A model generated the notes under the pieces. That model saw nothing but the letters and a program-made list of their open reading frames with translations, searched no databases and was not told the DNA's origin. Of a stretch of 38,157 nucleotides of DNA, positions 1 to 38,157 are shown piece after piece. Position numbers and translations under genes: made by a program. Numbering within the stretch: position 1 is the first letter of the stretch; each line of letters starts with the position of its first letter. The stretch spans positions 1 through 38,157 of the forward strand of contig SLCC01000008.1 in NCBI GenBank assembly GCA_007126035.1. Reading direction: 5' to 3'. Source of the stretch: Gemmatimonadota bacterium (GTDB lineage: Bacteria > Gemmatimonadota > Gemmatimonadetes > Longimicrobiales > RSA9).

Positions 1-84
1 GTGTATCGATCTGGGCCAGGGCTCCGTGAGCCTACCCGACGGAGGAGCCGAGTGGTGGAAATCTCCTTGCTCGGATCTGAGAGG

Positions 85-108
85 GCCTGGGCGGGCAACC
101 GCCCAGGC
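85..108. other. Perfect 10-bp hairpin with GCAA loop
   Basis: GCCTGGGCGG (85-94) and CCGCCCAGGC (99-108) are exact reverse complements around a four-base GCAA (GNRA-type) loop. It lies about 40 bases upstream of the Fic remnant. No T-run follows, so it is not a classic intrinsic terminator. It may be the end of an upstream transcript or a leader structure; the role is unknown. Confidence 0.5.
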
Positions 109-147
109 TACTCGACCCCCCAAAGGTCCCTTTGGCAAGCGAGTACC

Positions 148-519
148 ATGGCCCCGCATTCCGACAACCGTGCCGGAGTGTTCCGACGGCAATCGGCGGG
201 GCACACCGCCTTCGTTCCCGCGCCCTTTCCTCCCGGGGACCTCGATCTGGGAGGGCTTCACGAGCTGCTGGAGAAAGCCACGCTCGCACTTGGCAGATTG
301 GTCGGCGCCGCTGAGATCCTGCCCGATCCGGACTTGTTCGTCTACATGTACGTTCGCCGGGAAGCCGTTCTCTCGAGCCAGATCGAAGGGACCGAGGCGT
401 CCCTGGTGGACCTGCTGGAGTATGAGGCTGAGATGGAGATGACAGGTAAGAAGACCTACCGTGTGTTCGGCTTCGAGAGGTATCTACAACTCTTCCAGGA
501 GAGGGAGGTGCGTGGTTGA
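148..519 (+). pseudogene. Fic-family protein remnant with internal deletion
   Basis: The 123-residue product from ATG 148 begins like the Fic_N domain that precedes the AMP-transferase (Fic) domain. It has the P-x-P-F-P-P start, the xxREAVLSSQIEGTEASL motif (residues about 69-85) and LLEYEAE. Immediately afterwards it reads MTGKKTYRVFGFERYLQLFQE-like sequence, which resembles the extreme C-terminus of full-length Fic proteins (TGK-x-R-x-x-RVF-x-Y-x-RYL). The whole catalytic core, including HPFxxGNGR, is missing, so roughly 200 codons appear to have been deleted in frame. An open frame continues upstream to base 1, but its residues look like translated non-coding DNA. It is most likely an inactive relic; a free-standing Fic_N peptide with antitoxin-like function is a less likely alternative. 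The family is clear from the SSQIEGT motif. Confidence 0.75.
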
Positions 520-621
520 GTCCTCCATCGCCTTCATGGCTATGTGCTGCTCTACCGCATTCGGCGGTCTGTGCTCAGCGGGACCCAAGACCGGGTGAGC
601 CGGCAGAACACCCATCCGTGA

Positions 622-1800
622 TCATACCTTGATGAAGATCCGGTAGCGGTACAGGATCGCCATGAGGCCCAGCCAGAGCAGGACGAAGGCGATGGCGAAG
701 GCGAGGGACGCATTGACCGGCGCCATCCAGGAGGCCAGGAGGTCCTGATAGATCCACGCCTTGAGCGCCATGCTCTCGCCCGCGCCCGCCGGGACCTGCA
801 CCATGTCCAGGACCCGCGCGAAGAGGCCCGACAGGAAGTATGCGGCGATGGCGTTCACGCCGTAGATCACGAAGGGCGTGGCCCATCGCCGGTAGCCCTT
901 CACGTCGATGAGCCAGTAGCAGAGGGCCAGGGAGACCAGCGCCATCCCGCCGGTGAACATCACATACGAGCTGGTCCAGAGAGGCTTGTTGATGGGGAAG
1001 GCCAGCCCCCAGAGCTGGCCCGCCAGGATGGCCACGCCGCCGGCCGCCGCCAGCCCCACCGCCTTGGCCTGCCGTGAGCGGTCGGTCCTGAGCCAGTGGG
1101 CCGCGCCCACGCCCATGAGGACCGTGCCGATGGCGGGCATGGTGCTCAGGAGCCCCTCGGGGTCCCAGGTCCGGGACCAGACCCAGAGGTGGTTGGTGCC
1201 CAGGATGACCCGGTCCAGGTAGGCGGCCAGCGTGGCCTCGGGCAGGTCGATCATGCCGGCGCCGTAGCCGGGGACCGGGACCAGCGTCATGAGCGCCCAG
1301 TAGCCCAGGAGCAATCCCACCGCCCAGGCCAGCTGGGACCGGATCCCGCCGTAGAGGACTATGGCGGCGGCGAAGAAGTAGGCGACGCCGATGCGCTGTA
1401 GCACGCCGGGCAACCGGAGCGAGCCCAGGTCCACGCTCCACCAGGGGAAGGCGTGGAGGACCAGCCCCAGCGCCACCAGCGTAACGGACCGGCGCGCCGC
1501 CTTCCGCATGAGGGCGTGGCGATCGGCGCCTCGCTCGAGCTGCTTGCCGAAAGAGAAGACGATGGCCACGCCCACGATGAAGAGGAAGAACGGGAAGATG
1601 AGGTCGGTGGGCGTCCAGCCGTGCCACTCGGCGTGGAGGAGCGGCGGGTAGACGTGCGCCCAGCTGCCTGGGTTGTTGACCAGGAGCATGGCCCCGATGG
1701 TGGCGCCCCGGAAGGCGTCCAGGGAGACGAGCCGCCCGCTCAGGGCGGTGGGCACCGCGGCCGCCGGCGCGGCGGCGGGGACCGTGACTGTGGCGCTCAT
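622..1800 (-). CDS. HGSNAT/NagX-like (DUF5009) membrane acyltransferase
   Basis: This is a 392-residue polytopic membrane protein with about ten hydrophobic segments. The N-terminus carries the family signature RLVSLDAFRGATI, followed by HAEWHGWTPTDLIFPFFLF, which holds the conserved His-x-W-x-G-W region of heparan-alpha-glucosaminide N-acetyltransferase relatives. Such proteins transfer acetyl groups across the membrane to terminal glucosamine in eukaryotes; bacterial relatives (NagX, DUF5009) often lie in GlcNAc or chitin loci. It is divergent from a GH20 beta-hexosaminidase across about 140 bases, which supports an amino-sugar role. The start at 1800 is chosen because coding signal and the DAFRG motif follow it; the frame stays open far upstream, but that part is antisense to the GH20 gene. 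The substrate is inferred. Confidence 0.85.
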   Translation of the reverse strand: MSATVTVPAAAPAAAVPTALSGRLVSLDAFRGATIGAMLLVNNPGSWAHVYPPLLHAEWHGWTPTDLIFPFFLFIVGVAIVFSFGKQLERGADRHALMRKAARRSVTLVALGLVLHAFPWWSVDLGSLRLPGVLQRIGVAYFFAAAIVLYGGIRSQLAWAVGLLLGYWALMTLVPVPGYGAGMIDLPEATLAAYLDRVILGTNHLWVWSRTWDPEGLLSTMPAIGTVLMGVGAAHWLRTDRSRQAKAVGLAAAGGVAILAGQLWGLAFPINKPLWTSSYVMFTGGMALVSLALCYWLIDVKGYRRWATPFVIYGVNAIAAYFLSGLFARVLDMVQVPAGAGESMALKAWIYQDLLASWMAPVNASLAFAIAFVLLWLGLMAILYRYRIFIKV

Positions 1801-1869
1801 GACTGGAAGGAATATATCGGGCCGGGACGGATCGGGCGACAGGGCGCTCGACCCGGCTGCCGGGGTTGC

Positions 1870-1898
1870 TTGACACCCGCCTCGGATGGGGTGTACCT
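1870..1898 (+). promoter_or_regulatory. Possible sigma-70 promoter for the GH20 gene
   Basis: An exact TTGACA at 1870-1875 is followed 17 bases later by GTACCT (1893-1898), a poor -10. It points toward the GH20 start at 1942. The -35 match is good and the -10 is weak, so this is tentative. Confidence 0.3.
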
Positions 1899-1941
1899 GT
1901 CCAGCGGTGCAGTAGAATGGACGCCCGCCCCCGGTATCGAT

Positions 1942-4566
1942 ATGTCCGCTTGCCGAAGCCTGGCCGCCGTCACCGTCCCCCGCCGTTTCGCCGTGCGGGC
2001 GGGGGTTTGCCTTCCCCTCATCCTGGCGACGCTGCTCGTCCCCGGCCTGGCCGGGACCCGGGCGGAGGCGCAGCCAGCGCCGTACCCGGACATTGGCGTG
2101 TCCTGGGCCGCCGTGGAGAATATCTACGACGACGGCTTCCGGTTCCTCGTCACCCTGGAGAACCGGGGCGCGGTCCCGCTGCCGGCGTACGGCTGGGAGC
2201 TGTACTTCAACATGATGCGCGGGCTGAACACGGAGGCCGTGCCGCCAGCCATCCGCCTGGAGCACATCAACGGCGACTTCTACCGGGTCACCCCCACCGC
2301 CGAGTTCCGGGCGCTCCCACCGGGCGGGCGCCTGGTCCTCCCCCTCTCCGGCGCCGCCATGGCCATCGCCCGGGGCGACGCCGCCCGGGGCTTCTACTTC
2401 GTGGTGGACGGCCGGCCCATCGCCCTGGGCCCGGTGGCCGTGGCGCCCTTCGTCCACGAGGCCCAGACCATGCGCTCCGCCGCCGACCGGCTCCCCGTGC
2501 CCACCGCCGCATCGCGCCACGAGGCCCACCACGAGCTCTCGATCCTGGGCCCCGAGGAGGTGACGCCCATTACGCCCACGCCGGTGGAGTACCGATGGGG
2601 GACCGGGAGCTGGACCCTGGACCGGGGCGCGGTGGTCCGTCACGGGCCGGGCCTGGGCGGAGAGGCGGAGTTCCTGGTCGATGCCCTCGAGCCGATGCTG
2701 GGCGCGCGGCTCCGAGTGGAGGACGTGGGGGCGAGGGGCGATGGCATCACGCTCCGCCTCGACGCCGCCCTCGGCCCCGAGGGATACACGCTGGAGGTCG
2801 AGCCACGCCGCGGCGTGGAGATCGTCGGTGGAGACGGCGCCGGCGTCTTCTACGGCATCCAGTCGCTGCGGGCCCTGGTCCCGGTGTCGGCGTACGCGGC
2901 TCCGTACGCGGCTCCCGGTGGGCGCATCGAGCTCCCCGCCGTCCGGGTCCGGGACCGTCCGGGGTTCCACTACCGGGGGATGCACCTGGACGTGTCGCGC
3001 AACTTCCAGCCCGTGGAGTCCGTCCGACGGCTGCTGGACGTCATGAGCTTCTACAAGCTCAACCACCTCCACTTCCACCTCACCGACGACGAGGGCTGGC
3101 GGCTGGAGATCGCCGGGCTTCCCGAGCTCACCTCCGTGGGAGGCCGGCGGGGCCACACGCTGGACGAGCGGGAGCACCTCATCCCCAGCTTCGGATCGGG
3201 CCCCCACCCGGACCGCCTGCCCGGGAGCGGCTGGTTCACCCGCGAGGAATATACGGACCTGGTCCGCTACGCCCGGGAGCGCCACATCACCATCGTCCCG
3301 GAGATCGACGTGCCGGGCCACGCCCGGGCCGCCATCATGGCCATGGAGGCGCGCTACCGGAGCCTGAGCGAGCAGGGCAGGGAGGCGGAGGCGTGGGAGT
3401 TCCGGCTTCACGATCCCGCCGACACCTCTACCTACCGCTCTGTCCAGCGCTGGGACGACAACGTCATCAACGTGTGCCAGGAATCGGCCTACCGGTTCAT
3501 GGAGCGGGTGATCCATGACCTGGCGGCGATGCACGCCGCGGCGGGCGCGCCGCTGGAGCTGGTCCACGTGGGCGGCGACGAGGTGCCCGTGGGCGTCTGG
3601 CAGGGCTCACCCGCTTGCGCCGACCTCATCGCCGCCACACCGGGCCTGGACGACCCGCGCCAGCTCTTCGACCATTTCATCCACCGCACCGCCGACATCC
3701 TGGACCGGCGCGGGATCCGGCTGGCGGGCTGGGAGGAGGTAGCCCTCACCAACCCGTTCTACGTGGCCGGGCCCAAGTCCCCGAGCCTGGAGGGCGTGGA
3801 GCGACGGTTCCTACCGTACGTCTGGAACGCCGTCTGGGGGTGGGGCTCCGAGGACCTGGGGTACCGTCTGGCCAACGCCGGCTACAAGATCATCATGTCC
3901 AACGCCAGCGCGCTGTACTTCGACCTGGCCTACGAGAAGGACCCCGAGGAGCCCGGCCTCTACTGGGCGGGGTTCGTCGGCACCCGCACCGCCTGGGAGT
4001 TCCTCCCCTACGACCTCTTCCGTACCGCCCGCCTCGACATCATGGGCAGCCTCATCCATGTCGACCGCTACGACGACGCCGCCCGCCCCACCGCCGAGGG
4101 GCGCCGCAACATCCTGGGCATGCAGGGGCAGCTCTGGAGCGAGACGCTGGTGGAGGCGTCGCGGCTGGAGTACATGGCCTTCCCCCGGATCCTGGCGCTG
4201 GCCGAGCGGGCCTGGTCCCCGGAGCCGGCTTGGGCGCGGATCGATGATCGAGCCCGCCGGGAGGCGGCGCTGGGTGTCGCCTGGAACGAGTTCGCCAACC
4301 GGCTCGGCCAGCGCGAGCTGCCGCGCCTCGACCAGCTGCGCGGCGGGATCGGCTACCGCCTTCCCGTCCCCGGCGGCGTGGTCCGGGAAGGGATTCTCCA
4401 CGCCAGCGTGCCCTATCCCGGCATGGCCATCCGCTACACCACCGACGGGACCGTCCCCACGACCCGGTCCCCCCGCTACCTGGGTCCGGTTGCCGTGGAC
4501 GGTCCGGTGACGCTCCGGGTCTTCGACACCCGGGGCCGCGGCGGCCGGCTGGTCCGGTTGGAGTAG
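1942..4566 (+). CDS. Secreted GH20 beta-N-acetylhexosaminidase
   Basis: The 874-residue product removes terminal beta-linked GlcNAc or GalNAc from glycans. In order it shows an N-terminal signal peptide (about 1-43, ending AEA-Q), a chitobiase-type carbohydrate-binding domain (about 47-190), a GH20b domain (about 210-345), the GH20 TIM barrel (about 350-765) and a C-terminal chitobiase/Fn3-associated segment with YTTDGTVPT. The barrel has FHYRGMHLDVSRNF, HFHLTDDEGWRLEI, PEIDVPGHARA and HVGGDEVP. Asp546-Glu547 are the expected catalytic pair: polarising Asp and acid/base Glu of substrate-assisted catalysis. The ATG at 1942 is chosen because the signal peptide follows directly; the frame is open upstream, but that region is antisense to the acyltransferase. 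It is probably periplasmic or surface-exposed. Chitobiose or peptidoglycan-derived substrates are plausible. Confidence 0.95.
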   Translation: MSACRSLAAVTVPRRFAVRAGVCLPLILATLLVPGLAGTRAEAQPAPYPDIGVSWAAVENIYDDGFRFLVTLENRGAVPLPAYGWELYFNMMRGLNTEAVPPAIRLEHINGDFYRVTPTAEFRALPPGGRLVLPLSGAAMAIARGDAARGFYFVVDGRPIALGPVAVAPFVHEAQTMRSAADRLPVPTAASRHEAHHELSILGPEEVTPITPTPVEYRWGTGSWTLDRGAVVRHGPGLGGEAEFLVDALEPMLGARLRVEDVGARGDGITLRLDAALGPEGYTLEVEPRRGVEIVGGDGAGVFYGIQSLRALVPVSAYAAPYAAPGGRIELPAVRVRDRPGFHYRGMHLDVSRNFQPVESVRRLLDVMSFYKLNHLHFHLTDDEGWRLEIAGLPELTSVGGRRGHTLDEREHLIPSFGSGPHPDRLPGSGWFTREEYTDLVRYARERHITIVPEIDVPGHARAAIMAMEARYRSLSEQGREAEAWEFRLHDPADTSTYRSVQRWDDNVINVCQESAYRFMERVIHDLAAMHAAAGAPLELVHVGGDEVPVGVWQGSPACADLIAATPGLDDPRQLFDHFIHRTADILDRRGIRLAGWEEVALTNPFYVAGPKSPSLEGVERRFLPYVWNAVWGWGSEDLGYRLANAGYKIIMSNASALYFDLAYEKDPEEPGLYWAGFVGTRTAWEFLPYDLFRTARLDIMGSLIHVDRYDDAARPTAEGRRNILGMQGQLWSETLVEASRLEYMAFPRILALAERAWSPEPAWARIDDRARREAALGVAWNEFANRLGQRELPRLDQLRGGIGYRLPVPGGVVREGILHASVPYPGMAIRYTTDGTVPTTRSPRYLGPVAVDGPVTLRVFDTRGRGGRLVRLE

Positions 4567-4639
4567 CAGTGTCCCTCTTGCGCCGCTGGTCGCCTCACCG
4601 CTACCTGTACGCGACGGCGGTCCCACACTCCAACCCGAG

Positions 4640-5692
4640 GTGTACGTGAGGGCCGAGACGCTCCCGAAGCAGGATCTATTACGTCTGCTCGCGCTGGGCT
4701 TCGAGCGCGAGTCGGAACCGGTCGCCACGGACGCGGTCCTGGTGGAGCGGCGGACTTTCCGCGTGACTGCCGCCCGCCCGGCCATGGGCACCCTCGTCAC
4801 GGTCACCGTCCTGGTCCCCTCCCGGGACCGGGGCGAGACGGCCATCGGCCGGGCCTTCGAGGAGATGGACCGGCTGATCGCTATCCTGTCCCGGTTCGAG
4901 GGCGACTCGGCCCTCACCCACTTGAACATCGACGGCCAGCTCGGCGGGCCGCCGCCGGACCTGCTCCACGTGATCTCCCGGGCCCTCCACTTCCACCGTG
5001 TCACGGGCGGGGCCTTCGACATATCGGTAGCACCACTCCTGGACCTCTTCCGCGAGCGGGCCGCTGGCCCTACCCCACCTTCGGACACCGAGCTGCGGGA
5101 CGCCCTTGACCGGGTCGGCGCACAGCGGATCGACGCGAGGCGTCGGCAGATCCGCTTCGGCCAGGAGGGGATGCGGGTGACCGTCGACGGCATCGCCAAG
5201 GGCTACATCGCCGACCGGATGGCCAGGGTCCTGGAGGATCACCGGGTCCGCCGCTACCTGATCGACGCCGGCGGTGACATACGGGTATCGGGGCGCAAGG
5301 AGGGGCGGCGTCCGTGGACGGTGGGTGTTCGCGACCCGTGGGACGAGGACCGGACCCCGGACCGGCTGGAGCTGACGCGAGGCGCCGTGGCCACCTCTGG
5401 CAGCTACGAGCGGTATTTCGACCCGGACCGCCGCCACCACCACCTCGTTGAAGCGGTGGAGGGGCGCTCCCCGGCGGCGACCGCCAGCGTGACGGCCGTC
5501 GCGCCCACGGCCATGGCGGCGGACGCCCTGGCCACCAGTCTCTTCATCATGGACCCGGACCGCGCGTTGGCGTTCGCCGATGCGTTGCGCGGGTGCGAGT
5601 GCCTCATCATCGACCGGAGCGGACAGGTGCTCCGGTCCCGGGGCTGGCGCAGCGCGGCCCCGTCAAACCCCGGAGAGGGAGATCTCCCATGA
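4640..5692 (+). CDS. apbE: FAD:protein FMN transferase (ApbE family)
   Basis: The 350-residue protein matches ApbE, which cleaves FAD and attaches FMN to a Ser/Thr of target proteins. Visible family features are ARPAMGT near the N-terminus, FEEMDRL, SRFEGDSALTHLN, the VDGIAKGY motif, IDAGGDIRVSG, ATSGSYERYF and TAMAADALATSLFIM near the C-terminus, which holds the Mg-binding Asp. Unlike most ApbE proteins there is no signal peptide or lipobox: residues 1-40 are charged, so it would act in the cytoplasm if the start is right. GTG 4640 and GTG 4646 are both possible; GAGG at 4637-4640 fits 4646 better. Its stop overlaps the doxX start (ATGA), so the two are translationally coupled. No flavinylation target motif was found nearby. 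Confidence 0.92.
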   Translation: MYVRAETLPKQDLLRLLALGFERESEPVATDAVLVERRTFRVTAARPAMGTLVTVTVLVPSRDRGETAIGRAFEEMDRLIAILSRFEGDSALTHLNIDGQLGGPPPDLLHVISRALHFHRVTGGAFDISVAPLLDLFRERAAGPTPPSDTELRDALDRVGAQRIDARRRQIRFGQEGMRVTVDGIAKGYIADRMARVLEDHRVRRYLIDAGGDIRVSGRKEGRRPWTVGVRDPWDEDRTPDRLELTRGAVATSGSYERYFDPDRRHHHLVEAVEGRSPAATASVTAVAPTAMAADALATSLFIMDPDRALAFADALRGCECLIIDRSGQVLRSRGWRSAAPSNPGEGDLP

Positions 5693-6225
5693 CCAAGTAT
5701 CAGACCGGGGCCCTTGTCGGGCTCCGGCTCCTCGTCGGCTGGCATTTCCTCTACGAGGGGTTGGCCAAGCTGACCAATCCGTACTGGACCTCGGCGGGGT
5801 ACCTGGCCGAGTCCCAGTGGATCTTCCAGGACCTACTGATCCGCATCGCGGCCAGCCCCACGGCGGTCACGATCGTGGATTACATGAACATGTGGGGCCT
5901 GACCCTCATCGGGCTGGGCCTCGTGCTGGGCCTCTTCACGCGCGCGGCCACGGTCGCGGGGATCGTGCTGCTGGCGTTCTACTACCTGTCGGCGCCCCCA
6001 TTTACCGGGCTGTCGTACCCCATGCCCATGGAGGGCAGTTATCTGATCGTGAACAAGGTCCTCATCGAGCTGGCCGCGCTGGTCGTGCTGCTGGGGTTCC
6101 CCACCGGCCGGACCTGGGGGCTCGACTTCTTTGTTGCCCGGGCCCGGGCGGCCCGGCACCCGGCACCGGTGACCGAGCCGGCGTCGGGGCCGGCGCCCGA
6201 GTCGCACGAACCCGTGCATGCGTGA
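5689..6225 (+). CDS. DoxX-family membrane protein
   Basis: The 178-residue protein has four hydrophobic segments (about 7-25, 65-85, 90-110, 125-145). It carries the DoxX pattern R-x-L-V-G-W-H-F-L-Y-E-G-L-A-K at the N-terminus and GLGLVLGLFTRAATVAG in the middle. DoxX proteins were first seen as a quinol oxidase subunit; many family members have unknown redox or membrane roles. GGAGAGGGAG at 5671-5680 sets the start. It overlaps apbE by four bases and ends ten bases before the oxidoreductase gene, so the three form one operon. The C-terminal 30 residues are a Pro/Ala-rich tail. Its role next to ApbE and a Gfo/Idh/MocA enzyme is inferred to be redox-related. Confidence 0.88.
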   Translation: MTKYQTGALVGLRLLVGWHFLYEGLAKLTNPYWTSAGYLAESQWIFQDLLIRIAASPTAVTIVDYMNMWGLTLIGLGLVLGLFTRAATVAGIVLLAFYYLSAPPFTGLSYPMPMEGSYLIVNKVLIELAALVVLLGFPTGRTWGLDFFVARARAARHPAPVTEPASGPAPESHEPVHA

Positions 6226-6235
6226 GGGAAATTCC

Positions 6236-7849
6236 ATGAGCGACGAATTTGTGACCCGCCGCGGCGGGACCGACGACGGGGCGGAGGGCGGGGAGGCAGG
6301 AGGTCCGGGTATCTCCCGGCGGAGCGTGCTCAAGGCGCTGGTCTCCATCCCGGTGCTGGGCGTGTTCATCGCGGCGTACCTGGACCGGCGGGCCGTGGAG
6401 CAGGCGAAGCGACGGGCACTGCTGGACGAGCTGGGCGTGACTGAAACGGGCCCCGCCGTCATCGAGAACGCCATCTCCCGGCCGCCCGGCAGCCGCATCC
6501 GGCTGGGCATCATAGGTTACGGCTACCAGGGCGAGGCGCTGGCCCGCTTCGCAGGGTTCGCTTCGCCCCAGTGGGTGGAGGACGCCCGCCAGCGGCGGCG
6601 AGACGACCCGCGCGACAAGGACCTGGAGACGTACCTGGCCCAGGCGGACCTGAACGTGGACATCACCGGCGTCTGTGACGTGTTCGACGTGCGGGCGGAG
6701 CTCGCCGTCGCGGCGTCCACCGTGGCCGACCGGCCCGGCGGGGACCGGGCCGTGCGGCCCGCCCGGCGGTTCCGCCGCTACACCGATATGCTGGAGAGCG
6801 GCGAGGTGGACGCCGTCATCATCGCTACCCCCGACCACTGGCACGCACGGCAGAGCATCGACGCGGCTAACATGGGGATCCACGTGTACTGCGAGAAGTG
6901 CATGACGCGGACCGAGGATGAGACCCACGCCATGTACGACGCGGTGAAGGCGTCGGGCATCGCGTTCCAGCTCGGGCACCAGAACCGGATGTCGGAGAGC
7001 CACCAGAAGGCCCGGGAGGTGGCGGAGGCCGGGATCCTGGGACCCGTCACCCTGATCGAGGCCACCACGAACCGCAACGACCCGTGGGGCGCCTGGGTAT
7101 GGGACATCCACGAGAAGGGGAACCCGGACACCATCGACTGGGAGCAGTTCCAGGCGGCGGCGGCCAACCGGGTGCCGTTCAGCCTGGAGCGGTTCTTCCG
7201 CTGGCGCTGCTGGTACGACTACGGCACCGGTCTCTCCGGCGATCTCCTCTCCCACGAGTACGACGTGGTCAACATGATCGCCGGCCTGGGCATCCCCAAG
7301 TCGACCTCCGCGTCGGGCGGGATCTACCACTTCAAGGACGGCCGTGACGTCCCGGACGTCTTCCAGGCCGTCATGGAATATCCCGAGCGGGACCTGACCC
7401 TGATGTACAGCGCCACCCTGGCCAACAGCAACTACCGGGGTCTGGTCTTCATGGGTCATGACGCTACCATGCGGGTTGCCGGGGGGCTCAGCGTCATGGC
7501 CGACGGCTCGTCCACCCGGTTCCGCGACAAGATCGATGACGGGACTATCGACCTCACCCGGCCCATGTTCACCTACCGGCCCGGGTTCAGGGGGATCGAC
7601 GCCGTTACCTCGGCCACGGCCGAGTACTTCGCCAGCCGAGGCCTCCTCTATACGTACCGCGGTGGCCAGCGCGTCTCGGCGTATCATCTCATGCTGGCCG
7701 AGTGGCTGGACGTGATCCGCAACGGCGGCCAGACCAGCTGCGACATCGAGGCCGGCTTCGAGGAGGCCATCACCTCCCATATGGCCACCCGGTCCTACCT
7801 GGAGGGGCGGCGGGTGGAGTGGGATCCGGCACGGCGGAGGATCGTCTAG
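6236..7849 (+). CDS. Tat-exported Gfo/Idh/MocA oxidoreductase
   Basis: The 537-residue protein is a nucleotide-dependent sugar or polyol dehydrogenase of the Gfo/Idh/MocA family. A twin-arginine-like signal, SRRSVLKAL followed by a hydrophobic stretch (residues 27-50), precedes the Rossmann motif GIIGYGYQGEA. VIIATPDHWHARQS and VYCEKCMTRTEDE follow, and the C-terminal domain holds GDLLSHEYDVVNMI. The usual EKP motif reads EKC here; the lysine is kept. Family members with Tat signals work in the periplasm with a pre-bound cofactor. The ATG at 6236 has GAGGGAA just upstream. It is the third gene of the apbE-doxX operon and so probably part of one extracytoplasmic redox process. The substrate is unknown. 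Confidence 0.92.
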   Translation: MSDEFVTRRGGTDDGAEGGEAGGPGISRRSVLKALVSIPVLGVFIAAYLDRRAVEQAKRRALLDELGVTETGPAVIENAISRPPGSRIRLGIIGYGYQGEALARFAGFASPQWVEDARQRRRDDPRDKDLETYLAQADLNVDITGVCDVFDVRAELAVAASTVADRPGGDRAVRPARRFRRYTDMLESGEVDAVIIATPDHWHARQSIDAANMGIHVYCEKCMTRTEDETHAMYDAVKASGIAFQLGHQNRMSESHQKAREVAEAGILGPVTLIEATTNRNDPWGAWVWDIHEKGNPDTIDWEQFQAAAANRVPFSLERFFRWRCWYDYGTGLSGDLLSHEYDVVNMIAGLGIPKSTSASGGIYHFKDGRDVPDVFQAVMEYPERDLTLMYSATLANSNYRGLVFMGHDATMRVAGGLSVMADGSSTRFRDKIDDGTIDLTRPMFTYRPGFRGIDAVTSATAEYFASRGLLYTYRGGQRVSAYHLMLAEWLDVIRNGGQTSCDIEAGFEEAITSHMATRSYLEGRRVEWDPARRRIV

Positions 7850-7917
7850 GACTGGGACTCCTCTCCAGTTCAACAGGGGCGCCAAGTGCCCGGGCGTGTA
7901 CCGCCGTCCGGAGCGCC

Positions 7918-8065
7918 GGGCAGTTGACGACCGCCGAGGTCCTGAACTGCCCGGCAGCCCCGTGGGACGGGCGGGCGATCGGACAGTTGGTGACGCCGGC
8001 GGTCCTCAATCGACCGATCGCTCACCGTCGAGACCACGATTGGGCAGTTGGGGCCTCCTCAAGAC
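7918..8065. repeat. Degenerate repeat of about 62 bases, three units
   Basis: GGRCAGTTG recurs at 7918, 7981 and 8042, giving spacings of 63 and 61. Units 1 and 2 also share a following GACG-C-CCG-GGTCCT core. Unit 1 contains its own inverted repeat, GGGCAGTT (7918-7925) with AACTGCCC (7944-7951). The units are too diverged for a CRISPR. This fills most of the non-coding gap between the two convergent operons. Confidence 0.45.
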
Positions 8066-8097
8066 ATCGGCTGCAGCCCTGCAAGCAGAAGCGCACA

Positions 8098-8142
8098 TCA
8101 GCACGACTACCGGCGCGCGGGGCGCGCGGGTAGTCGTGCTGA
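8098..8142. terminator. Long hairpin between convergent operons
   Basis: TCAGCACGACTACC (8098-8111) and GGTAGTCGTGCTGA (8129-8142) are perfect 14-base inverted arms. The GC-only loop is itself partly self-complementary (GCGCGC on both sides). It lies between the stop at 7849 (+) and the stop at 8221 (-). A bidirectional transcription barrier is the likely role, although there is no T-tract. Confidence 0.5.
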
Positions 8143-8170
8143 CCCACCCCCGCAAGACGTTCTATCTGCG

Positions 8171-8200
8171 CCGGCGCGCGGGGCGCTCCGGTAGTCGTGC
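8171..8200 (+). repeat. Partial second copy of the hairpin sequence
   Basis: CCGGCGCGCGGGGCGC and GGTAGTCGTGC recur here 61 bases after the same sequence at 8110, but the matching left arm is absent. It looks like a truncated duplicate of the 8098-8142 element. Confidence 0.5.
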
Positions 8201-8220
8201 CTTCCTCCGGTCGTGCAGTT

Positions 8221-9525
8221 CTATCCCGCCGGGACCTGCTCCGCGGGTGCAGCAGTCGGAGTTTCGCCTTTCTCCCCTCGCTCCACTGTCCGGTCCCTGA
8301 ACGTGAGGGCGAAGAACACCAGGACCGCGGCGGCGAACACCGCGGGGAGCAACCAGAACTGGGACCATTGGTCGAGGCCCAGGGCCGGGGCCTCACCCAG
8401 GAACCGGTTGTAGACGTTGCCCGCCACCTGGGCGCCGATAAGCATACCCACGCCGTACGTCACCAGCACCAGGAACCCCTGGGCCTGACCGCGCACCGCG
8501 GGTGAGGACTTCTTGTCCACATAGATCTGGCCGGTGACGAAGAAGAAGTCGTAGCAGATCCCGTGGAGCAGGATACCGCCCACGATGAGCCAGAAGACGG
8601 CGGACGGTGCGGCCATGGCGAAGAGGAGGTAGCGGAGGACCCACGCCCCCATGCCCACCAGCAGCATCTTCTTCACTCCCAGGCGGATGAAGAAGAAGGG
8701 CATGAGGAGCATGAACACCACCTCCGACATCTGTCCCAGCGTCTGGGTGGCGGCGATGTTCGTCACGCCCGCATCCCCCAGGAAGATCTGGGTGAAGTTG
8801 TAGTACGCCGCCAGCGGGATGCAGAGGAGGAGTGAGGCGGCGATGAACACGTAGAACGGGCGACCGCCCAACTGCCCGAGGGCATCCAGCCCCACGATGC
8901 TCCGCAGCGAGACGCGCTGGCCCGCGGCGGGGGGCGGTGTATGGGGCAGGGTGAAGCTGTAGAGTCCGAGCAGCACGCTGGCCACCGCGGTAGTGTACAG
9001 CGGCAGCGCGGTCCGCTCGGGCACCGCCGCCACCAGGGCGCCCAGCACGAAGCTGATGAACAGTCCCGCAGCGATCCAGCCGATGGTGCCGAACACGCGG
9101 ATGAGCGGGAACTGCTGCTCCTGGTCGTCGATATGGTGGAAGGCGAGGGAGTTCACCAGCCCCAGGGTGGGCATGTAGCAGAGGTTGTAGAGGAGGAGCA
9201 GGGTGATGAACAGGACCGGGTCACCCGTGGCCTGGGTCACCAGGAGCATGAACCCGGCGCCCAGGAGGTGGAGCACACCCAGCACCTTCTCCGTGGCAAA
9301 GTAGCGGTCGGCCACCAGGCCCAGGAAGAACGGCGCTACGATGGCGGCCACCGGGTTCACCGTGTACGGCCAGTGGGTGAGGGTGCCCATCCCTCGCTCG
9401 GTCATGAACACGGCGATGGTGGTGTACCAGGCCCCCCAGATGAAGAACTGGAGGAACATCATGGCACTGAGCCGCCAGCGGATGCCCTGGGCGGCGGCGG
9501 AGCGGACGGAGGTGGTGGTGCTCAT
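8221..9525 (-). CDS. MFS transporter, nucleoside:H+ symporter type
   Basis: The 434-residue protein has 12 predicted membrane segments and the pattern of the nucleoside/H+ symporter (NHS) branch of the major facilitator superfamily: MMFLQFFIWGAWYTTIAVFM at the N-terminus, FPLIRVFGTIGWIAAG in the middle and GICYDFFFVTGQIYVDKK late in the protein. Relatives are often found in sugar-oxidising clusters with Gfo/Idh/MocA and DUF1080 genes, so the cargo may be a sugar or keto-sugar rather than a nucleoside. Its ATG overlaps the stop of the DUF1080 gene (ATGA). It is the last gene of a four-gene operon. The C-terminal tail is short and charged. Confidence 0.9.
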   Translation of the reverse strand: MSTTTSVRSAAAQGIRWRLSAMMFLQFFIWGAWYTTIAVFMTERGMGTLTHWPYTVNPVAAIVAPFFLGLVADRYFATEKVLGVLHLLGAGFMLLVTQATGDPVLFITLLLLYNLCYMPTLGLVNSLAFHHIDDQEQQFPLIRVFGTIGWIAAGLFISFVLGALVAAVPERTALPLYTTAVASVLLGLYSFTLPHTPPPAAGQRVSLRSIVGLDALGQLGGRPFYVFIAASLLLCIPLAAYYNFTQIFLGDAGVTNIAATQTLGQMSEVVFMLLMPFFFIRLGVKKMLLVGMGAWVLRYLLFAMAAPSAVFWLIVGGILLHGICYDFFFVTGQIYVDKKSSPAVRGQAQGFLVLVTYGVGMLIGAQVAGNVYNRFLGEAPALGLDQWSQFWLLPAVFAAAVLVFFALTFRDRTVERGEKGETPTAAPAEQVPAG

Positions 9526-10241
9526 GGTAGCTCCCGGATGCGGATGGAGCGGAAGGCCACGCGGTCGCCGTGGTCCTGGAGCCCGATGTGACCCTCCCCG
9601 GCGCGACCGAACTCGGGCCATTCGGCGAACTTCGATGCGGCGACCCGCGCCTCCCAGTCCTCGCTGCCCAGCTCGTAGTCCACGATCCGCTCTCCGTTCA
9701 GCCAGTACGTGACCTGGTTCCCCTCGACCCGGATCCGGGCCTCGTTCCACTGGCCCGCCGGCCGGACCACCCCTTCGGGAGCCGGGTAGAGCCCGTAGTT
9801 GGCGCCGGCGGCGGTCAGCCGGGAGAGGCCGTCGGCGTGGGCGGCGTCGTCCAGCACCTGCATCTCGGGGGCGTACTCGTAGATGGGTCGGGGTCCCTCG
9901 CTGGCGCGGTAGAAGATACCGCTGTTGCCGCCCCGCTCCACGTTCCATTCCAGGGCCAGCTCGAAGTCCCGGAACGTTTCCGTGGTGATGATATCTCCTC
10001 CGGGGGCGACCCGGGTAAGGGCCCCGTCCACCACCTGCCACCCGTCGGGCATGTCGGGACGGTTGTAGCCGCGCCAGCCGGCCGTGGTTTCGCCGTCGAA
10101 GAGCAGGCGCCAGCCGTCTGCCTGCTCGGCGGTGGTCAGGGTATTGGACATGGCATCATGTGTCTGGTCGGCGCAGGCGAACGTAGCGGTTGCCGCGAGA
10201 GCAGCCAGGGCCAGGATCGCGGGGACGTTACGCGTCGTCAC
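9522..10241 (-). CDS. DUF1080 (3-keto-disaccharide hydrolase family) secreted protein
   Basis: The 239-residue protein has a signal peptide (about 1-24, ending near Cys23) and one DUF1080 domain (PF06439, about 42-238). Visible features are WRLLFDGETTAGWRGY, WQVVDGALTR, FRDFELALEWNVERGGNSGIFYR, APEMQVLDD, WNEARIRVEGNQVTYWLNGERI and GHIGLQDHG. The fold is concanavalin-like; characterised members cleave 3-keto-glycosides. The lipobox is imperfect (T-F-A-C), so lipoprotein status is uncertain. The start is GTG at 10241. The gene sits between an oxidoreductase gene (12 bases upstream) and a transporter gene (4-base overlap), as expected for an enzyme acting on an oxidised sugar. Confidence 0.92.
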   Translation of the reverse strand: MTTRNVPAILALAALAATATFACADQTHDAMSNTLTTAEQADGWRLLFDGETTAGWRGYNRPDMPDGWQVVDGALTRVAPGGDIITTETFRDFELALEWNVERGGNSGIFYRASEGPRPIYEYAPEMQVLDDAAHADGLSRLTAAGANYGLYPAPEGVVRPAGQWNEARIRVEGNQVTYWLNGERIVDYELGSEDWEARVAASKFAEWPEFGRAGEGHIGLQDHGDRVAFRSIRIRELP

Positions 10242-10246
10242 GGCGG

Positions 10247-10252
10247 CCTCCT
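10247..10252 (-). promoter_or_regulatory. AGGAGG ribosome-binding site for the DUF1080 gene
   Basis: A full AGGAGG on the minus strand lies five bases before the GTG at 10241. This strong site supports the GTG as the true start and gives the complete signal peptide. Confidence 0.8.
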
Positions 10253-10253
10253 G

Positions 10254-11510
10254 TCAGCGAGGTTGCAGGATGGGGTTCCACTCGCCCCGGGCTACGGCGG
10301 GGACGAAGCTGTCGATCCCATCCGGCGGGAACTCCAGCGTCCGGCCCTCCTCGGCGCTCCGGTAGGCGGTCATGAGCAAGCGCGCCACCTCGACGCCGTC
10401 GTGGAAGGTGAGCATGGGCTTCTCGCCCCGAAGGAAGGCCCGGGCGAAGTGCCGGTCCTCCGCCTCGTAGCCGTAGGCGACCCACTCGTTGGCCACCACC
10501 GGCATCTGGCCCACCTCGGCGTTCTGCTTCTCCACCAGGTCCTCGCCCTCCTTGCCCGTGACCCGGCGGCTGAAGAACAGGTCCAGCCCCGGGCTCAGCG
10601 AGTTCCAGGACAGGGAGTACTCCGGGCCCAGCAGCTCCGCCGATAGCCGGAGGCCCGGGCCCACGAAGCTCCACGACGTGGTGGCCTCGCCGATCACCGG
10701 GAAGCCCTCCGGCGTATCGAACTCGATGGTGACGCTGGCGAAGTCCTCCGCCGGCGCCCTGGAGTAGTCCACCACGCCGTCCGTCATCTCCAGGAGGCGG
10801 GCCCGGTACTCCGGTCGCGTCCACTTCAGGCTGGCGATGCGGCCAGTGACGCGCACCGGACGGAGCGACTCGCGAGGCGCGCCGGGCGCGGTCAGTAGGT
10901 GTCGCACCACCTCGACCGAGTGGCACATCATGTCGTTCAGCACCCCACCGCCCTGAAGTGTCCCGCTCCAGAACCAGGGCATGTGCGGCCCGCTGTGCTC
11001 TTCGGCGGCGCGCGCCAGGTGAGGCCGGCCGGTGAGGGCCGCGCCGCGGGCCCAGATGAGCTCGCGGCCACGCTCGACCTGGGGCGCGAAGAGCTGGTTC
11101 TCCAGGTAGCCGTGGTTCAGCCCGACGCTCTCCGCCAGCTCCAGGACCCGCTTCGCCTCCGCAACCGTCCGGGCCAGCGGCTTCTCACAGGCGATGCCCT
11201 TGAGGGTGCCCACGCCCGCCGCGACGGCCGCCACCACCTCCTCCACGTTCTTGACCCGGGCGTGGTTCGGGCCGCAGAGCCAGATGGCGTCGATGGACGG
11301 GTCGGCCACCATGGCCTCGATGGAGTCGAACGGACGCGCCGGCCCCACGTCCAGGTCACGGGCAAGGGACGCCGCTGCGGCGGCGTTGGCCGCATTGGGA
11401 CTCCAGATGCCCCGCACGTCTGCGTCCCTGACACCAACCATGGCCCTGATGTGGAACTGTGTGACGAAGCCGCTACCGACGAAGCCGATTCCTAGTCGCT
11501 GGTCGCTCAT
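10254..11510 (-). CDS. Gfo/Idh/MocA oxidoreductase
   Basis: The 418-residue cytoplasmic-type protein is predicted to oxidise or reduce a sugar hydroxyl with NAD(P). It has the Rossmann start LGIGFVGSGFVTQFHI, the second-strand region IWLCGPNHARVKN, and CEKPLARTVAEAKRVL, where Lys of the EKP motif is expected at the active site. The C-terminal part has GGGVLNDMMCHSVEVVRHLL with the conserved His. No signal peptide is present. ATG 11510 is preferred because the Rossmann fold begins right after it; an in-frame extension to 11609 exists but looks non-coding. It is followed after 12 bases by the DUF1080 gene and is 116 bases downstream of the isomerase gene. Confidence 0.9.
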   Translation of the reverse strand: MSDQRLGIGFVGSGFVTQFHIRAMVGVRDADVRGIWSPNAANAAAAASLARDLDVGPARPFDSIEAMVADPSIDAIWLCGPNHARVKNVEEVVAAVAAGVGTLKGIACEKPLARTVAEAKRVLELAESVGLNHGYLENQLFAPQVERGRELIWARGAALTGRPHLARAAEEHSGPHMPWFWSGTLQGGGVLNDMMCHSVEVVRHLLTAPGAPRESLRPVRVTGRIASLKWTRPEYRARLLEMTDGVVDYSRAPAEDFASVTIEFDTPEGFPVIGEATTSWSFVGPGLRLSAELLGPEYSLSWNSLSPGLDLFFSRRVTGKEGEDLVEKQNAEVGQMPVVANEWVAYGYEAEDRHFARAFLRGEKPMLTFHDGVEVARLLMTAYRSAEEGRTLEFPPDGIDSFVPAVARGEWNPILQPR

Positions 11511-11626
11511 GCCCGATCTGCTCCAGAGGTGGTAGTGGACGCTGAGTTGCTCTCCGGGTGGGTAGGGGCGATCGTGGAGGAAGATGCGCGGCGGAGCGGC
11601 GAGAGGCAACGGATGTGGACCCTCGC

Positions 11627-12508
11627 TCAGGGCACCGCCAGTCCTCGCAGATACTCGAGCCCCGCCCGCGCCGTCCCGAACGGGTCTTCCGGCTGGTCGT
11701 GCTCGACGAACCAGTGCCGGATCCCGGCCTGCTCGCGGCGCGCCACGATGGCCGGAAAATCAATCACGCCCCGACCCGGATCCACCATCCGGCGCTCCGG
11801 CGAGCCGTCCATGTCCTTCACGTGGACCAGGGGGAACCGGCCGGGGTGGTGCCGGAACCAGTCCACAGGGTCGTGACCGGCGCGCGCCACCCAGAACAGA
11901 TCCAACTCGAAGTCGACCAGGGCGGGGTCGGTGCGTTGCAGCAACAACTCGAACGGCAGCGTGTCAACGCCGCCGAGGGGCTCGAGCTCGAACTCGTGGT
12001 TGTGATACGCCACTCGCAGCCCCACCTCGCGCGCGGCCTCACCGGCACGGTTCAGCACATCGGCCAGATGAAGGTACCCATCGGAGGATCGCTCTTCCGG
12101 CCCGATCCATGGACAGACCACCCAGCTGTGACCCACCGCGGCCGCCGTGTCCAGGGTAATCTCCAAGTCGTCGCGCAGCGCCTCCAGGGGGACATGGGCC
12201 GCCGGCGCGTCGAGGCCGAGCCCGTCGAGGATAATCCGGACCCGGGCGGGCGAGCGGCCGAAATAGCCGGCGAACTCCACTTCGTCGTAGCCCATCCTGG
12301 CCAGGCGCTCGAGGGTGCCCTCGAAGTCCGCGGCCATGGCGTCCCGGACGGTATAGAGCTGGATCCCGATGGCGGAGAGGGGACGGGCCGCTCCGGACAC
12401 GGCGGCCCGGCCGGCGGCGGCCACCAGGGAGTACGCCCCCGCCATCACGGCGGTGAGGCCCACTGCCCCGGCGGTTGCCTTGACCAGGAAGGCGCGGCGA
12501 GTGCTCAT
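11627..12508 (-). CDS. Sugar phosphate isomerase/epimerase-like TIM barrel, Tat-type signal
   Basis: The 293-residue protein belongs to the AP_endonuc_2/xylose-isomerase-like TIM-barrel group. After an N-terminal STRRAFLVK with a hydrophobic segment (residues 3-33, Tat-like), it has IGIQLYTVRDAM, RMGYDEVEFAGY, VAYHNHEFELEPL, VDFELDLFWVARAG and FPLVHVKDMD, then WFVEHDQPED. The His, Glu and Asp residues in these strands are the usual metal ligands. Relatives act as keto-sugar isomerases, or as hydratases in 3-keto-glycoside pathways. It is the first gene of the operon and has an exact TATAAT just upstream. Export suggests that at least part of the pathway runs outside the cytoplasm. Confidence 0.88.
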   Translation of the reverse strand: MSTRRAFLVKATAGAVGLTAVMAGAYSLVAAAGRAAVSGAARPLSAIGIQLYTVRDAMAADFEGTLERLARMGYDEVEFAGYFGRSPARVRIILDGLGLDAPAAHVPLEALRDDLEITLDTAAAVGHSWVVCPWIGPEERSSDGYLHLADVLNRAGEAAREVGLRVAYHNHEFELEPLGGVDTLPFELLLQRTDPALVDFELDLFWVARAGHDPVDWFRHHPGRFPLVHVKDMDGSPERRMVDPGRGVIDFPAIVARREQAGIRHWFVEHDQPEDPFGTARAGLEYLRGLAVP

Positions 12509-12516
12509 GAGGACCT

Positions 12517-12522
12517 ATTATA
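12517..12522 (-). promoter_or_regulatory. -10 box TATAAT for the isomerase operon
   Basis: An exact TATAAT on the minus strand ends eight bases before the ATG at 12508. A start site six to eight bases downstream would give an almost leaderless mRNA. The -35 region (around 12540-12545) is poor. Confidence 0.45.
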
Positions 12523-12622
12523 GCGACCCGTTCCTCCCGCCGCACGGTCGTCTTTCCCGTGGAAGGAGCGCCGCAGGCGCGGGAGGCGAAGGTTCGTGAA
12601 GCGGAAGTTGCCGGAATGTGCC

Positions 12623-12652
12623 TTTACAACTGTCGGCCGCCGCGACTACATT
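12623..12652 (+). promoter_or_regulatory. Sigma-70-like promoter for the plug-like lipoprotein
   Basis: TTTACA (12623-12628) and TACATT (12647-12652) are separated by 18 bases. They lie about 80 bases upstream of the ATG at 12732. Confidence 0.4.
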
Positions 12653-12731
12653 TAGGTGGCGGGATCCGGTTCGCATGCCCTCCATACATGCGGTAGCGTT
12701 CCGCCCGCTCACCTCACCACCAGGTACCGCC

Positions 12732-13136
12732 ATGAGACAGGCTCGAACGATGGCCCTCGCCCTGGCGCTCGCGCTCGCCGGCTGCGCATCAACGGGCAGC
12801 GACCCGGATGCCCAGCGGCTCAGCGGCGACCGCTCCGTGCTGACCCAGGAGGAGTTCCGGGGGTCAGGCCACAACAACCTCTACGACGTCGTGCAGGCGC
12901 TCCGCCCGAGCTGGCTCGTGCAGCGCGGCCCGATCAGCTTGTCCGACCCGGAGGCGGGCCGGGTAGTCGTCTACGTCAACGACGTGCAGGCGGGTGGCGT
13001 CGAGTACCTCCGCCAGGTGAACGTGCTGGATGTGGTCTCGCTACGCTACCTGGACCCGGTCGAGGCCTCGGCTCAGTTCGGCCTCAAGCAGAGCGGCGGG
13101 GCCGCCATCATCATCAACACCAGCGCTAGCAGGTAG
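12732..13136 (+). CDS. Small lipoprotein with TonB-plug-like domain
   Basis: The 134-residue protein starts with a short signal and lipobox LAGC (Cys18). The remainder resembles the end of a TonB-receptor plug: LYDVVQALRPSWLVQRG, VVVYVNDVQAGGVEYL, then YLDPVEASAQFG and GGAAIIINTS, which parallels the A-x-x-x-YGxx-x-x-GVIxITT ending of real plugs. No barrel follows. I associate such proteins with Gemmatimonadota, where their function is unknown. ATG 12732 is chosen for the lipobox spacing. It precedes the susC gene by about 420 bases but has its own promoter-like sequence, so a link to SusC is only positional. A second, damaged copy lies at 27729-28085. Confidence 0.8.
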   Translation: MRQARTMALALALALAGCASTGSDPDAQRLSGDRSVLTQEEFRGSGHNNLYDVVQALRPSWLVQRGPISLSDPEAGRVVVYVNDVQAGGVEYLRQVNVLDVVSLRYLDPVEASAQFGLKQSGGAAIIINTSASR

Positions 13137-13224
13137 TGCGACGACGCATGCTGAAGTTCGTGCGCGTCTACTCCCGGCGCGAATAGTGGACCGATCCGGA
13201 ATCTCGTTGGCACTCGGCTGGGCC

Positions 13225-13274
13225 TTGACAGGGAGCGGGCCCGGGTAACACTTTGTTCGAGGGGCGAACAAAGT
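13225..13274 (+). promoter_or_regulatory. susC promoter with ROK operator 1
   Basis: TTGACA (13225-13230), an 18-base spacer and CACTTT (13249-13254) form the promoter. The palindrome ACTTTGTTCG (13250-13259), AGGGG, CGAACAAAGT (13265-13274) covers the -10 and the likely start site. Identical arms occur at two other promoters of this locus. The susC ATG is about 290 bases downstream, so the leader is long. Confidence 0.8.
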
Positions 13275-13345
13275 AGGTCGAAAATCTCGTGACGCGGAGT
13301 GGCGTTCTCGTGCCTTCTATCCGATCCTCCCGCGCCTTCCTGGCC
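13249..13345 (+). repeat. Promoter-leader duplicate, copy 1
   Basis: From the -10/operator onward, about 95 bases are nearly the same as 18420-18518 before the ROK gene. The shared parts include AAAATCTCGT, ACGCGGAGT, TTCTCGTGCCTTCTATCCG and CCCGCGCCTTCCTG. The match stops soon after, and the rest of the 13346-13546 leader has no feature I recognise. Confidence 0.75.
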
Positions 13346-13560
13346 GGGCCCACCGCGGATCGCCGTCTCGGCATCCCGTGGCCAGCCCGAGGAGGAGGAC
13401 ACCCGCCCGGGCCTCCTCCCCGACGGCGTCCGGTGGTGTGCAATCTGTGCTGTTTCGCCAAGCCGACCCCTTCGGTTCTGGCTTCTGTTCGATCCTGCGG
13501 TGTGACGCCAACCCCACGGCTCCGGGCCGACGTTTCTCCCACCTCCTTGGAGGACACGCA

Positions 13561-16500
13561 ATGACAAGCCATTGTAAGTTCAGACTCCTGCCAGCGCTGA
13601 TCGGCGTCCTGATGTGGACGGCGTCGGCGTCCGCGCAGGGCGAGACGGGATCCATTACCGGGCGGGTGGTAGACGCCAGCATGCAACAGCCCATCTCCGG
13701 CGCCACCATCACCATCGAAGGCGTGCAGCGCGGCTTCATCACGCGCGCCGACGGTGGGTTCCTGCTCACGGCGGTGCCGGTGGGTACGCACCAGGTGCGA
13801 GCGAGCATGATCGGCTATGGCGCGGCAGTGCAGGAAGTCACGGTCGTCGCCGGCGGGACTGCGACGGCGCATTTTGAGCTGCAGCCGGTGGCGATCGAGC
13901 TTGAAGAGCTCGTGGCGATCGGTTACGGCACGCAGCGGCGTCGGGACCTGACGGGTGCTGTGGCGACGGTGAGCGGCGAGGCCGTGCAGACGCCCGCCGC
14001 GCCGATCGTCGCAATCAACAACGCGCTGGTCGGGCGTGCTCCGGGCGTACAGGTGATCACTAACTCTGGGATCCCGGGCGCCGGTGCCAGCATCCGCGTG
14101 CGTGGCACGAACTCGATCGCGGCGAACAGCGAGCCACTGTACGTGATCGACGGCATGGCGGTCGGGCAGGGCACCACCAGCAGCAACCCGACGCAGAACC
14201 CGCTCGCGACGATCAACCCCAACGACATCGAATCGATCGAGATCCTCAAGGACGCCTCGGCGACCGCCATCTACGGCGCGCGCGGCTCCAACGGCGTGGT
14301 CCTGATCACCACGCGGCGTGGTCAGCGGGGCCTGGACCGGATCAGCCTCTCGTCGTCCTACGGCGCGCAACAGGTCTCGAGGCGCATCGACGTGCTGAAC
14401 GCCAGGCAGTATCGCGAGCTGCGGAACGAGGCAATGACGAATGTGGGCATGACGCCGCAGTACTCGGCGGAGGAGCTCAACGTGCCGACCTACGACTACG
14501 TCGGCGCCATGCTGCGTACGGCGCCGCAGACGGATCACGCGCTGGCGCTTTCCGGCGGTGACGACCGCACCCGCTTCCTCGTCTCGGGCAACTACATGAG
14601 GCAGGATGGAGTCATCCTCAACACGGACTTCGAGCGGTACAGCGGCCGGTTCAACCTTACGCGCGACGTGAGCGACCGGTTCCAGCTGCAGACGAACCTC
14701 AGCGTGGCCCGCGTGAACCACAACCTCGCAGACGCCGAGACCGGCGGCATGGGCCACGAGGCGCGCGGGCTCCTGGGCGCGATGATCTATGACCCGGCGA
14801 CGCCGATGTACAACGAGGACGGCACGTGGGTCCGCGGCACGACGCTCGGCGAGTTCATGGTCAACCCGGTCGCCACGGTGAGCGAGCTGATCTCGCGGCG
14901 TAACGAGTCGCGCCTGATCGGCCAGTTGCAGGGCGCATTCCGCGTGACCGACGAGCTACGGCTGCAGAGCAGCGTCGGCGCCAACATCATCAACATCCGC
15001 AACCCGTGGTTCGTGCCCAGCACCATCCAGCAGGGGTACGCCACCCAGGGCAACATCGGCGTCTGGACGGGCCAGGGCAACGACTTCCAGATCCGGAACC
15101 AGGCGCAGTTCACGCGGGCCAACGTGGGTCCGGGCAACCTCGACCTCCTGGCCGCCTTCGACGTGGAGACGAGCGACTTCGAGTGGAGCCAGAGCAACGC
15201 CACGCACTGCCCGATCGAAGCGATGCGCTGGGACAACCTGGGCGCCTGCGGCACCGCAGAGTACCCGCAGGAGGCCCACTCCGGCGCCAGCGAGAGCGCG
15301 CTCATCTCGTACGTCGGCCGCGCGAACTACAACATCGCTGACCGCTACCTCTTCACGGTCACCGGTCGCCAGGACGGCTCGAGCCGCTTCGGCGTCGAGA
15401 ACAAGTGGGCGTTCTTCCCCTCCGCCGCCTTCGCGTGGCGGCTCTCGGACGAAGCGTTCATGGGGAATCAGACCCTCTTCGACGACCTGAAGCTGCGCCT
15501 CAGCTACGGCGTCACCGGCAACCAGCCGGCGCAGGCGTACCAGTCGCTGGCCCGCATGGGCATCACCCGCGGCCCTGACGGAGGTGTTGTGTACGTCCCG
15601 TCCCGGCGCGCGCCGAACCCGGAGCTCCGCTGGGAGACGACGAGGCAGTTCAACGCCGGCCTCGATCTCAGCTTCCTGGACCATCGCGTCAACCTGGTCG
15701 CGGACGCCTACACCAGCACCACCGACGACCTGCTGAGCGTCGTCGAAGTGGCTCATACCAGCGGCTACGAGGACCAGCTGCGGAACATCGGCTCGCTACA
15801 GAACCGCGGTGTCGAGCTGGGTCTGAACACGCTCAACTTCGACAACGGGCGGGTCAGCTGGCGTTCCTCGTTCAACGTCGCGGCCAACCGGAACAAGGTG
15901 CTCGCGCTTCCCGACGGCATCGAGAGGATGCTCTTCGGGGCCCGCGGTGGCTGGGCGATTGGCGGCCACACCCACATTGTCGAGGTCGGCAAGCCGCTGG
16001 GCAACTTCTACGGCTACAACGTTCTCGGCATCTTCCAGGAGGGCATGGAATGCCACCTGGAGCACCCGCGCCTCGACGAGGGGCTGGACTGCATCCCCGG
16101 CGAGATGATCATCGAGGACGTCAACGGTGACGGCCGGATCACCGACGAAGACCGGACGGTGGTCGGCAACGCCGATCCGAAGTTCTACGGCGGCCTGAAC
16201 AACAGCTTCGCGTTCGGCCGCTTCTCGCTGGACGCGTTCGTTAGCTTCTCGTATGGCAACCAGATCCTGAACGCATCGAACACGTACCAGATGCTGGGCG
16301 CCGGGACGCTCAACGAGCGGGCCGAGATGCTGAACCGGTGGACGCCCACCAATACCGACACCGACATCCCGCGTGCGAACGCCAATCGGAGATCGCTGCT
16401 CTACTCGACGCTGGTCGAGGACGCCTCGTACCTGCGCCTGCAGTCGGTGACGCTCGGATACGAGATCCCCGCCCAGTTCGTGCCGGGGGCGAGTGAGGCG

Positions 16501-16662
16501 AGGGTGTACTTCACCGGTCAGAACCTGCTGACGCTGACCGGCTACAGCGGCTTCGACCCCGAGGTGAACAGCATGGGCGGAAGCCCGGTGATGCGCGGGA
16601 TCGACATCGGTGGGTATCCGCGCTCACGGATCGTGAATTTCGGCGTGAACGTGACTTTCTGA
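13561..16662 (+). CDS. susC: SusC/RagA-type TonB-linked outer-membrane glycan transporter
   Basis: The 1033-residue protein has a signal peptide (1-25, ASA-QG) and an N-terminal carboxypeptidase-regulatory-like domain (about 31-115; GSITGRVVDA, PISGATITIEG). A plug domain follows (about 125-255) with the RagA signatures LVGRAPGVQV, GASIRVRGTNSI, PLYVIDGM and IESIEILKDASATAIYGARG. The beta-barrel runs to the terminal NFGVNVTF, where the last Phe is the usual outer-membrane insertion signal. It imports oligosaccharides captured by SusD, powered by TonB. TTGGAGG (13547-13553) fixes the ATG. It is followed 10 bases later by susD and is preceded by ROK operator 1. The actual glycan cannot be read from sequence. 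Confidence 0.96.
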   Translation: MTSHCKFRLLPALIGVLMWTASASAQGETGSITGRVVDASMQQPISGATITIEGVQRGFITRADGGFLLTAVPVGTHQVRASMIGYGAAVQEVTVVAGGTATAHFELQPVAIELEELVAIGYGTQRRRDLTGAVATVSGEAVQTPAAPIVAINNALVGRAPGVQVITNSGIPGAGASIRVRGTNSIAANSEPLYVIDGMAVGQGTTSSNPTQNPLATINPNDIESIEILKDASATAIYGARGSNGVVLITTRRGQRGLDRISLSSSYGAQQVSRRIDVLNARQYRELRNEAMTNVGMTPQYSAEELNVPTYDYVGAMLRTAPQTDHALALSGGDDRTRFLVSGNYMRQDGVILNTDFERYSGRFNLTRDVSDRFQLQTNLSVARVNHNLADAETGGMGHEARGLLGAMIYDPATPMYNEDGTWVRGTTLGEFMVNPVATVSELISRRNESRLIGQLQGAFRVTDELRLQSSVGANIINIRNPWFVPSTIQQGYATQGNIGVWTGQGNDFQIRNQAQFTRANVGPGNLDLLAAFDVETSDFEWSQSNATHCPIEAMRWDNLGACGTAEYPQEAHSGASESALISYVGRANYNIADRYLFTVTGRQDGSSRFGVENKWAFFPSAAFAWRLSDEAFMGNQTLFDDLKLRLSYGVTGNQPAQAYQSLARMGITRGPDGGVVYVPSRRAPNPELRWETTRQFNAGLDLSFLDHRVNLVADAYTSTTDDLLSVVEVAHTSGYEDQLRNIGSLQNRGVELGLNTLNFDNGRVSWRSSFNVAANRNKVLALPDGIERMLFGARGGWAIGGHTHIVEVGKPLGNFYGYNVLGIFQEGMECHLEHPRLDEGLDCIPGEMIIEDVNGDGRITDEDRTVVGNADPKFYGGLNNSFAFGRFSLDAFVSFSYGNQILNASNTYQMLGAGTLNERAEMLNRWTPTNTDTDIPRANANRRSLLYSTLVEDASYLRLQSVTLGYEIPAQFVPGASEARVYFTGQNLLTLTGYSGFDPEVNSMGGSPVMRGIDIGGYPRSRIVNFGVNVTF

Positions 16663-16672
16663 GGAGTATCCA

Positions 16673-18262
16673 ATGAAAATCAAATACCTGATGCTCCCAA
16701 CCGCGCTGGCCGTCGTGCTCGGAGGGTGCGGCGACCTGCTGACGGAGACGCCGCGGGACTTCATCACCGCGGACATGTACTACTCGACGGAGGCCGACAT
16801 CGAGGGCGCCGCCGCCGCGATGTATCCGATCTACCAGGAATGGGACATGTTCAAGGTCCAGCACTGGTGGACGTTCGAGCTCGCCGCCGACCACGGCAAC
16901 TACCATCCGGACGAGCCCAACGCCGAGACCCAGGCGCCCCAGTACCTGAACTGGTCGCCGGCCACGCGCGAGCCGCGGTCGCTGTGGATGATGCACTATT
17001 CGGCGATCCGGCTCAACAACACCGTCATCGAGTTCGCGCCCAACGTCACCTTCCGCGACGAGGCGCGTCAGCGGTCACTGATCGCGGAGGCGAAGTTCAA
17101 CCGCGCGTTCAACTATTTCTGGCTCGGCCGCGGCTTCGGCGGCGTGCCGCTGGTGCTGTCGACCACCGACCCGGTCGATCTGCCGCGCAACACCGAGGCG
17201 GAGGTCTTCGAGCAGATCATCGCCGACCTCGAGGAGGCGATTCCGCACCTGCCGCCGACCCGGAACCAGGCGACGGAGCGCGGACGCGCCACCAGTTACG
17301 CGGCGATGGCGCTGCTAGCGGACGCCTACCGCTGGCGCGCGAACACGAACCTGGCCGACCCCACCGCCGACTGGCAGAAGGTGATCGAGCTGAGCGAGCA
17401 GATCATCAATAACGGCCCGTTCGAGCTGCTGCCCAACTACCTCAGCGCGCTGCTGCCGCAGGCGAACGCCCGCGGTGAGGAGATCTTCGCGGTCCAGTCG
17501 ACGCCGGGCGTCGGGTGGAACGTCAGCCTCTTCGGCGCCATGTTCGGCGCGCGCAACTTCGGGGACAGCGAGGGCGGTGGCTGGGCGGTCTCCTCGGCGG
17601 CCGTCCCGTTCTGGCGGAGCTGGGACCGCGACGACTACCGGTTCGAGGTGACGTACATGACCGAGGACTGCCCGGCATCAGCGAAATCGGCGGAGCCGGG
17701 CGTGGAGGGTGGCTGGATCTGCGAGCCGGGAACCGTGGAGCACCTGACCCCGGAAGACTGGGAAGGCAGACTGCCTGATGAGCCGATGGGCTTTCCGCAT
17801 GTCCGGAAATACCGCGAGACCGACTTCCGGCGAAATTTCTGGGGTGGTGGCGACGTGAACATACCGATCTACCGCCTCGCGGACATCGTTCTGATCTACG
17901 CCGAGGCGCTCAATGCCGTCGGCCGTGACGGCGAGGCGCTTACGCAGGTGAACCGGATCCGCGCGCGGGCTCGCCAGGGCACCGGCAACGAGAACCGCGC
18001 CGTCCCGGCGGACCTGCATGGCCTTAGCGGCGTCGCGCTCAAGGACGCGATCTACCGTGAGCGCGAACTGGAGTTCGCGTACGAGATGAAGCGCTGGTTC
18101 GACCTGGTCCAGCGCGGTCCGGAGTTCTTCGTGCAGCAGCTGACGAACAACGACCCGACGTCGAACCGGTTCGGCCTGGTCACGCCGGAGCGCATGCGGC
18201 TGCCGATCCCGGCGGCGGAACTGGTCAAGAACCGCAACCTCGAACAGAACCCAGGTTACTGA
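16673..18262 (+). CDS. susD: SusD/RagB-type glycan-binding lipoprotein
   Basis: The 529-residue partner of SusC has lipobox LGGC (Cys19) and the SusD start CGDLLTETPRDFIT. The TPR-like helical region includes LIAEAKFNRAFNYFWLGRGFGGVPLV, RATSYAAMALLADAYRWRA and YRLADIVLIYAEALNAVGR, and the C-terminal RERELEFAYEMKRWFDLVQRG is typical of RagB/SusD. It ends RNLEQNPGY, the usual terminal motif. It caps the SusC barrel at the cell surface and binds the oligosaccharide. GAGGAG around the susC stop serves as ribosome-binding site, ten bases before the ATG. A strong terminator follows, so susC-susD is a self-contained transcription unit. Confidence 0.96.
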   Translation: MKIKYLMLPTALAVVLGGCGDLLTETPRDFITADMYYSTEADIEGAAAAMYPIYQEWDMFKVQHWWTFELAADHGNYHPDEPNAETQAPQYLNWSPATREPRSLWMMHYSAIRLNNTVIEFAPNVTFRDEARQRSLIAEAKFNRAFNYFWLGRGFGGVPLVLSTTDPVDLPRNTEAEVFEQIIADLEEAIPHLPPTRNQATERGRATSYAAMALLADAYRWRANTNLADPTADWQKVIELSEQIINNGPFELLPNYLSALLPQANARGEEIFAVQSTPGVGWNVSLFGAMFGARNFGDSEGGGWAVSSAAVPFWRSWDRDDYRFEVTYMTEDCPASAKSAEPGVEGGWICEPGTVEHLTPEDWEGRLPDEPMGFPHVRKYRETDFRRNFWGGGDVNIPIYRLADIVLIYAEALNAVGRDGEALTQVNRIRARARQGTGNENRAVPADLHGLSGVALKDAIYRERELEFAYEMKRWFDLVQRGPEFFVQQLTNNDPTSNRFGLVTPERMRLPIPAAELVKNRNLEQNPGY

Positions 18263-18287
18263 GCGGATCCGCGGCATTCCCCCTTTG

Positions 18288-18330
18288 CCCCCGGCAGCGC
18301 GGCACGCCGCGCTGCCGGGGCTTTTCTTGT
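18288..18330 (+). terminator. Rho-independent terminator after susD
   Basis: CCCCGGCAGCGCGG (18289-18302) pairs perfectly with CCGCGCTGCCGGGG (18307-18320) around a CACG loop and is followed by CTTTTCTTGT. It lies 26 bases after the susD stop and separates susCD from the ROK gene. Confidence 0.92.
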
Positions 18331-18396
18331 ACCACGAAGCCCGGCGGCTCCCACCGCTGCCAGCGAGCACCTCGACCTGGAGGCGCCTGGCGGGTC

Positions 18397-18445
18397 TTGA
18401 CAGGGCGCGCGTCTGAAGGCACTTTGTTCGATGGGCGAACAAAGT
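18397..18445 (+). promoter_or_regulatory. ROK-gene promoter with operator 2
   Basis: TTGACA (18397-18402), a 17-base spacer and CACTTT (18420-18425). The palindrome arms ACTTTGTTCG (18421-18430) and CGAACAAAGT (18436-18445) flank ATGGG. It covers the -10, so the repressor would block its own promoter. Confidence 0.82.
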
Positions 18446-18518
18446 AGGACGAAAAATCTCGTCACGCGGAGTGCTGTTCTCGTGCCTTCTATCCGATCCA
18501 CCCGCGCCTTCCTGCCGT
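18420..18518 (+). repeat. Promoter-leader duplicate, copy 2
   Basis: This is the counterpart of 13249-13345. Outside the operator the two copies differ by only a few substitutions and one extra A. It ends about 25 bases before the ROK start codon. Confidence 0.75.
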
Positions 18519-18543
18519 ACGTGACCAACGTCTATCTCCGCCG

Positions 18544-19809
18544 GTGACCGTCGCCGCCCCACGTCAGCGAATCGCCATTGCGCTTCGGACCCCGCCGCAA
18601 CCGCCGGCCCCGGCCCCTGAGGCCCGGGGCCGGCAGCTGCCGGACCTCGCCCTCCAGACCATCTGGTACGAACAGCGGATCTCCAGAGCCGATCTCTCCA
18701 GGCGCCTCGATGTCTCGCGCTCCACCGCCTCGCAACTCGTGAACGAGCTTCTGGCGACCGAGCTCGTAGCCGAGGTGGGCAGCGGGCCCAGCCGAGGAGG
18801 ACGACGTCCGGTTTTGCTCGAGTTTCAGGACGATGCGCGACTGATCCTGGGGGTGGACATGGGGGCCACCCACGTGGCCGTGGCCCTCACGAATCTCCGG
18901 GGCCGGATCCTGGCATGGAACGAGAAGATGCACCCGGTCCGATCCGACCCCGAAGGCACCAGGGAGCTCATCGAACAGCTCTGTGAGGCGTGTCTGGCTG
19001 AGGTGCCGGGGGCGGCGCGGGCCCTCCAGGGGATCGGGGTGGCTGTGCCCGCGCCGGTGGACCACATGGACCCCATGCAACTCTCCCCCATCGTTCTGCC
19101 CGCATGGGGGGGACACAGCGGGCTCGAGTCGCTGGAGACCCGGTTCCGCGTGCCGGTCTACGTGGAGAATGACGCGAACCTGGGGGCCATGGCCGAGGGC
19201 TGGTGGGGTGCAGGGCGCGGGCTCGAAGACTTCACCTACATCAAGCTCGCCACCGGGATCGGAGCGGGCCTCATGGTTGGAGGCGAGATCTCCCGGGGCG
19301 TTTCCAGCGCAGCCGGAGAGATCGGACACGTGTCCATCGATCCGAACGGGGAGCCCTGCCTCTGCGGAAACCGGGGATGCCTCGTCACCTTCGTAGGCGG
19401 TGAGGCCCTGGTCCGACGCGCACAGGCTGGCCTCGCCGACGCTCCCGATAGCCTCCTGGCAAGAGGCGAGGTAACTCCAGGCACAATCGAGCAGGCCGCA
19501 CTCGCAGGGGACCGACTCGCCGTCAGCGTCGTCCGGGAGGCAGCCCACCATCTGGGGGTGGCGATCGCCGGTCTCCTGAATCTGCTCAACCCCGGGGCCG
19601 TCATCCTGGGAGGAAGCCTCGTTCGCCTCGGCAACGACCTGCTCCGGCCTCTCCGGGCCACCGTGGTCCAACGCACCCTGGTCAGTTCGGTGGCCGCCTC
19701 GGAGATCCGGATCAGCGAGCTCGGCCCCCGGGGCACCTCCCTTGGAGCCGCCACCATGGTCCTGGCCGAGGCGCTTCGGCATACCTCCTCTTCCGACGGC
19801 ACAAGATGA
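18544..19809 (+). CDS. ROK-family transcriptional regulator
   Basis: The 421-residue protein combines an N-terminal winged helix-turn-helix (about 37-90; SRADLSRRLDVSRSTASQLVNELL) with a ROK sugar-kinase fold. DMGAT (105-109) is the phosphate loop and VENDAN holds Asp210. GH-x9-C-x-C-x4-C (His262, Cys272, Cys274, Cys279) is the ROK zinc site. NagC, Mlc and XylR relatives repress sugar genes and are released by a sugar or sugar phosphate. Three matching palindromes overlap promoters of susC, this gene and the downstream transporter operon, so it is almost certainly the local repressor and autoregulator. The start is GTG 18544, without a clear Shine-Dalgarno sequence. The catalytic Asp is kept, so residual kinase activity cannot be excluded. 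Confidence 0.93.
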   Translation: MTVAAPRQRIAIALRTPPQPPAPAPEARGRQLPDLALQTIWYEQRISRADLSRRLDVSRSTASQLVNELLATELVAEVGSGPSRGGRRPVLLEFQDDARLILGVDMGATHVAVALTNLRGRILAWNEKMHPVRSDPEGTRELIEQLCEACLAEVPGAARALQGIGVAVPAPVDHMDPMQLSPIVLPAWGGHSGLESLETRFRVPVYVENDANLGAMAEGWWGAGRGLEDFTYIKLATGIGAGLMVGGEISRGVSSAAGEIGHVSIDPNGEPCLCGNRGCLVTFVGGEALVRRAQAGLADAPDSLLARGEVTPGTIEQAALAGDRLAVSVVREAAHHLGVAIAGLLNLLNPGAVILGGSLVRLGNDLLRPLRATVVQRTLVSSVAASEIRISELGPRGTSLGAATMVLAEALRHTSSSDGTR

Positions 19810-19862
19810 ACCTCGCCGCGCGCAGCGCCCCTGACGGCGGCCTTCGCCCTGACGTCCTCGTC

Positions 19863-19917
19863 TTGACACAAAGGCACGCGCCGGGTACTTTGTTCGCCAG
19901 TCGAACAAAGTACCCGG
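19863..19917 (+). promoter_or_regulatory. Transporter-operon promoter with extended operator 3
   Basis: TTGACA (19863-19868), a 17-base spacer and TACTTT (19886-19891). The core arms ACTTTGTTCG (19887-19896) and CGAACAAAGT (19902-19911) flank CCAGT. Here the symmetry extends to 16 bases per side, from CCGGGT at 19881 to ACCCGG ending at 19917. It is the best-conserved of the three operators. Confidence 0.85.
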
Positions 19918-19967
19918 CTTGCCCGGTTTCCGGGGACCGTTCCATGCTGCTCCACGGGAGCCTGTCG

Positions 19968-20072
19968 ATGACACGTGCTGCTCGACTGACCCGCTCTGCC
20001 TTCTCGGGTCTCGTCCTTTTTTTCGCCGGGCTCGCCTTCGGGCTCCGGACGTACCTTCAGGTAGCCCTGTGA
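19968..20072 (+). CDS. Possible 34-residue membrane peptide upstream of the sugar porter
   Basis: A short frame starts at ATG 19968 with GGGAG seven bases upstream and ends in a TGA that overlaps a GTG (20069) in the transporter frame. The product has basic residues first (MTRAARLTRS) and then one hydrophobic stretch (FSGLVLFFAGLAFGL). It lies between operator 3 and the transporter. It could be a coupling leader peptide or a small membrane protein, but such frames arise by chance in GC-rich DNA. No homology is recognised. Confidence 0.3.
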   Translation: MTRAARLTRSAFSGLVLFFAGLAFGLRTYLQVAL

Positions 20073-20080
20073 GCCCCACC

Positions 20081-21661
20081 ATGCCTGATCGCCTGTACGT
20101 TGTTCGCACGGCCCTGATCGTCGCCCTGGGCGGCTTCCTCATGGGTTTCGACGCCTCCGTCATCTCGGGCGTTGTCCGGTTCATCGAGCTGGAGTTCGGC
20201 CTGTCGACGATCCAGCTCGGCTGGGCGGTGAGCTCGCTGACGCTGACGGCCACGCTGGGGATGATGGTCTCGGGACCGCTCAGCGACCGATTCGGACGGC
20301 GGGCGATCCTCTTCGTGGCCGCCCTGCTGTACGGCATTTCGGCCATCGGTTCGGCGCTGGCCCCGACCTTCGCCTTCCTCGTAGCGGCGAGGATGCTGGG
20401 CGGCCTGGCCGTGGGTGCGTCGCTGATCATCGCGCCCATGTACATCGCCGAGCTGTCACCGGCGCACATGCGCGGGCGCATGGTCTCATTCAATCAGTTG
20501 AACATCGTCATCGGGATCTCCGTAGCCTTCTTCACGAACTACCTGATCCTGCGGCTCGGGCAGTCAGACGCAGGCTGGGCCCAGGCCCTGGCCTTCGGAG
20601 ACCATACCTGGCGCTGGATGCTCGGCCTGGAGACATTGCCCGCGTTGCTATACTTCGTCGGGCTCTTCTTCGTCCCCCAGAGCCCGCGCTGGCTCATCAT
20701 GAAAGGCCGCGAAGCGGAGGCTCTTCCCATCATGGAGTTGGCGGTGGGACGCGAGGCGGCGGCAATCGAGCTATCGGAGATCCAGGCGAGCATCGCTCGC
20801 GAGGCGCAGCTGGAGAAGGGCGCGCTGCGCGATCTGTTCGTGCCCGCCATGCGCTTCGTGCTCACCGTGGGCATCGTGGTCGCCGTACTCCAGCAGATCA
20901 CGGGGATCAACTCCGTCTTCTTCTACGCGCCGGTCATCTTCGAGCAGTCGGGCATCGGGACGGATGCCTCGTTCGTTCAGGCCATCTTCGTGGGTCTGAC
21001 AAACCTGGTGTTCACGGTAGTGGCCATCCTGTTGATTGACCGGCTGGGACGAAGGCCCCTGCTGGGCGTGGGCCTCTCCGGGATCACCATCGCCATGTTC
21101 GTCCTGGCGTTCGGCTTCTACCAGGCCACCTATACCCTCGGGCCCGAGGCGACCGAGATCGTGGCCGAGCACGCGCAGGCTCTCCAGCCGCTCGTGGGCC
21201 AGACCTTCACCAGCGATGTCACCTTCAAGAGCGCGCTTCAGCGGGAGTTGGGAGCGGACGTGGCACGGCTCTACGAATCGGAGCTGATCGCCGAGGCCAT
21301 CAGCATGAATCCCATGCTCATCCTCTTCGGAATCCTGGGATTCGTAGCGGCCTTCGCCATCTCCATCGGACCGGTGATGTGGGTCCTGTTCTCGGAGCTC
21401 TTCCCCAACCGTATCCGGGGCCTGGCCATCTCCTTCGTAGGCCTGATCAACTCGGCCGTCAGCTTCCTGGTGCAGCTGGTCTTCCCCTGGCAGCTGGCTA
21501 CCATCGGCAGCGGGACCACCTTCCTCATCTATGGCCTCTTCGCGGCCGCCGGTCTGGTGTTCGTGTTGATGGTGGTTCCGGAAACGAAAGGCAAATCCCT
21601 CGAGGAGTTGCAGCGGCAACTGGTTACCTCCCCCGCCAGGGTCAAGGCGGGCAAATCCTGA
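20081..21661 (+). CDS. MFS sugar porter
   Basis: The 526-residue inner-membrane protein has 12 predicted helices and sugar-porter signatures: GGFLMGFDASVISG in helix 1, SDRFGRRAILF (loop 2-3), PMYIAELSPAHMRGRMVSFNQL after helix 4, PQSPRWLIMKGRE before the central loop, QQITGINSVFFYAP in helix 7, DRLGRRPLL, and PETKGKSLEELQ at the C-terminus. An insertion of about 60 residues between helices 9 and 10 (ATEIVAEHAQALQPLV...) makes it longer than XylE-like proteins. ATG 20081 or GTG 20069 may be the start. It is the first full gene of an operon with the glycosidase (15 bases downstream) and the phosphorylase candidate, controlled by operator 3. The likely cargo is a mono- or disaccharide released by the glycosidase. 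Confidence 0.95.
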   Translation: MPDRLYVVRTALIVALGGFLMGFDASVISGVVRFIELEFGLSTIQLGWAVSSLTLTATLGMMVSGPLSDRFGRRAILFVAALLYGISAIGSALAPTFAFLVAARMLGGLAVGASLIIAPMYIAELSPAHMRGRMVSFNQLNIVIGISVAFFTNYLILRLGQSDAGWAQALAFGDHTWRWMLGLETLPALLYFVGLFFVPQSPRWLIMKGREAEALPIMELAVGREAAAIELSEIQASIAREAQLEKGALRDLFVPAMRFVLTVGIVVAVLQQITGINSVFFYAPVIFEQSGIGTDASFVQAIFVGLTNLVFTVVAILLIDRLGRRPLLGVGLSGITIAMFVLAFGFYQATYTLGPEATEIVAEHAQALQPLVGQTFTSDVTFKSALQRELGADVARLYESELIAEAISMNPMLILFGILGFVAAFAISIGPVMWVLFSELFPNRIRGLAISFVGLINSAVSFLVQLVFPWQLATIGSGTTFLIYGLFAAAGLVFVLMVVPETKGKSLEELQRQLVTSPARVKAGKS

Positions 21662-21676
21662 ACAGGTTGGTGTGCT

Positions 21677-23041
21677 ATGCGTAGCGATTCACGTTCGATC
21701 GGTCAGATCACCCGCGTGGTGGGCGCGGTCGTGCTCATTTCTGGCATGAGTGCTTGTGGCGCCCCGCAGGACGATGCCACGGTTACGGACCAGACGCCCA
21801 CCCGGGCCGAGATTCGCCATGCAGATGGGCGCTACCAACTCTATCTGAACGGCGAGCCTTTCTATATCAAGGGGGCCGGCCTCGAGTTCGGCGACGTCGA
21901 GCGCCTCGCCCTGCACGGCGGCAATACCTTCCGGACGTGGCGGACCGACAACAACCGGGACACAGGGCAGGAAGTCCTTGACCGGGCTCACCGGAACGGG
22001 CTCTACGTGACCATGGGTCTAGAGGTGGCGCGGGAGCGCCCCGGCGAGGGCCGCGGCTATTTCGGATTCGACTACGACGACGACGAAGCCGTCGCCGAAC
22101 AGCTGGAGCGACTCCGTGCCGAGGTGGAGAAATACAAGGACCACCCGGCGCTCATCATCTGGGGAATCGGCAACGAGCTCAACCTGGGCGCCACCAATCC
22201 CCGGGTCTGGGATGCGGTCAATGGAATCTCGAAGATGATCCATGAGGTGGACCCCCACCATCTCACCACCACCATGCTGGCCGGCGTCAGCCCGGAGCTG
22301 GTCCATGAGATCAAGACGCGCGCGCCGGACCTGGACCTGCTCAGTGTCCAGATGTACGCGGGCATCGCGGACCTGCCGCAGCGCATGGCGGAGTCCGGCT
22401 GGGACGGTCCCTACATGGTGACCGAGTGGGGAGCGACGGGGCACTGGGAGGTTCAGCAAACGCCGTGGGGCGCGCCCATCGAGAACACCAGCTCCGTCAA
22501 GGCGGATTCGTACCTGGAGCGCTACCAGACGGCCATCGCTTCGGACACCACGCAGCTGATCGGCTCCTACGTCTTCCTCTGGGGTCAGAAGCAGGAGCGC
22601 ACGCCTACCTGGTACGGGCTGTTCCTCCCCACCGGGGAGGCCACGGAGGCCGTCGACGTCATGCACTATGTCTGGAACGGCGAGTGGCCGGAGAACCGCT
22701 CACCGCGGCTGGAGTCGGCCCTGCTGGACGGCCGCACGGCCTACGACGGCATCTATCTCGATGCGGGCCAGTCCTATCCCGCCGAGGTCGTGTCCACCGA
22801 CCCGGACGGGGATGAGCTGACGTACCTCTGGGAGGTCCGGGAAGAGAGCGGGGCCACCACCACGGGCGGGGATGATGAAGAGGAGCCGCGGCTGATCAGC
22901 GGCGTGATCGACCAGCCCGCCGCCTCCCGGATCACGCTCACGGCGCCGCGGGAGCCGGGCCCGTACAGGCTGTTCATCTACGTGTTCGACGGCCGCGGAA
23001 GCGCGGCGCACGCCAACATCCCGTTCTATGTCAACGAGTGA
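21677..23041 (+). CDS. Clan GH-A glycosidase lipoprotein (GH2/GH5-like barrel)
   Basis: The 454-residue lipoprotein has a signal and lipobox M-S-A-C (Cys27). A TIM barrel follows (about 48-335) that begins like the GH2 catalytic domain: YQLYLNGEPFYIKGAGLEF, then GNTFRTWRTDNN. IIWGIGNELNLG contains Glu167 after Asn, the expected acid/base, and MVTEWGATG contains Glu250, the expected nucleophile; this spacing suits a retaining GH-A enzyme. The C-terminal part (about 365-453; DPDGDELTYLWEV and YVFDGRGSAAHANIPFYV) looks like an Ig/PKD-type domain. There is no sugar-binding N-terminal domain as in classical GH2, so the exact family is open. It lies between the sugar porter and the phosphorylase candidate, with the downstream start overlapping its last 14 bases. 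The linkage cleaved is unknown; a beta-glucan is plausible. Confidence 0.85.
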   Translation: MRSDSRSIGQITRVVGAVVLISGMSACGAPQDDATVTDQTPTRAEIRHADGRYQLYLNGEPFYIKGAGLEFGDVERLALHGGNTFRTWRTDNNRDTGQEVLDRAHRNGLYVTMGLEVARERPGEGRGYFGFDYDDDEAVAEQLERLRAEVEKYKDHPALIIWGIGNELNLGATNPRVWDAVNGISKMIHEVDPHHLTTTMLAGVSPELVHEIKTRAPDLDLLSVQMYAGIADLPQRMAESGWDGPYMVTEWGATGHWEVQQTPWGAPIENTSSVKADSYLERYQTAIASDTTQLIGSYVFLWGQKQERTPTWYGLFLPTGEATEAVDVMHYVWNGEWPENRSPRLESALLDGRTAYDGIYLDAGQSYPAEVVSTDPDGDELTYLWEVREESGATTTGGDDEEEPRLISGVIDQPAASRITLTAPREPGPYRLFIYVFDGRGSAAHANIPFYVNE

Positions 23042-26000
23042 GGGTGAGAGCGCGACCGTCGTAGATCGAACCGATTCGAACACGCGTACGATCCGGGTAG
23101 GATCCGCGCCACTGCTCGTTGCGGACCACCGTGTGACGGGCGGGCTCACGAAGATCGACGGCGAGAGTTACTACCGCATCGATCACCATGACCGGATGCC
23201 GCCGTTCTTCATGTCGGTGGTGAGCGCGGCGGATCACTGGCTCTTCATCTCGAGCAACGGCGCCCTCACGGCCGGCCGTCGGAGCCCGGATCACCCGCTC
23301 TTCCCCTACTACACCGTGGACAAGATCCACGACTCCCAGGACATCACCGGGAGCAAGACGCTGGTCCTGGCCACTCCCCGGCAGTCCCAGGGCGGCGCGG
23401 GCTTGCCAGGCGGTGCCCTTGCCGCCGCGTGGCTGTGGGAGCCCTTTTCCAGCAGGTACGCCGATCTGTACCGGCTCGAACGAAGGCTCTACAAGAACCG
23501 TCGCGGGAATATCATCCGGTTCGAGGAGGCCAACGAGGATCTGGGTCTCACCTTCTCCCTCACCTGGTCCACGAGCGAGAAATACGGTTTCGTAAAGCGT
23601 TCCGTGCTCCGGAACCACGGCGATCTCACGTTGGAGCTACGCATCCTGGACGGCATGCAGAACATCATGCCGTACGGCGTCCCGCGCGCCATGCAGACCG
23701 AGCGGAGCGTCCTGGTGGATGCGTACCGGAAGAGTGAGCTCGTGCCTGGACCCGATATCGGGATCTTCGCCCTGAGCGCCCGGCCCGTGGACCGTCCGGA
23801 GCCGAGCGAAGCGCTCCATGCCACGACGGTCTGGTCCGCCGGCCTGGACGCGGACGCCGTCCTCCTCTCGACCCGGCAGCTGGAGCGCTTCCGGCGCGGG
23901 GCGTCCGTGGAGACGGAAGAATCGGTGCGAGCGGAGCGCGGCGCCTACCTCGTGCATTCAGAAGCCATCCTGGCGCCGAAGGACCAGCGCGACTGGTTGA
24001 TGGTAGCCGAGATCGAGCAGGACGCGGCGGACGTGGTGGCCCTGGTCGAGGCCTTGAAACGACCTGCCGATCTCGTCGCGGCCGTGGACGCGGACGTCCG
24101 CGCGGGATCAGATGGGCTGAGGGCGATTGTCGGGAGCAGCGACGGCCTTCAGGTAACCGGTGACGACCTGACGACGGGGCGGCATCAGACCAACGTCCTC
24201 TTCAATGTGATGCGGGGCGGGGTATTCGATGATGGATACCACGTGGATCGCGACGACCTGCGCGCGTTTATCGAATCGGCCAACCGGACGGTAGCCGGGG
24301 AGAACGCGGCGTTCATCGACGACATCCCCGCGCGAACGCCGATACAGGATGTCCTGAGGATGGCGCGCAGCTCCGGGCCGCAGCTGGAGCGCATCTGCTA
24401 CGAGTACCTCCCCCTCGTTTTCAGCCGGCGGCATGGCGATCCGAGCCGTCCCTGGAACCACTTCACCATTGATCTTCGGGCGGAAGATGGGTCTCCGCGG
24501 AGGGGGTACGAAGGGAACTGGCGAGACATCTTCCAGAACTGGGAGGCGCTGGGCCGGTCGTTCCCTGAGTTCCTGGAGAGCATGACCGCCAGGTTCGTCA
24601 ACGCCTCGACGGCCGACGGCTACAACCCGTTTCGAATCTCCAACAGGGGGATCGACTGGGAGGTCCCGGACCCCGACGACCCGTGGTCATTCATCGGCTA
24701 CTGGGGCGACCATCAGATCGTGTATCTGCTCGCCCTGCTCGAGCTTTCCCGGGAGCACCATCCAGAACGGTTGACCGAGCTCCTGACGCGCCGGATCTTC
24801 GCCTACGCCAACGTCCCGTATCGGATCAAGCCGTACGCGGACCTGCTGCGCGATCCGCATGACACCATCGAGTTCGATCAGGCGACGGACGGCGCAATCA
24901 GGAGGCGGGTCGAAAGCATCGGGGCGGATGGCAAGCTCCACTGGCGCGAGAGCGAGGTCGTGCTCGGCTCCCTGGCCGAAAAGCTGCTCGTACCGCTTCT
25001 GGCCAAGCTGACCAACTTCATACCGGGCGGCGGGATCTGGATGAACACCCAGCGTCCGGAATGGAACGACGCCAACAACGCGCTCGTGGGTTACGGCGTG
25101 TCCATGGTGACACTGTGCCACCTTCGGCGGTACCTGGCATTCCTGGACGACCTCTTCTCCAGGGCGCCGGAGCCCGACTCGATCCTGTCAGCAGAGGTCG
25201 CCGACCTCGTCGACACGGTATCGGACGCCCTGGCGCGCTTCGTGGAGGTCGATGGGGGCGTGACGAGCGAGGCTCGCCGGAAGGAGCTCGTCGACACCCT
25301 CGGTGACGCGGGTAGTCGCTACCGGACCTGTGTCTATGAAATGGGGCTGTCGGGCGAAGGACGCCCGGTCACTTTCGCCGATCTGCGACGGTTGTTCGGC
25401 TCAGCGATGGCATTGGTTGACCGAACGATCGAGATGAATCGGCGAGAAGACGGTCTCTACCATTCGTACAATCTGCTTTCCGTCGGCGATGCGGAGTTGG
25501 CGATCGACCATCTGGATCTGATGCTGGAAGGTCAGGCCGCCGTGCTAGCGTCGGACATCCTGTCGCCCGATGAGTCCATCGATCTTCTGACGGCGCTGCG
25601 CGAGAGTCCACTCTATCGGGCGGATCAGCACAGCTACCTCCTCTATCCGGACCGTGATCTGCCCACCTTCCTCGAGAAGAACATCATTCCCCGGTCCGCC
25701 GTGAGGGATTCCAGGCTCTTGCAGCGCCTGCTCATGGAGGGGGATCGGACGCTGGTCATCCGGGACCTCCACGGGGGCTGCCACTTCAACGGCACGTTCC
25801 GCAACAAGCGAGACGTCGCGGCCGCCCTCGATCGACTCGAGCACTCCGGCTACGCCGAGCTGGTTCAGGAGGAGCGAGAGCAGGTTCTCGGCATCTTCGA
25901 GGCGGCCTTCCACCATCGCTCGTATACGGGTCGCTCCGGCACGTTCTTCGGCTACGAAGGCCTCGGGTGCATCTACTGGCACATGGTGTCGAAGCTGGCC

Positions 26001-26570
26001 CTGGCTGTTCAGCGGACCGTTTTCAACGCGCGGGACAGGGGGGCTGATGAGAAGGCGATTCGACGCCTGATCTCCGCCTACTATGACGTTCGTGGAGGCC
26101 TCGGCATGAACAAGACAGCCGAGGAATATGGGGCATTCCCGACGGACCCCTACTCACACACGCCCGCTCATGCGGGGGCGAAGCAGCCCGGGATGACTGG
26201 ACAGGTAAAGGAGGACATCCTCTGTCGTTGGGGCGAACTCGGTGTCCGCGTCATCGAGGGCCGCATCGCCATCGATCCCATCCTCCTCCGCTCGTCGGAG
26301 CTCGTGTCCGAGGCCAGGGCGTTCGAATACGTCGACCTCGACGGCAATCTGCGCACGATCGACCTCGACCCCGGGTCGCTGGCCTTCACCTACTGCCAGA
26401 CTCCGTTCATCTACCGCCGATCGCCGAGCGCGGCCATTGGCGTTGTGCGGAAGGATGGCTCCATCGCCTCGATGGAGGGGAGTATCATCGACCGGGATAC
26501 GAGCGCGGCGATATTCACGCGCTCCGGTGCCATCCGCCGCGTGGAAGTGGACCTGTCCCCCGGTCTCTGA
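23028..26570 (+). CDS. Large candidate glycoside phosphorylase (GH94/GH149/GH161-like)
   Basis: The 1180-residue protein lacks a signal peptide and should be cytoplasmic. The N-terminal half reads like a beta-sandwich (SYYRIDHHDRMPPFFMSVVS, HWLFISSNGALTAGR, LFPYYTVDKI). The C-terminal half is an (alpha/alpha)6-type region with NWRDIFQNWEALG, GYWGDHQIVYLLALLELSREH, RPEWNDANNALVGYGVSMVT (residues about 676-695) and THTPAH-like SHTPAHAGAKQPGMTGQVKED. The EWND stretch (Glu678-Asp681) aligns by eye with the DWND motif of GH94 phosphorylases, whose Asp is the general acid. Length and layout resemble long beta-1,3-glucan phosphorylases (GH149, GH161) or beta-1,2-oligoglucan phosphorylase (long GH94). 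ATG 23028 overlaps the glycosidase gene. The family assignment is by pattern only, and specificity is undetermined. Confidence 0.7.
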   Translation: MSTSEGESATVVDRTDSNTRTIRVGSAPLLVADHRVTGGLTKIDGESYYRIDHHDRMPPFFMSVVSAADHWLFISSNGALTAGRRSPDHPLFPYYTVDKIHDSQDITGSKTLVLATPRQSQGGAGLPGGALAAAWLWEPFSSRYADLYRLERRLYKNRRGNIIRFEEANEDLGLTFSLTWSTSEKYGFVKRSVLRNHGDLTLELRILDGMQNIMPYGVPRAMQTERSVLVDAYRKSELVPGPDIGIFALSARPVDRPEPSEALHATTVWSAGLDADAVLLSTRQLERFRRGASVETEESVRAERGAYLVHSEAILAPKDQRDWLMVAEIEQDAADVVALVEALKRPADLVAAVDADVRAGSDGLRAIVGSSDGLQVTGDDLTTGRHQTNVLFNVMRGGVFDDGYHVDRDDLRAFIESANRTVAGENAAFIDDIPARTPIQDVLRMARSSGPQLERICYEYLPLVFSRRHGDPSRPWNHFTIDLRAEDGSPRRGYEGNWRDIFQNWEALGRSFPEFLESMTARFVNASTADGYNPFRISNRGIDWEVPDPDDPWSFIGYWGDHQIVYLLALLELSREHHPERLTELLTRRIFAYANVPYRIKPYADLLRDPHDTIEFDQATDGAIRRRVESIGADGKLHWRESEVVLGSLAEKLLVPLLAKLTNFIPGGGIWMNTQRPEWNDANNALVGYGVSMVTLCHLRRYLAFLDDLFSRAPEPDSILSAEVADLVDTVSDALARFVEVDGGVTSEARRKELVDTLGDAGSRYRTCVYEMGLSGEGRPVTFADLRRLFGSAMALVDRTIEMNRREDGLYHSYNLLSVGDAELAIDHLDLMLEGQAAVLASDILSPDESIDLLTALRESPLYRADQHSYLLYPDRDLPTFLEKNIIPRSAVRDSRLLQRLLMEGDRTLVIRDLHGGCHFNGTFRNKRDVAAALDRLEHSGYAELVQEEREQVLGIFEAAFHHRSYTGRSGTFFGYEGLGCIYWHMVSKLALAVQRTVFNARDRGADEKAIRRLISAYYDVRGGLGMNKTAEEYGAFPTDPYSHTPAHAGAKQPGMTGQVKEDILCRWGELGVRVIEGRIAIDPILLRSSELVSEARAFEYVDLDGNLRTIDLDPGSLAFTYCQTPFIYRRSPSAAIGVVRKDGSIASMEGSIIDRDTSAAIFTRSGAIRRVEVDLSPGL

Positions 26571-26619
26571 ACACCAGGGCATGAGACCTCGAGTTGGAAC
26601 CGCGGCCTGGCGGCCGGGC

Positions 26620-27600
26620 TCAGGCCAGGCAGGCGTCTATGGCGCTGAGCTCGTCGGCGGTGAACGCCGCATGGTCGAGGGCGGCCACATTGGCCTCGAC
26701 CTGCTCGACGCGGCTCGCCCCGACCAGGGCCGACGTGACCGACTCGTGGCGAAGCACCCACGCCACCGCCATCTGCGCGAGGGACTGGCCCCTGCGCGCG
26801 GCTATTTCCGAGAGGCAGCGGACGCGGCGGCGGATTTCCTCGGTGACGGCTTCGCTCTGGAGAAAGGTGCCGGGCCTGCCCGCCCGTGAATCGGACGGGA
26901 TGCGGTCCAGGTACCGATCGGTGAGCAGCCCCTGGGCGAGGGGCGAGAACACGATGCAGCCCACGCCCTCGTCCTGGAGGAGGTCGAGCAGCCCGTCCTC
27001 CGGCGTGCGATCCAGCATGCTGTAGGCGGGCTGGTGAATGACGACGGGCGTGCCAAGGCCGCGGAGGATACCCAGCGCCTCGGCGGTGCCCGCGGGATCG
27101 TACGCGGAGATGCCCACGTAGAGCGCCTTGCCCTGCCGGACCGCCTGATCCAGAGCGGCCATGGTCTCCTCCACCGGCGTGCCGGGATCGGGGCGGTGGT
27201 GGTAGAAGATGTCGACGTAGTCGAGCCCCATCCGGCGCAGGCTGGCATCGAGGCTCGCCAGCAGGTACTTGCGGGAGCCGCCGTCGCCGTACGGGCCGGG
27301 CCACATGGGCCAGCCTGCCTTGGTCGATATGATCAGCTCGTCGCGGTAGCCGGCCAGGTCATGGCGGAGGATCCGCCCGAACGTCTCCTCGGCGGAGCCG
27401 GGCGCCGGGCCGTAGTTGTTGGCCAGGTCGAAGTGGGTGATGCCCAGATCGAAGGCGCGCAGGGCCATGGCCCGGGCGTTCTCGAAGGGGTCGACGCTGC
27501 CGAAGTTGTGCCAGAGCCCCAGGGAGACGGCAGGCAGCATCAGCCCGCTCCGCCCGGCGCGGCGGTAGCTCATGCGGTCGTAGCGGTCCGTAATGCCCAT
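26620..27600 (-). CDS. yghZ: Aldo/keto reductase, YghZ (L-glyceraldehyde 3-phosphate reductase) type
   Basis: The 326-residue protein closely follows E. coli YghZ/GpR throughout: DRYDRMSYRRAGRSGL, LPAVSLGLWHNFG, GITHFDLANNYGP, PGSAEETFGRIL, YRDELIISTKAGWPMWPGPYG, GSRKYLLASLD, GLDYVDIFYHHRPD, GKALYVGIS, QDEGVGCIVFSPLAQGLLT, GQSLAQMAVAWVL and TSALVGASR. The AKR tetrad Asp, Tyr, Lys and His is visible in the FDLANNYG, STKAG and FYHHR stretches. It reduces aldehydes with NADPH; YghZ helps detoxify methylglyoxal and L-glyceraldehyde 3-phosphate. ATG 27600 matches the YghZ N-terminus better than the internal Met. It is transcribed toward the glycan locus and appears monocistronic. Confidence 0.95.
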   Translation of the reverse strand: MGITDRYDRMSYRRAGRSGLMLPAVSLGLWHNFGSVDPFENARAMALRAFDLGITHFDLANNYGPAPGSAEETFGRILRHDLAGYRDELIISTKAGWPMWPGPYGDGGSRKYLLASLDASLRRMGLDYVDIFYHHRPDPGTPVEETMAALDQAVRQGKALYVGISAYDPAGTAEALGILRGLGTPVVIHQPAYSMLDRTPEDGLLDLLQDEGVGCIVFSPLAQGLLTDRYLDRIPSDSRAGRPGTFLQSEAVTEEIRRRVRCLSEIAARRGQSLAQMAVAWVLRHESVTSALVGASRVEQVEANVAALDHAAFTADELSAIDACLA

Positions 27601-27636
27601 GGCCTGACGGGAGGAGGAGCGAGCCGTGACCGTCTC

Positions 27637-27666
27637 ATTCTGGTCTGAGGATCCCCCGTCCGTCAA
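27637..27666 (-). promoter_or_regulatory. Possible promoter of the aldo/keto reductase gene
   Basis: On the minus strand, TTGACG (27666-27661) and CAGAAT (27642-27637) are separated by 18 bases. They lie about 37 bases upstream of the ATG at 27600. The spacing is right and the -10 is moderate. Confidence 0.35.
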
Positions 27667-27728
27667 CCCACGATAACGAGTGGTGGCCCGGAGCCGCCAC
27701 ATCCGCGGGCGCCCCTTGAGCCCGGTCC

Positions 27729-28085
27729 TCAGCGACTGTCGGGGCGGTACGACACGGCGATCACGCCATCGCCGTGGCCCGACCCCCACCGCGCCGCGGC
27801 GCTGACTGGATCGACCCACGCCACGTGATGGATGGCCGCGGTGGGGAGATCCTTGAGCAGGTCCACCCCGCCCAGCCTCGTCTCGCCCACGTACACCTGG
27901 ACCCCGCCCGTCTGGCCCGACAGGTGGGTCACCCCCCGCGTCTTGATCCAGCGAGGCCGCAGGTTCCGGACGAGCTCGTAGACATCCTGCCACTGGCCGC
28001 GGTCGATCTCGGCGCGGGTGATCAGATCGGAGCTGCCCGAGGCGGGCGTAGCGGAATCAGCGGGCCCCGTCCGGGGCGAAGCACA
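27729..28085 (-). pseudogene. Plug-like lipoprotein copy without a usable start
   Basis: The minus-strand frame from about 28085 to the stop at 27729 matches the 12732-13136 lipoprotein in layout: DLITRAEI (versus SVLTQEEF), VYELVRNLRPRWIKTRG, VQVYVGETRLGGVDLL, WVDPVSAAARWG and GDGVIAVSY. Upstream the frame contains a Cys in a G-A-C-A context at 28083-28085 but no hydrophobic signal, and no ATG, GTG or TTG before the stop at 28152. The only canonical start is GTG 27932, which would remove half the domain. A frameshift in the signal-peptide region (real or from sequencing) or decay explains this best. It lies directly after the serine hydrolase gene. Confidence 0.6.
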
Positions 28086-28151
28086 GGCACCAGGTCGGCG
28101 GCGCCCCTGATCGAAGCGGGCGGCGACCCTGGACGTCGGGACCGCGACGGG

Positions 28152-29747
28152 CTACTGCTCCAACCGTGGCCATCTGGACCCGGCCGCGCGTAAGGCCACG
28201 ATGGCGCCGGTTTCGTCCCGCTCGAACGCGACTGTCGCGCCGCCGGCCACCGGGTGGAAGCGGTCGTCGTCCACGGGCACGAATTCGTGTCGGGCCTGGT
28301 CTCCGGTGGTGATGATCAGGCTCTGCTGGTCCAGGTCCGCCGTCACCACGAGTTGCTGGTCGGCGGTGCCGTAGCGTCCCTCGTATTCCTGGAGGGCCCC
28401 GGGGGCGACGGGGACCGGCACGATCACCGTGGGGGCGAAACCCGGCCAGTCGTACTCGCTGGCGATGGCCAGGAGCAGTTCGTTGGCCAGGGCGCCGCCG
28501 CTGTTCGAGTTGGTCATGATCACGGCGCCCTCGACTCGTCCGGCGAACCCGATGAAGGTGCCCCGGAACCCCTGGTTGGCGCCGCCGTGCTCGAAGCGGA
28601 CGGCATCGCCGCTGCCAGCGACCTGTGGGCCCAGCCCGTGGGGTCCGGCCTCGGCGGCCATCATGGCCCGGGCCATGGCAGGCTCCAGCAGGCCGGTGGT
28701 GTCACCGGCCAGGGATCGCTGTACGGCCAGGATCCAGCGGGCCAGGTCCGAGGGGGTGGTCCACAGTCCTGCCGCCGCCATCTCCGGGTAGGCGTGGAAG
28801 CGGCCGGGGACCGGTCGGGCGTCCGCACCGTGGGCGGTGGCCGCCACTGAAGCCAGCTCGGCGGGCAGGGGCTGCTGGTAGGTGCTGGCGTCCATGCCCA
28901 GGGGCCGGAGGACCCGCCGCTCCATGAAGCGGGCGAAGGGCTCACCGGTGACTTCCTCCATGAGGAGCTGGACCACGGTGGTGCCGCCGCCGGAATAGCG
29001 CCACATCTCTCCGGGCGGGATGTCCACGACCACGGGGCCCGTGTTGGCCGGCGGCGCTCCCGCCAGGACCTGGACCACGTCGGGCAGCTCGGCTCCGGCG
29101 GGGTAGCCGGGGAAGCCGTGGACGGTGAGGCCGGCGGTGTGGGACAGCAGCCGCCGCAGCGTGACGGGCCGCTCCGTTTGCCACTCGTGGGGCGAGACAC
29201 GCCAGCGCGCCAGCCAGCGGTTCACATCGTCGTCGAGGGTCAGGAGACCCTCCTGCACCAGGGTGAGGGCTCCCATGGCGGCCACCGGCTTGCTCATTGA
29301 GGCGGCCTGGAACAGCGTCTCGGTGGTGACTGTAGTGCCCGCCTCGGCGTCGGCCAGGCCGTACGCCCGGGCCCAGGCGATGCGGCCGTCGCTGATCACG
29401 GCAACGCTGACCCCGGGCACGCCCAGCTCCTCCATGCGTGCCTCCAGTGTGGCAGGGGCGTGCGCTCGGCCCTGTACCCGGGTCGGGGGCAGGAGCGATG
29501 TCTCGATGCGGGCGACCCGGGCACCGTGCCGCTCCGGGGCAATGGTGTCCGCCGGTCCCGCAGTCGCCGTCTCCCCCAGCGGCGGAGCACAGGCGACGGC
29601 GGGCAGGAGTGCCAGGAGCGCAAGCGCCTTCAGCGCGCGCTTATGGCTCCGGCGCCCCTGCGTCTCCTGGCACGGTTCGTGACCCCAACATCCCGGCGGA
29701 CCCTGTCTGGAGGATGACGAAATGCAACACCTGATATGGATAGCCAT
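28152..29747 (-). CDS. Serine hydrolase, beta-lactamase/S12 family
   Basis: The protein has the class C beta-lactamase/penicillin-binding fold: AASMSKPVA with the Ser-x-x-Lys nucleophile, RYSGGG at the usual Tyr-x-Asn position (Asn replaced by Gly), LLSHTAGL, and FEHGGANQGFRG in place of the KTG box. About 100 C-terminal residues form a lipocalin-like extension (LQEYEGRYGTADQQLVV). A lipoprotein signal ALKALALLALLPAVACAPP is visible around 29633, but no ATG, GTG or TTG precedes it closely in frame. ATG 29747 lies inside the opposite-strand small gene and CTG 29633 is another option, so the start is uncertain. It may be a peptidase, esterase or cell-wall enzyme; antibiotic hydrolysis cannot be inferred. 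Confidence 0.85.
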   Translation of the reverse strand: MAIHIRCCISSSSRQGPPGCWGHEPCQETQGRRSHKRALKALALLALLPAVACAPPLGETATAGPADTIAPERHGARVARIETSLLPPTRVQGRAHAPATLEARMEELGVPGVSVAVISDGRIAWARAYGLADAEAGTTVTTETLFQAASMSKPVAAMGALTLVQEGLLTLDDDVNRWLARWRVSPHEWQTERPVTLRRLLSHTAGLTVHGFPGYPAGAELPDVVQVLAGAPPANTGPVVVDIPPGEMWRYSGGGTTVVQLLMEEVTGEPFARFMERRVLRPLGMDASTYQQPLPAELASVAATAHGADARPVPGRFHAYPEMAAAGLWTTPSDLARWILAVQRSLAGDTTGLLEPAMARAMMAAEAGPHGLGPQVAGSGDAVRFEHGGANQGFRGTFIGFAGRVEGAVIMTNSNSGGALANELLLAIASEYDWPGFAPTVIVPVPVAPGALQEYEGRYGTADQQLVVTADLDQQSLIITTGDQARHEFVPVDDDRFHPVAGGATVAFERDETGAIVALRAAGSRWPRLEQ

Positions 29748-29898
29748 TGCCCTGGTAGTCATCTGGATCGTAGCCCGTCTCATAGCCGGCATCGCCGGGC
29801 TGCTGCTGAACCTGCTCTGGATCATCGCGATCGTGGCCTTCCTCGTCTGGCTCTACGGGGTCATCACGGGCGGGAGAAGCCGCTCCGGGTCCGTCTGA
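29722..29898 (+). CDS. lmo0937-type small membrane protein (DUF5670)
   Basis: A 58-residue protein starts at ATG 29722 with GGAGG at 29709-29713. It consists of two hydrophobic helices (LIWIAIALVVIWIVARLIAG and LLLNLLWIIAIVAFLVWLYGV) and a short basic tail (GGRSRSGSV). This layout matches the lmo0937 family of tiny membrane proteins, often stress-associated, with unknown mechanism. It lies head to head with the serine hydrolase and convergent with the M48 gene, whose stop is 15 bases away. Confidence 0.75.
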   Translation: MQHLIWIAIALVVIWIVARLIAGIAGLLLNLLWIIAIVAFLVWLYGVITGGRSRSGSV

Positions 29899-29912
29899 TT
29901 CTGGCGCTTCGA

Positions 29913-31829
<1,917 letters not shown>

Positions 31830-31889
31830 GGTCCAGTGTCAGCAGATCGGGTCCGGGCCCGGCGGATGCCGGGCCGGTGGGACTCCGGC

Positions 31890-32480
31890 TCAGGGGCCGA
31901 AAGAGACGCGGGGTGCCTCCCGCTCCGCAGGCTCCTCGATGATCAGGTGCTCCGCTTCGGAGAAGGAGAAGAAGCCCGCCACCAGGTTCGTCGGGAAACT
32001 CTCCCGGGCCGTGTTGTAGAGCATCACCGCGTCGTTGAACGCCTGTCTGGCGAAGGCGATGCGGTTCTCCGTCGATGCCAGCTCCTCCTGGAGCTGGGCC
32101 ATGTTCTGATTGGCCTTCAGGTCCGGGTACGCCTCCGCCAGCGCGAAGAACCGACCCAGGGCGCCCGTCAGCACCTGTTCCGCACCCACCAAAGCCCGCA
32201 TGGCGCCGGCGTCTGACGGATCAGACGCGGCCCGCTGCTCCGCGTGGCTGGCCGCGTTGCGGGCATGAATGACCGCCTCGAGAGTCTCCCGTTCGTGCTT
32301 CATGTAGCCGCGCGCCGTCTCCACCAGGTTGGGGATCAGGTCGTAGCGACGCTTGAGCTGGACATCGATCTGGGCGAAGGCGTTCTTGAAACGGTTGCGC
32401 AACGCCACGAGCCGGTTGTACGACCTCACGGCGAAGAACGCGATGGCCACTACGATGGCCACGAGGATGAGCATCTCCAC
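31890..32480 (-). CDS. lemA: LemA family membrane protein
   Basis: The 196-residue protein has one N-terminal membrane helix (MLILVAIVVAIAFFAV) followed by a long helical cytosolic or periplasmic domain with the LemA pattern: YNRLVALRNRFKNAFAQIDVQLKRRYDLIPNLVETARGYMKHE, then LQEELASTENRIAFARQAFNDAV and NTARESFPTNLVAGFF. GGAAGG seven bases before GTG 32480 favours that start over ATG 32474. LemA proteins have unclear function but are often encoded with M48 proteases, as here, which suggests a membrane quality-control unit. Confidence 0.95.
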   Translation of the reverse strand: MEMLILVAIVVAIAFFAVRSYNRLVALRNRFKNAFAQIDVQLKRRYDLIPNLVETARGYMKHERETLEAVIHARNAASHAEQRAASDPSDAGAMRALVGAEQVLTGALGRFFALAEAYPDLKANQNMAQLQEELASTENRIAFARQAFNDAVMLYNTARESFPTNLVAGFFSFSEAEHLIIEEPAEREAPRVSFGP

Positions 32481-32654
32481 GTCGGCACCTTCCCTGGTCA
32501 GGGGTTCGGCTGGCTATAAGGCTCGACCGGGGCGAGACAATGATAGGTTGGCTCGGCCGCGCTGGACAAGGGTCCCGTTATCTCCAGGCGACCTCGGGAG
32601 CGTCCGCCCCGGTCTGACCGTGGCCGTCGCCGTGCCCCCCGCTTCACCCGGGCA

Positions 32655-33221
32655 TCAACCGTCCTGCTGGCGCACCGCCTGGACCTCCAGCTCCACCTTC
32701 AGCTCGTGGCTGACCAGAACCCCGCCCGTCTCCAGGGCCTGGTTCCACGTCAGGCCCCAGTCACGACGGTCAACCTTCGTGGTGGCGTTGAAGCCGGCAC
32801 GCGTGCCGCCCCACGGGTCCGTGCCCTGACCCTCGTAACGGCAGTCCAGCACCACCTCGCGCGTCTGGTCCCGGATCGTCAGGTCGCCAATGAGCTGGAA
32901 CTCGTCGCCCGGCTCCGCGTGGGCACCCTCTACCCGCTTGCTCCGGAACGTGACCTTCGGATAACGCTCCACGTCCAGGAAATCCTCCGAGCGGAGGTGC
33001 GTGTCACGATCGCTCGACCGAGTGTCGATGGACCGGGCGTCGATCTCCACCTCCACTCGGCTGTTCTCAGGGTTCGCCTCGTCCACTATCAGCTCGCCCG
33101 ACACGTCCGCGAAACGACCGCGCACCTTCGTCAGCATCATGTGCCGGGCCTCGAACTCCACCAGCGTGTGCGCCGGGTCGATCGTCCACTTCGTCACCGT
33201 AGCCTGCTCCCTCGTTGCCAT
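32655..33221 (-). CDS. YceI-family protein
   Basis: The 188-residue protein has the YceI lipid-binding beta-barrel pattern: WTIDPAHTLVEFEARHMMLTKVRGRF, GELIVDEANPENSRVEVEIDARSIDTR, RDTHLRSEDFLDVERYPKVTFRS, GDLTIRDQTREVVLDC and FNATTKVDRRDWGLTWN. Family members bind isoprenoid quinones or similar lipids and are often induced by stress. No signal peptide is seen, so this is the cytoplasmic type. ATG 33221 has AAGGAG upstream. It lies 77 bases downstream of a MarR gene on the same strand, with a palindrome between them, so MarR-type control is likely. Confidence 0.95.
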   Translation of the reverse strand: MATREQATVTKWTIDPAHTLVEFEARHMMLTKVRGRFADVSGELIVDEANPENSRVEVEIDARSIDTRSSDRDTHLRSEDFLDVERYPKVTFRSKRVEGAHAEPGDEFQLIGDLTIRDQTREVVLDCRYEGQGTDPWGGTRAGFNATTKVDRRDWGLTWNQALETGGVLVSHELKVELEVQAVRQQDG

Positions 33222-33244
33222 GTGAACCTTCTCCTTCCCATATT

Positions 33245-33258
33245 TCTCGGTATCGAGA
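33245..33258. promoter_or_regulatory. MhqR-like MarR operator before yceI
   Basis: TCTCG (33245-33249) and CGAGA (33254-33258) flank GTAT in an AT-rich context, like the ATCTCGA/TCGAGAT operators of the MhqR branch of MarR regulators. On the minus strand it lies between TTGCCG and AAATAT, plausible -35 and -10 boxes for yceI. Confidence 0.5.
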
Positions 33259-33298
33259 TAAACGGCAAGTACGGTGCCGCGATTCCGGGCTGCGCGGG

Positions 33299-33754
33299 TT
33301 AGCCGGCGGATGGAGAAGGCCGGGCGACGTCTGCCGCGGCCAGGCCCAGGCGCTTCAGCAGGTCCGTCGCCTGGCGCTGCTCGTCGGGCGTCAGGGCGCC
33401 CATGGCTTCTTCCAGGGCGGCGGCGTGGTCCGGGAAGATCCGGTCCACGAGGTCTGAGCCTTCCTCCGTCAGCTCCGCATAGAGCGCCCGCCGATCTCCC
33501 GGACACGGCCGCCGTTGCACCAGGCCCTTCTCCACCAGGCGGTCCACCAGGTAGGTGATCCCGCCGCTGGACTTGAGCACAGCCCTCTGGAGCTCGCCGA
33601 CCAGGAGTGGCCCCTTGTGGTAAAGCGCTTCCAGCGCCGCGAACTCCGCCAGCGACAGCCCGTGCCGCGCCACGTTTGCCTGGGCCGCCGCCGTCACCGC
33701 CGTCGCGGCCCGGTTCAGCACGACGAAAAGCTTGAGCGCGTCATCCCGGCCCAT
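33299..33754 (-). CDS. MarR-family transcriptional regulator
   Basis: The 151-residue protein has the MarR winged helix: LSLAEFAALEALYHKGPLLVGELQRAVLKSSGGITYLVDRLVEKGLVQR followed by the wing CPGDRRALYAELTEEG. Dimerisation helices flank it. Its pattern is close to the MhqR/OhrR-like regulators that sense quinones or oxidants. GGGGAGG just before ATG 33754 sets the start. It is upstream of yceI on the same strand; the palindrome at 33245-33258 is its best candidate site. The C-terminus is a short Ala/Pro tail. Confidence 0.92.
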   Translation of the reverse strand: MGRDDALKLFVVLNRAATAVTAAAQANVARHGLSLAEFAALEALYHKGPLLVGELQRAVLKSSGGITYLVDRLVEKGLVQRRPCPGDRRALYAELTEEGSDLVDRIFPDHAAALEEAMGALTPDEQRQATDLLKRLGLAAADVARPSPSAG

Positions 33755-33834
33755 GGCACCTCCCCCGCGGTGGATGTCTCGGGTCAAAGGTAATGCCGCT
33801 CCGGGGCGTGGCAAGGCGGCGTGTCGGTGCGTGG

Positions 33835-33864
33835 TGGCGGCGGGTGGCGGCGGGTGGCGGCGGG
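33835..33864 (+). repeat. Three perfect copies of a decamer
   Basis: TGGCGGCGGG is repeated three times without change at 33835-33844, 33845-33854 and 33855-33864. It lies between the divergent MarR and YwiC genes. It is a simple-sequence tract with no evident function. Confidence 0.7.
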
Positions 33865-33964
33865 TGCACGAAACTCGCGTTCCCGGCTCTGGCGGCAGGT
33901 GGTAGACTGTTGGTGGTTGTGGTGTCATGGCTGGCGACTGGAGCGTGGATCTGGAGGTGGGGTG

Positions 33965-34738
33965 GTGAAGGGCAGGTCTCTGTTGCCTCGGGAGCATGGA
34001 GCGTACGCCCAGCTGGGGTTCCCGTTGTTGACGGGACTCGTGTACGGGGGCGGTCATGCCGGGGCGTTTGCGTTTGCGGGAGTGGCCGTGGCGGCGTTCC
34101 TTGTCCACGAGCCGCTGGCGGTGATCATGGGGCTGCGCGGGGTTCGTGTTCGGGACCTGCTGTTGGATTCTGCGCGTCGTCGACTCTGGTTGTTGGGTGC
34201 GGCGATTCTCGTGCTGCTCGTGCTGGCGTTATGGCTGGCGCCAGCCCGTGCGTGGCGGGCGGCGGTGATCCCGGCGGTGCCGGCGCTGGTCCTGGTTCCC
34301 GCGTTCCTTACCGGTCGTGTGAAGACGCTGGCGGGAGAGCTATTGGCGGCGACGGCGTTTTCGGCGGCGTTGCTGCCCGTGGCGTTGAGCGGCCCTGCGG
34401 ACTGGTGGTCATCGTTGGCGGCGGCGGGCGTGTGGCTGGGCGCGGTGGTGCCGGCCATCGTGGCGGTGCACGCGGTGAAGGTGGCGCACAAGGGTCGGCC
34501 GCGGCGTCGGTGGCTGGTGCCGGCGGCGCCGGTGCTGGCGGTGGTGGTGGCTGGTCTGGCGGTGGTGGTGGCTGTCTGGCTGCCGTACCCGGCGGTCCGT
34601 GCCCTGGCGGTGCTGCCGTCGGTGGTGGTGGTGGTGGTGGTGAGCGGGGTCCTGCCTCATCCCCGTCACCTGAAGCGGATAGGCTGGGCAGTGGTGGCGG
34701 CGAACTTCATGACCTTCTTCCTGCTCCTTGTCATCTGA
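33965..34738 (+). CDS. YwiC-like membrane protein
   Basis: The 257-residue protein has seven or eight hydrophobic segments. It starts with the YwiC signature LLPREHGAYAQLGFPLLTGL and continues with AAFLVHEPLAVIMGLRGVR and, in the middle, VHAVKVAHKGRPRRR. It ends in NFMTFFLLLVI. The family role is unknown; UbiA-like topology has been suggested. GGAGG (33953-33957) fits GTG 33965. Codon use is unusual for the window: heavy GTG and GCG runs, with a (GTG)n stretch around 34617-34642 coding for a valine run. A DUF1906 lipoprotein gene follows about 85 bases later. Confidence 0.8.
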   Translation: MKGRSLLPREHGAYAQLGFPLLTGLVYGGGHAGAFAFAGVAVAAFLVHEPLAVIMGLRGVRVRDLLLDSARRRLWLLGAAILVLLVLALWLAPARAWRAAVIPAVPALVLVPAFLTGRVKTLAGELLAATAFSAALLPVALSGPADWWSSLAAAGVWLGAVVPAIVAVHAVKVAHKGRPRRRWLVPAAPVLAVVVAGLAVVVAVWLPYPAVRALAVLPSVVVVVVVSGVLPHPRHLKRIGWAVVAANFMTFFLLLVI

Positions 34739-34823
34739 GGCAGTGGTGGCGGCACGGCGGGTGCATTGCCGCGAGCGTGGGGGTGTCGGAGGCGGAGTTC
34801 ACCACCAGCTCGGGAGCGGCGAA

Positions 34824-35657
34824 GTGTCTGGCAAAGCGGTGTTCAGAGGTCTGGCGACAGGCGTGTTGACCGGGGCCGCGCTGCTGGGCGGGTGCGCGCC
34901 GGTGCCGGTGGCTGAGCCGGCCCCCGAGGTGGCCCGGGGCGTGCCGGGTTTCGACACCCGGGACTACCCGGGCGACGATGCCATGGGGCTGTGGCTCGAG
35001 CATTCGCCTTACCGCTGGGTGGGTTTCTACCTGCCCGCTCCCTGCTTCCGGGGCACCGGGTGGGAGGGTCGGCGGTCGGAGCTGGAGTCGATGGGCTGGG
35101 GCCTGGCGGTTCTGTTCGTGGGCGAGCAGGACTGGGCGGAGATCCTGCCGGAGGACCAGGTCATCGCTGATCCTACGCTGCCTCGCTGTACACGCGCCAA
35201 CCTGCACGGGGACCGTGGCTCCGAGCACGGTGTGGAGGCGGTGGAGGTCGCGGCCGCGGAGGGGTTCCCGCCGGGCACGGCCATCTACCTCAACGTGGAG
35301 CGGGTCGAGCGCGTGTCCTCCGATCTACGGGACTATGTCAGGGCCTGGGCCGCCGCTGTCGTCGATGATGGTCGGTACACGCCCGCCCTGTACGCCCACG
35401 CGTGGAACGCCGAGGAGCTGCTTCCGATCCTGAGCGACGAGCTGGCTGGCGGGCCGGGCGCTGGCGAGCCGGGCGCTGGCGAGCCCAGGCTCTGGGTGGC
35501 CACGTCCCGCGACTTCGCCCTGCATCGGGCCCCGGACGAGTCGGGTTTCCCCGCCGCCCACATCTGGCAGGGTGTGTTCGATGTCCGTGAGACCTGGGGC
35601 GGTGTGACGTTGCGCATCGACGCCAACGTCGCCCGCACCGCGGCTCCGTCCCGTTGA
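34824..35657 (+). CDS. DUF1906 (Rv2525c-like) lipoprotein
   Basis: The 277-residue protein has a lipoprotein signal (GVLTGAALLGGC, Cys24) followed by a DUF1906 domain, a glycoside-hydrolase-like TIM barrel. It reads GFDTRDYPGDDAM, YRWVGFYLPAP, SMGWGLAVLFVGEQ, GTAIYLNVE, RYTPALYAHAWN and HIWQGVFDV. Rv2525c of Mycobacterium is linked to cell-wall processes, but its substrate is not settled. A small in-frame repeat gives GAGEPGAGEP near residues 210-220. GTG 34824 is chosen because GGGAG lies upstream and the signal follows; the frame upstream overlaps the YwiC gene end. Confidence 0.85.
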   Translation: MSGKAVFRGLATGVLTGAALLGGCAPVPVAEPAPEVARGVPGFDTRDYPGDDAMGLWLEHSPYRWVGFYLPAPCFRGTGWEGRRSELESMGWGLAVLFVGEQDWAEILPEDQVIADPTLPRCTRANLHGDRGSEHGVEAVEVAAAEGFPPGTAIYLNVERVERVSSDLRDYVRAWAAAVVDDGRYTPALYAHAWNAEELLPILSDELAGGPGAGEPGAGEPRLWVATSRDFALHRAPDESGFPAAHIWQGVFDVRETWGGVTLRIDANVARTAAPSR

Positions 35658-35670
35658 GCCGAACCCGGTC

Positions 35671-36339
35671 ATGGGCATGGCAGAGGAGTTCTGGGAGGAC
35701 CCGGACCGGGTGGACCGATTCGCTGCCCGTGACCCGGACCACCGCTTGGTGGAGTTGGTCCGGCGCTACCCCGACCCCTCCCGGATCAAAGTCCTGGACC
35801 TGGGCTGCGCCGCCGGGCGGAACACGGTGCTACTGGCCCGGCTCGGTTTCCAGGTCCACGCTCTCGACGCCTCCAGGGCCATGGTGGAGCGGACGGCCGA
35901 GCGCCTGCGGGCGGCAGTGGGCGAGCAGGCGGCCTCGGGCCGGGTCCGGCTGGCCCGGATGGACGACCTGTCCTTCTGCCCCGCCGCCGCCTTCGACCTG
36001 GTGGTGGCTCTCGGCGTCCACCACGCCGCCCGCAGTCGGGCCGAGTGGGACCGGGCGGTGGACGAGACGGCACGAGTGCTCAAGCCGGCCGGGCTGCTCC
36101 TCTTCAGCCAGTTTGCCCCCGGTACGGACCTGACGGGCGCAGGTATCACTCCCGTACCGGGTGAGGAGGGCGTGTTCGAAGGGCTCCCCGCGGGGCGTGC
36201 CGTCCTGCTGGATGCGGCGGACGTGGACGCCGCCTTCGCCCTCCGGGGGCTCATCCCCGAAGCCCCCACACGCACCGTGGTGGTCGAGCTCGAGGTGGGG
36301 CGCCGGGCGAGCGTCAACGGCCTCTACCGACGGGTCTGA
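35671..36339 (+). CDS. Class I SAM-dependent methyltransferase
   Basis: The 222-residue protein has the Rossmann-type methyltransferase motifs: VLDLGCAAGRNTVLLARLGF (motif I), VHALDASRAMVE (II), ARMDDLSF and FDLVVALGVHHAA (IV), then RVLKPAGLLLFSQFAPG (post-motif). The N-terminal EEFWEDPDRVDRFAARDPDHRL resembles methyltransferases of small molecules (Methyltransf_11/25 type). It starts 14 bases after the DUF1906 gene, so the two may be co-transcribed, but there is no clear ribosome-binding site. The substrate cannot be predicted. Confidence 0.9.
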   Translation: MGMAEEFWEDPDRVDRFAARDPDHRLVELVRRYPDPSRIKVLDLGCAAGRNTVLLARLGFQVHALDASRAMVERTAERLRAAVGEQAASGRVRLARMDDLSFCPAAAFDLVVALGVHHAARSRAEWDRAVDETARVLKPAGLLLFSQFAPGTDLTGAGITPVPGEEGVFEGLPAGRAVLLDAADVDAAFALRGLIPEAPTRTVVVELEVGRRASVNGLYRRV

Positions 36340-36393
36340 AACCACGCTCGTTTCGCCTGCGGGCGCGGACCGGTGCCAGCTCGCTGAGCCGGC

Positions 36394-36534
36394 TTTGGGG
36401 GCGATGCCCTGCCCGAGGTGGTGGACCAGGGCTTCCCCGAGCTCCTGGACCGGGTGTATCGCACCGGCGAACCCTTCGTGGGCACGGAGGTCCCGGTACG
36501 GGTCCAGCGGCAGCCGGACGCCTCCTTAGAGGAC
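36394..36534 (+). pseudogene. PAS-domain fragment, likely sensor-kinase remnant
   Basis: About 47 codons read FGGDALPEVVDQGFPELLDRVYRTGEPFVG, then TEVPVRVQRQPDASLED. This is the middle of a PAS domain of the kind found in hybrid histidine kinases (REALPEL-x-GQGF-ELLDRVYATGEPFVG-x-EVPV). A stop lies just upstream in frame and the similarity ends after LED, where a hairpin begins. No kinase part is present. It is a degraded relic. Confidence 0.65.
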
Positions 36535-36535
36535 G

Positions 36536-36575
36536 GCGCAAGCGCAGGCCGGGGAGCAGGCGCCTGCGCCTGCGC
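36536..36575. terminator. GC-rich hairpin before the serine hydrolase stop
   Basis: GCGCAAGCGCAGGC (36536-36549) pairs with GCCTGCGCCTGCGC (36562-36575) with one mismatch. It lies nine bases past the minus-strand stop at 36585 and right at the end of the PAS remnant. It is terminator-like but has no T-tract. Confidence 0.4.
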
Positions 36576-36584
36576 GGCAGCGGC

Positions 36585-38021
36585 CTATTCCGGCAGGGCC
36601 CCTTCCGCCAGGCGGACGAACCTGAGGTTCCGGACCCTGCCGCCAGTCACTCTGAACCCGTCCACCAGCCCCCGGTCGTCGCGGGTGAAGGCCACCCGGC
36701 GCAGGAACCAGCTGGCGCCGGTGAACTCGTCGTCGTCCAGCGGGGTCAGCGCCACGTCGCCGTGCCGGACGTGCCGGGCCACCAGGGTGTCTCCCTCCAC
36801 CGCCAGTCGGTACAGCGCCTCCAGCTCGGGGCTGAAGTAGTCGCCGGCGAACTCCTCGAGTTGCTCGGCTGTCAGCTCCGGCCGCTCCGGCGGGTCGGGC
36901 CTCTGCCCTCTGGGCCCGGTCGACTCCGCCTCCGCCTCCTCGCCCAGGAAGATGTCCGCGACCCGGGCGGCCATGGCGCCGGCGTTGAAGGACGCGGCGT
37001 TGCCCAGGACCACCACGCCCAGCCGCTCGTCGGGGATGTGGAGGAGATTGCTCCGGAAGCCGGCGTCGGCGCCGCCGTGGGACCAGGTGGTGCGCCCCCG
37101 GCGCTCGCCCCGCACGATGGCGAAGGCGTAGGGGATGGTGTCACCGTTGGTCAGTACACCCTGCTCCCTCATCCGGGCCAGCACCTCCGGCCCGCCCAGC
37201 TCGCCCGTCTCCAGGTTCGTGATCCAGCGGGCCAGGTCGCCCACCGTGGTGAACAGGCTGGTGGCACCGGCGTTGGCGTAGCTGAGGACGGCGTTCTGCC
37301 AGCCCCGGTCCCGGCTGCCGCGGTACGAGTACGCCCGTCCGGGGACCACACGCTGGTGGTCGTCGTGCATATGGCTCGACGTCATGTCCAGGGGGGCGAA
37401 CACCTGCTCGTCCATCCACTCGGTGAAGGGAAGCCCGCCAACCCGCTCCACCACCTCGGCCAGGAGCGTGTAGCCCATGTTCGAGTACAGGTGCTCGGCG
37501 CCCGGCTCGAAATTCAGCTCCTGCTGTCGCCGCGCCAGTGACAGGACGTGGTCCTTGGTGATCACGTCGTCCAGCCGCCAGCCCGCCATGGACAGGAGCT
37601 CCCACTGGTCACGGACGCCGCTGGTGTGATGGATCAGGTGGCGCAGGGTGATCGTGTGCCCCAGGTCCGGGAACTCGGGGATGTGGGTCCGGACGTCGTC
37701 GTCCAGGGACAGCTCTCCCCGTGCCGCCAGCAGCGCCACGGCGAACGTGGTGAACTGCTTGCTCACCGAGGCCACGTGAAAGATGGTGGCCGGCGTGATG
37801 GGTATCCCGTACTCGAGCTGGGCGCTGCCGTAACCGCGCTCCAGCACCACCTCCCCGTCCTTCAGGACCGACACCGCCGCGCCGGGCGAGTCGGGGTGGT
37901 TCCACTCGGCGAACAGGGAGTCCACCCTGGCCTCGGTGCTCTGTCCCAGGACCGGCGAAGCCGGTGCCCACAGGACGCCCGCCGTCAGCACGGCCACCAG
38001 CGCCATCACGCTACGAGTCAT
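36585..38021 (-). CDS. Secreted serine hydrolase, beta-lactamase/S12 family
   Basis: The 478-residue protein has a signal peptide (1-26, ending VLGQ) and the class C beta-lactamase-type domain. HVASVSKQF holds Ser85-x-x-Lys88, LYSNMGY has Tyr179-Ser-Asn181, and WSHGGADAGFRS replaces the KTG box. HLIHHTSGVRD and TSLFTTVGDLARW are further family features. A C-terminal domain of about 110 residues (EEFAGDYFSPELEALY) is common in such lipocalin-tailed hydrolases. Unlike the enzyme at 28152-29747, the full Tyr-x-Asn triad is intact. ATG 38021 is preferred over GTG 38060 because the signal starts there. Possible roles are D-aminopeptidase or esterase; a resistance function cannot be claimed. Confidence 0.92.
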   Translation of the reverse strand: MTRSVMALVAVLTAGVLWAPASPVLGQSTEARVDSLFAEWNHPDSPGAAVSVLKDGEVVLERGYGSAQLEYGIPITPATIFHVASVSKQFTTFAVALLAARGELSLDDDVRTHIPEFPDLGHTITLRHLIHHTSGVRDQWELLSMAGWRLDDVITKDHVLSLARRQQELNFEPGAEHLYSNMGYTLLAEVVERVGGLPFTEWMDEQVFAPLDMTSSHMHDDHQRVVPGRAYSYRGSRDRGWQNAVLSYANAGATSLFTTVGDLARWITNLETGELGGPEVLARMREQGVLTNGDTIPYAFAIVRGERRGRTTWSHGGADAGFRSNLLHIPDERLGVVVLGNAASFNAGAMAARVADIFLGEEAEAESTGPRGQRPDPPERPELTAEQLEEFAGDYFSPELEALYRLAVEGDTLVARHVRHGDVALTPLDDDEFTGASWFLRRVAFTRDDRGLVDGFRVTGGRVRNLRFVRLAEGALPE

Positions 38022-38114
38022 TTGCCTGCGTTGGTTCAGGATCCAGGCCGACGAGCCCACGTCGCCGGCACCAGGTGAGGATAACCAGCGGCGCCGGGCC
38101 CGGGAAGGGTCCCG

Positions 38115-38157
38115 AGTTCCGAGCTCCGAGCTCCGAACTCCGAACTCCGAACTCCGA
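38115..38157 (+). repeat. Heptamer tandem repeat at window end
   Basis: Six units of a seven-base repeat are visible: AGTTCCG, AGCTCCG twice, then AACTCCG three times, followed by a final A. The array runs into the end of the window, so its full length is unknown. Confidence 0.9.

Follow-up and report, generated by a model that had tools for sequence, protein, structure and literature searches.

A glycan locus in the window, the 38,157-nucleotide stretch of Gemmatimonadota DNA analysed here, encodes a ROK-family regulator and carries three copies of a palindrome at its promoters, which raises the question of whether this one protein coordinates the use of one sugar. Adjacent SusC and SusD genes together with glycan enzymes identify a SusCD polysaccharide utilization locus (Table 1), and the ROK protein and its binding site very probably control genes for the use of beta-1,3-glucan, a laminarin-type sugar. 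The GH149 product scored well above the 1150-bit cutoff of its NCBIfam equivalog profile; this family is scarce in the phylum, occurring in 6 of 395 sampled Gemmatimonadota genomes. The reading frame of the MFS gene is open from 19919, but the transporter domain is matched only from residue 65 of that longer frame onwards, and the downstream ATG at 20081 is the likely start.

Table 1. Features of the ROK-associated glycan locus, in positions of the window.
Feature	Position	Strand	Evidence or remark
Promoter segment 5' of susC, duplicate of 18391-18513	13219..13341	+	blastn; D1/D2 repeats
-35 TTGACA	13225..13230	+	Sequence; 19 nt before operator 1; spacing conserved across genomes
Operator 1, ACTTTGTTCG-AGGGG-CGAACAAAGT	13250..13274	+	-10-like CACTTT at 13249-13254
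susC, SusC/RagA TonB-dependent outer-membrane receptor	13561..16662	+	TIGR04056, 781 bits; GGAGG before ATG
susD, SusD/RagB lipoprotein	16673..18262	+	PF07980, PF14322
Intrinsic terminator closing the susCD unit	18289..18320	+	14-bp stem, T-rich tail
-35 TTGACA	18397..18402	+	Sequence; 18 nt before operator 2
Operator 2, ACTTTGTTCG-ATGGG-CGAACAAAGT	18421..18445	+	-10-like CACTTT at 18420-18425
Predicted ROK-family repressor, N-terminal winged HTH	18544..19809	+	PF00480, 190 bits; 12-ortholog alignment; HTH near 4IJA
-35 TTGACA	19863..19868	+	Sequence; 18 nt before operator 3
Operator 3, ACTTTGTTCG-CCAGT-CGAACAAAGT	19887..19911	+	-10-like TACTTT at 19886-19891
Sugar-porter MFS transporter	20081..21661	+	TIGR00879, 355 bits, above cutoff
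GH158-type glucanase, lipoprotein-like N terminus	21677..23041	+	PDB 9ORO, 309 bits; 6PAL, 256 bits
GH149 beta-1,3-glucan phosphorylase	23028..26570	+	NF058639 equivalog, 1566 bits; PDB 6HQ6, 1146 bits

The first-pass annotation had described three palindromes with invariant arms, and all three proved to be exact copies of ACTTTGTTCG-N5-CGAACAAAGT at the positions it gave, with the palindrome of operator 3 extending further to GGGTACTTTG..CAAAGTACCC. Its statement that the window holds no other copy also held: no fourth copy was found at up to three mismatches (0 in 100 shuffles), and the half-sites ACTTTGTT / AACAAAGT were absent from the window outside the three operators. At the same threshold the motif was not found elsewhere in the 3.88-Mb, 98%-complete genome, which thus showed none of the many unrelated matches that the annotation had named as evidence against a regulon, and all three genomic copies lie at promoters of a single locus. 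Two of these promoters share their origin. The segments at 13219-13341 and 18391-18513 are 86.5% identical over 126 columns (blastn), and no further copy of this ~126-bp segment was found in the same genome or in 40 relatives. Because sites 1 and 2 lie in the duplicated segment, their common arms count once, and we rejected the treatment of the three sites as three independent observations: sites 1 and 2 are one duplicated promoter, site 3 is independent, and the genome therefore holds two independent sites only.

Each operator was said to overlap the -10 element of a TTGACA promoter, and the geometry agrees: the left end of each operator forms the -10 hexamer, at a spacing of 17-18 nt from the -35. 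These hexamers are weak, and because they fit TATAAT at only 2-3 positions, a scan for consensus promoters found nothing. We nevertheless assign the -10 elements because the distance from TTGACA to the operator is fixed across genomes. Among 131 distinct sites, an exact TTGACA lay 18, 19 or 20 nt upstream in 27, 51 and 6 cases respectively (84 in total), and a single match fell at any other spacer in the 8-39 nt range. At these 84 sites the operator starts within the -10 and has its midpoint close to +1, a position that would block polymerase. A scheme in which the same ROK protein and operators act by activation, or in a dual role, instead of by pure repression is highly unlikely; position is the one argument for repression, and sites that overlap promoters or lie in 5' UTRs have been read as repressor sites for the ROK protein XylR of C. 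bescii and for many other regulators (PMC8579813).

The protein itself has the sequence features of a ROK-family transcriptional regulator. Its C-terminal ROK domain matched PF00480 with E=8e-56, and its N-terminal winged HTH is closest to that of XylR 4IJA, which aligns to residues 37-265 (HTH E=3e-7). The recognition helix SRSTxS and the linker GGRxP are invariant in the 12 aligned orthologs; the Arg/Gly linker reads GGRRP here and is invariant or nearly so among orthologs. The ExGH and CxCGxxGC zinc/sugar motifs are likewise present, with E259, G261, H262, C272, C274, G275, G278 and C279 invariant. A catalytic sugar kinase was rejected: the kinase-type Glu of GCxE, found in the aligned glucokinase and in Mlc, is missing, the motif reading GCLVT here versus GCLET in 2QM1 and Mlc, and orthologs carry V, A or Q at this position. 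Orthology to NagC or Mlc was also rejected, at 175.5 and 164.4 bits against NCBIfam equivalog cutoffs of 650 and 530.

Comparison across genomes tied the motif to the ROK gene through co-occurrence. In a sample of 395 Gemmatimonadota genomes, the motif was present in 46 of the 48 that have a close ortholog of the ROK gene and in 12 of the 347 that have none (Fisher p=3e-46); the two ROK-bearing genomes that had no site (G197 and G392) are both drafts. Exact sites also lay within 8 kb of ROK orthologs of 48-55% identity in Zixibacteria, Ignavibacterium, Neomarinimicrobiota and Myxococcus, so that the pair can be traced through at least five phyla (Gemmatimonadota, Ignavibacteria, Zixibacteria, Neomarinimicrobiota and Myxococcus). 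These data bear on the extremely unlikely case that the palindrome is the target of a different transcription factor, with the ROK gene a mere neighbour. That case draws on the predicted nature of ROK binding and on copies inside genes of one genus, which might serve another protein, but it runs against the tracking of the motif by ROK within the 395 genomes and across phyla, against a motif of the XylR/RokB ROK type, and against gene content, as the ROK ortholog is the only gene common to the window locus and the loci of relatives.

Those related ROK loci carry GH16, GH3, MFS_2 and Big_2 genes and a GH158-like protein, with the GH16 matching KRE6/SKN1 beta-glucan proteins. SusCD and GH149 genes, which we had expected there, had no homologs, one isolated match to SusC in L120 excepted. 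The 1100-aa GH158-like protein of the relatives gave no match in the window's own genome, in a search run without a positive control. Despite these different genes, the substrate class appears to be the same, beta-1,3-glucan, in the window and in the relatives' loci.

Exact sites also occur within coding genes, without a promoter, in one Longimicrobiales genus, so a site alone is no proof of promoter regulation. Such palindromes were seen in a subset of genus g12. Three genomes (G028, G177 and G324) have 15-19 sites each, and we rejected a larger regulon for them because most of the extra sites lie inside genes (sbcC, sbcD, purH and a kynureninase-like gene) and lack TTGACA. An RPE-like insertion did not serve as a general account: the purH site adds in-frame residues and fits one, unlike the sbcC sites, where two compared genomes showed no indel. 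The coding-gene copies in the g12 subset, with the extra in-frame residues of purH, are what would favour a dispersed repeat, an RNA hairpin or a terminator that does not act as an operator at the window locus. We give this reading scant credence, since the three copies in the genome all sit at the promoters of one locus and the distance from TTGACA is constant from phylum to phylum. Transcription is also predicted to start within the palindrome, which would leave the RNA with its right half only.

Taken together, co-occurrence, promoter-operator spacing, the invariant recognition helix and the enzyme identities argue for a ROK operator regulon, and they strongly support the autorepression and joint control of import, hydrolysis and phosphorolysis proposed in the first-pass annotation. 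Judging from sequence, the ROK protein is in all likelihood a local, sugar-inactivated repressor of a beta-1,3-glucan regulon with three operator-promoters; operator binding, effector and repression are what we infer for it. A ROK dimer would place its two HTH domains on ACTTTGTTC / GAACAAAGT of the 25-bp operator, which starts within the -10 and has its midpoint close to the start point, and the bound protein would block RNA polymerase. Repression would fall at promoter 1 on susCD and outer-membrane import, at promoter 2 on the rok gene itself, and at promoter 3 on inner-membrane import, hydrolysis and phosphorolysis by the sugar porter, GH158 and GH149. The ligand of the ROK domain is most likely a product of beta-1,3-glucan breakdown, with glucose, laminaribiose or a short laminari-oligosaccharide as candidates, and its binding would release the DNA.

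A broader reading is more tentative, and we hold it with rather less than even confidence. In it, ROK and a TTGACA-N18/19-operator promoter form a portable beta-1,3-glucan control module that at least five phyla have retained, the genes under its control having been exchanged. At the window locus SusCD, a sugar porter, GH158 and GH149 would have replaced the usual set (GH16, GH3, GH158-like giant, Big_2 protein and MFS_2), the 126-bp promoter duplication would link susC to rok, and in one Longimicrobiales genus the palindrome would also have spread into coding genes and been kept there base for base; such conservation, if true, would point to a second role beyond that of an operator. For the use of beta-1,3-glucan in Gemmatimonadota, the locus offers a regulator-operator pair that is concrete and can be tested, and a clear case in which repressor and promoter-operator appear conserved with every regulated gene swapped and the inferred substrate class unchanged. 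The motif could help to spot loci of the laminarin type in genomes from uncultured organisms, and could also be put to use as an inducible promoter that needs no further design.

Literature searches for the half-site in connection with ROK proteins, and for Gemmatimonadota work on ROK regulators, laminarin or polysaccharide utilization loci, returned no relevant paper. The motif has known counterparts, and the first-pass remark that it was not recognisable as one of XylR needs correction. XylR of Paenibacillus polymyxa, a ROK protein, binds ACTTWGTTTAWSSNATAVACAAAGT in EMSA (PMC9104551), a site that fits the window operators at 18-20 of 25 positions. The two share the 25-bp frame, the spacing and the outer 8-bp half-sites (ACTTTGTT / ACAAAGT), and differ in the inner bases alone, CG..CG in the window versus TA..TA. 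The window operators overlap the -10, whereas the P. polymyxa operator overlaps -35 regions, and the regulated genes are for beta-1,3-glucan instead of xylose. A XylR regulon proper was rejected, as the locus holds SusC, SusD, sugar porter, GH158 and GH149 genes by Pfam/NCBIfam and has no xylA/xylB or xylan genes. The Streptomyces RokB site on novH, TTTGTTC-11-GAACAAA (PMC4856308), has a ROK regulator and identical TTTGTTC / GAACAAA half-sites in common with the window operators, but has a spacer of 11 instead of 7 and other regulated genes; native RokB sites are poorly palindromic (PMC4856308). E. coli Mlc and NagC are whole-length homologs of the window protein with an N-terminal HTH, although it reaches 164-176 bits on their equivalog profiles versus cutoffs of 530-650. 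Known GH149 (Pro_7066, PDB 6HQ6) and GH158 beta-1,3-glucan loci share their enzyme families with the window locus, which differs in its Gemmatimonadota host and in having its enzymes under a predicted ROK operator. A ROK repressor regulon for beta-1,3-glucan belongs to an already known kind of system. The ROK regulator BglR of Thermotoga maritima controls a laminarinase/laminaribiose transporter operon (PMC3750489), and it differs from the window regulator in its phylum and in a gene set of ABC transporters, LamA and BglB.

Three exact copies of the 25-mer ACTTTGTTCG-N5-CGAACAAAGT lie at promoters in the window (table), as the first-pass annotation had claimed in proposing a three-site ROK operator regulon. 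Shuffled-sequence controls scored at 3 mismatches gave zero matches in every shuffle, and no further copy with up to 3 mismatches was found in the remaining assembly (218 contigs, 3.88 Mb, 98% complete), so the many unrelated genome-wide copies that would speak against such a regulon were not seen. A strong terminator separates susCD from the ROK unit, giving three transcription units. The left end of each operator itself forms the -10 (CACTTT at sites 1 and 2, TACTTT at site 3), and transcription would start close to the middle of the operator. Scanning the three sites for strict sigma-70 consensus promoters gave no match, and the -10 assignment therefore depends on comparative evidence.

Coordinates and identities of features in the window and of operator copies in relatives' DNA stretches (L) from sampled genomes (G)
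Feature	Position	Details
GH20 beta-hexosaminidase	1453-4566	upstream of locus
Site 1, before susC	13250-13274	TTGACA at 19 nt
SusC		TIGR04056
SusD		beside SusC in susCD unit
Terminator	18289-18320	between susCD and ROK unit
Site 2, before ROK gene	18421-18445	TTGACA at 18 nt
ROK regulator	18544-19809, plus strand	PF00480, 190 bits
Site 3, before MFS-GH158-GH149	19887-19911	TTGACA at 18 nt
Sugar-porter MFS	probable start 20081 rather than 19919	TIGR00879
GH158 protein		PDB 9ORO, 6PAL
GH149 beta-1,3-glucan phosphorylase		NF058639, 1566 bits vs cutoff 1150; PDB 6HQ6
Duplicated promoters	13219-13341 and 18391-18513	86.5% identity, 126 columns
Beta-lactamase family (PF00144, serine hydrolase), two separate genes	28152-29825 and 36585-38060, minus strand	
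purH exact copies	L115:3073-3097; L149; L148; L159	G028; G177; G324; G399
sbcC and sbcD copies, two or three	L099:2699, 3001, 5227; L110:3009, 5154	G177 and G028
Kynureninase-like site	L221:5724-5748	contig titled Candidatus Binatia

Among 131 distinct sites across genomes, exact TTGACA stood at a spacer of 18 nt in 27, 19 nt in 51 and 20 nt in 6, and just once at another distance within the 8-39 nt range. Because these sites span AT-rich Ignavibacteria and GC-rich Gemmatimonadota, the fixed spacing reflects selection, not composition; the promoter geometry belongs to the motif. The recognition helix of the regulator (S58 R59 S60 T61. S63) showed no variation among 12 orthologs. The promoters of sites 1 and 2 are duplicates, from the -35 through ~70 nt beyond the operator; site 3 is independent of this duplication. 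No additional leader copy was found in the same genome or in 40 relatives, and the conserved ~70 nt might have a leader function.

Close ROK orthologs (E<=1e-90) occurred in 48 of 395 Gemmatimonadota genomes; 58 carried the motif (<=3 mismatches) and 46 had both (Fisher p=3e-46), showing that regulator and motif are co-inherited; a backwards control pattern matched in just a handful of genomes. Most of the 12 motif-only genomes had one site, largely with 3 mismatches and near the control rate. Two genomes had the ROK ortholog only, and the ROK locus of G392 lacks a site. An exact-match scan across 84,980 species returned 80 stretches, the majority from Gemmatimonadota and others from Ignavibacteriaceae, Melioribacteraceae, Zixibacteria/GN15, Neomarinimicrobiota, Rhodothermales and Myxococcaceae. 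ROK orthologs (48-55% identity) were inside the 8-kb motif stretches of Ignavibacterium, Zixibacteria, Neomarinimicrobiota, Myxococcus and one further bacterium.

Some members of one Longimicrobiales genus (G028, G177, G324, G020, G399) also have exact or near-exact copies within coding genes (purH, sbcC, sbcD, a kynureninase-like gene and a methyltransferase-like ORF). The purH site lies in extra in-frame residues (e.g. DFVRQPNKV) that sister genomes lack. Four genomes agree at all 20 of its arm bases despite a diverged centre, flanks and surrounding loop, which points to DNA-level constraint within a gene. SbcC/SbcD is a hairpin-cleaving nuclease; the sbcC copies involve no indel between G177 and G028, and no promoter was found close to the sbcC/sbcD copies. 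A kynureninase-like site on a contig titled Candidatus Binatia (isolate jk18x7bins.45) matches that of Gemmatimonadetes G028 including its flanks; both are bins of one sample series, and the match reflects either mis-binning or recent transfer.

The SusCD/MFS, GH158 and GH149 identities bear out the predicted import, hydrolysis and phosphorolysis, and make a beta-1,3-glucan such as laminarin the most likely substrate. ApbE and two GFO/IDH/MocA oxidoreductases are near the upstream GH20 gene, and no operator copy was found near that region. Relatives' ROK loci carry other genes: in 20 of them, window genes besides ROK were absent except for an isolated SusC match (L120) and weak GH158 matches. 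Their recurring set consists of GH16 (laminarinase-type, also matching KRE6/SKN1, a beta-glucan family), GH3, MFS_2 (transporter) and Big_2 (surface protein), plus a protein of 1100 aa that distantly resembles GH158. Apart from one marginal GH158-like match, nothing of this set is present in the window. The locus of the nearest ROK (L117, 79% identical) has this standard set, and parts recur beside ROK in Ignavibacterium, Neomarinimicrobiota and Myxococcus. The regulator, the operator and the inferred class of substrate are thus conserved while the regulated genes differ. In G036 (L120; C1:3659571 and 3660830), a second ROK gene, 33-35% identical, lies across the operator and adjoins a SusC-like fragment.

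Position and family support action by repression. Most likely, a ROK dimer would cover the -10/+1 region and so keep polymerase from using the promoters of susCD, rok and MFS-GH158-GH149 for as long as no beta-1,3-glucan breakdown product is bound to ROK. We infer this effector from the genes present and by analogy with Thermotoga BglR; that ROK protein represses a laminarinase/laminaribiose operon and responds to cellobiose and glucose (PMC3750489). The GCxE glutamate of aligned glucokinase and Mlc is replaced by V/A/Q in the window ROK's subfamily, which fits a sensor rather than a kinase.

The window regulator is a ROK protein and, by function or score, not an ortholog of XylR, NagC or Mlc. 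In Paenibacillus, the ROK protein XylR binds ACTTAGTTTAAGCAATAGACAAAGT by EMSA, with consensus ACTTWGTTTAWSSNATAVACAAAGT (PMC9104551); the window sites share its 25-bp frame and identical outer half-sites, but the two innermost bases of either arm differ, as does the free centre. Streptomyces RokB binds TTTGTTC-11-GAACAAA on novH (PMC4856308), where the half-site is identical and the spacer longer. By these likenesses, the window operator is of a known ROK type.
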